This document shows, piece by piece, positions 1 through 64,000 of a stretch of 64,000 nucleotides of DNA. The translations under genes and the position numbers were made by a program. Within the stretch, counting starts at the first letter, position 1. Each line of letters begins with the position of its first letter. Below the pieces are notes generated by a model. That model worked only from the letters and a program-made list of their open reading frames with translations. It searched no databases and was not told the DNA's origin. This DNA comes from Prostheceraeus crozeri (lineage: Eukaryota; Platyhelminthes; Polycladida; Euryleptidae): contig CAJQUW010003051.1 in assembly GCA_907163375.1 (NCBI GenBank), positions 92,614 to 156,613 on the forward strand. Reading direction: 5' to 3'.

Positions 1-677
1 AATGGGATCTAACCTTATTATGGCATAATCATGAATTTCGATTAGAGGGTGTTAAATTGATTAATGTAATTTTAAGTAACTGAAGATAGCAGTAGATCTG
101 GCAGTGGTTTTTTTTAGAAATAATTTGTTCAGTCCTGATTTTCCACATGCCGAATGAAAAATGAACTAGGAATTTGGTAATCACATAAGTTTTCAAAACA
201 GATCAGGGTAAAATTTTAGATTTTAATCAGAAGATCCGCTGAGAGATTAACTGATGCTTTCCTGATTATATTCACGATTCTGTTCATACCAAACAACCAC
301 GGATTCCTATTCTAAGAACAATTCCAGAATTTGTTCACTACATTTGGACTCCCTCACAGCCCTACAAGATTCACTATTAGCATGAACATAGAAGAAATCA
401 ACGACATTGTCATTTTTTCACTTACTGACGCTTCCGACGCTCCCATTCAACCATATTTAGAAAGAATAAAAACAAATTTTTGATAGCAAAACCCCCCGTA
501 TTATATAATAATCATTCCCCGCCCACGCACTATATTGGCATTGATTAACAATAATGCTTGGATAATAAAATTCAATTGAATGTCAGTAAACAGCAAAATG
601 AAGCTTGACTTCGCAAAACTTTTACCTTTGTCGTTTCTCCATAAGGGTCCTCTATCGTGGAACTTGACATTTGACAC
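1..677. other. AT-rich sequence, no gene seen
   Basis: No convincing coding region, RNA gene or repeat is visible upstream of the LINE fragment. The sequence is AT-rich and interrupted by stops in all frames. Confidence 0.5.
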
Positions 678-1619
678 GTGGCACTATCGTATCTTGACAC
701 TCATAGCAGACCAGACACCATCTTTCTGGCAGGGAAACCCCTTGAGAAAGTCAATGAATTCGTTTACCTGGGCTCCACTGTCACTTCAAATGGCTGCTTG
801 GAAACCGAATTAAATCGGCGCATTGGTAGAGCTACAGCTGTATTCAGACGTTTCAACGCCAACTTATGGTCCAGTCCCTCAGTCTCACCGAAAACAAAAG
901 GCCGCGTCTTCACAGCATGTATTAGATCAGTTCTCACATGCGGTTGTGAAAGCTGGGGACTCTCACAAGTTCAAGAAAAGCGTCTGGGGAGCTTTGAGTA
1001 TCTCTTTCTGAAACAATTGGGAAAATTTCGTCCCGAACACCATATTTCATATGCCTCCATTTGCGCTCATTTTAACATCAAAGACACCGTGCCCGAATTT
1101 ATGAAACATCGTCGCTTGACTTGGTTTGGTCACGCTCTTCGAATGGGATCGAGCCGAATTCCATATCAGCTGCTATGGTACCATGAACAACGGCCAGGCT
1201 GGCAGCGAAAACGAGGCAGACAGAAGATGACATGGAAACGACGGCTTCATCAAGAGACCAAGCACCTGACGAACCACATCAGGTACCATCGCGGTAGATC
1301 AACTGACTGGCTGGCTACAGGGTTAAATATATGGAAGAGCTGGCAGACGACCGCCAACAGTGGAGGAGAATTGTGTCTACGGATCATTGCCAGGATTGAC
1401 AAGACGTCAAGTCCTGTTATTAAGTCAAGTAAGTCAAGAGAAAACTGCATCGTATGTTACCAGAAAGGAATAGCAAAGCATTCTCAAAAGGGGACAACCT
1501 TAGCAGACCTTTATAACACGAATCTCCAAATCAAGCATGTCAAAGATGTCTTAAAGTCTGAATTGATATTTCAAATGTTAAACCGATTGAACTGTATCAC
1601 TACTGGATTTGCTACTTGA
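678..1619 (+). pseudogene. LINE (non-LTR retrotransposon) ORF2 C-terminal fragment
   Basis: An open frame whose first ~230 residues look like the region after the reverse transcriptase palm in LINE ORF2 proteins. Visible family features are 'VNEFVYLGSTVTSNG', an 'RIGRA' helix, 'SPKTKGRVFTACIRSVLTCG' followed by CESW, and 'RRLTWFGHALRM' before a basic Gly/Arg patch (GRQKMTWKRR). This arrangement is typical of RTE/CR1-type and related LINEs. The endonuclease and the catalytic FADD-containing palm are absent, so it is a 5'-truncated fragment. Homology fades after about position 1370; the remaining ~80 codons may be fortuitous. No poly(A) tail or target duplication was located. Host-genome relic, not a gene of the Polinton. 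Confidence 0.72.
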
Positions 1620-1649
1620 AAAATTGCACGTGTACGTGCTAGGATGTGG

Positions 1650-2049
1650 ATGCTCTCATGGATGCATTCTCTAGTTCCTGTCAACATTTGTCTCTCGTCC
1701 TGAATACCAACATGACTATGACATGGATATTTCGGAACCTAGCGAGCCAATTAAAGTCAATGGAACTGAGGTTCAGCAAGTCAATTCTTTCTGCTACTTA
1801 GATGGAAATCTATCTGCGACTTCTCGTCTTGATCAAGATTTAAATTGTAGGATTGGTAAAGAACCTACGGCTTTCAATAGACTACGTACTAGATCTTGGA
1901 ACAACAACCTTCTCAGCGAAAAGACCAAAGGCAATATCTACAAAGCCTGTGTCCTTAGTGTTCTCCTGCACGGAAGTGAAACTTGGCCACCATACTTTTC
2001 TTCGCTACTGTTTTGTCAGCAAATTTGTTTAATCTTTACCTCTTCGTAG
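1650..2049 (+). pseudogene. second, diverged LINE ORF2 C-terminal fragment
   Basis: A second piece of the same protein region as the preceding fragment, clearly diverged from it. It has 'VQQVNSFCYLDGNLSATS', 'NCRIGKEPTAFNRL', 'LSEKTKGNIYKACVLSVLLH' and then GSETW. Just upstream (about 1660-1722) a different frame reads 'DAFSSSCQHLSLVLNTN', which resembles the segment preceding this region in LINE proteins, so a frameshift separates the two pieces. The similarity ends abruptly after GSETW near 1985. Either two nested insertions or two independent truncated copies are possible. Confidence 0.6.
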
Positions 2050-5000
2050 AGCAAAGCTAACCTTATCCGATAAAATAAGGCTTTTGTCAATTTCCTAGGC
2101 TAATAATCGGAAAGCAAACTTGCTTCGTTGATTTTTTGTTCATCAAATACAGAAAATAACTTGTAATTAGTATTATCCGATGATGACAGTAATGCTGTTG
2201 TTAATCTTTCATTAAAATATCCAGTGTATCCGAAAATCTTTTAATTTTGAAAGCATTGCATGGAAATCACTGCTTCCTTATGCTGTTCTGGACTCCTGCA
2301 GCAGCAATCGATTTCAGACTATCTCTTGGGTAATAGTTTCCATCATATTTTCTACTTTCTGTAATGAACTCGTATTAACATTCCTTAATGTCATTGACAT
2401 ACCAAATATACCATAGCGCCTCAGTGACATGACCAAAATGTCATTTCATCGCAATGGTACATTTGATCAATGTCATTAAAGCATTCCAGTTGCTGCAAAG
2501 GTGCTGTTAATTGCTTTGTCATGATTTTGTCTTCATGCCATCAAGTAAAGAGGTTTCGAACCCTTTGGTTTCTTCTCTTCACTTAGCAATAATTTTGCAC
2601 TGACAATCATGAGTGCTACGATACATACCTTGTGGTAAATCGTTTTTCCTCAATCGTTTCCTGATTGGTATGCATGTGCTCTATTTGGCATTAAATGAAC
2701 TTTGCTTGGAGATCTTTAATATGCAGATCGGTTGAAACATTTCAGTGCAATATGACTGGGCTTCCAATGGGAAAAGGCGCGTTTGTTTGCAGTTTTCTAC
2801 GAGATGTTCCAGGTTTGGTCTCCGCTTGATGTTTTGACTCCAAGGTGTCCACTGTCCACTTAACATCTTTTCTGAGGCATCATGAAAACTCCTCTGGCTA
2901 TGTCTGCATAGATACTTTTAAGCACAATTTACTTTTTACCTTTTTCATATTGTTTAATATTATTTATTTTATCTGGAAGGCATGTTCTTAAAGTATGTCG
3001 ATTGAGAAAATATCACCACATTCGGACAAGCTTTTCAGTGCTGATGATAGATGATGAATTTCAGAAAAATTTCAGATGCTATTTTATAGAACACTTTTCT
3101 GCCGAAGCTGCTTGTGAAACATCTGTTGGTAAATATTAATGAGAAAATAATTATCGGTGAGCCGCAAACGCCAGGAGCAATATCAAATGACAACTTTTCT
3201 ATCCAGTTATTCTTAATTAAAGATTGTACTTTGTACGCACTAATGAAATCAATGCCTTTCGTCAAATAGATGGCAATTTCAGCTCCACTGGATTCCTAAA
3301 TATGAATGCATATAACTTAAAAGTATTGAGGGGCGACCCCTTTCTTTTGAGGCAGAAGTTGAAAACCTCTCTACAGCTCTAGTAGTCAGGCCCACCCGAC
3401 CAGTTTCAAAATTCTAATTTTCTGACATGAAAACTGTGTAGTTATGGTCAGGCGCGCTTTAATCCTACTAAGATCAACTTATGGCAGGTAATGAGTCAAT
3501 CTTGCGCTACTGTACAAAAAAATTCTCCAAGTTTTACCGAAGGGAAAAATATACTGCTTGCAGTAAATTTATGTAAAGCAAAAACTTGAAGCCTTGATTT
3601 CTCAAAAGTGTGTTCTTGAGTTGGACTTGTTTGACTTTTAGTTGATGACATATTGATAGTAAAAGCTAAGCAATTACGACATATTTATAACTGATGAGAT
3701 AACTTAGCTTCCTTTTTATTTCCTTGCTTTTAAACCTCATGATTATGCATCACCAAACAATTGCTATACTATGATAAACGGTGTGAAACTAAATAACAAA
3801 CATTACAAATCGTAAACTGCAGATAGATTGTGCACGTATGTGAGCATTTTTCCAGATCTGACGTGCTTTGACTGCAGATGAACGTACTTCATATCACTGT
3901 TGGAAATATAGCAGCTTCTTATGAATTGCAAGTAATGTTTTCTATAAGTGCAATTGTTGTAGTGAGTGCATTTTCATTTTACTGAAAGAAATCAGGAAAT
4001 TCCTTTTTTGCAGATTCGCAAAACTTTAGTCACGCTAAATTTCAGGATTAACAGTATGTCAAAATCAACCATTTGTCGATAATCTCCCTGATTCTTGGTT
4101 TGTCCAGGATACTAAAATTGCACTGACAACTCAAGTAATATTTAAATTGTAATGAAGACATTCATTAGTTCTACATAAAATCATTCTAGTAAGTACTAAT
4201 AATCGCTGTTCAAGAATTTTGTTTTTGATTCAGTACATTGAAGGTAGTGATTTCTGAGCGGATTACATTAACGGCATAAATGAAACCCTAGAATGTAATC
4301 AACAATCAACTGAGACTGTTCGTTGCTTTGCCCATTGATGTTTTGATGGACGAAAGGAAGGTCAGTTACGCAAAGGAAGATTTGGATTAAATGATATAAG
4401 CTTCGATTCATCTTAAGAGAACTGATACATCCGTTCAATGAAGTACTCATAATTACTTGAAACAATATTTACTCCGAAACCAAAGATATGATTAAACAAC
4501 AACACCTGACATCAGAAGAAATGGGATGTTCTTTTCTAGTGAAAGTAAAAATGAGCCAACACTGCAGAAGCAAACCCATTCAATATGTCAACAACTGAAT
4601 TTTGAAATTTCAGCATAAAATTTAATATTTCAACAAGCGATCGTCTCGAGAGATAATAATATTTATATTTACATTTTATAAAAAGCAAAAATTAAAAATC
4701 TGCTAACTGATAGCAAAAACGTAAAAGCTGTAGGAGTTCTTGAGCTCTTAGTTGAATTCACTTGATTTGTGAAGCAAAGAGCAACGTAATATATTCAACA
4801 GCGGCACTTGAATTCATGGTCGGCTAAAATCACGCAATCCTTCACGACATTGATTTCAATGAACACTTTTTGCAAGTAGGTAATGCCTGTTATTATCTGC
4901 AGTGTGATTAAGATTGGGTTGAATCTGTTTTATCATTATAGCTTCTACAATACTAATTAGTTTTTCCTTTGTTTTTCTGTGCGAAATAAATTAATTACGC

Positions 5001-6960
5001 ATATCATAAGTACAATAGTAGCAATCATTTGAATGGTACTCGCACTTTACTGCTGTGCTTGTTTTCGCATGTTCGCACTTCCTCTGTTGAAGTCTTCGTT
5101 TTTATCTGCCAATGTCAAACTTACGCGACTTGTTTTTTAAGGAAAGGAAGATTTCACTTTTGTTGAATTGGAGTACTACTTAAGATCAATCAAATTGTTT
5201 GCTACATATTTTAATAAGCATAGTCTTACTTTAGGACTGTTGCTTAAGTTGTTGTGAGACAGCACCAATACAAGGTATTACAGCAAAGACTATTTTATTA
5301 CTTCTACTGTCAACGCCGTTATCCCAATCATTTTTATTTTGCGTTTCTATTTTAAGTTTTTTTCGCGTTTCTTTTTGCGGTTTTTGTTTACGAAGATATT
5401 TTAAGCAGTGGCTTAAAGTGCTTGGATACTTATTTTTGATAAAAATACTTATCATTGTCATAACTTCACTATCAAAACCTAAGCCAACTATTTGAAGCGG
5501 TGTATTCCTGATCAACATGCTGTTCAGTCTTCGGACGTCCTACTTTCCATTTCTTGGGACAATTAGACTTATATTTCAGCAGTAGTTTAGTATAAGCATC
5601 TTAGCGGTGGGTTTGCACGGATTAATGAGGACATCATGGAAAGGGTAGTCTATCATAAACTACTTCTGTAGTAGATGTCAGACTGCAGTGTTACTTATTT
5701 AGAGTAGTCCCATTAACAGGATGACCAGCAAACGCTCCACAACTATTTGGAAAGATAAAAAAATCTGTCATGGAGTTCAATATACATGTTAGAAGAGCTA
5801 ACCTAATGCTCTAATCATTCAAAAAATTACATTTTCAGACAACTGATTTTGAATTTTTATAACTCGATGGCATAGACGATTACAAGTATGTCGTAGACCT
5901 GACTTATTTAGGTTGCAATAACTGATTAAGGTTAAAAAAGTTTCTGACTTAACTTACCATTCGGGATGCTTTATTCTTCACAAGCAAACATTCAACGCCT
6001 TTTGAAAGGTAACAAACACTTAACAATACTTTGAATGAAAAACAGTTCCATTTGCTTGCTGATCGCCTTAGCTGATGTCAAAGTACTGTGGGTGTCATCA
6101 CCCAATAACTTTTCAACATCTTAATCACGTGACTTGGATTTGGTTGGTATGCGGTACAAACTGATTCAAATATTCTATTGTCTTTCGTAATACTTGTGAA
6201 CGGTTCTATTGTCATCACTTACTCTATGATTGTCATAATGTTTCATAATTCATACAAACTTGAACTCTTCAATTTCAGTTTCATCTCAACATTATCACAG
6301 TCGGTCCTATTTGTAAGTTCCTAGATATGAAGTGGGAGTCCGATTATATTTCGCGAAATGAAAGCTGTCTCAACCGAAACTTCGACCTTGAACAAATTTC
6401 GCTCGAGATCGAAGCCAGGACTTTCTATCGGGGTTCGTGTTTATTGTAACAAATAACATCAATTATGTGCTGTTGAAATGTCATCATCGTCAATAATGAA
6501 TTCCGAAAGCTTTTTCATAGACATTTGTGTGCTTCAATGCACACTGAAATCTTAAATAAAATATGGATGCAAAATGTTGATACAAAGTAAATGCATGTGT
6601 AGCCTTGATAATGATAAATTTCGCAATTGGCCGATTAGTTTGAAAATAATTAAAATAGATATTAAAAAGATTTTATTGCTGATGGTATTTCGATTGAATC
6701 CTTATCAAGTCAGATGATAGAAAAGTTGTATATACGAGATATAAATGATTTAAAGTACATTTTGCTCGATGTTGTAATTAAATCATTAAAAACATGAATG
6801 ACGCTATATTACTTGGCAGACTACAAAATAAGAACTGGCCAAAACTCAGAACCTGTCGAAGATAACTTTGCCGAACTTGCCCCACAACTGTGGATATTTG
6901 AATTAATAGCAGAACGTGTTTTATCTTATACTTATCGAAGCAGAATGAAATTTCGTTTTA
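2050..6960. other. gene-poor AT-rich interval
   Basis: Nearly 5 kb in which I see no supported gene. Open frames are short, lack recognisable motifs and look like random openings in AT-rich DNA. No long tandem repeat or tRNA-like clover structure was noticed by eye. Confidence 0.5.
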
Positions 6961-6966
6961 GCAGCA

Positions 6967-7400
6967 TAGTTGATTTTATTGATGAAATGAGAGCCAAAGC
7001 TGCAATGCATGTTAGTAACTATTATATTCTTCTTTTTATTATTCACCCAATATTTCGGATGTCAGATACAGCTTCAGGGGAGCAAAGGCTTACAAAATCT
7101 TAGATTGCATGACTTTCAAAATTCTAATAAATCCATGGAAAATTTGGCAATACATGTAAGGATCATGGCACTGCAAGGGCAGTTCCCACCACAGCCGCCA
7201 GCAACTATGAGAGCTGATTTTCAAGATCATTGCAGCTAGCCACGTATTCTCTAGAAAACCACTAAGAATAGTAGCCAGTCAGATACATAGCCAGCTTAAA
7301 TGATAAGGAAAAATCGAAAAATAAGCTATAAAAGCCGCTGGCGGCCACAATGGGAACCGCCCATTGCTGCTTTGGCTCTCATTTCATCAATATAATCATT
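6967..7400. repeat. interrupted inverted repeat (foldback/MITE-like)
   Basis: The left arm contains 'TTGATGAAATGAGAGCCAAA' (about 6977-6997). The complement of this reappears at about 7370-7392. A second matching pair is the GGGCAGTTCCC..CAGCCGCCAGC stretch at 7175-7202 against the complement of GCCGCTGGCGG..GGGAACCGCCC at 7341-7365. In the right arm the two blocks are adjacent; in the left arm they are separated by about 165 bp, so the left arm seems to have received an insertion. No transposase lies inside. Probably a small non-autonomous element; family unknown. Confidence 0.45.
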
Positions 7401-8100
7401 GAAGCATCTGCTAGATGCTAAAAAGATTGATAATAAGATATACGCTAATAAGATTGACGCTGGTACTCCGAAGCAGTGGATAACCTAAAATAATATTAAC
7501 TAGCATAAATTACTTCTCCAAATCGATACAAATATATTGAACAATTGCGCTTCCTCTCAAAGAAAAGCACAAACAAACCGAAACTTGGCTGTTTTATTTC
7601 GAACATGAGTTAATTTTGAAAATGGCATAATTTTTCATTTTTTAGTAATTGCTCGAACCATGAGCCATAATTTGGTTATTGTGGCGAACCAATCAAATTA
7701 TGAAAAATTGGTACTCCTTTTACATACAATCAGGTTTTTTTGATGGGACCGAATTTACTGTCCAATTCCCGCAGAAAATATATAATCACGATTCTCATGG
7801 GATTCCCATCTCATGTCATAAAGCATTACTCAACCATCTTGTCATACCTCACTCTTATCATAGCCCTGATGGTTTTATGGCGTGATATGGCAATTATAGT
7901 ATAAATTTAATAAATTTCAATTCTTTCTAGGCCTACTACTGAGTAGAGGTCACTTCTTTCTTCAGCTATCGCTATACTGCTGCTATGTTGCATTTTCGTA
8001 GTTTACTGATGTAATTATGCCACTGTTAACACCAATCTGATTCTTTGTGTGGTCACCTCACATGCACATTGCATCTGCACATTGTAGTTCATTGACCATT
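7401..8100. other. no gene seen
   Basis: AT-rich sequence between the foldback element and the microsatellite. One 68-codon open frame near 7.7-7.9 kb has no recognisable motif and is not called. Confidence 0.45.
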
Positions 8101-8159
8101 TCATGATCGACAAGGCAATTGATTGGCGGTCCAAATCTGCAGATCACCAGCTTGTTTTA

Positions 8160-8530
8160 ATACATAAATATATAGTAAATATAAAACAATATGATCTGAT
8201 ATAATATGATGTAGTAAAATACAATATAACACAATATAAGATAATATAGCACAATACAATATAATATAACATAGTGCAATATAATACAACATATTATAAT
8301 ATAATGCGTTTAATATAATAGAATATAATACAAAGCAATATAATGTAATACAATATAATAAAAACAATATTATATTATGTAGATTGCAGTACAGTACGAA
8401 GCAATATAATGTAGCATAATATAAACATGATGCAAATTTATTCAATATAATATAGGAAGATATAATACTGTATAATGTGATATAATAAGGCATGATGGAA
8501 TATACAGAAATATAACAATGATGCAATACA
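8160..8530. repeat. degenerate AT-rich microsatellite/minisatellite
   Basis: A ~350-bp tract of imperfect repeats built from units such as ATAATACAAT and ATATAATATA with occasional GC bases. The long open frame on the complementary strand here is a product of the repeat (Tyr/Ile/Leu-rich, no motif) and not a gene. Confidence 0.85.
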
Positions 8531-9177
8531 ATTACCACTGCTATCCAGTGAAATTTCATTATCAGTGATTAACTTACTGATAATGTCTGTAGCAAAGTGT
8601 CTGTAGTTTCATGCAAAGGTACATTTGTAAGCAAAGAAGAAGCGCAAAAGATGCATGCCATTTTCGTTCGCATCTGTGAGATTGACATCACGAATGACAT
8701 CTTCAAATTAAAATGAGTCACGCAAGCAAAAGCGATTCACATGGTGTTCAACAGGTTTGATAGGTTCTGCAAGCTACTGAACAAGTTGATGAGTGGGCGA
8801 TCTTGTCATCTATAAGACCGGACGCACTGGCGGACAATCATCTTACACGCGTATGCACCAACGCAGAATTATAATTCTAGGAATAACGCATATTCCATGG
8901 TTAGTTATTCCGACAAAAATATAGCGATGCACAGAGAAAGTTTATTCCAGGAATTACTAATCTGTTCAGTTATTCCGCTGCTCGAGATATCTATGACTTT
9001 GACGTCATTCATTACATCGTTTCCAGTGGATTTCCCTTCGATGCGATGAATGAGTCAGGTTGTCGGCAAGATGATTTTAAATCGCCAATCCTAAAAAAAT
9101 CCTTCATCAGTGTGATACTTCTCGTCTTCAATATTCATACGTACACTGCCACTTACCACACTCGTAGTTCATTAATT

Positions 9178-10329
9178 ATGTCCAAAGTAAGGAAAAGAAA
9201 CGCTAATTTTTCCGCCTTGGAAATTAATGCCTTAGAAGTAATATCGGATAATATAACCGCAATTGAAGAAAAGAAGACTGACCTCGACGCAATAAAACAG
9301 AAGGATGTTGCTTGGGACGCAGTTCTACTAAAGTTCAATTCTAAGTCTGCTACTAAAAGAGATATCGACAATTTGAAGAATTTGTGGAAAAGATTGAAGC
9401 AGGAAAGTAAAGAGAAGTGTGCAGCAGCAAAGAGAGAAATTAGAAAAACTGGTGGAGGGACATGTGCAGTGACATTATCGCCAAAAACAGAAGGGGTATT
9501 GGCGATGATACCCAAGGAACAGGTTGAGCCATCTTTACAAAGTCCATTTGATTCCGACGCTTTGGAAAACCTGGCTACAGACTCTGTTGCAGAATGTGTT
9601 GATGAGTTACAAGGTAAATTTACTAGGTGAGTAGTGATATTTATTTGATTATTCACACGAAACCGTAATCAGTCAAAAAAGGAATTTTTATAAAAATTTC
9701 GATTCTAGTAAGTCATAACTTTTCAGACTCGTATTTTTTAAATCTATTGTATAATCGTATTTTTTAATAAATTTGTTACTCATATATCTATTAAATGTAG
9801 CCTACTTACCAAGATATACATTTTAGTCGTTCATTTGTACTTTACCCATTAAATTTCCAAATTTAACTGATGGAGTATATAGTTAAATGATATGGACTTT
9901 TATTGAAAGTATGGGAAAAGACATTATTATGCGAAGTTTTGCCAAATAAATCCTCTAATTGATTATATCGTCAAACTTAACTAAATGAAGAAATCGATCG
10001 TCATTTAAGATAAGAGAATTCTGCCATTTCCTATTCTCACTCATTGTGATGTTCCATATTCAATATGAATTTATTCGTGTGTTTCTGATTGCAGCTACAT
10101 GGCGATGTTAGAGGCTCCAAACAATGAAAACGTAGAGCCGGCGGGTTCTTCGCAAGAGCCTGCGCTTAATAATCTCCATCCACCCAAAAAGAAGAAACGG
10201 AGTAACGAAATAACTTTCTACCAAGAGGAACTCCTGAAAATGGCTCGACTGGAGCATTTGAAGAGAATAAACGTGTTAAGTTTGAAAGAGGACTGTTATA
10301 AATTAAAAATTCAGAATCTTTCTAAATAA
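9178..10329 (+). CDS. Harbinger Myb/SANT-like DNA-binding protein (two exons)
   Basis: Accessory protein of the transposon. In this superfamily it binds transposon ends and helps the transposase enter the nucleus. Exon 1 is 9178-9626 and exon 2 is 10095-10329. The intron has a GTGAGT donor after 9626 and a TTGCAG acceptor, and splicing is in phase (codon AG|C). The N-terminal domain reads 'RNANFSALEINALEVISDNI', then Trp and FNSKSATKRD, 'LKNLWKRLKQESK', and ends in a KTGGG motif; this is the Myb_DNA-bind_5 type. Exon 2 adds a Pro/Lys stretch PKKKKR, a plausible nuclear localisation signal, and a Leu-rich helix to the stop. An upstream in-frame ATG at 9046 would add 44 residues that do not look like the domain, so 9178 is preferred. 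Confidence 0.75.
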
Positions 10330-11135
10330 TATTCGAATATACCCGTACATGACATATGTACTGATTGGAAAATGCGTTCTGATTTCCTCATCACATCATT
10401 TGTGTAACTCGGTTCGGGTGCATTCTGTAGGCCACAATAATCCACACTACGAGATAGTTTCTAAAAACATTTTGGTTCATAAAAAATTATTATTCGTACA
10501 TTATAAATGGTTCCTAAAGCATAATATTGTGGACTTGGCTTAATTAAGTAAAAGTCTGGTTAATTAGGAGCGAACTCTTATCATAAAAACTGAGCATGTT
10601 ATACGTGTAGCCTACTATTATCCTACATCAACTGAACGACCGATAAATTTCATAATGAATTTTTACAAAGAAGTAGCTAACATGTAAATTAGATTTGTCA
10701 AAACGTACCTCATTATTTTGTTGAGATAAATTTTTCTTATCTGAAGAAATTCTGAACTAGTCGAAAATTCTTGCTATTTTAGATTATTGACATCAATCCT
10801 AATGATGAAGTAAATAGTTAGGCCCTACCATAGTGGACTATAGTTGATAAAAATAACTAAAACTTTTCTCTGCATTATTAGAAATCTAGTAGCCTATGTA
10901 GCAATTAAGTTAGCGTAATCAAAAGTAGGCCTTATTGAAATTTAAATTGGTAATTGGACTGTGTGTACAAGTTTAATCAATAGAATAGAGGCAAAAAATT
11001 AGTTGCTTTCACAAAGTGATTATAATGATCAGACATATAAAATGCATCTGAAAAATTATATAACAGTGTCACTGAATAAGCTACGTACACGCTGTAAGAT
11101 GCAAGTATTAAAACATACTCAAATTACAGGAATAT

Positions 11136-12182
11136 TCAATCACTGAAGTAACGATCAACTATAGTCTGCCTCACAGCATTGCCATTCGCGTCATTGACGT
11201 GATAATCGGCTCCTTCTTCAAACATGAGATTTCCGTTGTTGGTGTGAAATTCATCTTCCTTCAACTGAACAGCGATATTGTGCAACACTGCACATGCAAC
11301 TATGATTGGTGGACAGTTTTCAGTCTTGATACGTAGTCCATACTTGATAATAGGAAAACGCCTTTTCCACACTCCAATTCCTCTTTCTATCAAATTGCGC
11401 GTTCTTTTGTGAGAGATGTTATACCGCTGTTTGGATCGATTTCTTGCATTGACAAACGGTGTCATCAAGAACGGTAGACATGCATATCCAGAATCTCCGA
11501 GTAACCACGAACCTCGAGATAAATTTTCCAACTTACTGTACAAGCTAGAATTTTCAAATATCCGCGAGTCATGGGCTGAGCCATACCACCGACAAACAAT
11601 GTAATTTATACGAAAATCAAAATCCATCATTAGTTGCGTGTTTATTGAAAAGTATGACTTCCTATTTCGGTATAATTCTGAGTGTGATGTAGACGGCTTT
11701 TGGATTTGAATATGAGTACCATCAATCAAGCCGACAACTCCTGGAAATTGAGCCATTTGGTAGAATTTAATCATTTGTTCATTTTGTTCAGACGATGAGG
11801 GGAATCGAATATAAATTGGCGACAGGTACGCAATGATACGACTCACTTTGTGTACAATTCGAGAAACAGTAGTTTGATGGACGGAGAAAAGATCACCGTC
11901 AGTCAGTTGAAATGCACCCGTTGAGTAATATCTCAAAGTGATCAACAATTGATTCATTGCTGATAGAGGTCTATTCCGATCACAATAGGCTTCAAGGTCT
12001 GATCTGATAAGATTTAATATATACTCCACACCTTCCTTTGAGAAACGATATCGCTGACGAAATTCTTCATCTGTATAATATGTCATTGGATCAAATCGAG
12101 CACGTGAAACGTCTCGACGTCGTTGTAGTTCTCCCAACCTTCCGAATTCATTCAAATCAAAATAATGCCGCATTCCTGACAT
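11136..12182 (-). CDS. PIF/Harbinger transposase (HARBI1-like, DDE_4)
   Basis: A 348-residue protein in one exon, of usual length for HARBI1-like transposases. It catalyses cut-and-paste excision and insertion at TTA/TNA sites. Visible features in order are an N-terminal helix-turn-helix region around 'HQTTVSRIVHKVSRIIAYL', the first catalytic Asp in 'GVVGLIDGTHIQIQKP', the second in 'WYGSAHDSRIFENS', 'WLLGDSGYACLPFLMTPF', and the Glu-containing helix 'LIERGIGVWKRRFPII', ending with 'CAVLHNIAV'. The Asp-Asp-Glu set is complete and no stop interrupts it. It converges on the Myb-like gene inside the same terminal repeats. Confidence 0.92.
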   Translation of the reverse strand: MSGMRHYFDLNEFGRLGELQRRRDVSRARFDPMTYYTDEEFRQRYRFSKEGVEYILNLIRSDLEAYCDRNRPLSAMNQLLITLRYYSTGAFQLTDGDLFSVHQTTVSRIVHKVSRIIAYLSPIYIRFPSSSEQNEQMIKFYQMAQFPGVVGLIDGTHIQIQKPSTSHSELYRNRKSYFSINTQLMMDFDFRINYIVCRWYGSAHDSRIFENSSLYSKLENLSRGSWLLGDSGYACLPFLMTPFVNARNRSKQRYNISHKRTRNLIERGIGVWKRRFPIIKYGLRIKTENCPPIIVACAVLHNIAVQLKEDEFHTNNGNLMFEEGADYHVNDANGNAVRQTIVDRYFSD

Positions 12183-12460
12183 GGCTCACTCACCAGAATT
12201 AACCAGAACATCACTATTCTACCTTTTAAACCTGCTCTGTAGCAGGACTAAGTTTCCGCGAATAAATGAGACAGTTATTCCACCTAAAGTCGATATTCGC
12301 TGTTGGTGCATTGCGCGCGACTAAAGGGCGGAATAAAGTTAGCTCTCGAATAACTTTATTCTTAGTTTACGTTAATTCGGCGTTGGTGCAACGCGAATAA
12401 GTTAGTACGCGATTTATTCGCAGCATAACTTTTATTCTACGTTGGTGCATACGGGTGTTA

Positions 12461-12993
12461 ATGTATATTGGCAAGACCATAACGACGAGGATAGCAGATC
12501 CTATAGGTTTCAGCTCTTTGAACTTTGAGTCAATGATGGACTTGCGTGATCGAAGGTCTTTGAGCTTGTCATTCACGTTCTTCTCCAGTCAGTTTGTCAC
12601 TCTCTGATCAACGCTGAATTTTGACAAGTCTGTCAAGCACGTTTTGACATTTTCCTGTAGAGACGTTTCAAAGAATCGATACCACCATGCAAATTAATCA
12701 GACTCCTTGGATATCGAAAACAAGTCTGCCTTCAACTTCACAGCAGCATCATTATTCACAGACTCGAAGGACATTGGAGACTACCCTGTTAATGTGTTTT
12801 GCAAGACCAAGGAAGATTATATTTGTAAACGATAATTTTCATTTGTGAAGCAACTGAAGAAAACAGAAGTAGTCTCTTACATCAGCTCATTATTTTTCAA
12901 CATGGTATCAGCTATTTGTCAACGTTTTTAAGTAGTTTTGGCAGATTGCAAAATAATGTGTTATTTGATAGTAATAAGCAAAACGCAATGAAC
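12461..12993. other. no gene seen
   Basis: Between the Harbinger right end and the palindrome there is no supportable coding region. Short open frames lack motifs. Confidence 0.45.
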
Positions 12994-13267
12994 GGATTAT
13001 GATTATGTTGTGAGCCTTGCTGTTGATAATTGAATAAAATATTTGATGAAATTACTTTATTTTATTAGTTTTTAAAGCAATATTTCGGAGTTATGACTCC
13101 ATTCTCAAGTTATACAAGGACAGGAAAAAAAATGTTTCCGATCTTTGTATAACTTGAGAATGGAGTCATAACTCCGAAATATTGTTTTAAAAATTAATAA
13201 AATAAAGTAATTCCATCAAATATTTTATTCAACTATCAGCAGCAAGGCTTACAACATAATCATAATC
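12994..13267. repeat. long near-perfect palindrome (foldback element)
   Basis: Two arms of about 125 bp read as complements of each other with only a few mismatches, around a short centre near 13115-13140. The outer edges are GATTATGATTATGTTGT and ACAACATAATCATAATC. The core includes 'CGGAGTTATGACTCCATTCT' in both arms. Transcribed RNA would form a long hairpin. It resembles a snapback MITE; no clear target duplication was found. Confidence 0.8.
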
Positions 13268-14663
13268 AACTAAAAATTCCATCAAAATGCTGCTTAAGGA
13301 AAATTACGTTTTGGCAATGGACGGATTTCGCAGATTGGCATCTCCGTCGTTGTTGAAGACTGCAGGGGCAATCTCAATAAATGGAATGCCAGCTTGCAGT
13401 GCTGAATCTAATCGAGCTTCTTATCAAATGAATTGCGAAACAATGAGTTTCGAATTTGGATTCAGCATTCAAGCGATCCATTGCAACGGCTACTCTCCGT
13501 TTTCGACTGTTGTCACAATAGCATATGCATCGCATGAGTGGCGGGAGATGCTTCATTGTTTTCCATGGATTTTCCTAGTGCGTTACTTCAATAGATGTTC
13601 TCCATCGACATGCACAAATTGGAACGTGCCTGTATGTTTTCAGTCATTCTTCATTAAAGAAAATTAGCATGAAACTCTGCCACAATTATGACATCTAGTG
13701 GATCATCAAATGTCATGCATAAAACAGTTTAATTCAGCAGAAATTGTGTTCAACTACATCTGAACAAGAAAAAGTTGTTTTTTAGAGTGATGCTTGATAT
13801 TGGGCAAAATGTGAAAAAGTAGCATGCCTTCTTAGATAAATGAGAGAAATCTCGCGATATGTCTCTAGTAATCGATGTTTAGTAGTCCCTGACTCCATTG
13901 AGTCCATTGTAGAAACAGTGGGAAAGTCGCGAAATCATATAACGTCTGCTTACCATGCAGTAATGTGAGACAGACTATATACTTAAGTCAAACTAGGCAA
14001 CTATCTCAAATTACTCATGTTATCAGCATGTGGTAATAGCATTGAGATTACATTGTTCCTCAACTACCTTGTATTTACAAAGTGATCTCAATAAGATTGT
14101 CCGCTTTAAACGCCTAAAAGTGTATTCGGCGTTACCATGCTTGACTACTCGCAAGAAAGTCACAACATTTATGACAAATCATGCATGCTTCGAAAGTGAG
14201 ATGAATTGACGTGGGTCAGTGCAGAATATAGACTCGATTGTTGAAGCGACTTACACGACAGTATGAATAAATACGCAAAACTTTTCAGGTTTAAGTGGCA
14301 TCTGTTATTTGTAGCACAAGCTAGCTTCCGTGTCTACATCATATTCTTTTGTGAATTTACAAACATACACTCTTTAGCAAAATTAATGTTAGATCACTAC
14401 AACTGTTGAAACATCCTAGTGTCTACAACCATTCATTTCATTTGATTACAAAAACATTATATTTCATCTGAAAGGTATTGATTTCCTCTTGAAGATTCAC
14501 AATGAGTATTGGCTACATCTTTGAACGGTTGTCTACTACATGAAATTTTGTCAAACATATCTGCTTTTCTTTAAATGAGAGTTTTGCTATCAAAATCATA
14601 GACTAGAAAAAGGAAACATATATCAGTGTATAGACAAGAGAAAGTACTTTCAGAAAAGTATTT
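13268..14663. other. no firm gene; one unassigned open frame
   Basis: The only longer open frame (13287-13667, 126 codons, + strand) has no recognisable motif. Its complement reads fragments that resemble diverged transposon protein but cannot be assigned. The rest is AT-rich with nothing visible. Confidence 0.4.
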
Positions 14664-14671
14664 GGGCTCAT

Positions 14672-15004
14672 CAGTGGCGTAGCGTGAGTTTCTTGCGCCC
14701 GGATGCGAGATACTCATTTGGCGCCCTCAGCCTCCGTGTTAACCATCTTTGAATCCTCAAATAAGGAGAATTAATCCGATTGACACCGCTCTTAATGCCC
14801 ACAGTCAAATTGGACAATTAAAAGTAGAATTATTAAACATTTAAAACAGCTCATATTTTGTTTAAGAACATTTGAATAAATATAAACTGGATAGTGATTT
14901 AATTTCACTTGTTATGTATTTTTTATGTATTCTTTATTTTTCTGATTTTGCGCCCCTCTTTACCTGCGGCCGCATCCATGCGCATCCCCCTAGCAACGCC
15001 TCTG
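14672..15004. mobile_element. hAT-type MITE with exact 8-bp target duplication
   Basis: The left end begins CAGTGGCGTAGCGTGAG and the complement of the right end begins CAGAGGCGTTGCTAGG, i.e. imperfect terminal inverted repeats with the CAG..CTG ends of hAT elements. The same eight bases GGGCTCAT lie immediately outside both ends (14664-14671 and 15005-15012), the 8-bp duplication diagnostic of hAT insertion. At 333 bp with no transposase it is non-autonomous. Confidence 0.88.
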
Positions 15005-15329
15005 GGGCTCATCAGCAAGAAAATTATGCGCGTAATTGGACACATAGTCATAACTTATGTTACATTGACCCATTCATTTGTTAAGAAGTTGGTAACATAA
15101 GCATGATTTTCATTCAAATTCAGTTCATAACAATCTAATGCATAATGCATATGCTGTGTACATAAATAGTGAAAATGCAGTACCGTAGTTATCGCTCATC
15201 ATTACTTGTTGATTTATCATTTCATTATCAGATGAATGGAGTTTATGATCATGGTGAATCGACAGATTAAAGATAATGATATTCTTAGGGGATATGCAAT
15301 TGGATCAAGTGAAAAATAGCTTACCAGCT

Positions 15330-15868
15330 TCTCTTGCTAAGCTGCACATTTCAAGAAACTCTCCGGTGTTGGCAAAGAGAATTTAGTATAGAGAAACGCA
15401 AAAATGGTATTCGATCAGGACGGAAAAGAATCACTACATCTCGAAGCAACCGATATGTAATCAGATAGGCTGGAATTCACAGATTGTCATTTGCAAGAGA
15501 ACCTATGTGTCTCTGGAGACAAAGGTTTCATTGTGGACTGTATGTCGACGCTTGCAATTTCATATTTCGGGAAGTTAGTGCACCAGCTCACACGAGTGCA
15601 GTAACAGTCTTTTAAGGAACTGCCTGAATACGCTCACTGCCCTGGCCCTCCCGCAGCCCTGATTTGAATACAATACAGCATGTCTGGGATTTCCTCAGTG
15701 GGAACATCAATTGCCATTTTACTCATAAAAACAGCAAAAGAGCTGAAACAGTGGCTTGTAGCAAAATAACAATTGATGCCACAATCTTTTGTTGACTCAT
15801 TGATAAAGAGTATGAATGATCGCATCTCAGCAGTGATCGCAGTTCGTGGAGTTGTCAGCCGATACTGA
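15330..15868 (+). pseudogene. Tc1-type transposase relic
   Basis: Frameshifted remains of a Tc1/mariner transposase. Recognisable pieces in order are 'GRKRITTSRSNRY' from the N-terminal DNA-binding region, a VHQLTR-like stretch near the catalytic core, 'WPSRSPDLNTIQHVWDFL' matching the conserved Trp-Pro..Ser-Pro-Asp-Leu-Asn..Trp-Asp block, and the C-terminal 'MNDRISAVIAVRG' to a TGA stop at 15866. The pieces lie in different frames with stops between, so the gene is dead. No terminal repeats were located. Confidence 0.8.
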
Positions 15869-16040
15869 TTACTTATTGACTTATAGCTATTTTAACAATA
15901 AACACACAAGTTCTCTCAAAATGTTCTCGCATCAAGGAACAAACATAATAGGCTATCATAAGACAGGAAAAGAGGGGTAGATAAAATTTTAGAAGTGCAT
16001 ATAACCGTATGTAACATTAATTTTGCTAAAGAGTGTAGAT
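15869..16040. other. no gene seen
   Basis: Short AT-rich spacer between the Tc1 relic and the tandem duplication. Confidence 0.4.
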
Positions 16041-16279
16041 CTGCAGACAAGATGTGAGCAACTCATGAAACTTCAATTCATAAAGTTAATGTTTGAAATG
16101 ACTTTTTGCAGATTTCTATTTGACCACTAAGAGTGTCAGATATCAGATATCTGAGAGGATATCTGCAGACAAGATGTTAGCAACTCATGAAACTTCAATT
16201 CATAAAGTTAATGTTTGAAATGACTTTTTGCAGATTTCTATTTGACCACTAAGAGTGTCAGATATCAGATATCTGAGAG
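16041..16279. repeat. 122-bp tandem duplication with nested palindrome
   Basis: Two nearly identical copies, one from 16041 and one from 16163, differ by only a few bases (for example GATGTGAGC against GATGTTAGC). Each copy ends with TCAGATATCAGATATCTGA, which can form a small hairpin. Probably a recent slippage or unequal-crossover event. Confidence 0.85.
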
Positions 16280-19200
16280 GTTGTATCCCATTGAGGAAAA
16301 TCATTGTACAACATAGATTTGAAAGTAGACTACATTTTCCATGCTAAGGCTTACAGAATTTTTGGATAAAATCATCGAAATTTATGGGCATTATCCTAAT
16401 TGCCTTCAATAGTGTTCATGACTATAATGCTGAATCTTCCGATATTCTGATCGGATGATACATTTAAACAAATCTTTATCAATTATTTCCAACAGCTTCA
16501 TACCTGAAAAAGTGCAAATTAAATTTTCGATTCTCAATTTTCTCAACACCTGGATTGGACTTGTATTGTAAGTACAATAATATTTCTGATAATTTCCAAA
16601 CGAACTCTTGTACATAAAGAAGTAGACGTTGATATTCTTCATTGGGCCTCTACTCTAAGAGAGTTACTAACTTTTCATAAAATCTGCAATTAAAAAGATC
16701 TTTCTAAACAAGCTTGTTAGCGACATCGTTTTTATATCAGGAATCAGGTTTTTATGCGCAAACTATGGATGACGAATGTCTTGCTCCTGTATACTTTCCA
16801 TTCCGCGTAGCTAGATGTGCATGAACATCATAGAGCAATAAATACCAATTAATTTAAATTCATGCAATTATTAATTTCTATCATCATTTATCTTCCGAAT
16901 CGAAATACTTGAATAGGCATTTGAACTATTGATGTACAACTTCATATTCCCTCTTAAACTTGGACGAATTATCAGTCGCATGTCAAAAGATATACGGGCG
17001 CATTGATATATAGTGAAGGAAATTAACTTATTGACTTAATTAACTGAAGAAAACTAAAGTATAAGAAGGAAACAAAAATCTATTCACTTCCTTTTTTCAC
17101 TCATTTAGTCGAATCACAAAATTGTTACCAGTGCAAATAGTCATTCGTCGGAAGTTGGTCTACATAATTCCAAACAAAGCACTGAGAATCAGGCTTGCAT
17201 AAACCTCGTAAAGAAACTACACGTTGGGTTAATGTCACTGTCATCATCTGAGATCTGCATTTTCTGCACTGTCTGGCACGCTTTTTGTGTTTGTCAATCT
17301 ATGGTTTTGTATATACATACTCGTGTGTTTTTAATACAGAAATATTTTATTAATCCAAATTTCAATGTGACATTGCATTGTTGTTTCAAACACCAAAAAG
17401 AATGTGATGCAATTTCATTAGACATATGATTTATTTATTCTTCAATTCAAGTCTTGAATCAAGGCATTTTTAGAGAAATCATCAAAAGTCAATTCAGCTT
17501 CTATCTCTAAATAGTCAACAAAGCTTTCACATAATAGGTCATAACTACCGAAGGGAGAGTACAATCAGTGATGTAGTCCCAAATTCGCAGGAAGTATAAC
17601 GGTATCATTCTCCATATCCACTACACCATTGAATACAATTTAAATTTGCTGTCACGATAAATCAAATCGCCGAGGGATTTATCCTGTCCACAAAGAGCCA
17701 TCATGTCGCTATATAATCATTTAATAGTACTTTGAAAGATCGGCCGCTGTTTGGGCTTTTGCGATTATTGAAAACATGGCAGTCAGTGGCATTCTTATGA
17801 ATGTTTTCAACTGCAAGTGGTTCGCATATAAATCTATTTGTTTACATACAAGCGAATTTTTCCTCTATTGTAAATTATTCAATCTATTGAGGTCTATAGA
17901 ATTATCTCCTCAGGCTATTTTTCTCGGTAAAGCCTTGGGGGCCTGTTCGGTCCCTTACGATCTTCAAATTGCATGAGACAGGTCCTAAGAGAATTAAATC
18001 GATAAGAATCTCTAAGCTTTGCCTTTAAAGGATGAAAAAGAGAAATAAAGAATGCATGTACATTATAGCCGTCAGAAACAACCCTTCGAAATGATGCAAA
18101 AGCAATTTAACTTTATAAGCATGATAGGCCTGATTATGCAAGATGTTGAGAAAACAAATTTGTGCCATCACAGATCATAGTTAACTATAAACATAAATTG
18201 TGGCTAATGACTAAGAAGACAGACATTCTCGAACGACCCCTTATTGAAATAACCTATGAGTATGTAATACCGTTGCTGGGTAGGCATAATGCCTATACAT
18301 GCAAGCTCAAACGTCAAATGTGGAAATTTTGGTTTTCATTAAGCTGAACAAATTATGAGAAATCTAAGTTTGACTGGGAAAATGCAAAAAATCTAGAGAA
18401 ACTAATTCGCTAGGTCAATTATTGCAATTCATGAAAGCAGGTTCTAGTAATGCATGTGCACTCTCTAGCGAAGTCAATGCTGCATACAAAGCTTGCTATT
18501 TGAAGCTATAATTGCTTTTTAGTTCGTTGATCAACTGAAACTTGTAATCCTGGAACGGAGAAACAGTGCATCATAAACGTATAACTTTAGTGTGTTCATC
18601 TCCATAAAGACCCTCTTACCAGACGGAAGATAATTAATTCATATAATTGAAGATTTAGGGACCATATTAAAGTTATTGCCGTGCACGATCGTGCACGACA
18701 GACTAACCTTTTGTCACATTTCTCCGCACCTGAATCCAAATACATGTGTTATTCACGAAATCACGGACCCACTGCCGTCCGAAAGCAACGCTCCTTTTGA
18801 AGTGTTCCGCTTAACAAAAAAATAATGCAAAATCATTTCAAATTCACAATTTTCATTCAGCATGAAAGTCGGTTGGAAGAGGTTTGAGTTTCTTTGTTCA
18901 CTTCAAATAACACAGTAATTTGTGCACTTTATTTGCATATGTTTTTTGTCACCATTGCCGCAAAAGCCCCATGAATTCCCGCAAATATTACGAGAAGTCC
19001 GTCCTCTTGAGGAAATGATTATATATCTTTCACAAGAGTACCATCTGATCTTTATATGTATCAAATTCTCTCGGTCAGTGCCGAAATATTTGTCTAAATA
19101 TTTGCATTTTTTGCGCGCACTTGCCTACACAAATGTCATTTATTAATCAACATGTTGCCATTACATTCAACAATAAGCACTTGTGAGGATCAATTCATAT

Positions 19201-20670
19201 CTGAAAGTGATGATCATAGTTGATGGAATATTATGTAAGAGTAATAAACTTTCCCATGGAAAGAAATAATTATTGAAATACGGCGTTAAGTTGACGTATT
19301 TATTGACTTGGAATGACTGCTCAACATCCATGCTCAACACAACTAACATGTACGGATGACTGATAATAGCAGTTATCACTCTTAGTCATTTAAAATGCAG
19401 TTCAAAGGGGCAGTCATCAGACATTCTGCATCTCCAAGAACAGAATATTCATTGCCCTTCTGATGATATTTAATATGTGGGTATGGGAAAAGGTTACTTA
19501 TTTGACGACAGCAGCTGACCTAATATCCCAACCAAAGTTGGGTCTTGAGTTGATATCCAAAATATTGGGTAATGAACCCAAGATCTTGGGTAGTACATGA
19601 AGTCAGAAATACATTGCCTGTTTTCAAACACGGTTTTAAAACATGTTTTTTTGTTTTATTGAGAATTTCTTACAGCAGTGGTTTCTTAAAACATCTAATC
19701 TAACTTTCGATTGCAAAAGCTAATGATGGAAGTCTAGATATCATAGTGATCATAGTAGCAACTGTTGTGTGTTTTTATTGGTATTTGGGATCATATTTCA
19801 TGGCAAGAGAATGCACTTAATGTGAGGTGTGCTGCACTTTTGGTGCGGTGCATAAAATTGAACTTTAATTTCCCTTTGGTATTAGCATTCGTTAGTTCTA
19901 ATTCAAAAACTGAGCGCAATTCATAACTTTACTCATTCTATACATCATCATTCACAACACACGATTGCCACATCTTGATATGATAATAAATTTTGTTTCT
20001 ATGATTAATTTGTTCATATTGTATGTCAATAAATTATGTACTTGTGTTATTTGACAATTGACCAGGCTTGCCGTGGGAATTGATTTTGAATTCCAATTCC
20101 CACGGGATTTTTCAGTATTTCCCATCAGAATTCCCATGGCTCACTACTCTTCCTATATACGGTTTATGGTTCTCTTCTTTCGGACTACAAGTCGATTAAC
20201 GGATTTTCGTAATTGAACTGATGAGATTAAGCGCTTTTAGTTGACTTATCTTTTGGATGAAAAGTATTGGCATATCAATCTATCTTATTTTGTAATTTCC
20301 AAAAATTGCAAGTTTTTACTAATTATCAAAAATATCTATCATTTTGTTTCAGGGATTAGTCAATCAATAAAGACGACTTCATCGAAATAGTCTTCGATTA
20401 CATATAGGCCTATACATGCACATATTCGCATGTCTATTCACTCTGATTCACTTCATGCGGTGCGTACTTGTGATGAACATGGCAAACTTCTAGCTCATCA
20501 CAATATCATATTTAAGTTTACAATACAAGTACAGTGCCTGTATACAAGCAATGAAGTCAATACTTCGCCTACGCATATTTCTATGACTTATCAACAGAAA
20601 ACAACTACTGATTTATGAATATGTGATAATACGCTATAACCAAGTACTAATAATGCCAATTACTGGACTC
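16280..20670. other. gene-poor AT-rich interval
   Basis: No convincing gene in about 4.4 kb. Small structures seen are a perfect 16-bp palindrome GTGCACGATCGTGCAC (18681-18696) and a hairpin with a 12-bp perfect stem CCGTGGGAATTG..CAATTCCCACGG (20071-20105). The latter sits beside further AATTCCCAT repeats and may be a transposon end. Confidence 0.5.
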
Positions 20671-20674
20671 GCAG

Positions 20675-22700
20675 CATGATGGCCGCCGTCGGTCCGACTC
20701 CCCCCACGCCTCTGTTCGCAGAGTGTTCCGTGGTCGGCCCGGCCGTGGTGCTTTGATACTAAAAGTCCTTCCCCCCTGTCCCTCGTGGCTTATCAGACTG
20801 CGCCTCTGGTGGCTTCTACCCTCTCTCTGGACGACCGCCGATTTGCGCCGCGTTATTTGAGGGATCTGTCTAGGTATGGCGGGTGTGTGGCCGGCCAGTG
20901 TGTGGCGTGCTGTGCCGGCCCAGGTTGGGAGGGTGGGACTGTCGTTAGCTCACCTGAAAAATTTTACACTAAGTGTCCATCTGAGTGGCTTTGTAATGGG
21001 TTAATAAGTTTTTGTAAATTTATCCAAAGTGTAGGACATTTTCGACCTGAGATTGGAATTGACCGTCTCACCATCACATCTTTTCATTCAAATATTCTAC
21101 ACGGAACTGCCCCTCACCCCTGTCCCCTCCTCTTCTAACTTTGGTTCTAGTGAACGATATTTTGTTCTTAAAGGCGTACTCGTTTGAAAGAGGAAGTCAA
21201 AAACTGCTCGACGGACATTTGTTTGTTCACCGAGTCAATCATATTAAAGATCACAAATGATATCAAACAATCGCTGAGGAGGTCCAGCTATAATGATCTC
21301 CGTTCAAAAGTTTGGAGCCCTGGATTATTACAAAAGATTTCCAGGTCGGAGGTCGCTCACCTGAAAACGGAAAATATCCTAACGTGTCCAGAGTGGACCT
21401 TTGTATGGGTTAATATTATTTTTCAAATTTTGCGAAAACTTTTCCAAAGTGGTGTGGAATTTCGACCTGGGACCCGTCACCAAAACTAATTTTTTACAAT
21501 TACAAAATTTTTCAAAACACGGACCCCCGCCACCCCCTACCCTCTCTAAACTTTGGTTCTAGTGAACGGATTTTGTTCTTAAGGCTACTCGGTTCTGCAA
21601 AGGAAGAAGAAAAACTGCTCGACGAACATTTTTTGTTCGCGATAAATCAATCGCGACTCCAGTATGCAGAACACACCCATAGCTTGCCGTTCAAAATTAA
21701 GAGCTGTTATAATATCAAGATTTTTAAGAGTCGGACGGTCGCTCACCCTGACAATAAATTCCTAATATGTCAGAGTGGGCTTTGTATGGGTAAAATTTCT
21801 GTTTGAAAGACTGAATTATTCCAAATGTGGACATTTCGTTCCTGGGACCGACACCCAAAAACATATTTTTCAATTCCAAATTTTCTAATCACGGGAACCC
21901 CCAAAACCCCCTCTTCTAAACTTTGAGTTTCTCATGTTCTAGTGAATATCGGATTTTTGTCTTAATATTGCTATCTCGTTTGAAAAGAGGAGAAAAAGAC
22001 TGCTCGGACGAACTATTTTTTGTTCGCTGAGTCAACTCGACGGAAGCCCAGTGAGCCGTTCAAAAAAGTTAGAAGTCTGTGTACATTAGATTTTAGGTCG
22101 AGCTCGGAAGCTCGCCTTAAGCTCTCGATCACCTGATTAAAAATCCTAAGTGTCAGAGGTGACTTTGTAATGGAGTAAAATTTCTGTGAGAAATTTTAGT
22201 CACCAAACAGTTGTGAAATTTTTCGACTCGCAACCTGGAAGGAAACCGTCACCAAAAACATTTTTTTCATCAAATTTCACGGACACACCCCCCGCCTCCG
22301 TCCCGCGCCCTCGGGAGAAGCTCGCTTACGAGTCTTGGCTTCTAGTGACGGATTTTTCTGTTCGTGGCAATAGCTCGTTTGAAAAAGCTAAGAGATGAGG
22401 ACATAATTCACTGAAAGGAAACGATGTGTTCCATTATCTGTCTTCGTATCAAAAGTTAGAGCGGTTTTACATATCAATGCATTTTAGGTCGGAGCTCGCT
22501 CACCCTGAAATTTAATCCTAAATGTCAGAGTGGACTTGGGGTATGGGGTAAAGCGATTTCTGAAAATTTTCCGTTAGCTGTGGAATTTCGGCATCTACCT
22601 TGGGAGAGACATCCGTCAACAGAAACATTTACTCTGACTCATCAAATCTTCTTCTGAACGAGGGGGGGAGGTGGGGTCCGTTGAAATTGATGAAAAATGT
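20675..22700 (+). repeat. Polinton terminal repeat with ~385-bp tandem units (copy A)
   Basis: A GC-rich lead-in (GATGGCCGCCGTCG, then Gly/Cys-type GC repeats ending GGTTGGGAGGGTGG) is followed by about 4.5 tandem units. Units begin near 20948, 21355, 21741, 22125 and 22498, each around GCTCACCTGAAA. Shared words in each unit are CCTAAGTGTCAGAGTGG, GGAATTTCGACCTGGGACC, ACTTTGGTTCTAGTGAACGG and CTGCTCGACGAACATTTTT, in that order. Copies differ from each other mainly by indels. The same lead-in and one unit occur at 52.87-53.48 kb at the start of copy B. The last part also resembles the inner edge of copies A and B (ATCTGTCTTCGT). Confidence 0.78.
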
Positions 22701-23440
22701 CTTTGGTTAAGGTCCCAGAGTCGAGTAATTCGGATGTTTTAAATTTTTCAAAAATTTTACACTCACATAGATTCACTTGGAGCTCTCACACTACCTTAAG
22801 GAATTTTATTCACTTGTGGCATGTTACAGTGGACACTTGTGCCTCGACGAGACCAACTGCTGACCGTAGTCATATGAGAATGGTTACAGGTGTCATATGA
22901 TAGCGAATGATGAAAGACCGAACTCCGTTTGCAACAAACCGCATGATCGCCTCTACTCGAAAATGAATACTCATTTCTCGGAGATAGAGCCATTTCTTGA
23001 ATAACACTATCGATCTCTTCTTTCTGTCCGAGCATATATAAACGCCAACGCGACAACGTAAGGCATGATCACTCACTTCATCGAAAGACGACGATTGAGA
23101 AGCGACGGTCGTTCGCTCTGAGCTCCCGAATATCGGGGTGGTGTTTCACAAGGACTCTATCTTTTGGAGTCTAGTGAGGCAAGCTATTCTCTCTTTACTT
23201 CAAAATGTTTTGTAATGATAGAGTTATTGATAGGTGGTCTTTACTACTGATAAATAGACATTATATTTTTCTAAATTAGTGAGTTTATGAGTAGTATAAA
23301 TGCGGATTTTTTAAAAATGTATCTTAAATTACTTTCAGATTTTTTCAAATTCATAGTTATTAACATATTACGACTAAAAGTGTTTTTAAGTATGCTGAGT
23401 TCTAAATCTGCTATCAGATTTGAAATTTAACCTACAACTA
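22701..23440. other. inner terminal-repeat flank, no gene seen
   Basis: No coding region supported. One TATA box (see separate entry) lies near 23035. The downstream 350 bp is AT-rich. Confidence 0.4.
23035..23042 (+). promoter_or_regulatory. TATA box
   Basis: TATATAAA in GC-richer surroundings (AGCATATATAAACGCC), followed about 30 bp later by TCACTCACTTCATC, a plausible initiator. It would drive + strand transcription toward the coiled-coil gene, but no ATG-linked ORF begins immediately downstream. Confidence 0.4.
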
Positions 23441-23445
23441 ACAGC

Positions 23446-23694
23446 CTAGGCAGCTTTGGACAAAGGGGTGTAGAATAGATATCGCCGAGCTTGACTGATC
23501 ACTACCTTCTGAACTCGGCTCTCCTGTTCTACCACATTTCGGGGCACGTGTGGACGAATGATGTCTTCAGCTGTAAAAGAACGCGGGTTTAGACTTCGGG
23601 GGAACGATCTCTCACTTCCGCTGAGTGGATCAGTACAAGGCTCTCGGGCTGTCGACTGGGATCGAGTGCCACTCACTACACTCAAATCTATCAT
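23446..23694 (-). CDS. hypothetical 82-residue protein
   Basis: An ATG-started open frame inside the Polinton left part. The product is Ser/Arg-rich with no transmembrane segment, cysteine cluster or known motif. It is longer than most random frames nearby but has no supporting promoter or poly(A) signal. It could be a real small gene or chance. Confidence 0.25.
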   Translation of the reverse strand: MIDLSVVSGTRSQSTAREPCTDPLSGSERSFPRSLNPRSFTAEDIIRPHVPRNVVEQESRVQKVVISQARRYLFYTPLSKAA

Positions 23695-23927
23695 TCCTGA
23701 CAGTTAAGTGTAATACTTTAGGAATATGACTGTACTACATGATTCCAAAAACTTATACAAATTTCATTATCTTACAGCTAACGATACAAATCAGGCATGG
23801 CTAATGATAAGAATCGCAAATATCATATAAAAAATGTGTGCGTGCGGTCGAATCAATTGCAGTGCGGACGCCAAGGCGCATGTACAGAAGGCGGGCACCG
23901 GCCACATGATATCTTGAATAGGGTTGC

Positions 23928-25076
23928 GTGGCGTGTGTGAAGTGTAGAGTGCTGAAGGGTGATGAGGATGAGGCGCGTTTCTACAGAGTGCATGCTGACT
24001 GTAGTGGTGGTTTAGTGAGTGACTTGAGATTTACGCAGTTGATTGTGGAAGAGAGGGAGCGAATGTTGGCGATCGAGCGAGAGGGTAAGGTTGTGAATGT
24101 TGTTGAGAATGTTGTTGAGAATGATGAGTTGGCGAGAGCGGTTTGCGTCGTTGGAGGGTGAGATTGAGCGAAAGAGAGTGCTTGAGAGTGATGAGAGGAT
24201 GATGTGGATTTAGATAGGGAGCGTGTGAGGAAGCGTGTGAGGAAGTTGAGCTCTTCGTCGTCGGAGGTGTCCAACAATGTCATCACCCCGACCCCGAAGA
24301 GCTCATCTTCCCCAAAAGTGAAGAGTGGTGGGATTCGGTGTGCAGTCGGCGAGGTGGTTGAAAGGATGAAGAGAAGAGGCATGTTTTCGCAGCAGATGGC
24401 GCATGATTTTGTTGGTGAATAAGTAAGAGAGTTGAAAAAAGTGAAGGATGAAGTTGTGAAGGAGTTGGATGAGTTGAAAAAGAAGGAACTGAAGTCGAAG
24501 GAGGTAGCGCGGGATGAAAATATTAGAATGAGGCGTAGTGTGACTGATTTGAAGAAAAGACGCGAGAGTTGGAAGAGAAGAATGATGAGTGTGAGAAGAG
24601 TGCGAGTGCTGCGGAGAGAAGAATGAGAGATGCAGAAGCGAAGTTTGAGGAGATGATGAAGGAGATGAGTGTGTTGAGAGCGAGGAATGTTGAGTTGGAG
24701 AGGACTGTGGCTCGGCGGGGTGATGAGAGGCAGGCGTAGGAGAAGTTGGAGCGCATGATGGATGAGTGGGAACGTGTGAATGAGGATCGTTTGTTTGAGT
24801 TTCACATCCCTATTCGGGATAATCATTTGGCCGGCGAAGTATTGGTAAATCAAAGCCTCGACGAATCAATAATTTGCTATAACGGCCATCCGACGAAAAA
24901 ATGTTTGCACGCCAGCCTAAGAATGCGCGGTCACTTACACAAATTTTCTATTCGGAAGCGCGCGAGACTGCCAAAGGATGGCTAACTTGGTAAGTGAAAA
25001 GTAAATAAGATAGTATATCCCATTCTAATACATATCATTTTCATTGCAGATCTTTGCCCGCCTTCACCACCCCATC
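23928..25076 (+). pseudogene. coiled-coil protein gene, interrupted by frameshifts
   Basis: A run of + strand coding pieces that only makes one protein if several single-base frameshifts are allowed (near 24150, 24200, 24425, 24600 and 24737). The start has a Cys-x2-Cys (MACVKCR). A charged region follows ('LIVEERERMLAIEREGK'), then Ser/Pro-rich linker, then long Glu/Lys/Arg heptad-like stretches ('VKDEVVKELDELKKKELKSK', 'RARNVELERTVARRGDE') predicting a coiled coil of about 150 residues. The last part, 'FHIPIRDNHLAGEVLV', is not coiled. A GTAAGT donor at 24990 and TTGCAG acceptor ending at 25049 indicate a 60-bp intron. The exon after it reaches a TAA inside the first histone-like stem-loop. 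I do not recognise the family. The extended complementary open frame is a composition shadow. Confidence 0.5.
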
Positions 25077-25087
25077 ACGACACTCCC

Positions 25088-25226
25088 GAGAACGAACCAT
25101 CGGCTCTCTTAAGGGCCATCTAGGGGCAAGACATGATAGAACCTCCACGCGCTTTGCCCTGGGCAGTCTTCGGACTGGCGAATACTATCATTAAGTTGAA
25201 TCTGCTATCAGTCAACTTGAACGTTG
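25088..25226 (+). repeat. intergenic cassette repeat, copy 1 (stem-loop + promoter)
   Basis: First of three copies of a ~135-bp sequence that starts GAGAACGAACC, contains the histone-like stem-loop, then GGGGCAAGACATGATAGAAC and TTGCCCTGGGCAGTCTTCGG, and ends near CAGTCAACTTGAACGTTG. It lies between the coiled-coil gene and the next small ORF, so it seems to supply the 3' end of one gene and the 5' flank of the next. Confidence 0.8.
25102..25117 (+). terminator. histone-type 3' stem-loop, copy 1
   Basis: GGCTCT-CTTA-AGGGCC folds into a 6-bp stem (one G-U wobble) with a 4-base loop, the size and composition of metazoan replication-dependent histone mRNA 3' ends. CAAGACA lies about 9 bases downstream, resembling the purine-rich U7 snRNA-binding element. 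In this copy the base after GGCC is AT rather than ACC. The upstream gene's stop lies inside the stem. Confidence 0.55.
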
Positions 25227-25242
25227 CGTCGCGTTAGAGGGG

Positions 25243-25250
25243 TATATAAA
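25243..25250 (+). promoter_or_regulatory. TATA box of small cassette gene
   Basis: TATATAAA within GGGGTATATAAACCACTACC, 32 bp upstream of the ATG at 25282. A TCATTTCATTTCATTTC leader lies between. Confidence 0.6.
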
Positions 25251-25281
25251 CCACTACCTCTCATTTCATTTCATTTCAATC

Positions 25282-25550
25282 ATGCAGACGCCGAACAGTC
25301 AAGTCAGCTCTCCTCGCGGACCGCAGTTAAGGCCGCGAAATTTATTTGAGGAGTTTGTCAGGCTAGAGGAGCAAGACCAGAATAGTTTTTAAATCAAATC
25401 TTGCTCTGGATTGGCAATCCGATGACAGCAACTGCTGTCAATCCAACGGAATGGCGCTACATTCACTTTTTAGCCAGTGTACCAGTTAGTGTGGGAAGTC
25501 GACAGTGCTACCAAAGAGAGAGTCAAAGACTCTCTCAGCAGAATTGGTAG
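25282..25550 (+). pseudogene. small cassette gene of unknown function, one frameshift
   Basis: Starts 32 bp after a TATA box and ends 28 bp before the second stem-loop cassette. The first 36 codons (start MQTPNSQVSS, then an acidic helix FEEFVRLEEQ) end at a TAA in a run of five T. The next frame stays open for about 53 codons to a TAG at 25548 and includes 'VNPTEWRYIHFLASVPV'. A single-base homopolymer error or mutation therefore separates the two halves. No family recognised. The position between two cassette repeats is the best evidence that it is a gene. Confidence 0.45.
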
Positions 25551-25568
25551 GGTGCTAAGATGACGTTA

Positions 25569-25708
25569 CTCCGAGAACGAACCATTCGGCTCTCTTAAGG
25601 GCCACCATGGGGCAAGACATGATAGAACCTCCACGCGGTTTGCCCTGGGCAGTCTTCGGACTGGCGAATACTATCATTAAGTTGAATCTGCTATCAGTCA
25701 ACTTGAAC
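25569..25708 (+). repeat. intergenic cassette repeat, copy 2
   Basis: Second copy of the ~135-bp cassette, almost identical to copy 1 from GAGAACGAACC through CAGTCAACTTGAAC. It diverges at the downstream gene start. Confidence 0.8.
25588..25603 (+). terminator. histone-type 3' stem-loop, copy 2
   Basis: GGCTCT-CTTA-AGGGCC followed directly by ACCA, and by CAAGACATGATAGA about 8 bases later. This copy is the best match to the histone pattern of stem, ACC tail and purine-rich downstream element. Confidence 0.62.
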
Positions 25709-25826
25709 ATTATGCAGTCGATTGCTATCCCTGAAGCATTCTGCTTCGCTGTTGAGCAATTCATTGTTGAAAACCTTATATATGCCAGAAGATTGTAGCG
25801 CCTTCTTCATTCAATTTCAAGGCACG

Positions 25827-26027
25827 ATGGAAGCGACATCTGCCAACAGCATTCCCGTCTTCATCGGTGAAGACAACGCCATTCCCGAGTTCGTCATCCT
25901 CGACGAGTGGGCTGAAGAGGATGAGAAGAAGGGGAAGATTAAGAAGATCGTTTGGACGGATGAGGTGATGGACTCCGAATACCACTTCGCATCCGACAAG
26001 GTGCCAGATGCACCAGCACGACTTTAG
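25827..26027 (+). CDS. acidic small cassette protein (66 residues)
   Basis: ATG to TAG, acidic, with 'FVILDEWAEEDEKKGKIKK' in the middle. Upstream, an ATG at 25712 begins a frame (MQSIAIPEAF..) that shares its first bases with repeats at 26.97 and 27.18 kb and ends at a TAG at 25796. One indel would join it to this frame, so the real protein may be ~105 residues. The third stem-loop lies 98 bp downstream. No known domain. Function unknown. Confidence 0.45.
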   Translation: MEATSANSIPVFIGEDNAIPEFVILDEWAEEDEKKGKIKKIVWTDEVMDSEYHFASDKVPDAPARL

Positions 26028-26125
26028 GCGGTATAGGGTCTATGACAACCTACACCGTCATACCCATCGACTATTCCAGCCAATAGTCAACTTAATTGAC
26101 ACCATTGACACCGAGAACGAACATC

Positions 26126-26141
26126 GGCTCTCTTAAGGGCC
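26126..26141 (+). terminator. histone-type 3' stem-loop, copy 3
   Basis: GGCTCT-CTTA-AGGGCC followed by ACAACC. It lies 98 bp after the stop of the acidic small gene. The usual downstream element is displaced by the A/C-rich insertion. Confidence 0.55.
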
Positions 26142-26143
26142 AC

Positions 26144-26473
26144 AACCACTTCCAGCATCGATCTCCGTTTAACCCATCCCTAATCCCAACCACCCTTACC
26201 TTACCTTAACCAACACAATCACTTACCTCAGAACACCACACCAACAAAACAATCCTACAACCAACTAACCACACACACCATTCACAACCCCTTTACACTA
26301 CAAAAACATCAGACCAAACTACAATCAGCACATATACACCCACACCAAACCCCCCACCACACCAATCACTACAACAAACACTAATTCTAGAGCACACACC
26401 CCAAACAAAAAATCGGCAATCACACATATCAAAACACACACGCACCACCACACCCCAACCCTCCACTCCAAAA
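26144..26473. repeat. A/C-only low-complexity block
   Basis: About 330 bp made almost wholly of A, C and T with very few G on the + strand (CACCACACCAAC-like words, no strict period). Strong strand asymmetry without a regular unit. It interrupts cassette copy 3. The complementary open frame (Val/Cys/Gly-rich) is an artefact of the composition. Confidence 0.75.
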
Positions 26474-26612
26474 CCATGGGGCAAGAACATGATAGAACCT
26501 CCTACGCGGTTTGCCTCTGGGGCATAGCAGTCTTCAGGGACTGGCGAATACTTATCATTAAGTTGAATCTGCTATCCAGTCAACTTGAACGTTGCAAATG
26601 ACAGTTCGGTTG

Positions 26613-26828
26613 TTAATACTTCCTTTCGACGGGCGTTCCTGTTAAAGGTGCGGCGGTGTTGAAACACGTAGCTATGTATACCGCAAGGGACATTCGGCAA
26701 TGGTCAATCTTGTTAAACCTCTCTGCGTCATGTTTGCAAGTGATTGCCTCTGTCTCAACGTAGTATGCATTCGCGCCAGGGCGACATTTAGCCAACTGTC
26801 GAAGGTTGCCTAAAACTTTCCATTGCAT
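26613..26828 (-). CDS. hypothetical 71-residue protein
   Basis: ATG-started frame on the minus strand (start MQWKVLGNLR) with three spaced Cys and one His, not in a recognised zinc-finger spacing. It sits in non-repetitive GC-richer sequence within the Polinton. No promoter or poly(A) signal seen. Could be chance. Confidence 0.25.
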   Translation of the reverse strand: MQWKVLGNLRQLAKCRPGANAYYVETEAITCKHDAERFNKIDHCRMSLAVYIATCFNTAAPLTGTPVERKY

Positions 26829-26940
26829 ACGTTATGAGAACAATGAGTTCTACCTGTCTCTATCAATGAGACGAATTGATGAATGGAATGAAATGGGAGG
26901 ACACTCACGCGCCACACGCAACATAACACACTTCTCTCTT

Positions 26941-27350
26941 CCGTAGTCTAACAAGCTCTTTACACATGGATCGCAGTCGATTGCTATCCCAGAATCATGT
27001 AAGCTATCTTAATTTTATTTGACACTATTTTATATACCATCATCGTCCATATGAAATGTTTTAAGATTTACAAGCTAGACTAAGCGTGCTACTATTTCCA
27101 AATGAAAAAGTATACATGGTTAAATCATCCACTTAAGCCCATCCGTAGTCTAACAAGCTCTTTACACATGGATCGCAGTCGATTGCTATCCCTGTATCAG
27201 AAGTGTAAGCTATCTTAATTTATTTGACACTATTTTCATCTACCATTCATCGTCCATATGAAATGTTTTAAGGATTTACATGTTAGACTAAGCGTGCTAC
27301 TATTTCCAAATGAAAATGTATTACATGGTTAAATCATCCACTGAAGCCCC
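26941..27350 (+). repeat. direct repeat, two ~202-bp units
   Basis: Units start at 26941 and 27143 with CCGTAGTCTAACAAGCTCTT. They contain GATCGCAGTCGATTGCTATC (also partly present at 25713) and end near AAATCATCCACT. Differences are mostly single-base indels. Each carries a short ATG frame of less than 20 codons. Confidence 0.82.
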
Positions 27351-27401
27351 ATTCAAGTAAGTCAGTATGAAAGCAACAGATACATACGAAATAAAAATTT
27401 A

Positions 27402-27653
27402 TTATGGCATGTATTTCAAAAGGTCTTCATCGTCAATATCGTCCCAGAGTCTGGCTTCACATAGATAACAAAAACAGTTCAGTTGCTTTAATCGTTCTTC
27501 CACTGCGAGCCTCACTCTGTCAATATACTCCCACTCCTCAATAGTTCGTGGCTGGGAGTTAGGGGTGTACCACTCCCATAATTGGTGGAGGAATTTCGTG
27601 CTGGTGATCTCCATCACATCGTCAGTATCGTACTGGAGATACTTCCAGCTCAC
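27402..27653 (-). CDS. hypothetical 83-residue acidic protein
   Basis: Open frame on the minus strand, rich in acidic and aromatic residues, with 'LNCFCYLCEARLWDDIDDED' near the C-terminus. The stop TAA overlaps a perfect AATAAA poly(A) signal (complement of 27398-27403), which supports a real 3' end. The first codon is GTG, and a TTAACAG just upstream could be a splice acceptor, so the true start is probably in an upstream exon. Unknown family. Confidence 0.42.
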   Translation of the reverse strand: MSWKYLQYDTDDVMEITSTKFLHQLWEWYTPNSQPRTIEEWEYIDRVRLAVEERLKQLNCFCYLCEARLWDDIDDEDLLKYMP

Positions 27654-28056
27654 GCCTGTTAAGTCGGGACACTCCTTCTCACATACACTCTCTTCGTTGT
27701 CCGCTGGTCTAATAACACCTTCTCTACCTTCGTTGCCCAGCGTTTGGTGTTGAGGATGGAGGAAGGATGAATTTTGTGTTTGGTGTTGTCGGAGGGCTTG
27801 TCATGTTGACTGTGAATAATAACTTTGAAATGTTTTCTAATTCTTAAGCAACCAATCAGAATGAACAGCCAATGAATGATGAATATGAAAGTATATATGT
27901 AAAGTGACATTCGTGTCATTTCACTCTGTCTTTGTGACATATAAGTGAAGTGTTCTCTGACGAATTCTATATTTGAGGCGTACAAGTAACACTGCTCTCT
28001 CGTGAAGTCTCTATCTTGTTGAAGATATCAACCTTAAAACTCGATTTCGTTTTGAA

Positions 28057-28266
28057 ATGGTAAGTTGAAAAATTTTCTTCACTCATCTCCGTCAAACCCC
28101 GGGGTGTTGTGGTTAAATAGCATCTTCCTCAATTTACCATCAAACTTCGATCACCAACTCGCCCTCCCTTCTCGAGGAAAAGTTTAGAGTCGTTCGAGTC
28201 AAGGTGTAGGTTGTAACAATATACATGAGGACTTGAACAGAGATGATAGAATGAATTTATCTTTCA
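28057..28266 (+). other. possible initiator exon and intron
   Basis: ATG immediately followed by GTAAGT (28057-28065), as in the 235-residue gene of the virion block, with a CTTTCAG acceptor ending near 28267. It is upstream of the DNA polymerase remains and could be the polymerase transcript start. The sequence after the acceptor runs into a stop quickly, so this is speculative. Confidence 0.25.
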
Positions 28267-31189
28267 GGTGATGTGAGTTCCAGCTCAGGACTCTACGCGA
28301 CAAGGCAACGAGTGGAATGTTGCCGGGGGGGGGGGGGGGGGGGGACTGCGGACATATGTTACAAGGAAGCACAGTCTCCTTCGACTACATCAAACAACGT
28401 GGGTGTCAACGCAAAGCGCGGCGTCAATCTCCGGAGGTGAAGTTGATTCTGACGATGAACATCTCTTCTTGCGATTTGTGCCTCTTTCTTTTGATAGTCA
28501 CTTTCTGCGATCTTCGCACAGTGACTTCAACACACGCTGAAATGATCACTACACCACTGGTACCTCTACCATCTCCCACATTAAGGTTTCACATAATAAT
28601 TTAGTAGCGATCTCTGCTTGGAGTCCAAGACTCAAATAGTAGATTTTCTGAGGGCTCCTTCAAAATTCTAACTTTATCGGAAGCGCTCTTAAACAATTTA
28701 GACAACTTTTGAATGAGGCGCTCATCTACCTGTAAACTAAAATATATTAAGTTAGATTTTCAAAGGGTCAAGTGTCGGAGAGATACAGTTTCCTGTTCCT
28801 TCTCTTCCGCACCGAAGTGGTATTTAGACTGCGGAAGTCTTGGCTAAATTTTCACATTCAATGTTTAAAATAAAATGTAGATAAAATTCAATCATCGCGA
28901 CAAGGGCTATCATTTTTCTGATGGTGTGGACACTGCCATATTCAAATTCACTATTAGAATGTCATTGCAGCCTCGATGGGTACATTTAAATCTACACAAA
29001 CGTCGTTGTTTAATAAGAAAGCTGTCATCAATGTCGAATTGTTAAATGACAGTGTGTTTCTAATTTGCAAGTCCTATCCATCCTTCACTATAATGAATAT
29101 CAACGCGAATCGAAATCATACCTATAGCTATAGACAGTTGGGGATGAACTAGCTTTGAAGGTTGTGTAGTAACAACATGAAAAATCAAAGATGTGAAACG
29201 TTCCGAAAAAATCACCATACTAAGATTCAAAATTGTCGTTCACGTGTGGTGGAAGGTGGTTGGTTGAAGGGTGCCCGCTATAATTCACGTTCTATTTGTT
29301 ATGATCGTGTAGTCAACCTCTTATTAGTAACACAAGATGATTAGCGAGGAAGATGGCACTACTTGGTGTTCCCAAAATCTCTGCTTGTACACTCACTTGG
29401 GGCACTCTAAAGAGCGTGACATTTGTGTGTGTGTGTGACCCGCTGCATCGCTCCTTATCGAGTAAAGATAAATTGAAACTCACTATGAATAGGTGCAAGC
29501 GAGGTAAATTAAAAGGGAAACGCAGGCCCAAGATAAAATAATTTTCACACATAGAGGATAATGGTTGACGAATTATTTAAGTCCCCTGCGTGTACATTTA
29601 CGCAGACATAGAATGCTACTTTGTTGATGACGCATCCACAAGCCAGCAGCCATATCCTGCTACTGAAGCGTATGCATGACCACTTTAGGAATAGACAAAC
29701 AAATTGCATACTTGCAAGGTGAAAGATATGCATTTCAAAGATTTTCTACAGATTTTTCGAATAAAGGCTGCCTATATGTTCAGACAGATCATATGATTCC
29801 AAATCTGCAAGGCCGTTAAAAGTCACTACATATTGTCAAGATGAATGACAAAACAAAAAATTGAAAAGTACTGCACATCCAGTGTCCTACACTAATGTTT
29901 CATAAAAACGTTTTGATGACGATAAATTAAGAAAAGTTGAGTGATCATGATCACCATCATGGTAATTTTAGAATCGCACTTTTCTGCTTCCAAAATGTAA
30001 CTTTTCACTTAATTGGTGTACACGTTCGTGTACTATCCCGTCATTTTTCATAAACTTTTAAGGGCTTCTATGACAGTAGAGGCTCATAAAAGGAGGAGTT
30101 TTTGATTGCAGCCAGATGAATATCGTTGGCAGTTTAATTGTAATGCACAACTACGATTGAGAAAAATTCATGGCGAATTGGAACATAGCAAAAGTACCAG
30201 TAGATAAAACTAAGGGAATAAATAAGATCAAAGTACTTTCTGTCCGAAATAAAATTTTTATGATTCATTACCTCCAATTCATAGTTCAGGCGTCACTGTC
30301 TTAAGTCTCATGCGTCAGTCGAAATCTCAAAGTTATCTTGATTCCCCATAGTTCAAGACTTGATTGAAGAAACTATCTTTTATACCAGATAACTTAAACG
30401 GTTTATGGAAATTAATCCACTCGCAGAAGTATGAGTCTTATGTCCTTATGTGCGTATTTGTAGTGTCAAGTATGTCTAAAAACTAAATGAAACATACCTC
30501 TTTCCTTTCCACTTGACAAATGTTTCACAAAACGATGTTTGATTCGGTACGTCCAAGGATTGTCCTGGGTAGGAAGGTATTTATGGAATCCATGCTCAGG
30601 AAAGTGCTGTAAATGGGTTAAAATTTGATTGTAAAACGTTTTGGTTGTATGAATTATTGAGTTCGCACCTTTATCTTAGCGAATTAAGAATGTCATTGTG
30701 CTGTTTGCCTTGGGGTATTGATGTCAATTCAGAGAAGATTTTCGGAAACGGTAGGTGGCTGGATAAGCAAGTAATTAGTACAAATTAAGATTCCTGTCCC
30801 ACATTGACAGTCTTACCATGTCACCATGTACCTTTAATATGATCAGCCTGATATGAAATGACTGGGTTGAGACTTACATTGTCACGAGATGATAAGCTCT
30901 CTTACCTAATTGACCCGTGAGAGTGGTAATAATATTATTTGAGGCGCGGACTCTTGTAAATAATATTTCGCGGTCATGGTCTTCACATTTGTAGAGATTT
31001 GTTATTAAAACATCACGATATTGTTTAGATAAATCTTTTGCATAGAAACGAGGTAGGTGCATGGAGTCTATAACTCCGTATTTCCTAAAAGTACGTACTG
31101 ATAGATGACCAAGAAATAATTTATTTAGAACATGGTCATGAGTATCCTACTGTGCTCGAAATATCCCACTATATCGTCATTCCGAGTTT
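28267..31189. other. no assignable gene; presumed decayed 5' part of PolB unit
   Basis: The polymerase gene of a Polinton should extend about 2-3 kb upstream of the recognisable C-terminal part, but I cannot identify N-terminal polymerase motifs here by eye. There are many stops, and a run of 20 G at 28325-28344. Either the polymerase is heavily decayed or the sequence is of low quality. Confidence 0.35.
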
Positions 31190-32513
31190 AGTTGGTTAAA
31201 TCAAGATGAGCTTGAGTATTACTCCAACCCTTCAAACATACTGAAGATTCCAGATGAAGGTGATTGGGGATATTATTTTGAAGTGGTTTTGATTTATCCA
31301 AATAGCATTAAAAATAAAACTGCTGATTTCCCACTCGCACCTGAATCTGGTGAAGTGACTGAAGATATGTTTTCACCATTCATGTCACAAATTTCATAAT
31401 AACTTAATAGAGTGTGGACAGCCAGCAGGTACAAACCATGCCGCAAACTTTTACTGCACCCAAGTATGATGCAAAGAAAAATTAATTCGTCGTACACTTC
31501 TGCATATTAAAATTCTATTTAGAAATGGGCATGCTTCTAAAGTCAGTTCACCGCATTATCAAATTTAGACAGAAAGCCTTCCTCAAACCCTACATAGATA
31601 GTAACAGTCAAAAACGTGCACTCGCCAAAAATAATTTTGAAAGGATTTTTATAAATAGCAAAGAATAACATAGTCTATTCATGAGTAAAGGAAGAGACCA
31701 TGGAGGATGTCTAGAAAACGTGTTATAAGCCTGAACATTACAAACCTAGTCGTTGATGAACAAAAATAATCACACAAAGTTGATCCTCATTTAACACGCT
31801 GTCGTTTTTCTAGTTGATAGAGACATCAATCGATTGAGAGTGATCGTTGTAGGTGTTAAAATGATTAAATCAGAAGTTGAGTTGTGCAAACCCATCTATA
31901 TTGGGCAAGCCGTTTTAGATTATTCCAAGCTTGAAATGTATCAACTCTTCTACAAAATATTAAATCCATGCCCTCTCGTAAAAGAGGTTCGATTGCTGGG
32001 TGGTGATACAGATAGTTTCTTTTTAGGAATTACCACTCAAAAAGATTTAAATTTTAATGAAGTAGGTAAGTCATTAGAAAAATATTTTCGACACAATCTA
32101 ACTACAATCCCACTCATCAGCTCTATTCCATACAGAATAAAGCTCAAAAACTTGGTTGTTTTAAAGGAATTGAAACAGCAGGAAAAGGAAATAGCTATTG
32201 AAATGATTCTCTCCTCCGTCCTAAAATGTATTCCATGAAACTAAAATGAATGTGCAGATTTAGTTATTAAGCGTGCTAAAGGTATATCAAAAAATCCATT
32301 GTTCATAAAATGAAAAACATCGGTCTATAAGAAGGCCTATAAAAATAAAACTATAACGTTTGTCACTCTGCGCACAATCTTATAAAATCTCCAAGTTCAT
32401 ACTGTGAAAACGTAACGCGTTTCAAGACAGCGAAGCACCTTTCAGCATGGGCGGATAAGAGGTTGGTGTTGTTGGATAGGAACATAATAACACCAGTCTG
32501 TCTTCCATGAGAG
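31190..32513 (+). pseudogene. polB: protein-primed family B DNA polymerase, C-terminal part, broken
   Basis: Remains of the replicative polymerase of the Polinton. Recognisable blocks in order are 'GDWGYYFEVVLIYPNSIKNK' followed by ADFPLAPESGEV (31.25-31.36 kb), 'QKAFLKPYIDSNSQKRALAK' (31.57-31.62 kb), 'KPIYIGQAVLDYSKLEMYQL', the catalytic metal-binding 'GGDTDSFFLGI' (about 32.0 kb), 'PKMYSMKLK' (32.22 kb) and a C-terminal 'AKHLSAWADKRLVLLDRNII' before TGA at 32511. The pieces are spread over several frames with internal stops; the longest open stretch is 31834-32238. The catalytic Asp-Thr-Asp is retained, but some usually conserved positions differ. It converges on the capsid genes. Confidence 0.8.
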
Positions 32514-34829
32514 GATGAGACATGAGACAATAAAACATACCTCACACCCAAAAGATATAAAATCTCACGCCTCGCTACCACATTTCAGGATGTATGTATT
32601 GACATAATCATACTTTGTGCTCGTGTTATTTTGAACTCAGTGTTTTGTTCTTTGGTTTTTGTAGATTATACATGGTTGTTGTATTTTACGCGTATCGCAT
32701 GAGTGATCGTTTCTTTCCTTGTGAATATATGTGCCTACAGTCAGCGCCATTCCCCCCTAGATCTGTGAACATAGACTTTTTCATTATTACTTTATTTTTA
32801 TTTTCAAAACTAAACCATATCCACTAATGACTTCACTTTGTTTTCCGAAACGACATAAAGTTTAGATGGGATTTAGCGTATCTTTCACATGGGTTATGCA
32901 CTCTTTGTAAAACCATTGGTAATTTTCAGATAGCAATAAGAGGGTATAGTTAAGTTTGACGGAACGGGGATGATAGGAAAAATATCCATGTCCCCCCCCC
33001 CCCCCATCAACATCTTCTCGACTTATTCCATATGAAGCGTCGTTTATCATTGAATGAAATCATAGCGTTCGTAAAAAATGTTATGTCCCCCCTTTTATTT
33101 TTTTTCTCCACCAACAGATAGGGAAGAAGATATCAAATCACTTTTGAATGTAAATGTGATGTTCGGTGTATATTATTCAAGTGTTCATTGGTTGTTTTCT
33201 TATACCAATCGCTATGCGCAGCAGTAAAACACAGTTTTGTATTCAAGCATTGAAAAAACCAAAGAGTTTTTTCAACATTTTTACTCTAATTGACATTGAG
33301 TGTCATCACCAGTTTCAAGAACAGACGCGTTGATTTTCATTGAAAACGGGGAAATTAAGGTGTTGTCTGTTACATCTATATTTACTTTTCATCACATGTC
33401 TTAACTTCCTGTAGTGGTTATATAAGGATTTTACAATCTCACGATTTGAAGATTTTCGCTAACTGTATGATATAGGACGAGGGGGGGGGGCGGCATTATA
33501 TTGTTAAGCAACACTTTAGATTCTTATAAACTGGTAAAATTGTCTTGATGCGATAACCATAGATGTCACCACCATTATTCATTACTGAATCTGCTTTAGT
33601 GTGATATTCATGGTGAGAAGATACACCATTTCGCTTCCAAATAGGGTGTATAATGTCTTACAGACAAATGGCGCAGGTTTTTGGAGAGAAAATAAATGTA
33701 AGTTTGTCATTATATTTCTGATAAATAAACAAATTATTTTTGTCCGCCATAATCTTCTCGCCATACTTCTTACACCACGTCTCAATCCATCGTTTTACTA
33801 ACTCAATAAGTGATAAAGGTTGAGCACCACGCTTTTTCCAAAATGATGCGTTCTTCGCATTCTTCAAACATTCGTCATCAAATATGGTAATTATATAATG
33901 AAATTTGTTGATTGATTTGATTATAAACTTTTTTAACATTTGCAGTAGCAGTTGCCGTTTAGTGTAGTCCATGGCCAAAACGAGCTGCGTGATTAGAATT
34001 CATTATCCAAAACCTCAGTGTAAGACCTTTAGTAAAAAAGAATGAAGCGAAGGAAACTGTTTTTCTACCAACTCCAATGATTAGATAGTTAATATAAGCT
34101 CTCTGATTTTTATTCTTCATGATGGAATGATTACCCCTATTGAATGCTCTTAATAATTATTCATTCCAAAATGGTTCATAAGAATCTTATTTTATTGAAT
34201 CCATTTCCATCAGTTCCATTTCCATCTGCTGTTAAATTGTATTTGGGGAAAAAACGGGAATGCATTATTCATCAGTATTCCATTCAATGGGTGGCGAGGA
34301 GGTCAATATCATTTCTTACAAATCATTTCGCATTCTGAATATTGCTATCATAGCAAATACTAGAAAAACGCCAAACCTCCCATTCCCCACCTTCTAAATG
34401 TAGAGGACGATTTAATTATACTCATTTGTTGATGGTTTTATTTTTTGGGAAATTATTCATTAGAAGCATTACTGGGCAAGTAGATTAGTAGAAACGTAGT
34501 CCCTATTTTCATTTCCCTCTGTGTGTCTCCAGTACAGTCCCAGTAGCCTGTGCTCAAATATAATTAGCATTTTCTTTTGCATTAAACTCTTCATTCGGGA
34601 ATTGGAGTGTGATACTTGTCACTGCATTTTATGAAAAGGAATTCTCGAACGAAACAGCATCGTCATATTTGGGCAAATATCAATTTGTGGGATGTAGTTT
34701 GATATCAGCTTTGTATTATGCATTTCCTCTTGAACGTAGATAGTTAAAATAACTGCAGCTTTTCTTGGCTGGTATGGTTTCATTGCTAAGCAATGGAGCT
34801 TCAACATTTCCCACACGTTACATCTTCTC
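32514..34829. other. convergent intergenic region, no firm gene
   Basis: Lies between the 3' ends of PolB (+) and the penton-like gene (-). It contains a 14-C run (32992-33005) and a 10-G run (33481-33490). One minus-strand frame (33658-33978, 106 codons, Lys-rich, start MAMDYTKRQ) has no recognised domain. No element gene is identifiable. Confidence 0.4.
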
Positions 34830-35205
34830 CAATATTGGAAATATATCTGAAAATAGTTAATACGGGACGCGATAGCGACATGTCTGCACTAGCTTTGGTT
34901 ACAGTACACTTTAAAGATAAATTTTGATCAAAGGCCAAAAAGTCCATTAGAGTTATATCCCTAATTGTTCAATTCCTTTTCCACTTATAGTGAGAGACAA
35001 AAACACCGTCTTTTTTTCAGGAAAAATTTGAAATCTGTTGCTAATTAATATTCATTTTAATTAATCTACAACAAATTTAACCCGAAAGTATAATGCGAGG
35101 CTCAAAAACAACTCTTGTTTCAGTATAAGATACACCTAAAATGCTCTACACACTTCCTGTATAAACGATACGGCCCATCTCTGTATCAAAATTGATTTGA
35201 CCTTT

Positions 35206-36009
35206 TCACATGGGAAATGTTTGCATATCAAGATTTTCATGAACAGCTGCAGAACGATGTCGTAAGAACTGATGAAAATCTTTTGAACAAACTAATACTA
35301 GATCATCATCATTTAATTTGCTTATTGCAATATGATTAGATGATTTAATATAAGTCAATGTTGCCACTTGTTTACCATCAACTCGAAGGAGATAATTAAA
35401 TTTCTTCAATAATGTTTCAGGAGTCATGTTTGTCTTTCTTGGCTTAATCACAATCTTCTTCACCAACGTCTTCTCATTTCTTGGAATAAGATCTACATAA
35501 TAAGCTTCCTCTCGATATATTAACTGTTTATGACCACTTATGTGGTAATTAACGTTAAAATTATCATAGCTTGTTAAGGCGCTAGCGAGGTAACCTAAAT
35601 CATTTCTTAAACTTGGACTTAAACCAACAATCCAATCTTTCTCAACTACATGATGTACATAATTATAATCATCATTGTGCGGAGTAAATTGGACAATATG
35701 TTTACTCGCTTTATTCAAGAAATCATATATAAACTTTTTACATGATAAGAGATCTTTCTTTGGCCACTGTGGAATGTATACTCGGCACCCCTTTTCACAT
35801 TGATAAGCAGCTGTACGCCTCATATTAATAGTCATCACCTCATGATCAAAAGTATAGACACAGTTGCTATAAACAAGTTGAGTGACACCCACTTCCCAAT
35901 TCCCATTTAGCTGTTGTGCATGATCAATGGGAGTAGAAAAGAGTGCGGCTCGATTACTAGTAAATCTCTTTGTAGCCGCATTGCTAAGCAAAATATGATA
36001 AAACGACAT
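35206..36009 (-). CDS. penton-like minor capsid protein (Polinton), 3' end frameshifted
   Basis: A 267-residue product from the ATG at 36009 (MSFYHILLSNAATKRF). An upstream non-ATG extension is not used. It has the N-terminal pattern of the Polinton/adintovirus protein usually proposed as the single-jelly-roll penton subunit: a short beta strand, then Ser/Asn, then 'LNGNWEVGVTQLVYSNCVYT' at about residue 40. In the virion it would occupy fivefold vertices. Comparison with copy B shows coding similarity continuing beyond the TGA here to about position 34965 in another frame, so the stop is probably caused by a small indel and the true protein is ~70-80 residues longer. Last gene of the leftward virion block; its start faces the PC4-like gene 35 bp away. 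The assignment to penton is by family pattern only. Confidence 0.6.
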   Translation of the reverse strand: MSFYHILLSNAATKRFTSNRAALFSTPIDHAQQLNGNWEVGVTQLVYSNCVYTFDHEVMTINMRRTAAYQCEKGCRVYIPQWPKKDLLSCKKFIYDFLNKASKHIVQFTPHNDDYNYVHHVVEKDWIVGLSPSLRNDLGYLASALTSYDNFNVNYHISGHKQLIYREEAYYVDLIPRNEKTLVKKIVIKPRKTNMTPETLLKKFNYLLRVDGKQVATLTYIKSSNHIAISKLNDDDLVLVCSKDFHQFLRHRSAAVHENLDMQTFPM

Positions 36010-36044
36010 TTTTATATTGCTGATCTGCAACTTTGCATAACATC
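36010..36044. promoter_or_regulatory. short divergent intergenic region with TATA-like box
   Basis: Only 35 bp separate the ATG of the penton-like gene (-) from the ATG of the first PC4-like gene (+). It contains TATATTGC and, on the minus strand, CAATATAAAAATG. Both promoters must overlap each other or the opposite coding region. The same spacing is kept in copy B (62737-62770). Confidence 0.4.
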
Positions 36045-36401
36045 ATGAAGACTTGGATTTTGGACTCTCTACAATATATCAGAGTTGATCGTGATGGAAA
36101 CGTACATTTCAAAAATTCTCATGGTCATACATCAAGAGGAATTACATTAACATGGCGACAATTTGTCAACCTCAATGATATCATGAGGGATTTGGAATAT
36201 TTTGAAACATTAAGATTCATCTCCTTGGGTGATCAAGTTTGGCTTCAACATTACAGAAATGAAATTCAAATCTACCATTCTCATTCCGCAAACTGTTTCT
36301 CATTTCGCAAATACAATTGGGAGAAGTATAGAAGATACATACATCGCTCCATCATGACATTTATTCGTCGTGAGTTCATCGCCCTACTATGCAAATCTTA
36401 A
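36045..36401 (+). CDS. PC4-like protein 1
   Basis: 118 residues from the ATG at 36045 (MKTWILDSLQYIRVD). The first half resembles the PC4/p15 single-stranded-DNA-binding transcription-cofactor fold: a 'DGNVHFKN' strand, then 'RGITLTWRQFVNLNDIMRDL', which is the pattern of strand, Gly-Ile-x-Leu, and helix seen in that family. The second half has 'GDQVWLQHYRNEIQIYHS' and ends 'WEKYRRYIHRSI'. It is a tandem paralogue of the next gene. PC4 proteins stimulate RNA polymerase II transcription with TBP and other factors. Here the neighbouring TBP-like gene makes a transcription role plausible, but assignment is by eye. Copy B keeps this ORF intact. Confidence 0.48.
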   Translation: MKTWILDSLQYIRVDRDGNVHFKNSHGHTSRGITLTWRQFVNLNDIMRDLEYFETLRFISLGDQVWLQHYRNEIQIYHSHSANCFSFRKYNWEKYRRYIHRSIMTFIRREFIALLCKS

Positions 36402-36423
36402 TCAGACATGACTACCACACATC

Positions 36424-37074
36424 ATGAGTTGGAAATTAGATTCCCTACAACGTATTGAAACGGATCATGATCGAAACGTCTATTTCAAAGATTCAACTGG
36501 AAATGTGAGAAGAGAGTTTGCTTTATCTTATCGTCATTTTCAATCTCTACATCATATCATGAAGGACTTGAAATACTTCTATATGAAAAGACATTCACGT
36601 ATTGGAAATCGCATCTGGCTGCGCGTCAACAATCGGCGAATTCAACTCTATCATTCCCAACTTCATACTAACTTCACATTTCATCAAGGTAGTTGGGAAA
36701 AGTATAAAAGGAAGGTACATCGCTCAATTTACTCATTCTTTCATCATGAAGCGCCATCGCTACACCATCGTCAACATTCTCCGTCGCTTCAGACTCTACA
36801 CCAAAATCGATCTCACAACATTACACCAACAGCTTCCAAACAGCAAGTATTACCCGGGCCGTCCTCAAATGTTAGTGGTGAAGATGAACAATTCACGGAA
36901 TCTTCAACTCTTCCCAAATGGGACTGTACAGATTCTCGGCGCCCTTTCTCATTCATCGGCGCAGTCAATGCGCTTAGAGCTACAGAGACTACTACGTCGG
37001 ATATGGAAGAGGGAGAGGTGTGTGATGTCGAATCTGACTGTGGACAATATGGTGATCTCTACTCAATTGAGTGA
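36424..37074 (+). CDS. PC4-like protein 2 with C-terminal extension overlapping the TBP-like gene
   Basis: The first ~110 residues align with PC4-like protein 1 throughout: LDSLQ at the start, 'ALSYRHFQSLHHIMKDLKYF', 'GNRIWLRVNNRRIQLYHS' and 'WEKYKRKVHRSI'. The gene starts 22 bp after the stop of its paralogue, indicating tandem duplication. After residue ~108 the frame stays open for another ~108 residues (Ser/Thr/Pro-rich, then acidic MEEGEVCDVESDCG). This part overlaps the TBP-like ORF by 329 bp in a different frame. The extension may be a passive open frame, as the paralogue stops at the equivalent point. In copy B an indel fuses this gene with the TBP-like frame. Confidence 0.45.
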   Translation: MSWKLDSLQRIETDHDRNVYFKDSTGNVRREFALSYRHFQSLHHIMKDLKYFYMKRHSRIGNRIWLRVNNRRIQLYHSQLHTNFTFHQGSWEKYKRKVHRSIYSFFHHEAPSLHHRQHSPSLQTLHQNRSHNITPTASKQQVLPGPSSNVSGEDEQFTESSTLPKWDCTDSRRPFSFIGAVNALRATETTTSDMEEGEVCDVESDCGQYGDLYSIE

Positions 37075-37291
37075 CAGTCTATCATTTTTGAAGATTCGTA
37101 CCAGCAGTTACAGTTTGTGTTATGAACCCGAACTTTTTCCTGCAGCTCTCATTAGTTGTTGGTTACCTGTGCATGTGGCAATCTTTCATAATAGTAAAGT
37201 GATCATTACTGGACTAAAATCTCATGTACAAGCAAATGTGATCCTAGACTATCTCATTGAGTATGTACGTACCCAGCGGATTGTAAAATAA
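36746..37291 (+). CDS. TATA-binding-protein-like core protein (two-repeat)
   Basis: 181 residues from ATG (MKRHRYTIVNILRR), the length of a TBP core. Two repeats about 90 residues apart are visible. Repeat 1 has 'NSKYYPGRPQMLVV' (32-45) and 'LQLFPNGTVQILGA' (53-66). Repeat 2 has 'YEPELFPAALI' (126-136) and 'VAIFHNSKVIITGLKS' (144-159). In TBP these blocks form the DNA-binding saddle, and paired Phe residues kink the TATA DNA. Here F131 and F147 are at the expected places in repeat 2 and F56 in repeat 1, but the other repeat-1 Phe is replaced (Pro40/Gln41). No N-terminal extension is present. It lies on the strand opposite the virion genes, just downstream of two PC4-like genes, and its stop is 26 bp from the protease stop. 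It would recruit transcription machinery to element promoters; that is inference. Confidence 0.7.
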   Translation: MKRHRYTIVNILRRFRLYTKIDLTTLHQQLPNSKYYPGRPQMLVVKMNNSRNLQLFPNGTVQILGALSHSSAQSMRLELQRLLRRIWKRERCVMSNLTVDNMVISTQLSDSLSFLKIRTSSYSLCYEPELFPAALISCWLPVHVAIFHNSKVIITGLKSHVQANVILDYLIEYVRTQRIVK

Positions 37292-37317
37292 AAAACAATT
37301 TTTCCAACATGATGTTT

Positions 37318-37779
37318 TTATTTCAAATCATGATAGAACTTACAAATCATTTTTTCATTAGAGGATGGATTACATGAAAAGTTTTGAATAATAGATGCAA
37401 ATCGAGATACATGTAAACGTTTTAAGATGAAGTACAGTACAAAAGCACCACACGTTGATGAAAGTGGATGTTGTAGTATGCGTTCATTTCGCTGATATTG
37501 ACGCGTATGTTTTCTCAACCACTGCTGTGTTGGTATATTTGGAGGTTGAGCAAGAGAGTCAAATAGTTCACCACGTCGGTCTTCTCCAATAAAGATCGCT
37601 TTCCAATGCTCACCGCCTAAATTCTGCGAATGAGTGTTTAGCACAATAAAGATGGGATAGTGATTTACTGCAGGTGGTAAGGTATCGAGTGAATAGACAT
37701 TATCGAAAGCTTTCAACGTCGCTTCGTCTGCATTACGCTGCACTTTAGTCTTAATATCGTCAGCAGTCAACCAACTCAT
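37318..37779 (-). CDS. adenain-type (C5/ULP-like) maturation protease
   Basis: A 153-residue cysteine protease with the adenovirus-protease/SUMO-protease fold. The expected catalytic residues are all present: His58 in 'NLGGEHWKAIFIGED', Asp74 in 'RRGELFDSLAQPP', Gln103 in 'ERILQHP', and Cys110 in 'SSTCGAFVLYFILKR'. Such proteases process capsid and core precursors during virion assembly. The length is slightly short for the family (about 200) but the core is complete. Its ATG overlaps the major capsid stop (TAATG), so the two are tightly linked. It ends tail to tail with the TBP-like gene. Confidence 0.9.
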   Translation of the reverse strand: MSWLTADDIKTKVQRNADEATLKAFDNVYSLDTLPPAVNHYPIFIVLNTHSQNLGGEHWKAIFIGEDRRGELFDSLAQPPNIPTQQWLRKHTRQYQRNERILQHPLSSTCGAFVLYFILKRLHVSRFASIIQNFSCNPSSNEKMICKFYHDLK

Positions 37780-39056
37780 TAACGATTATACTGAAGAATC
37801 ACGTCACGATACTTTGTAATTTCAATATTTGAATCGAAGACTGCATAAATTAATACATTGATCGTCTCAGGTAGTGTTCTTTTGAACGTCAAATCCAAAC
37901 GAATATTATGAGGCACGTTCGCTTGACGATAGGGTGCACTAATATCGCTGTCAGCAGTCAAATCAAATGCATAAATAGTATATCCACTCTTAAACTCTTT
38001 CATAGTCAGTCCGTTGGTGTCATCCGTATTGTAAAAGCCAAAGACATCCATAAAATCAACATAACTGCGCATAAATTGATCCGAAGCAAAATCTGGTTTG
38101 TAGGGTGGACCAGGATGACTCACACCATTTACACGTAAAGCAATTTCACTTAACTGATTGTGTTTAAAATTGAAAGGATTCTTCTTTATATTACCATTAA
38201 ATGCATCATTTTCAACCATTGCCACCATGAGGAGCTTCGGTGCTTCCGATGGAAAGAGGCCATCTTTCATGAAACTCTTTTGATCTTTCGGAATTGTAAA
38301 GGTGAGAAGCTTTGTATGCTGAACGGGGTAAATGGCATTTTGGCGGTTAAGGCCTTCAGCATGCCCTCTAATGACACTTGGATTCGGTACTACTCGACGA
38401 ATGTAAAGTGCAATATCTTCCACATGAATTCTAAAATTGTCAACTTTAGCAAATGCATTCAGCGCAAATTCAGGCTTATTCAATGTCAGCTTGAGTCGCA
38501 TGCTGGTATTACAGAGTAAAAACTTTGACTGTCTAAAGAAGTCTAAATTCAGCGGACCATATAGCTGACATACTCTACTATCTTTAATCATAGCAGATCG
38601 CTTTACAAAGCCACTGTTTGTTTCAACATCAAATTTTCCTGCTTCATCTCTGTACCATCCCATGGCTTCCATATGACTTTTTTGTGCTGCTGGATGAAAC
38701 TGTGATACATGATTGAAATATGATTTATAGGGATAATCGCTTTGACCACCTTCCACCTGCTGCTCTCCAATCGTTAGAGAAACATCGCGAAGTAATGTAG
38801 TCAATGGTAAATTGTTCAGTCCAACTTTATGTGCATCGTCAATAGCAGTTCCATCTGCTTGCTGAATTCTAAACCTCAAATCAAGCATCGCATAACTCAA
38901 ATCTATGTAGTCATCACTACCACCAGGAATAACAAATTCAATGGGGCCAGCATTCTCAGCTGTTCGAGGATGATAATCTACAATACTTGAACTAAGAATA
39001 TCTGTCTGTATGGCTTGTTGATCGAACAAACAAAAACCGGAAGTTTTACACTCCAT
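37779..39056 (-). CDS. major capsid protein, Polinton PY / F54H12.2-like
   Basis: 425 residues, intact. The N-terminal half has 'GPIEFVIPGGSDDYIDLSYA' followed by a strand pattern MLDLRFRIQ and 'LTTLLRDVSLTIGEQQVEGG', the signature of the protein annotated F54H12.2-like across invertebrates, which corresponds to the Polinton double-jelly-roll major capsid protein. 'YPYKSYFNHVSQFHPAAQKS' and C-terminal 'NVPHNIRLDLTFKRTLPETI' are also typical. Trimers would form the hexons of an icosahedral particle. It is placed between a basic core protein (2-bp gap upstream) and the protease (overlapping TAATG). Copy B has the same gene broken by two frameshifts or stops. Confidence 0.85.
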   Translation of the reverse strand: MECKTSGFCLFDQQAIQTDILSSSIVDYHPRTAENAGPIEFVIPGGSDDYIDLSYAMLDLRFRIQQADGTAIDDAHKVGLNNLPLTTLLRDVSLTIGEQQVEGGQSDYPYKSYFNHVSQFHPAAQKSHMEAMGWYRDEAGKFDVETNSGFVKRSAMIKDSRVCQLYGPLNLDFFRQSKFLLCNTSMRLKLTLNKPEFALNAFAKVDNFRIHVEDIALYIRRVVPNPSVIRGHAEGLNRQNAIYPVQHTKLLTFTIPKDQKSFMKDGLFPSEAPKLLMVAMVENDAFNGNIKKNPFNFKHNQLSEIALRVNGVSHPGPPYKPDFASDQFMRSYVDFMDVFGFYNTDDTNGLTMKEFKSGYTIYAFDLTADSDISAPYRQANVPHNIRLDLTFKRTLPETINVLIYAVFDSNIEITKYRDVILQYNR

Positions 39057-39058
39057 GA

Positions 39059-39514
39059 TTAGAAGTTATAGCAGCGTCGTCGTTTAGCGCCTGATGAATG
39101 ATTAGAGCCTCTGCGACGTTTGCGTGAATGCCTTTTGACTGAAGATCGCACCTTACCAGCTCCGCGATGTTTCCTCCTTCCTTTATTCATTCGTTTAGGT
39201 GATTTCTTTCCTTGAGTAACACCAGCAATGGTCTGCTTCAATGTTTTTAAACCGCGTTCCTTCCCACGATTCAACAAACTGCTCTTAAAACTTCTACCTC
39301 TGGAAAGATCACTAGCAACATCACCAGCAAAGCCAACGGCATTACTTAAAACATTTCGTTTTAAAGATCTACCGACATTGGATATGAGAGGTGCTACAAC
39401 AGATTTCAGTGCACCAAGTATGCTACCTCCACGTTGGCGGCGAGCACCGATGTAAATTTGTCCTCCACCACTTACATAGGAGGGTCGTGAATAAAATGAG
39501 GCAGTTGGATTCAT
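39059..39514 (-). CDS. basic virion core/minor capsid protein (pVI/pX-like)
   Basis: 151 residues, strongly basic. It has an N-terminal 'YSRPSYVSGGGQIYIGARRQ' followed by RGGSILG, an amphipathic/hydrophobic helix 'ALKSVVAPLISNVGRSLKRN', a second helix, and a long Lys/Arg/Ser C-terminal tail (RRKHRGAGKVRSS.., KRRRGS). This layout of a glycine-rich start, membrane-active type helix and DNA-binding tail is found in Polinton core proteins that parallel adenovirus pVI/pX. The double-glycine motifs near residues 17-19 and 29-30 are candidate protease cleavage sites. Order with major capsid and protease is conserved in such elements. Confidence 0.6.
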   Translation of the reverse strand: MNPTASFYSRPSYVSGGGQIYIGARRQRGGSILGALKSVVAPLISNVGRSLKRNVLSNAVGFAGDVASDLSRGRSFKSSLLNRGKERGLKTLKQTIAGVTQGKKSPKRMNKGRRKHRGAGKVRSSVKRHSRKRRRGSNHSSGAKRRRCYNF

Positions 39515-39555
39515 AGCTCAAACCCTAAACATTGTTAGTTACAACTTTGCATGAA

Positions 39556-40776
39556 TCACTGTCGATCACTTAGATGAAAGATGTCGGCACGACGCATCCA
39601 AGAGTTCATACTTGAAGGATAACCAGTCCATTTAACAAGACACCATTCTTCACCTTGCCGTTTTTTACATCGAATGATTTTCTCTACCAAATATGTTTCA
39701 CTTTCAGTGACTACCTCAATCTCATCGCGGTAAAAGCTACCCTCAATTTCTTCATTATCGTAATCTTTCAACTTGTAGGTGGTCGGAGAGTCTTTTTGAT
39801 TAATCCTTGATACTGTAAATACCTCCTCTGTCCAATTCGGAAGGTACCCTTTAGCAAAAACACTTTTCACTTTTGAGATACGAACTTTATCGCCAATTTT
39901 CACATCACTTTTCACATGAGTGCGTTTACGTTGGAATGATTCGCGCACTTTATCTACATTGTCAGCATTTACATCTACTGGTCTGAGTCCAATAGAACGA
40001 TGGATAGAGTGATTGTAGGCATGGAGTGTATCTTGTAGAACCTTTGTCCAATTTTGTGTCAAGTTGGCAGTAAAATGTCGCCACAAGCGATTTTTTAATG
40101 TGCGATTAAAACGTTCAACGAGTGCAGCTTTATAAGCGCTCTTTACACTAAACAACTCAATGTCATGCCTCTCAAATAATCTTGTCACATGCTGATTTTC
40201 AAACTCTTTTCCTTGATCACTCTGAATTCTTTTTGGAATGCGACCTTCTCGAAAAATTGTTTGGAATGCTTTTGCTACTCCTTTCCCTTCTTTAGTTTTT
40301 AAAGGTTGAGCCCACGCATAACGCGAGAAAATATCAATGACGGTTAAAATAAAATTATTGCCCGAGTTATGTTTTGAAATGGAGGCAACATCACACAAAT
40401 CTGCTTGCCACTGTTCATCGATGTCATGAACAATATAATGGCGGGTGCGGTACTTCTTTTTCGCTTGTTTGTGGAGTGTATAGGTAGCCTGACCCTTTAA
40501 CCATCGTTTCACTTGTGATTGTGGAAGACCACTCGCTTTTGATAATTTCTTGATAGATGCAAATCCTGCCGGATGTTTTACATCATAATAGATTGACTTC
40601 AAACGTTCAGTCGATGACGACTGACTCTTTTTCCTCCTTCTCATCTTTTTGTTTTCTTGCCTTTCTACATTTACAACAACTGCAGCATTTAGCTTTAGCG
40701 GTTTTGCGATCGTGTTCACATTGCTTAGGGGTTTCATTATGAGAGCTGGCGCAGCAAGTGCAAGTGACAACGACAT
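39556..40776 (-). CDS. int: retroviral-type integrase with chromodomain
   Basis: 406 residues. The catalytic core has Asp126 in 'EQWQADLCDVASISK', Asp187 in 'IPKRIQSDQGKEFENQ' and Glu221 in 'KAALVERFNRTLKNRLW', i.e. a complete D-D-E set. Preceding it is a helix-turn-helix-like 'FASIKKLSKASGLPQSQVKR'. An SH3-like basic region follows ('KIGDKVRISKVKSVFAKGYL'), then a chromodomain ('YLVEKIIRCKKRQGEEWCLV', ending KWTGYPSSMNSW). This is the c-integrase of Polintons, inserting the linear DNA with a target duplication. The first ~45 residues (MSLSLALAAP..) overlap a Cys-rich frame and may not be translated; ATG at residue 45 (MRRRKKSQ) is an alternative start. Confidence 0.92.
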   Translation of the reverse strand: MSLSLALAAPALIMKPLSNVNTIAKPLKLNAAVVVNVERQENKKMRRRKKSQSSSTERLKSIYYDVKHPAGFASIKKLSKASGLPQSQVKRWLKGQATYTLHKQAKKKYRTRHYIVHDIDEQWQADLCDVASISKHNSGNNFILTVIDIFSRYAWAQPLKTKEGKGVAKAFQTIFREGRIPKRIQSDQGKEFENQHVTRLFERHDIELFSVKSAYKAALVERFNRTLKNRLWRHFTANLTQNWTKVLQDTLHAYNHSIHRSIGLRPVDVNADNVDKVRESFQRKRTHVKSDVKIGDKVRISKVKSVFAKGYLPNWTEEVFTVSRINQKDSPTTYKLKDYDNEEIEGSFYRDEIEVVTESETYLVEKIIRCKKRQGEEWCLVKWTGYPSSMNSWMRRADIFHLSDRQ

Positions 40777-40822
40777 TCACCTCTGGCGGCTCATTACATG
40801 GCAAGCAACACATCTGCTTCAT
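40607..40822 (-). CDS. cysteine-rich small protein overlapping integrase 5' end
   Basis: 71 residues with twelve cysteines: MCCLPC near the start, 'VVTCTCCASSHNETPKQCEH' and 'KAKCCSCCKCRKARKQ', ending in a Lys/Glu tail. The ATG lies one base after the stop of the 230-residue gene, while the integrase ATG lies inside this frame. Cys-x2-Cys spacing suggests zinc binding. It could be a separate metal-binding protein, or the true N-terminus of the integrase reached by splicing or frameshift (retroviral integrases carry an HHCC zinc domain in this position, though the pattern is not HHCC). Copy B has a premature TGA in this frame. Confidence 0.4.
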   Translation of the reverse strand: MKQMCCLPCNEPPEVNVVVTCTCCASSHNETPKQCEHDRKTAKAKCCSCCKCRKARKQKDEKEEKESVVID

Positions 40823-40823
40823 A

Positions 40824-41516
40824 TTAATAGTCTGAGAACATGTATTTCCTGGGAGGAGCTGTTTTACGTTTTCCTTTTACCAGTTTTAGTGGCGATGTAG
40901 ATCTACGTCGAGTTCTTCCTCTTGTTTGCTTAGTGAGTGTGGGAGGGGATGTAGCAGGTGACGTCTTAAACCAATTTGTTGGCATTTTCATCGTCTGAAG
41001 CATTGGAGTAGTAGCCACTGTTGAATCAAGTTCTTTCAATGTCTCATTATTCAAAGCAAATTTTGGCACATTATGCTTTTTCAATAGTTTAAGAAAGTAT
41101 GACCAACCAGGTGGAACATAGCCCTGACGGCGCTTTCTACGTGTCGCATACTGAATCAAGTCTTCATAACGTGAAGCATCAATCACTTTATTTTCATCTG
41201 TAATGATTTCTCCTCTATCATTTACATTGAGATGGGGTTCAATACTGTTGAAAAGAGATATGGCATGTGCGCGAGATGCTAAAGGTGTAGCAGTCGATAC
41301 AGAGTCACGCATCTTATTCTTCAAGTTTTTCAATTGCTCAACAGTTTCCGATTGTAATAATACAGCACGATGTGGATCTTTGATGTGAACATTTTGCTGA
41401 TAATCTATTTCTTTCCTATACATTTGATTTGCAAGAGGTTGCTTTACTTGCTGCATGGCAGTCAATTGTACATATTCATCCTGAGGAATAACAATCATGC
41501 GAGAATAAGAACTCAT
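40824..41516 (-). CDS. conserved Polinton protein of unknown function (230 residues)
   Basis: An intact frame whose ATG overlaps the ATPase stop by four bases (ATGA), so co-expression is likely. The N-terminus (MSSYSRMIVIPQDEYVQL) and the central 'YEDLIQYATRRKRRQGYVPP', followed by Gly-Trp and 'FLKLLKKHNVP', recall a protein commonly found next to the ATPase in invertebrate Polintons. The C-terminal third is Pro/Thr/Arg-rich (RGRTRRRSTSP) and very basic, consistent with a DNA-associated virion protein. No enzyme motif is visible and no function is established from sequence. Confidence 0.6.
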   Translation of the reverse strand: MSSYSRMIVIPQDEYVQLTAMQQVKQPLANQMYRKEIDYQQNVHIKDPHRAVLLQSETVEQLKNLKNKMRDSVSTATPLASRAHAISLFNSIEPHLNVNDRGEIITDENKVIDASRYEDLIQYATRRKRRQGYVPPGWSYFLKLLKKHNVPKFALNNETLKELDSTVATTPMLQTMKMPTNWFKTSPATSPPTLTKQTRGRTRRRSTSPLKLVKGKRKTAPPRKYMFSDY

Positions 41517-42130
41517 AGTTTGTAGATAATCATGGGAGTTTTCAAAATATCACTTCGAAATCTAAATTCTTCCGGACACTCTTGCGTAAAGTCAATGAAT
41601 AAGTAACCGTATGGTTTTTCAGTAGCTGCTTGAAAAATTTCAATTAAGGCTTTTGATCCTCTGGGTGCAACTTGTCGCGCTAAAATTTCAAATTGACTTT
41701 TATCTCGCGGATTCTTGAAAATAGCATAATAGTGTGTATTCAGGTTTCGTGTACGAGCTTCTTTTCCATCAGGAAACAAATTTTGTGTGATATAGATGAT
41801 AAAACACCTTTTATGGTGTGCTGCGCGAGTGAACATATCTGTAACATCTTTTGAATTCTTACTTTCTTTTAATAAATCATCCAATACAACAACATCATTA
41901 GACTGAAGTTTATCCACTGGAATAATTCCTTCATGTCGAATAAAGTTGCGACTTTGCAATTCCTGAAACAGCGACGGTTGATAAATACCATAACACCAAA
42001 TCACTCGATTGATAGGTTCCTTAAACAACTCCCTTCTTTTATCCAATAAATTCAGCGTGAAAACAGTTTTACCTGCATGAGATGGACCTGATACAGTCAG
42101 AACTTTATCACATTGAAGTCTGAAATCCAT
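41513..42130 (-). CDS. FtsK/HerA-type genome packaging ATPase (A32-like)
   Basis: 205 residues from the ATG at 42130 (MDFRLQCDKVLTVSG). The open frame extends 16 codons further upstream without an ATG. Walker A is 'GPSHAGKT' (residues 15-22), Walker B 'DVVVLDDLL', and a third conserved block is 'FIIYITQNLFPDGKEARTRN' with the polar Gln-Asn typical of the family. It would pump the linear genome into preformed capsids. It follows the 118-residue core protein by 31 bp and overlaps the next gene. Copy B carries the same gene with several one-base insertions in homopolymers. Confidence 0.88.
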   Translation of the reverse strand: MDFRLQCDKVLTVSGPSHAGKTVFTLNLLDKRRELFKEPINRVIWCYGIYQPSLFQELQSRNFIRHEGIIPVDKLQSNDVVVLDDLLKESKNSKDVTDMFTRAAHHKRCFIIYITQNLFPDGKEARTRNLNTHYYAIFKNPRDKSQFEILARQVAPRGSKALIEIFQAATEKPYGYLFIDFTQECPEEFRFRSDILKTPMIIYKL

Positions 42131-42161
42131 TTTATTACTTTGAGACTCAACATTTGCATAA

Positions 42162-42518
42162 TTAACGCTTAGAGCCAAAGATATTTCCCAATAGGTTGCC
42201 CACGGCAGGAGCTATCATTGGAAGTATTGCTGAAAGGAAACCGCCCTTTTGTGTTAGAGTTTTCCTCTTTCTTTGAAGGGTGACTTTAGGATTGGAGATG
42301 AAACGCAATTTCGTAGCATATCGCTTAAGTAACTTTCGTTGTTTTGGCGCTAATTTCTTCGTCCTCAACTTCCTCACATGAGAAATAATTTCACAAATGA
42401 ATTTATCGTTAGCATGTCGTATAGCATTGTATCGCTGATTTGCTTTCATTCGTCGGAGAGCTTGAATGGCTGAAGAAAACTTTTGACTTTTACGTTTCGT
42501 CATTTTACGTTTCGCCAT
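42162..42518 (-). CDS. basic core protein with C-terminal hydrophobic helix (Polinton)
   Basis: 118 residues. The N-terminal two-thirds is a Lys/Arg-rich helical region ('KRKMTKRKSQKFSSAIQALR', 'KLAPKQRKLLKRYATKLRF'), then QKGGFLSAILP and 'MIAPAVGNLLGNIFGSKR', an amphipathic glycine-rich helix. Small proteins of this design are common in Polintons next to the ATPase and are thought to package DNA like adenovirus core peptides. QKGG-F is a candidate protease site. Function is inferred from composition and position. Confidence 0.55.
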   Translation of the reverse strand: MAKRKMTKRKSQKFSSAIQALRRMKANQRYNAIRHANDKFICEIISHVRKLRTKKLAPKQRKLLKRYATKLRFISNPKVTLQRKRKTLTQKGGFLSAILPMIAPAVGNLLGNIFGSKR

Positions 42519-42569
42519 TTTCCGTGTTAGTCTTTGCTAAAACCTATCTTTACCACATTTGCATAGGTA

Positions 42570-42893
42570 CTAACTATTGCGACATAAGTGACACTCGAAA
42601 TGAGCAATGTCACAGTGGTTACATTTGCAAAGTTGAATGCAATTACGTATGAAACAGCGTTGACAAAAAGCATGCTTACATCTCTTGAAGATGCGCTTTT
42701 CATTTCCATCCTTTCGCTTACATACATCGCAACACATAGTTTCACCGTTACTGATGTCTATAGCAAGTCTTTTTGAAGATATGAATTTGCTAGCCTTTTC
42801 TAAATAATAGACGCATGTACAGAAGGAATATACTTCGAGAGTGAGCAGACATAGCTCGAAAACCAGTTGTGCTACAATCAAGTACCACTGCAT
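42570..42893 (-). CDS. membrane-anchored RING-HC finger protein
   Basis: 107 residues from the ATG at 42893. Residues ~4-30 are hydrophobic, a likely membrane anchor. The C-terminal half has a full RING-HC ligand set: C55-x2-C58, C72-x-H74, C77-x2-C80, C91-x2-C94, within 'MCCDVCKRKDGNEKRIFKRC' and 'KHAFCQRCFIRNC'. RING proteins usually act as E3 ubiquitin ligases; large DNA viruses often use them against host factors, but no target can be named here. The ATG is two bases after the stop of the 136-residue gene, so the pair is likely co-transcribed. Further Cys after the RING may add a second metal site. Confidence 0.65.
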   Translation of the reverse strand: MQWYLIVAQLVFELCLLTLEVYSFCTCVYYLEKASKFISSKRLAIDISNGETMCCDVCKRKDGNEKRIFKRCKHAFCQRCFIRNCIQLCKCNHCDIAHFECHLCRNS

Positions 42894-42895
42894 TT

Positions 42896-43306
42896 TCAAT
42901 TTTTCTTTATGGAAAGTTGAATGTGAATATCTGAAATCGCTTCAATCACTAGACTGCTACCATGATGGTTAAATGCGTTAAGACGTTCAGCAATTTTTAT
43001 CATATGTCTTTTAAAAAATTCTTCGGGGTGATCTACCACTTCCATTGAATAAGAAGCAAAATGGAAAGAGCGACTTTCCACCTCTTCCTTTCCAAAATGA
43101 CTAAACTTAATTTTCGCAACTAATCGCGCCATGATAATGCTATCAGAGAATGTATTCATTAACTCTAGAAATAGAGTGCTAGCATCATCGACCACTGCTT
43201 CGATGTCGGTCTCATCTTTATGAAAATTTATCACATAATCTTGAACAGCTCCTTTTAAACTTTGCCTATGAAAATGTAATGTTCCGCAGTCGTTTGAGAA
43301 AGACAT
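42896..43306 (-). CDS. hypothetical Polinton protein (136 residues)
   Basis: ATG-started intact frame (MSFSNDCGTLHFHRQSL). The middle contains 'LVAKIKFSHFGKEEVESRSF' followed by HFASYSMEV, and the end alternates Ile/Leu as in beta strands ('SLVIEAISDIHIQLSIKKN'). The layout faintly resembles a domain found at the N-terminus of some Polinton polymerases, but that is only an impression. It is linked to the RING gene by a two-base gap. In copy B the frame is broken and a 24-bp segment near its end is duplicated. Confidence 0.5.
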   Translation of the reverse strand: MSFSNDCGTLHFHRQSLKGAVQDYVINFHKDETDIEAVVDDASTLFLELMNTFSDSIIMARLVAKIKFSHFGKEEVESRSFHFASYSMEVVDHPEEFFKRHMIKIAERLNAFNHHGSSLVIEAISDIHIQLSIKKN

Positions 43307-43393
43307 GATCGCCCTTTATCTAACCCATCCATTGCATGAAAACAACAACTCTTCTCATAGTAACATTTATTGAATAACGGTAACAAGCATGCA

Positions 43394-43924
43394 TTATAAA
43401 TCAATGGTTTGAAAGAGATAAAATAGATACAGCTGGTAACTATCATACAGCGAGCAATGATAACCATACAGGACTTTGGCAGTGTTGAGGTAAGGAGGAA
43501 AGAAGCATTGGTTATGAACGTAGCTACTACAACGAACAGACAAAATAGGAACACACAAATCCTTAAAACGTTTCGTGACTTCATGATAATGTTGATTCAC
43601 TCTACTATCCCAAGGTGGGAGCAAAATATCATCAATGATTAGATTGGGAAATACTTTCCTCTCCTTACCAGGATTATTACAAAAGATGCGTATAACATTG
43701 AAAGCAGCTAACCATCGTTTAAAGTCAATAAGAAGAGCACTCTCACAAGAAAAGCCATAGTCTTGCAAATATTTCAGATTAAGTCCATGAATGTGTTTTC
43801 TCGCCCATTGATCAACATTGGGATCGCAGTTGGCATGTTGATGATAGACACTAACAATCTGATATGTCCAATTGTTCATAGCAATAGCACTGAGCTCCTG
43901 TACAGGTTCACCCTCACAATCCAT
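43394..43924 (-). CDS. DEDDh 3'-5' exonuclease-like protein
   Basis: 176 residues, intact. The N-terminus MDCEGEPVQELSAI has Asp-x-Glu (D2, E4), as motif I of DEDD exonucleases. 'WARKHIHGLNLKYL' follows, then 'IRIFCNNPGKER' and 'LIIDDI' (possible motif II Asp98/99). The C-terminus has 'YGYHCSLYDSYQLYLF', where H156-x4-D161 matches the DEDDh motif III. The enzyme would remove nucleotides from 3' ends (proofreading, RNA trimming or end processing). Motif I sits right at the start codon, which is unusual; an upstream exon may exist. Similar 'HIHGLN' proteins are known as uncharacterised Polinton products, from general recollection. Confidence 0.5.
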   Translation of the reverse strand: MDCEGEPVQELSAIAMNNWTYQIVSVYHQHANCDPNVDQWARKHIHGLNLKYLQDYGFSCESALLIDFKRWLAAFNVIRIFCNNPGKERKVFPNLIIDDILLPPWDSRVNQHYHEVTKRFKDLCVPILSVRCSSYVHNQCFFPPYLNTAKVLYGYHCSLYDSYQLYLFYLFQTIDL

Positions 43925-43976
43925 AAAAATGATGATAGAAGCCTAAAACGGAAATTTACACATCTAAGGAAACGTT

Positions 43977-44102
43977 CTATAACATATTACAAAATGAAGA
44001 ATTACATCGATGCTTTTCACGACAAAATACACAAATGATATGATGGCAACGAAGAAGTAAAATGTATCTAATAAGACCACGTCTACGACACTCAAAGCAC
44101 AT
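43977..44102 (-). CDS. 41-residue mini RING-like zinc finger
   Basis: Very short ATG frame starting 35 bp after the stop of the 235-residue gene. The spacing is C2-x2-C5, C19-x-H21, C24-x2-C27, C33-x4-C38, a compact RING-like cross-brace in which the last pair is wider than normal. The frame is open further upstream but that part would overlap the neighbouring gene. Resembles the larger RING protein of the same block, so perhaps a diverged duplicate. In copy B an A-to-T change makes an in-frame TGA. Confidence 0.45.
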   Translation of the reverse strand: MCFECRRRGLIRYILLLRCHHIICVFCREKHRCNSSFCNML

Positions 44103-44136
44103 AAGCGAATTGTCATAGGGTAGAGTTAGGAAAGGA

Positions 44137-44906
44137 CTAGTAATTCTCCTTCTTTGATTTGCGTTTTGATGTAGCATTCTTCTCCGACTTGCGCTTCGTA
44201 CCACTGCTGTTAAGGATTTGATCAATTATGTCGTCCACGTTGGGTGGTTTTGGAATATATAGGATGGATTCCATATGCATGGAGAGAGAGGCTATTTTAT
44301 TATCCTTGTGTCGACCATAATATAGCCCATTCACTTTGAAAAGGATATCCCAAGTACCTTCTCCGAGCTCGTCACATGTGATGGGTGTTGAATGATCTCC
44401 CTCCTTCTTATAGTAAGTGCACCAATGTGATACCGGTAGGCAAATGTGATTACCATCCCAAATCTTTCTATAGGGAGTATCCTTGTCATCTCTCGCCTTC
44501 CACTCTTGAGCAAGAGGAGTAGGAATGTCCATATTTAATGTCACGTACTCCTCAATAATATCAAGTTGGTGGCGAATGTACGGACTCACGGGGATCAGTA
44601 TGTAGTCCCCATACTGATTGTGCATTATCTTGACATCCGTGGAAGGGAGCATTCCCGTTTGGAGTACTACGCTATGATCGTCATAACGCAAGACTTGTTT
44701 AAATTTACGCTGTAGCGGTGTAGGATTATGTACCTTGGTTGTTTCTTCCACTGGCCTCAGTTGTAGATGATCTGATCGTAGCGAACCTTGTAACGTTTGA
44801 CCACCATTTTGTCCTACTAGTGCAGCAGATGGAGTAGATGCCTGAAAATGAAAAAGATTGTATTAAGTTTACGTTCAAGGGAGGGACGAAAGTAGCGACT
44901 TACCAT
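44137..44906 (-). CDS. 235-residue spliced protein of unknown function
   Basis: First gene of the leftward virion block. Coding exon 1 is only the ATG (44906-44904). A 62-bp intron follows (44903-44842, ATG|GTAAGT..TTTTCAG|GCA) and exon 2 runs 44841-44137. The spliced start reads MASTPSAALVGQNGG. The body has 'HNQYGDYILIPVSPYIRHQL' and 'TWDILFKVNGLYYGRHKDNK', which look beta-rich, and a basic tail KRKSEKNATSKRKSKK that is a likely nuclear signal. A TATA box lies ~100 bp upstream. A single-stranded-DNA-binding or regulatory protein would fit, but nothing proves it. Copy B preserves the same splice signals. Confidence 0.62.
44842..44903 (-). other. 62-bp intron directly after the start codon
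   Basis: GTAAGTCGCTAC donor and TTTTTCATTTTCAG acceptor. The intron splits the first and second codons. The equivalent in copy B (53771-53838) keeps donor and acceptor, which supports real splicing. Confidence 0.75.
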
Positions 44907-45006
44907 TTTAGTTGGATAATAGAATAGGGAACTAGAGAGAGAAAATGTGCGTCCGTCACTCGTGCGATTCAACGATGGAATGATTCTCACTGTGGAAGGC
45001 TCGCTA

Positions 45007-45014
45007 TTTATATA
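45007..45014 (-). promoter_or_regulatory. TATA box of the 235-residue gene
   Basis: On the minus strand TATATAAATAGCG, 101 bp upstream of the ATG. The same box occurs in copy B at 53657-53664. It is a candidate target for the element's own TBP-like protein. Confidence 0.6.
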
Positions 45015-45158
45015 GAAATGCTTGATTCTCATTGGATGATGATCCTCATTGGACAATAACATCAAGCTGATTCCAAATCTGGCCTCCGTTTACCAATCCG
45101 AGCCTTCATTCGCCCGCTGGAGCTGTTTCTTGGGAAATTCTAACTCTGTCGTTTTTCG

Positions 45159-45341
45159 TCAATCTCCCAAAATCTTAAATGGCGTCTCACATCTAAACGA
45201 AGACAGATATGAACAAGCCGTTTCTTTCACTGAATTTATTTCACTCTTAAGTGGGAAGCGTTTATTGCAAAAACTCGCACTATAATAGGGTTGAGGGCGG
45301 GGACGGACTGTGGTTCGCCTCTTCTTTGTTGGTGGCTCCAT
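45159..45341 (-). CDS. small ORF with nuclear-signal-like start, uncertain
   Basis: 60 residues beginning MEPPTKKRRTTVRPRP, a strong nuclear-localisation-like sequence. The second half crosses into sequence shared with copy B and the terminal repeats. It may be a first exon of another gene or a chance junction product at the end of copy A. TATATAATGG lies directly at its start, too close to be its promoter. Confidence 0.25.
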   Translation of the reverse strand: MEPPTKKRRTTVRPRPQPYYSASFCNKRFPLKSEINSVKETACSYLSSFRCETPFKILGD

Positions 45342-45631
45342 TATATATCGTGGTTCAGATCATGTATCTTACGTAAACAATGAACCAAACCCAATGTCAA
45401 TCTGCATACACAAGATTCCTCCAAAATAACGACACTCCAGTTGAGAACGTAACTTCTTCTGCACACGAATCGATCAGTTCTTCCACGTCCCAATCGTCAC
45501 CAATGTTCAAATAGCGATTAGGACACGTTCAGTGCACTTTTGGGGAACTTTGCAGATGTTCGAATATCAAACAAGAAGCGTGGGTCCTATTACAGTATTA
45601 CATTCAACAACTGAATACGAAAGCTCTGCAA

Positions 45632-45805
45632 TTAATCTTCTCTAACGACAACTCTTTCCTTTGTTTGTATTTTTTGTGGACATAATATACAGTGTATTAC
45701 AGTCTCGTTCACAATAAAGTCTTTCGATGAATAAGGTGTATAGGATATCTCCTCTTTGGGATGACGTGTCGCAGCCAGAGAGCGTAACGTTGCTGTTGTC
45801 GGCAT
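45632..45805 (-). CDS. 57-residue TATA-driven small protein
   Basis: Intact ATG frame (MPTTATLRSLAATRH..) 36 bp downstream of a TATA box on the minus strand. It contains 'VIHCILCPQKIQ', a single Cys-x2-Cys, and ends VVVRED. Promoter position is the main support. No family recognised. It lies just outside the copy A homology and may belong to the element or to its flank. Confidence 0.35.
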   Translation of the reverse strand: MPTTATLRSLAATRHPKEEISYTPYSSKDFIVNETVIHCILCPQKIQTKERVVVRED

Positions 45806-45840
45806 AGGATGAGAATGAATTTCTCTGACAGCGCCTTTCC

Positions 45841-45848
45841 TTATATAC
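45841..45848 (-). promoter_or_regulatory. TATA box
   Basis: GTATATAAGG on the minus strand, upstream of the 57-residue frame, in GC-rich surroundings (GCAGGGTATATAAGG). Confidence 0.5.
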
Positions 45849-45922
45849 CCTGCGGTGACTCATCACACGTGCTCGGCGCCGCGTGCTCCGATTGGTGCTC
45901 CGTGCTCAACCCCAAGTGCGCC

Positions 45923-46034
45923 GATGCGTGGGCGTGTGCTCTGATTCCTGTCTTCTTCGCTACTGATGCGTGGGCGTGTGCTCTGTTTCCTGTCTTCTTC
46001 GCTACTGATGCGTGGGCGTGTGCTCCGATGAAAG
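45923..46034 (+). repeat. 42-bp minisatellite, about 2.7 units
   Basis: Units start at 45923, 45965 and 46007 with GATGCGTGGGCGTGTGCTC and continue TTTCCTGTCTTCTTCGCTACT. Because 42 is a multiple of three, frames stay open through it on both strands. Confidence 0.88.
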
Positions 46035-46109
46035 GGCAGGTCATGACCTTTCGAGCAAATTCGCCGGGAAGGGGCTAGACTCTCCTACTAATAGCAGATC
46101 TTCAATAAA

Positions 46110-46465
46110 TTATCAATGGACTAACAACCGTTACTTTGAGACCCGCGTGATGCTGAATGAAGTCCATCGATGGATTAACAAGCGTCACTTTGAAAACCAT
46201 CAAGGCAAAAGCAAATACTCAAGAAAATATCAATGGATTAACAAACAAAATGCGGGTATAAAACAATCATGAGAATAGCAGATACTGAAGTAAAATATCA
46301 ATGGATTAACAAACGCAAAACGCTACCATGCGGCAATGAAGGCTATCAACAGAATAGCTGATGCTCTAGAAAAATATCAATGGATTAACAAACGTTTCTA
46401 CGGGTATGAAAATCTAGAGAATAGCCGATGCACTAGAAAAATGTCAATGGATTAACAAACGTTGT
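46110..46465 (+). repeat. 54-79-bp repeats, apparently once coding (QWINK)
   Basis: The word ATGGATTAACAA (first unit ATGGACTAACAA) occurs at 46116, 46170, 46233, 46301, 46380 and 46447. The first two spacings (54, 63) are multiples of three and translate to units ending QWINKR or similar; later spacings (68, 79, 67) are not. 'RIADALEKYQWINKR' can be read in one unit. This suggests a decayed gene encoding ~18-22-residue repeats. No protein family assigned. Confidence 0.6.
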
Positions 46466-46554
46466 TATGAAATATATAAAATGAATAACAAATGTTCATG
46501 CAAACCTAGGAACTGAATTACAATACAGTCTCTAACTTACCAAGCATATTTTGT

Positions 46555-48452
46555 TGTAAATCATAGCGCTGAGCTTGTCAGGCTTGAGCCCTTTTTCGAA
46601 GGCTTTGATAAGAGAATCCCGCCTCGCTGAATAAGTCTTTCTACAGAAGCCGATTATGAACACTGGGGTGGAAAAAGAATTTTTGCACTCCTTGACAAAA
46701 GTCCTTCATTTGTGGTCCTTTCTATTTCCAAAAATCCTTGGTCGGATGTCTGGAGGCCACACGAATGGTCTCAAAAAGCAACATTTCTGTTTCAAGTTGT
46801 TCATGAAGCGAAGTCTTCATGCGCTTTGGGCGTGGAGCAAACAATGTCTGAAACGGATCGCTGGATGTCGAGAGCTCACGTACCTGGTTATCACTGACTT
46901 TGTCCGTAGGGATATCAGATATATGCATTGAATCAAGCAGCTGATTCAAATAGTTCACAACACTCGATTTGAATCCTTGCATCTCCTGCTCCCATTCATT
47001 CATGAACACTGCTGCAATTCTCGGGTCTTTTTGCTGGGAATATCTAAGAGTTTTCACCAACTATCCTAAAGCCGTGTTGCAGACATCAATGCCTGACAAA
47101 TAACAAGCCGCTTTTGCAAATGATGAACCACAATATGGCCACAGCGTCTTTCTCATCTGGTTTCGTAGAAGGCAGCAAGTCTCCCGAGAGATGGCAGGCA
47201 CTTCTTCACTAATCTGCATTTGGAACAAAGTGAATATCCAAAGTAACGATAGTTCAGGTAAGATAGATGAGAAGTTGGTCATCAACCTCAACTCTTTCAA
47301 AGAAGCACTTGAGGCTTCCATTAATATCCAACAGAGATTTCAGTGCAGGTAAAGGTGGCAATTGTCAGATACATGACAGTCTTCTTCTGACAGAAATACA
47401 GGTGTAGTTGTCACCGCAGATCGAAGTCGAGAATGTTGAAAGCGCCATGGGCGAGGGTCGTGCCTTTATCAGGAATAGCAACGCTTCAGTCGCTTCGCAT
47501 TTTTGGTCGCTGTACATTATAGAAAGATTCCACAGAAGTCAGATTAGACAGCATGCCACTTAGTAATTCTGGTGGAGACTTCTCGAAAACGTCTTTGACA
47601 TAAGTCGACAAGGCATGTTCGGTACAACCAATTCTACCACCCAAGTTCAGCGTCGTTGGATAACGGCCGTCGAACGCTGCGACCATTTTCGGTTTGTTGT
47701 CACTAACTATAAAGATAGGTTGAGAGAGCCCACCCTGTTTTTCATCATCCGGTGACTTAATGCATTCTTCGAGAATTTTGAAAGTGAACGAAGCGTCGTG
47801 TGGTAAATCATCCAAATCACAAATCTTAAGTGGATAACTGAACCAACGCCAATCTTTATCGAGTCCACAAGCAACAATAGCAAAATAAGAGAGTCGATGT
47901 TCATGTTTCCAGACGACAAAAATCAATCTTATGCATGATAACCAGCATCCGGGATCGTTTTGAGACTGTTTCTAAAATGATGTTGCAACTTCGCATGGGA
48001 TTGCTCTCCCTCAGTCATTAACCCCGATGAAATGTAAGTTCGTCCGACGGAATAGTCATTGATCTTGTTGTTTCTGTGCGTTACCGAAGAAGCGAAGTTT
48101 GCGTAAGAAGATGCAATTTGAGCCATGGCGTTGATGGACACAGTCGGATGGGGCACAAACAAGCGTTCACTACATGCTGCTGCCATTGTTCTTTTGCTTC
48201 TTTCGGAAGAGGAGGCTTGCTTGTTGATGGAGCACACTGAAAACTTCGGTGAAGGGTTGAATGGTTGAGTTGATTGGACGTCGACGTCGCCGGTGCGCAG
48301 TTTTTCTCGAGATGGCGCTTTATTGCACTGACCCCACTCTGGTTGACCCACTGTCCTCTTGTCTTCTTAAACCAAAGAAACAATTTCTTACAGGCATCAC
48401 AATAAAGGAAAGGGACCACAATGGTTTCTTGTGTCTCCTGAGCTCTCGGCAA
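46555..48452 (-). pseudogene. hAT transposase with BED finger, decayed
   Basis: Minus-strand remains of a hAT-superfamily transposase in several frames. The N-terminus has a BED zinc finger (FLYCDACKKLFLWFKK.., then 'SGVSAIKRHLEKNC'). The middle has 'QPIFIVSDNKPKMVAAFDGR' and 'GCTEHALSTYVKDVFEKSP', matching the catalytic Asp-Asn and Cys-x2-His region. Further pieces are at 47.06-47.32 and 46.72-47.06 kb. The C-terminus near 46.56-46.65 kb reads 'DLFSEAGFSYQSLRKGLKPD', the dimerisation-domain signature. Stops and frameshifts make it inactive. Confidence 0.8.
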
Positions 48453-48679
48453 CCGGTGATATGTCCACTTGCACGGCCTTTTATCCTCGAATCAAGATTG
48501 GCACTACCACTGGCTTAATGACTTCGGTGGCGGAACAAAAGATACACGAGCAGCAGAAATGTGCTGCTGCAGAGTTTTTGTTCTACTTCGAAGAAACTTG
48601 TTCGAAGACATCGCATCGGACGACCTGCCTCAGAGTGGGAACTGAAGTTGCAGACGATTATAATTACATCATATAGCTC

Positions 48680-48920
48680 GGTTCTTCTTCGGTCTGCAGC
48701 CTAATGAATCGCCAAGCGTTCAATCAGGGAAAAGAATGTTTTGCCGAGCTCACATTCCCTCACTTGAATTGTCAAAAGTTTCGTAAGTGAAATTGATCAT
48801 GCAGCGCACGAGGGCGAGAGAGATTCGGTCGGTCACTGACATGGATACTGATTCTCTCCCGTCGGTTGATGACGATGCGAATTGACAGACAGCCTCAACA
48901 GATAATTACATAATCCAGGT

Positions 48921-48955
<35 letters not shown>

Positions 48956-51900
48956 CAAGACCGATATTAGTCTTACCTTATATAAGATTGATAAGCCAAG
49001 AAAAGAATTGTTATGATGATGGTTGCCGACCCGTGTTTCGTCACCCTTCCGACAGAATTATGCTTTTTTCAGGACAAGGACAGGACCTGCTTACTGTAGA
49101 CACACCTTGTACAATGTACATGTATAAATGTTGTATTTTCACTTCAATCTGTGCCGTCATTCATGAGCGGCTACGCCTAGTCATCCTAGTAAGATGAGTG
49201 CAACTACAGCCATGCATTCTCGCTTTCTCACAACCTTATCGCAAACCAAAACAAAAGAGTTGGATACTTTCAAATAGGATTTAAATTTATTCTTATTTTG
49301 GTGATCCATATAATCTTCATTTAATTCCCATGGGATTCCCATGATCTTGTGAGCAAGATTCCATCTCATGGCAAAGCCTGCAATTATTGACTCTTAGGTT
49401 AAATTCTAAGCGATGTCATTACACAAATTGCAGCTTAGGGTTCTCATATTGCATGTTTTTATAGCTACCCATAAGGTTGACAAACTCATTCAATTGGTTG
49501 GACATCTCAAAAAACGTGATAAAATGGATTGACCTTACACAAAAAACACAAAAAACAATCTGATTTGTTTTTGTTTTTAGAGCATTTTAAAAAAAACATG
49601 GTTTCTTTTATCCCTAGACGTACAACGAAACAGATTTTCAATGTTCATTTAATAAGCTATTGATATCATACTGAGAATTTCGTTTGGTCGTTGGAATTAA
49701 ACCAACAATTTATGCCTAATATGTTGAATGCAATATTGTGCATAGAAATATTTTTGTTCTTTTTATGTATTTCGAGTCGTAGGGAATGGACCTGATTTAT
49801 CATTGTTAAGTTAAGTTGATTTCTCTGGGTCATCAAAATTCAGCACTAATGCAGCTATTTGGTTATTTTTTACAGCTTAACTTTATTCACATTCACTGTT
49901 TGAGTTGGAAATTGAAAATAATGCGTACCGTAAGTCCCACCAATATTACCGTGAGGCATTAGCAACAGGAAAATGGATATTTACAAGAAACCAAAATCAA
50001 TCAAAAATCATATTTAGATAGAATTACAAAAATAATGAAATAAAATAAATTATGAAAGGGGGGGGGGATTGTGAATACAGTTAGTTTACAGAAAACTCAA
50101 GTACATTTATCATAAAGTAACTTGAACAGCATGCCTATAGGACACACCCTCTGAAGTTTTTAGAGATATCTATTTATCGTATGTTAAATTACTTAAAGTA
50201 CTTAAAACATGTTATGGAATGACTTCTCCCAGATATACGATATTTCAATTAAAAATACTCGATTGAAAACTTCTATAAAACAAATTTGTTGATCGCTCTT
50301 TATATTATGAGGAAAAGCCACCCTTTCCAAAGAGGTATGAAATAAAATATATCTAATCTCGAAATAGTTTTTGATCTACGGTCTCTGCACTCTCTTTGCT
50401 TCGAACGCATGAAAATTGGTCGAGATCTCGAGGATTAAATTCACTGAAGTCAAAAGGAAAATTATAGAGTCTGATAATACTGCATGTTACATAATGGCAT
50501 TTTCAAAGCCAAATATTTCATCAGGTTAGAGTTAATTAAATTTTGTACTATCAGTCATTTTCTAAATATCAAAATAAGTCAGTTGAAACATGTTTTTCCG
50601 ATTCGGATTTATGGCGAAGTATAGAGCACTACAGAACCGCTCGGCATATACCATTTTTCGAGTTACATGCGGAAGGAGATATTTACATGTAGATATTGCT
50701 ACTTTAAAATACAAAATAATAGTAGCGGGGTATACAATTTAATATTTAAACTTAGATGGTGAGTTAATCATCAAATCAAAGCCCGTTAGAAAAATTACCT
50801 TTACCCTAGGCATTACCATTTATTTCAAAACCATTGGGATGAACGGACGATGATAGAAAAGTCAGCATTAAATTCTCTGGTCTTACACCATGGGAATACT
50901 TATCCTGAGTCAAAGGTGTTCTCTGGTAGATTCACAAATAGCACGGAAGACCATAGAAGGCATAAACACATATGTAGAGGGTCCTATTAAATGAGCGATA
51001 GTTTCCACTGTTATTTCAATGTAACTGGTCTGAATTACAATAACTAATTTTTGTAATTTCTTGACTCAAACAAAGGTTCATATTTAGGTCTAGGCTAAAA
51101 GTCGAGGTTAATGGTTAGAGCAATTTTGGTGTAGACCATTATTCGTCAAAAATGATTCGCAAATATTCGTCAAATTAAAACTGATTGGTCTCAAGGCTTT
51201 GCCTACAAATGGATGGGAGAAAAAAAAGTACAAGCTGTTGAGAGATATATTGTTGAAACTATTACATTTCTTGGAAATAAAGGAACAATTACAAATGATT
51301 TACTCTTCTGGTGGTTTTTGCTTCCTCTTCACGAACTCTCTATACAAAATGGCGACCACCAGGCAGGGGGTTTTCAAAAAATATATTGAGATCAACTGAT
51401 TTATGTCATCAAAATGTTATGATTAATTGATTGATAAAACGAATTGCAATAAATTGACTGGAATCATTTGTGATGATGATGAAGTTCGGTAGTTGATTCG
51501 TAATGCTTCATCTGCAATGCGTCCCACTCCCTGCACCTTTTTGTAAATAATTGGCCCCGCTCAGTTCATTTGTTGAGATTTGTCTATTCACACATCGCTT
51601 TACATAGGGCATAGCCTCTAGCATTTTAGAGCACAAGTAGGACTATTTGGTGATTCTGTTTAGTACACTGTTTAATATATTATTATATATTATATATATA
51701 TATATATTATATATAGTATATATATATATATATATATCTTATATTACAATACACAATTTCATAAACTTCCTTTGTTCTCATGATGATTGATCATGCACAT
51801 GTGAATTTTTCTATTCATTTGTTTCAGACAATCAAGCGGATCTATCATTGTGATCACGAAGCATGAATCTATGTCCGCAAGAATATTTAATAATATTATT

Positions 51901-52000
51901 TTTTACATCCAATTAGGAATATAAAAATACCGGAAAAAAACCCCAGTTTACGTTTACCAGTCAGCCGAGTAGTCTCTCTAACAGAGAATTCAACAGCACA
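48680..52000. other. gene-poor interval with simple repeats
   Basis: No supported gene. It contains a (TC)n tract at 48926-48952, a 10-G run near 50058, and an (AT)n tract at about 51676-51740. The remaining sequence is AT-rich with scattered short open frames. Confidence 0.5.
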
Positions 52001-52026
52001 TTGCGGCTTTTGGGCGACCTGCAAAG

Positions 52027-52836
52027 GCAGAGGATGCGGAATCGGAAGTCGGTGTCCCGGAGTCCTATTCGTTTTCCTGGAGTCGGAATAGGAGTCCTAT
52101 CGAATGATAGGACACCGGACTACCGGCTGATAAACTAGACCACCAAATTATAGCACAAACAAATTATTTATTTTTCGTGCATAGCTGTCACTGTCTTGAT
52201 GTCAACTTTCTCCGTCCAAAAACAAAGTACAGAGACACTGCTGCATGCAAAGCTGTGTAATAGTTGATGGGAATGAAATCGTGAAAGTGAAAACAAGGGA
52301 TTGTCTTTTCAACTCGGCGATTTAGTAGAGAAGACTAAGCTCTTTCTAGCCTTTGATCACACATACGCACCAAATGTACGATCAGAGATAAAAATGGAAA
52401 TATTAGTTTGTTTGAGAATATTACCTCTTACCCTCACGTTAATCGTGTGCGAATTTCTCTCCTCTATAGCGGATATTGAAATCGAAAGTGGATTCATATT
52501 TTTTGGAGAAGGATGGGGATTTTCGTGCTTGGTAGAGACTGGAGAAAACCGTGTGAAGCACACATCAACAAGATGGGAGGAGCAGAGTCGCATGCATCCA
52601 ACTTAAAGCGACATTTTATAAACTTTCATCGAAAATGATTGATAATTGATACAGCAATAATCACTGAAGATAGTTTCAGGTAAGCCTATAATGATCTATG
52701 ATGTAGGCTACTAGTTTTTTTCAAAAAGCTAGGCTATATATACTTGCCACCCGGAGTCGGAGTCCTATCAAAAGACAGAGTCATATCAACCCCCGGAGTC
52801 GGAGTCCTATCAAAATGATGGGACTCCGCATCCCTG
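52027..52836. mobile_element. possible hAT-like element bounded by CAGRGGATGCGGA repeats
   Basis: The left side has GCAGAGGATGCGGAATCGG and GGAGTCCTAT motifs (52027-52110). The complement of the right side begins GCAGGGATGCGGAGTC and repeats GATAGGACTCCGACTCCGGG (52750-52836). These look like inverted termini around 0.8 kb, and CAGGGATG-type ends are known in hAT elements. I could not find a convincing 8-bp target duplication, so the call is tentative. No transposase within. Confidence 0.4.
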
Positions 52837-52869
52837 CTAGTAGTAAGTAAAACTCTACTTCTGGATAGC

Positions 52870-53480
52870 GCAAGATGGCCGCCGTCGCTGACGTCCCCCC
52901 CCCTCCTGTCAGTCGAGGTCGGTTCCGTGGGTGAGCCGCCGTATTGCTTCGAGTCTGACGTCCCCCCCTCCTGTCAGTCGAGTCGGTCGTTGTGGTGTGG
53001 CCGCCGTGTTGCTTCGAGTTCTGGACGTCCCCCCTCCTGTCAGTCGAGAGTCGGTCGTGGTGTGCCGCCCGTTGGTGCTTCGGAGGTCTGACGTCCCCAC
53101 CCTCTGGCCGGCCGTCGTTAGCGCGATGGTAAGGGTTGGTGTGTGATGCGCTCTCCAGGTTGGCGTGGTGTGCCGGCCAGGTTGGGAGGGTGGACTGTCG
53201 TAGCTCACCTGAAAAAATCCTAAGTGTCAGAGTGGCGTTGTATGGGTAAAATTTTGAAAATTTTCCAAAGTGTGGAATTTCGACCTGGGGACCCTGACCT
53301 AAGTTTGTTTCATCAAATTTCACGGAACCCCCACGACATCAATCTTCCAACTTTGGTTCTAGAGATCGTTAGAAAAGTCGTGATTGCAATAGTTCGATTG
53401 AAAGCTAAGAGTGAGACAAATTCAGTGAAAGAATCGGCTTGTTCCTATCTGTCTTCGTTTAGATGTGAGACGCCATTTAA
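52870..53480 (+). repeat. Polinton terminal repeats of copy B: 66-bp units plus one 385-bp-type unit
   Basis: GACGTCCCCCCCTCCTGTCA starts units at 52890, 52957, 53024 and 53090 (period 66-67 bp). GCCGGCCAGGTTGGGAGGGT and one copy of the larger unit of the 20.9-22.7 kb array follow (GCTCACCTG from 53203, TGTGGAATTTCGACCTGGG, AACTTTGGTTCTAG). It merges near 53.42 kb into sequence shared with copy A. The copy A lead-in has only traces of the 66-bp unit. Confidence 0.8.
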
Positions 53481-53656
53481 GATTTTGGGACATTGGGGGG
53501 GGGGACGAAAACGACAGAGTTAGAATAGAATTTCCCAAGAAACAGCTCAGCGGGCGAATGAAGTCTGAGGATTGGCTTTAACGGATGCCAGATTTTGGAA
53601 TCAACTTGATGTTATTGTCCAATGAGGATCGTCATCCAATGAGAATCAAGCATTTC

Positions 53657-53664
53657 TATATAAA
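53657..53664 (+). promoter_or_regulatory. TATA box (copy B)
   Basis: TATATAAATAGCGAGCC, identical in context to the box upstream of the 235-residue gene in copy A. Confidence 0.55.
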
Positions 53665-53767
53665 TAGCGAGCCTTCCACAGTTCGAGAATCATTCCATCG
53701 TTGAATCACACGAGTGACGGACGACATTTTTCTCTCTCTCTAGTTCCCTATTCTATTATCAACTAAA

Positions 53768-54553
53768 ATGGTAAGTCGCTACTTTCCTCCCTCTCCTCCT
53801 TGAACGTAAAACTTAATACAATCTTTTTCATTTTCAGGCATCTACTCCATCTGCTGCACTAGTAGGACAAAATGGCGGTCAAAACGTTACAAGGTTCGCT
53901 ACGATCAGATCATCTACTGAGGCCAGTGGAAGAAACAACCAAGGTACATAATCCTACACTGCTTACAGCGTAAATTTAAACAAGCCTTGCGTTTTATGAC
54001 GATTCATGGCGTAGTAACTCCAAATGCTCCCTTCCACGGATGTCAAGATAATGCACAATCAGTATGGGGACTACATACTGATCCCGTGAGTCCGTACCGT
54101 TCATTCGCCACCAATTGATATTATTGAGGAGTACGTGACATTTAAATATGGACATTCCTTACTACTCTTGCTCAAGAGTGGAAGGCTTAGAGATGACAAG
54201 GATACTCCCTATAGAAAGATTTGGGATGGTAATCACATTTGCCTACCGGTATCACATTGGGTGTTGTAATTTACTATAAGAAGGATGGAGATCATTCAAT
54301 ACCCATCAGATGTGATGAGCTCGGAGAAGGTACTTGGGATATCCTTTTCAAAGTGAATGGGCTATATTATGGTCGACACAAGGATAATAAAATAGCCTCT
54401 CTCTCCAATGCATATGGAATCCATCCTATATATTCCAAAACCACCCAACGTGGACGAGACATAATTGATCAAATCCTTAACAGCAGTGGTACGAAGCGCA
54501 AGTCGGAGAAGAATGCTGCATCAAAACGCAAATCAAAGAAGGAGATTTTCTAG
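53768..54553 (+). pseudogene. copy B of the 235-residue spliced gene, frameshifted
   Basis: The ATG|GTAAGT exon and TTTTCAG acceptor are preserved. The exon 2 frame is lost early by several indels. The last ~100 codons (54239-54553, 'EGTWDILFKVNGLYYGRH' onward) are open. Confidence 0.75.
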
Positions 54554-54587
54554 TCCTTTCCTAACTCTACCCTATGACAATTCGCTT

Positions 54588-54713
54588 ATGTGCTTTGAGT
54601 GTCGTTGACGTGGTCTTATTAGATACATTTTACTTCTTCGTTGCCATCATATCATTTGTGTATTTTGTCGTGAAAAGCATCGATGTAATTCTTCATTTTG
54701 TAATATGTTATAG
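54588..54713 (+). pseudogene. copy B of the mini RING-like gene, nonsense change
   Basis: Same length as in copy A, but the seventh codon is TGA where copy A has AGA (MCFECR then stop). This is a substitution, not a homopolymer indel, so it is evidence that the two copies are truly different sequences. Confidence 0.6.
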
Positions 54714-54765
54714 AACGTTTCCTTAGATGTGTAAATTTCCGTTTTAGGCTTCTATCATCATTTTT

Positions 54766-55304
54766 ATGGATTGTGAGGGTGAACCTGTACAGGAGCTCAG
54801 TGCTATTGCTATGAACAAATTGGACATATCAGATTGTTAGTGTCTATCATCAACATGCCAACTGCGGATCCATTGTTGATCAATGGGGCGAGGAAAACAC
54901 ATTCATGGACTTAATCTGAAATATTTGCTGGGAAAGACTATGGCTGTTCTGGTGAGCGTGCTCTTCGTATTGACTTTAAACGATGGTTAGCTGCTTTCAA
55001 TGTTATACGCATCTTTTGTAATAATCCTGGTAAGGAGAGGAAAGTATGTCCCAATCTAATCATTGATGATATTTTGCGCCCACCTTGGGATAGTAGAGTG
55101 AATCAACATTATCATGAAGTCACGAAACGTTTTAAGGATTTGTGTGTTCCTATTTTGTCTGTTCGTTGTAGTAGCTACGTTCATAACCAATGCTTCTTTC
55201 CTCCTTACCTCAACACTGGCAAAGTCCTGTATGGTTATCATTGCTCGCTGTATGATAGTTACCAGCTGTATCTATTTTATCTCTTTCAAACCATTGATTT
55301 ATAA
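54766..55304 (+). pseudogene. copy B of the DEDDh exonuclease-like gene, frameshifted
   Basis: The start MDCEGEPVQELSAIAM is kept, then frames alternate because of inserted bases. The C-terminal 76 codons containing H-x4-D are open (55074-55304). Confidence 0.75.
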
Positions 55305-55391
55305 TGCATGCTTGTTACTATTATTCAATAAATGTTACTATGAGAAGAGTTGTTGTTTTCATGCAATGGATGGGTTAGATAAAGGGCGATC

Positions 55392-55833
55392 ATGTCTTTC
55401 TCAAACGACTGCGGAAGTAACATTTACATTTTCATAGGCAAAGTTTAAAAGGAGCTGTTCAAGATTTATGTGATAAATTTTCATAATGATGAGACCGACA
55501 TCGAAGCAGTGGTCGATGATGCTGCACTCTATTTCTAGAGTTAATGAATACATTCTCTGATAGCATTATCATGGCGCGATTAGTTGCGAAAATTAAGTTT
55601 AGTCATTTTTGGAAAGGAAGAGGTGGAAAGTCGCTCTTTCCATTTTGCTTCTTATTCAATGGAAGTGGTAGATCACCCCAAAGAATTTTTTAAAAGACAT
55701 ATGATAAAAATTGCTGAACGCCTTAACGCATTTAACCATCATGGTAGCAGTCTAGTGATTGAAGCGATTTCAGATATTCACATTTGAAGCGATTTCAGAT
55801 ATTCACATTCAACTTTCCATAAAGAAAAATTGA
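55392..55833 (+). pseudogene. copy B of the 136-residue gene, frameshifted
   Basis: Homologous throughout, broken by indels. A 24-bp segment (GAAGCGATTTCAGATATTCA..) near the end is duplicated in tandem relative to copy A (about 55760-55808). Confidence 0.75.
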
Positions 55834-55835
55834 AA

Positions 55836-56163
55836 ATGCAGTGGTACTTGATTGTAGCACAACTGGTTTTCGAGCTATGTCTGCTCACTCTCGAAGTATA
55901 TTCCTTCTGTACATGCGTCTATTATTTAGAAAAGGCTAGCAAATTCATATCTTCAAAAAGACTTGCTATAGACATCAGTAACGGTGATGAAACTATGTGT
56001 TGCGATGTATGTAAGCGAAAGGATGGGAAATGAAAAGCGCATCTTCAAGAGATGTAAGCATGCTTTTGTCAACGCTGTTTCATACGTAATTGCATTCAAC
56101 TTTGCAAATGTAACCACTGTGATATTGCTTCATTTCGAGTGTCACTTATGTCGCAATAGTTAG
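55836..56163 (+). pseudogene. copy B of the membrane RING gene, frameshifted in the RING
   Basis: The membrane segment and first Cys pair (MCCDVCKRKDG) are in frame except one inserted Asp codon. The frame then shifts before the remaining metal ligands. Confidence 0.75.
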
Positions 56164-56216
56164 TACCTATGCAAATGTGGTTAAAGATAGGTTTTAGCAA
56201 AGGACTAACACGGAAA

Positions 56217-56588
56217 ATGGCGACGAAACGTAAAATGACGAAACGTAAAAAGTCAAAAAGTTTCAAAGTTTTCTTCAGCCATTCAAGCTCTCCGACGAAT
56301 GAAAGCAAATCAGCGATACAATGCTATACGACATGCTAACGATAAATTCATTTGTGAAATTATTTCTCATGTGAGGAAGTTGAGGACGAAGAAATTAGCG
56401 CCAAAACAACGAAAGTTACTTAAGCGATATGCTACAAAATTGCGTTTCATCTCCAATCCTAAAGTCACCCTTCAAAGAAAGAGGGAAACTCTAACACAAA
56501 AGGGTGGTTTCCTTTCAGCAATACTTCCAATGATAGCTCCTGCCGTGGGCAACCTATTGGGAAATATCTATTTGGCTCTAAGCGTTAA
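56217..56588 (+). pseudogene. copy B of the 118-residue core protein, frameshifted
   Basis: The first ~25 codons are shifted. From 56299 the frame is open and, owing to an insertion near the 3' end, reads through into the ATPase frame. Confidence 0.75.
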
Positions 56589-56619
56589 TTATGCAAATGT
56601 TGAGTCTCAAAGTAATAAA

Positions 56620-57242
56620 ATGGATTTCAGACTTCAATGTGATAAAGTTCTGACTGTATCAGGTCCATCTCATGCAGGTAAAACTGTTTTCACGCTGAAT
56701 TTATTGGATAAAAGGAGGGAGTTGTTTAAGGAACCTATCAATCGAGTGATTTGGTGTTATGGTATTTATCAACCGTCGCTGTTTCAGGAATTGCAAAGTC
56801 GCAACTTTATTCGACATGAAGGAATTATTCCAGTGGATAAACTTCAGTCTAATGATGTTGTTGTATTGGATGATTTATTAAAAGAAAAGTAAGAATTCAA
56901 AAGATGTTACAGATATGTTTCACTCGCGCAGCACACCATAAAAGGTGTTTTATCATCTATATCACACAAAAATTTGTTTCCTGATGGGAAAAGAAGCTCG
57001 TACACGAAACCTGAATACACACTATTATGCTATTTTCAAGAATCCGCGAGATAAAAGTCAATTTGAAATTTTTAGCGCGACAAGTTGCACCCAGAGGATC
57101 AAAAGCCTTAATTGAAATTTTTCAAGCAGCTACTGAAAAACCATACGGTTACTTATTCATTGACTTTACGCAAGAGTGTCCGGAAGAATTTAGATTTCGA
57201 AGTGATATTTTGAAAACTCCCATGATTATCTACAAACTATGA
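56620..57242 (+). pseudogene. copy B of the packaging ATPase, frameshifted
   Basis: Walker A GPSHAGKT and Walker B DVVVLDDLL are intact in the first frame, which ends at an inserted A after residue ~90. Three more insertions follow before the frame recovers for the C-terminal third. Confidence 0.8.
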
Positions 57243-57936
57243 GTTCTTATTCTCGCATGATTGTTATTCCTCAGGATGAATATGTACAATTGACTGCCAT
57301 GCAGCAAGTAAAGCAACCTCTTGCAAATCAAATGTATAGGAAAGAAATAGATTATCAGCAAAATGTTCACATCAAAGATCCACATCGTGCTGTATTATTA
57401 CAATCGGAAATACTGTTGAGCAATTGAAAAACTTGAAGAATAAGATGCGTGACTCTGTATCGACTGCTACACCTTTAGCATCTCGCGCACATGCCATATC
57501 TCTTTTCAACAGTATTGAACCCCATCTCAATGTAAATGTTAGAGGAGAAATCATTACAGATGAAAATAAAGTGATTGATGCTTCACGTTATGAAGACTTG
57601 ATTCAGTATGCGACACGTAGAAAGCGCCGTCAGGGCTATGTTCCACCTGGTTGGTCATACTTTCTTAAACTATTGAATTGAAAAGCATAATGTACCAAAA
57701 TTTGCTTTGATAATGAGACATTGAAAGAACTTGATTCAACAGTGGCTACTACTCCAATGCTTCAGACGATGAAAATGCCAACAAATTGGTTTAAGACGTC
57801 ACCTGCTACATCCCCTCCCACACTCACTAAGCAAACAGAGGAAGAACTCGACGTAGATCTACATCGCCACTAAAACTAGTAAAAGGAAAACGTTAAAACA
57901 GCTCCTCCCAGGAAATACATGTTCTCAGACTATTAA
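57239..57936 (+). pseudogene. copy B of the 230-residue gene, frameshifted
   Basis: Same four-base overlap with the ATPase stop as in copy A. Breaks occur near 57410, 57680 and 57840. Confidence 0.75.
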
Positions 57937-57985
57937 TATGAAGCAGATGTGTTGCTTGCCATGTAATGAGCCGCCAGAGGTGTGA

Positions 57986-59215
57986 ATGTCGTTGTCACTT
58001 GCACTTGCTGCGCCAGCTCTCACAATGAAACCCCTAAGCAATGTGAACACGATCGCAAAACCGCTAAAGCTAAATGCTGCAGTTGTTGTAAATGTAGAAA
58101 GGCAAGAAAACAAAAAGATGAGAAGGAGGAAAAAGAGTCAGTCGTCATCGACTGAACGTGTGAAGTCAATCTATTATGATGTAAAACATCCGGCAGGATT
58201 TGCATCTATCAAGAAATTATCAAAAGCGAGTGGTCTTCCACAATCACAAGTGAAACGATGGTTAAAGGGTCAGGCTACCTATACACTCCACAAACAAGCG
58301 AAAAAAGAAGTACCGCACCCGCCATTATATTGTTCATGACATCGATGAACAGTGGCAAGCAGATTTGTGTGATGTTGCCTCCATTTCAAAACATAACTCG
58401 GGCAATAATTTTATTTTAACCGTCATTGATATTTTCTCGCGTTATGCGTGGGCTCAACCTTTAAAAACTAAAGAAGGGAAAGGAGTAGCAAAAGCATTCC
58501 AAACAATTTTTCGAGAAGGTCGCATTCCAAAAAGAATTCAGAGTGATCAAGGAAAAGAGTTTGAAAATCAGCATGTGACAAGATTATTTGAGAGGCATGA
58601 CATTGAGTTGTTTAGTGTAAAAGAGTGCTTATAAAGCTGCACTCGTTGAACGTTTTAATCGCACATTATTAAAAAATCGCTTGTGGCGACATTTTACTGC
58701 CAACTTGACACAAAAATTGGACAAAGGTTCTACAAGATACACTCCATGCCTACAATCACTCTATCCATCGTTCTCTATTGGACTCAGACCAGTAGATGTA
58801 AATGCTGACAATGTAGATAAAGTGCGCGAATCATTCCAACGTAAACGCACTCATGTGAAAAGTGATGTGAAAATTGGTGATAAAGTTCGTATCTCAAAAG
58901 TGAAAAGTGTTTTTGCTAAAGGGTACCTTCCGAATTGGACAGAGGAGGTATTTACAGTATCAAGGATTAATCAAAAAGACTCTCCGACCACCTACAAGTT
59001 GAAAGATTACGATAATGAAGAAATTGAGGGTAGCTTTTACCGCGATGAGATTGAGGTAGTCACTGAAAGTGAAACATATTTGGTAGAGAAAATCATTCGA
59101 TGTAAAAAACGGCCAAGGTGAAGAATGGTGTCTTGTTAAATGGACTGGTTATCCTTCAAGTATGAACTCTTGGATGCGTCGTGCCGACATCTTTCATCTA
59201 AGTGATCGACAGTGA
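57986..59215 (+). pseudogene. copy B of the chromodomain integrase, frameshifted
   Basis: Open pieces at 57986-58339, 58365-58634 and 58681-59121 cover the N-terminal, catalytic and SH3-like regions. The chromodomain is split by an inserted base near 59115. The upstream Cys-rich frame (ATG 57938) has a two-base insertion giving TGA. Confidence 0.82.
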
Positions 59216-59256
59216 TTCATGCAAAGTTGTAACTAACAATGTTTAGGGTTTGAGCT

Positions 59257-59714
59257 ATGAATCCAACTGCTCATTTTATTCACGACCCTCCTATGTAAGT
59301 GGTGGAGGACAAATTTACATCGGCGCTCGCCGCCAACGTGGAGGTAGCATACTTGGTGCACTGAAATCTGTTGTAGCACCTCTCATATCCAATGTCTGTA
59401 GATCTTTAAAACGAAATGTTTTAAGTAATGCCGTTGGCTTTGCTGGTGATGTTGCTAGTGATCTTTCCAGAGGTAGAAGTTTTAAGAGCAGTTTGTTGAA
59501 TCGTGGGAAGGAACGCGGTTTAAAAACATTGAAGCAGACCATTGCTGGTGTTACTCAAGGAAAGAAATCACCTAAACGAATGAATAAAGGAAGGAGGAAA
59601 CATCGCGGAGCTGGTAAGGTGCGATCTTCAGTCAAAAGGCATTCACGCAAACGTCGCAGAGGGCTCTAATCATTCATTCAGGCGCTAAACGACGACGCTG
59701 CTGATAACTTCTAA
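59257..59714 (+). pseudogene. copy B of the pVI/pX-like core protein, frameshifted
   Basis: Frame shifted near the start (after MNPT) and again near the end of the basic tail; the central ~130 residues are intact. Confidence 0.75.
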
Positions 59715-59716
59715 TC

Positions 59717-61001
59717 ATGGAGTGTAAAAAACTTCCGGTTTTGTTTGTTTGTTTGATCAACAAGCCATACAGACAGATATTCTTAGTTCAAGTATTGTAG
59801 ATTATCATCCTCGAACAGCTGAGAATGCTGGCCCCATTGAATTTGTTATTCCTGGTGGTAGTGATGACTACATAGATTTGAGTTATGCGATGCTTGATTT
59901 GAGGTTTAGAATTCAGCAAGCAGATGGACATGCTATTGACGATGCACATAAAGTTGGACTGAACAATTTACCATTGACTACATTACTTCGCGATGTTTCT
60001 CTAACGATTGGAGAGCAGCAGGTGGAAGGTGGTCAAAGCGATTATCCCTATAAATCATATTTCAATCATGTATCACAGTTTCATCCAGCAGCACAAAAAA
60101 GTCATATGGAAGCCATGGGATGGTACAGAGATGAAGCAGGAAAATTTGATGTTGAAACAAACAGTGGCTTTGTAAAGCGATCTGCTATGATTAAAGATAG
60201 TAGAGTATGTCAGCTATATGGTCCGCTGAATTTAGACTTCTTTAGACAGTCAAAGTTTTTACTCTGTAATACCAGCATGCGACTCAAGCTGACATTGAAT
60301 AAGCCTGAATTTGCGCTGAATGCATTTGCTAAAGTTGACAATTTTAGAATTCATGTGGAAGATATTGCACTTTACATTCGTCGAGTAGTACCGAATCCAA
60401 GTGTCATTAGAGGACATGCTGAAGGTCTTAACCGCCAAAATGCCATTTAACCCGTTCAGCATACAAAGCTTCTCACCTTTACAATTCCGAAAGATCAAAA
60501 GAGTTTCATGAAAGATGGCCTCTTTCCATCGGAAGCACCGAAGCTCCTCATGGTGGCAATGGTTGAAAATGATGCATTTAATGGTAATATAAAGAAGAAT
60601 CCTTTCAATTTTAAACACAATCAGTTAAGTGAAATTGCTTTACGTGTAAATGGAGTGTGAGTCATCCTGGTCCACCCTACAAACCAGATTTTGCTTCGGA
60701 TCAATTTATGCTCAGTTATGTTGATTTTATGGATGTCTTTGGCTTTTACAATACGGATGACACCAACGGACTGACTATGAAAGAGTTTAAGAGTGGATAT
60801 ACTATTTATGCATTTGATTTGACTGCTGACAGCGATATTAGTGCACCCTATCGTCAAGCGAACGTGCCTCATAATATTCGTTTGGATTTGACGTTCAAAA
60901 GAACACTACCTGAGACGATCAATGTATTAATTTATGCAGTCTTCGATTCAAATATTGAAATTACAAAGTATCGTGACGTGATTCTTCAGTATAATCGTTA
61001 A
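59717..61001 (+). pseudogene. copy B of the major capsid protein, broken
   Basis: A long frame from 59749 to 60450 ends at a TAA in place of the Tyr codon of copy A (one substitution). A further indel occurs near 60655, after which the C-terminal 114 residues are open. The first eleven codons are shifted. Confidence 0.82.
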
Positions 61002-61461
61002 TGAGTTGGTTGACTGCTGACGATATTAAGACTAAAGTGCAGCGTAATGCAGACGAAGCGACGTTGAAAGCTTTCGATAATGTCTATTCACTCGATACCT
61101 TACCACCTGCAGTAAATCACTATCCCATCTTTATTGTGCTAAACACTCATTCACAGAATTTAGGCGGTGAGCATTGGAAAGCGATCTTTATTGGAGAAGA
61201 CCGACGTGGTGAACTATTTGACTCTCTTGCTCAACCTCCAAATATACCAACACAGCAGTGGTTGAGAAAACATACGCGTCAATATCAGCGAAATGAACGC
61301 ATACTACAACATCACTTTCATCAACGTGTGGTGCTTTTGTACTGTACTTCATCTTAAAACGTTTACATGTATCTCGATTTGCATCTGTTATTCAAAACTT
61401 TTCATGTAATCCATCCTCTAATGAAAAAATGATTTGTAAGTTCTATCATGATTTGAAATAA
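61001..61461 (+). pseudogene. copy B of the adenain-type protease, frameshifted before the catalytic Cys
   Basis: His, Asp and Gln positions are in frame. One base is lost in the CATCC run just before the SSTCGA block, so the frame ends after 118 residues without the nucleophile. Confidence 0.82.
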
Positions 61462-61488
61462 AAACATCATGTTGGAAAAATTGTTTTT

Positions 61489-62036
61489 TTATTTTACAAA
61501 TCCGCTGGGTACGTACATACTCAATGAGATAGTCTAGGATCATATTTGCTTGTTCATGAGATTTTAGTCCAGTAATGATCACTTTTCTATTATGAAAGAT
61601 TGCCACATGCACAGGTAACCTACAACTAATGAGAGCTGCAGGAAAAGTTTCGGGTTCATAACACAAATTGTAAACTGCTGGTACGAATCTTCAAAAATGA
61701 TACACTGTCACTCAATTGAGTAGAGATCACCATATTGTCCACAGTCAGATTCGACATCACACACCTCTCCCTCTTCCATATCCGACGTAGTAGTCTCTGT
61801 AGCTCTAAGCGCATTGACTGCGCCGATGAATGAGAAAGGGCGCCGAGACTCTGTACAGTCCCATTTGGGAAGAGTTGAAGATTCCGTGAATTGTTCATCT
61901 TCACCACTAACATTTGAGGACGGCCCGGGTAATACTTGCTGTTTGGAAGCTGTTGGCGTAATGTTGTGAGATCGATTTTGGTGTAGAGTCTGAAGCGACG
62001 GAGAATGTTGACGATTGGTGTAGCGATGGCGCTCAT
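61489..62036 (-). pseudogene. copy B of the TBP-like gene, frameshifted
   Basis: Repeat 1 and the linker are read in one frame, fused upstream to PC4-like gene 2. Repeat 2 (YEPETFPAALI, 'RKVIITGLKSH') is in another frame. Several substitutions relative to copy A lie in repeat 2. Confidence 0.7.
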
Positions 62037-62357
62037 GATGAAAAAATGAGTAATTGAGCGATGTACCTTCCTTTTATACTTTTCCCAACTACCTTGATGA
62101 AATGTGAAGTTAGTATGAAGTTGGGAATGATAGAGTTGAATTCGCCGATTGTTGACGCGCAGCCAGATGCGATTTCCAATACGTGAATGTCTTTTCATAT
62201 AGAAGTATTTCAAGTCCTTCATGATATGATGTAGAGATTGAAAATGACGATAAGATAAAACAAACTCTCTTCTCACATTTCCAGTTGAATCTTTGAAATA
62301 GACGTTTCGATCATGATCCGTTTCAATACGTTGTAGGGAATCTAATTTCCAACTCAT
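62034..62357 (-). pseudogene. copy B of PC4-like gene 2, fused by indels to the TBP-like frame
   Basis: The PC4-like core (about 108 residues) is intact. Indels after HRSI change the following frame, so the C-terminal extension seen in copy A is not produced. Confidence 0.6.
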
Positions 62358-62379
62358 GGTGCGTGGTAATCATATCTGA

Positions 62380-62736
62380 TTAAGATTTGCATAGTAGGGC
62401 GATGAAATCACGACGAATAAATGTCATGATGGAGCGATGTATGTATCTTCTATACTTCTCCCAATTGTATTTGCGAAATGAGAAACAGTTTGCGGAATGA
62501 GAATGGTAGATTTGAATTTCATTTCTGTAATGTTGAAGCCAAACTTGATCACCCAAGGAGATGAATCTTAATGTTTCAAAATATTCCAAATCCCTCATGA
62601 TATCATTGAGGTTGACAAATTGTCGCCATGTTAATGTAATTCCTCTTGATGTATGACCATGAGAATTTTTGAAATGTACGTTTCCATCACGATCAACTCT
62701 GATATATTGTAGAGAGTCCAAAATCCAAGTCTTCAT
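62380..62736 (-). CDS. copy B of PC4-like protein 1, intact
   Basis: Same 118-residue length as in copy A, with only one or two amino-acid differences (RRDF for RREF near the end). The only longer gene of the block without a frameshift in copy B. See the copy A entry for domain reasoning. Confidence 0.5.
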   Translation of the reverse strand: MKTWILDSLQYIRVDRDGNVHFKNSHGHTSRGITLTWRQFVNLNDIMRDLEYFETLRFISLGDQVWLQHYRNEIQIYHSHSANCFSFRKYNWEKYRRYIHRSIMTFIRRDFIALLCKS

Positions 62737-62770
62737 GATGTTATGCAAAGTTGAGATCAGCAATATAAAA

Positions 62771-63845
62771 ATGTCGTTTTATCATATTTTGCTTAGCAAT
62801 GCGGCTACAAAGAGATTTGCTAGTAATCGAGCGCGCACTCTTTTCTACTCCCATTGATCATGCACAACAGCTAAATGGAAATTGGGAAGTGGGTGTCACT
62901 CAACTTGTTTATAGCAACTGTGTCTATACTTTTGATCATGAGGTGATGACTATTAATATGAGACGTACAGCTGCTTACCAATGTGAAAAGGGGTGCCGAG
63001 TATACATTCCACAGGGGCCAAAGAAAGATCTCTTATCATGTAAAAAGTTTATATATGATTTCTTGAATAAAGCGTGTAAACATATTGTCCAATTTACTCC
63101 GCACAATGATGATCATAATTATGTACATCATGTAGTTGAGAAAGATTGGATTGCTTTGTTGGTTATTAAAGTTTAAGTCCAAGTTTAAGAATGGATCTGC
63201 AAATGATTTAGGTTACCTCGCTAGCGCCTTAACAAGCTATGATAATTTTAACGTTAATTAACAACTCCACATAAGTGGTCATAAACAGTTAATATATCGA
63301 GAGGGAAGCTTATTATGTAGATCTTATTCCAAGAAATGAGAAGACGTTGGTGAAGAAGATTGTGATTAAGCCAAGAAAGACAAACATGACTCCTGAAACA
63401 TTATTGAAGAAATTTAATTATCTCCTTCGAGTTGATGGTAAACAAGTGGCAACATTGACTTATATCAAATCATCTAATCATATTGCAATAAGCAAATTAA
63501 ATGATGTTGATCTAGTATTAGTTTGTTCAAAAGATTTTCATCAGTTCTTACGACATCGTTCTGCAGCTGTTCATGGAAAATCTGATATGCAACATTTACC
63601 ATGTGAAAGGTCAAATCAATTTGATACAGAAAGGCTGATATGGACCGTATCTTTATACAGAAAGTGTGTAGAGTCCTTTAGGTGGTTTCTTACATGAAAC
63701 AAGAGTGTTGATGCCTGCATTATTTACTTCGGTTAAATTGGTTGTAGATTATTTAAATGAAGTGATTAATGAGCAACATATTTCATTTTCTGAAAAAGAA
63801 GGTGTTTTGTCTCTCACTATAAGTGGGAAAAGGTATTTGAACTAA
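62771..63845 (+). pseudogene. copy B of the penton-like gene, frameshifted
   Basis: The start MSFYHILLSNAAT is kept. The frame shifts within the first 25 codons, again near 63150, 63240 and 63640. The last part ('PALFTSVKLVVDYLNEV' to a TAA near 63843) shows where the protein normally ends, beyond the stop seen in copy A. Confidence 0.75.
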
Positions 63846-64000
63846 ATTATGGATAAAAAAAACCTCTAATGGGACTGTTTTGGGTTGTTTGAGTCAAAAT
63901 TCTTTAAACTGTTGTAGGTACTTGTAACCAAAGCTAGCGCAGACATGTCGCTATTCGCGTCGTTATTCACTATTTTTCAGATATTATTCCAATATTGGTG

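What the first reader, a model, noticed from the sequence alone, without database searches (positions are those of the whole stretch)
36746..37291. A Polinton-encoded TATA-binding-protein-like factor
An intact 181-codon ORF inside the virion gene block has the size and two-repeat layout of the TBP core. Equivalent blocks are about 91 residues apart ('LQLFPNGTVQILGA' and 'VAIFHNSKVIITGLKS'; 'NSKYYPGRPQMLVV' and 'YEPELFPAALI'). Three of the four DNA-kinking Phe positions appear kept. A capsid-encoding transposon carrying its own TBP would imply promoter selection independent of host TBP. I know of no described case in animal Polintons, though I cannot search.
Basis: partly seen in the sequence, partly recalled or inferred. 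Interest (0 to 1): 0.92.

Follow-up and report, generated by a model that had tools for sequence, protein, structure and literature searches.

The report
Capsid-encoding transposon carrying its own TBP
A virus-like jumping gene in a eukaryotic genome carries its own, reshaped version of TBP, the protein that marks where genes begin to be read, which suggests that it directs the reading of its own genes.

Summary
It has 61 unnamed metagenomic relatives, all with PF00352. Over the 62 proteins the C-terminal repeat keeps most canonical DNA and TFIIB contacts, with one Leu changed; the N-terminal repeat is rewired in one way throughout: kinking Phe to Pro, Leu and Val to Gln, Thr to Leu.
New here: a [TC]ATGCAA[AT] box lies 30-47 bases before 6 of 15 gene starts against 1 of 490 other ATGs; wider zones gave no significance. 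I propose, as inference, that this TBP reads such a non-TATA core promoter with host TFIIB and Pol II. TBP-capsid linkage in other elements was not shown. No earlier report was found in the held library.

The parts
36746..37291 (+). TBP gene, 181 aa, intact (P0001)
36424..36745 (+). upB, small protein of unknown function, paralogue of upA. Its ORF runs on in another frame over the TBP start as far as 37074
   Evidence: 43% identical to upA; relatives. Extent of the true C-terminus unknown.
36045..36401 (+). upA, 118 aa, unknown function; tandem paralogue of upB
   Evidence: 6 proteins found, the window's own included; P0184 shares longest-contig length 1771 with TBP P0002
35206..36009 (-). 267-aa ORF, a candidate minor capsid (penton-like) protein by position only
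   Evidence: ORF; no Pfam or NCBIfam match above cut-off
37318..37779 (-). probable Ulp1/adenain-type virion protease, tail to tail with TBP
   Evidence: Peptidase_C48 E 0.0013, 19.1 bits (cut-off 20.7); Peptidase_C5 E 0.044, 13.9 bits (cut-off 21.3)
37779..39056 (-). double-jelly-roll major capsid protein, 425 aa
39059..39514 (-). small basic core-like protein
   Evidence: sequence; no family above cut-off
39556..40776 (-). retrovirus-type integrase with chromodomain
   Evidence: rve 1.3e-10 and Chromo 6.2e-7
40824..41516 (-). 230-aa ORF; start overlaps the ATPase stop
   Evidence: no family above cut-off
41513..42130 (-). probable A32-type packaging ATPase
   Evidence: Pox_A32 E 0.022, 14.7 bits, below cut-off 22.8; P-loop-like GPSHAGKT read by eye
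36032..36039 (-). TATGCAAA box, 30 bases before the 36009 (-) start
36388..36395 (+). TATGCAAA box, 36 bases before upB (inside the end of upA, so it may be kept as coding sequence)
39546..39553 (-). CATGCAAA box, 39 bases before the core-protein gene that leads core-MCP-protease
42153..42160 (-). TATGCAAA box, 30 bases before the ATPase ATG
42558..42565 (-). TATGCAAA box, 47 bases before the 42518 (-) start
43331..43338 (-). CATGCAAT box, 32 bases before the 43306 (-) start
36703..36710 (+). ordinary TATA box (TATAAAAG), 43 bases before the TBP start, inside upB
   Evidence: may be chance
53406..63998 (.). second, inverted copy of the block (broken TBP frame, part of it in ORF 61656-62357 (-))
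   Evidence: 120 substitutions in 10374 aligned bases, 139 gap openings; Pfam TBP 3.9e-9 on the part ORF
22361..22447 (+). possible left terminal inverted repeat of copy 1 (right end about 45197-45249)
   Evidence: 83.7% over 43 bases, E 2e-4; alignments; weak

Best explanation
The ORF encodes a genuine TBP-family protein belonging to a Polinton/Maverick-type, capsid-encoding element. Shown: homology, the predicted saddle fold, an intact frame, the virion-gene setting, and a large family in which one set of residues is held constant. Inferred: the protein binds DNA as a saddle. Its C-terminal repeat grips the 5' half of a TATA-like box largely in the usual way and offers the usual E-x-E-L stirrup to the host's TFIIB. 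Its N-terminal repeat has a different, conserved groove surface (P40, Q54, Q62, L64) and so reads a different 3' half. I recognised no RNA polymerase among the element ORFs that I scanned, so the protein would recruit the host's TFIIB and Pol II to the element's own gene clusters and let them be transcribed as a class apart from host TATA genes. The best candidate box is [TC]ATGCAA[AT], found 30-47 bases before the first gene of several clusters. An ordinary TATA box before the TBP gene would let the host's TBP start the cascade.
Against: No binding or expression data. The C-terminal repeat is not wholly canonical: the recalled contact yeast L205 is Ala, Thr or Ser in 62 of 62, and V213 is Ile, Met or other in 58 of 62. 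The box was found after the fact in one element; with 150 bases no word exceeded shuffles, and with the zone -60 to -20 random sets did as well in 7.5%, 12% and 37.5% for three word sizes. ATGCAAAT is also the POU-factor octamer (recalled), so a host factor could bind it. Nine of 15 starts lack it, and several starts are my own choice of ATG. The two window copies show no purifying selection between them (20 silent, 47 replacing changes; TBP 0 and 10), so these insertions may be dead or noisily assembled. Several capsid relatives on long contigs have no paired TBP record, though gene calling may explain this.
Confidence: 0.68

Rival explanations
1. The protein is a transcription interference factor: it keeps the TFIIB-binding face but has damaged DNA recognition, so it titrates host TFIIB or blocks host promoters in favour of the element.
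For: TFIIB stirrup residues E127 and E129 are kept in 61 and 62 of 62, while a kinking Phe, neighbouring N-repeat contacts and one C-repeat Leu are replaced.
Against: The replaced positions are themselves highly conserved (P40 58 of 59, Q62 62 of 62), and the other three Phe and both dyad Asn are kept, which points to altered rather than lost DNA binding.
Confidence: 0.12
2. The TBP fold is used as a DNA-bending architectural protein in replication, packaging or integration, not in transcription.
For: It sits in the virion-gene block. A Rep protein (RepDE, 4cwc) appears far down the Foldseek list at TM 0.42, showing that loosely similar folds can do other jobs.
Against: Significant sequence similarity is to TBP alone and the TFIIB-contact motif is conserved, which a mere bender would not need.
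Confidence: 0.1
3. A host-derived passenger: a captured or exapted cellular TBP or TBP-related factor that happens to lie in a Polinton insertion.
For: Host genes are captured by large transposons (general knowledge).
Confidence: 0.05
4. About the box only, and compatible with a promoter role of the TBP: [TC]ATGCAA[AT] is bound by a host POU factor, and the TBP acts on ordinary TATA or TATA-less promoters.
For: ATGCAAAT is the textbook octamer (recalled). The TBP gene has TATAAAAG at -43.
Against: Box position (30-47 bases before the ATG; 6 of the 7 sites in the block so placed, on the gene's strand) suits a core-promoter element better than an enhancer.
Confidence: 0.35

Closest known systems
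Cellular TATA-binding protein (PF00352; human, yeast, archaeal)
   Same: Two-repeat saddle, both pseudo-dyad Asn, three of four intercalating Phe, C-terminal E-x-E-L-F-P stirrup
   Different: N-terminal repeat has Pro for the first Phe, Gln for Leu and for Val, Leu for Thr, as a family-wide set, and the C-terminal repeat has Ala, Thr or Ser for one Leu; no N-terminal extension; 19-26% identity
TBPs of giant viruses, asfarviruses and mirusviruses (Mimiviridae TBP, ASFV B263R)
   Same: Virus-encoded TBP-fold proteins; 48 BFVD matches at E<=0.001 include several so named. TBP is conserved in Mimiviridae (PMC3620924, passage read), in 59% of mirusviruses (PMC10132985, passages read), and proposed for B263R (PMC5825884, abstract read)
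   Different: Those viruses are far larger and (passages read for megavirus PMC11464507, and mirusviruses) also encode RNA polymerase subunits; I recognised none here among the ORFs scanned, and the listed structural matches are only 7-20% identical
Polinton/Maverick elements and adintoviruses
   Same: Double-jelly-roll capsid protein, rve integrase with chromodomain, protease-like and ATPase-like genes
   Different: No TATA or TBP in the main text of the nine Polinton, adintovirus, virophage or related papers in which I searched for those terms
Cymbomonas heliorhodopsin-containing mobile elements
   Same: Repeat-borne elements with sporadic TATA-binding proteins (PMC10675990, passage read)

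Membership tests
TATA-binding protein family (PF00352) | Profile match above the curated cut-off over both repeats | tested here: met
   71.6 bits against 22.9, two stretches
TATA-binding protein family (PF00352) | Pseudo-symmetric two-repeat saddle fold | tested here: met
TATA-binding protein family (PF00352) | Four intercalating Phe, as in canonical cellular TBP (positions recalled) | tested here: not met
   Three of four kept; the first is Pro in 58 of 59 family members with the position. So a variant within the family, not a canonical TBP.
TATA-binding protein family (PF00352) | TFIIB-contact residues in the C-terminal stirrup (recalled E284, E286, L287 of human TBP) | tested here: met
   E in 61 of 62, E in 62 of 62, L in 55 of 62
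TATA-binding protein family (PF00352) | Sequence-specific TATA binding and Pol II recruitment | not testable with these tools
   needs protein work
Polinton/Maverick | Double-jelly-roll major capsid protein | tested here: met
Polinton/Maverick | Retrovirus-type integrase | tested here: met
   rve 1.3e-10 plus chromodomain 6.2e-7
Polinton/Maverick | Adenain/Ulp1-type protease | tested here: inconclusive
   E 0.0013 but 19.1 bits, just under the cut-off of 20.7
Polinton/Maverick | A32/FtsK-type packaging ATPase | tested here: inconclusive
   Pox_A32 14.7 bits, under the cut-off of 22.8; no PDB sequence match better than E 0.13
[quoted passage not shown]
   Broken pieces at 31142-32238 (+) look like it by eye (recalled motifs, e.g. 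GGDTDSF), but three pieces had no Pfam match and the one tried in PDB none better than E 0.24
Polinton/Maverick | Terminal inverted repeats and 6-base target duplication | tested here: inconclusive
   Left/right similarity of 83.7% over 43 bases; target duplication not resolved
Giant-virus TBPs | Sequence membership of a giant-virus TBP clade | tested here: inconclusive
   Best BFVD structural hit 20% identical; no tree with them was made

The most novel reading that the evidence does not exclude
A small capsid-encoding transposon has evolved a private core-promoter system inside a Pol II cell: a TBP whose N-terminal half has been re-specified together with a new box, [TC]ATGCAA[AT], standing about 30 bases before the element's gene clusters, so that host TFIIB and Pol II are steered to element genes by an element-encoded TBP with no viral RNA polymerase.
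Probability: 0.25. Interest if true: 0.93.

Novelty: new variant of a known kind. Interest (0 to 1): 0.82.

Why it matters
Virus-encoded TBPs are known from large viruses, some of which (megavirus, mirusviruses, as cited) also bring RNA polymerase subunits. A TBP in an element with no recognisable polymerase would mean that a mobile element edits the first step of host transcription and brings its own promoter class. The half-conserved, half-rewired saddle is a natural experiment on how TBP reads DNA: one repeat mostly unchanged, the other changed in the same way in dozens of relatives. It makes testable how Polintons are transcribed. One term search for Polinton with 'promoter motif' listed 11 papers, none of them about Polinton promoters by title (listing only).

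Tried and rejected
Related loci: viral-contig scans with TBP and capsid protein and genome-contig scans with capsid and TBP alignments gave no relative, so gene order in other elements could not be read directly.

Contig-length pairing as a stand-in for linkage: TBP-upA 1771 (one pairing, about 0.06 expected by chance), capsid-upA 11119 and 12876 (0.04 expected; 12876 belongs to proteins identical to the window's own), TBP-capsid 7106 (0.49 expected, so worthless alone). Of 12 TBP records with a longest contig of 7 kb or more, only 7106 matched any of the 120 listed capsid records (263 found, 120 listed), so TBP-capsid linkage in relatives is not shown. The window's own TBP is missing from the hit list although its capsid and upA proteins are there with a 12876-base contig; the overlapping 216-aa ORF may win in gene calling (inference).

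Left as an unproven idea.

Selection between the two window copies: no constraint. Promoter word search over 150 bases: not significant. Over -60 to -20: 7.5-37.5% of 200 random sets did as well. Over -45 to -20: 0%, 1.5% and 2.0% of 200. Final test with 15 starts, zones -50 to -20 and -42 to -22: 0.1-0.4% of 1000. The zones were chosen after looking.

Tree: only two cellular references, support 0.415 at the family node, so origin is not resolved.

Full report

Family. A search of 5.8 billion proteins returned 61 relatives at E<=0.001, all carrying PF00352, 34-81% identical, none named. Twelve have a longest contig of 7-25 kb. In the alignment of all 62 with human and M. jannaschii TBP (site names recalled), the C-terminal repeat keeps yeast N159, V161 and F207 in 62 of 62, F190 and T215 in 61 of 62, and the TFIIB stirrup E284 in 61 of 62, E286 in 62 of 62 and L287 in 55 of 62. 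It does not keep L205, which is Ala (46), Thr (14) or Ser (2), and V213 is mostly Ile (44 of 62). The N-terminal repeat keeps N69 (50 of 50 present) and F116 (62 of 62), but F99 is Pro (58 of 59 present), L114 is Gln (58 of 62), V122 is Gln (62 of 62; already Asn in M. jannaschii), T124 is Leu (56 of 62) and V71 is mostly Met. Since in TBP-TATA complexes the C-terminal repeat contacts the 5' half of the box and the N-terminal repeat the 3' half (recalled), I infer a box with a near-normal 5' half and an altered 3' half.

Linkage in relatives. No relative could be fetched with its DNA. Indirect evidence: the closest TBP relative P0002 (81%) and a upA relative P0184 (79%) both report a longest contig of 1771 bases; about 0.06 such pairings are expected by chance. 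The extended N-terminus of P0003 resembles the window's upstream frame just before its ATG, as expected if an upB-like gene overlaps there too (and by eye). upA and capsid proteins share the lengths 11119 and 12876. TBP-capsid pairing is not shown: the single pairing (7106) is within chance.

Candidate promoter. [TC]ATGCAA[AT] occurs 7 times in copy 1 between 35.2 and 45.2 kb. Six lie 30-47 bases before gene starts on the matching strand: 36009 (-), 36424 (+), 39514 (-), 42130 (-), 42518 (-), 43306 (-). That is 6 of 15 starts against 1 of 490 other ATGs; the best word count is reached in 1 to 4 of 1000 random sets, depending on zone and control. Several genes without the box (MCP, protease, 230-aa ORF) start at or within a few bases of the preceding stop, as if read from the same transcript. 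Six corresponding places in copy 2 also carry it (places matched by position), but the copies are too alike to be independent. Wider zones were not significant, and the zone was chosen after looking. The word is also the POU octamer (recalled). The TBP gene itself has TATAAAAG at -43, inside upB.

Mechanism. Most likely the protein is a promoter-selecting TBP for the element's own gene clusters, working with host TFIIB and Pol II. Family, fold, conserved contacts and setting are shown; DNA specificity, TFIIB use and the cascade are inferred. Absence of an RNA polymerase rests on Pfam scans of the larger ORFs only; small ORFs such as the one starting at 42518 (-) were not scanned.

Known or new. 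TBPs are known in Mimiviridae (PMC3620924, passage), megavirus (PMC11464507, passage), mirusviruses (PMC10132985, passages) and proposed for ASFV B263R (PMC5825884, abstract). Searches pairing Polinton, Maverick(s) or virophage with TBP or TATA-binding terms listed no paper reporting a TBP in a Polinton as far as I read: the listing showed 40 of 98 papers, all 40 with zero TBP; of the papers listed by the other five calls I read passages of PMC10675990, PMC10132985, PMC11464507 and PMC3620924 and saw only listings of the rest. In-text term searches of PMC11071296, PMC11071308, PMC10120064, PMC4028283, PMC3671162, PMC8097293, PMC8363768, PMC4642659 and PMC7805220 found no TATA or TBP. The adintovirus proposal is not held; the founding Polinton papers were not looked up.

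Noticed in passing
window 36045-36401 and 36424-36745 (+): Tandem paralogues upA/upB (43% identical) beside TBP; a PC4-like core is conceivable by eye but hhalign gave probability 1.2%.
   Followed up: partly
window 9046-9630 (+) and 11136-12182 (-): Myb/SANT-like protein (E 3.4e-9) and a DDE_Tnp_4 transposase ORF (E 1.7e-34), a Harbinger-type pair (transposon name recalled).
   Followed up: no
window 12995-13127 / 13135-13267: Strong hairpin, 133-base arms, 93% complementary, 7-base loop.
   Followed up: no
window 20895-22590 and 53155-53287: Diverged repeat units shared between the left flank and the flank of copy 2, rich in single-base indels; may be part of a long terminal repeat.
   Followed up: partly
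window 31142-32238 (+): Broken pieces resembling protein-primed DNA polymerase B by eye, no Pfam match.
   Followed up: partly
capsid relative P0064: A protein 86% identical to the capsid protein is filed under a Pseudomonadota metagenome bin; probably a misbinned eukaryotic or viral contig.
   Followed up: no
window 24000-28000: Sharp swing of GC skew from +0.24 to -0.20, with repeats at 25.1, 25.6 and 26.5 kb.
   Followed up: no
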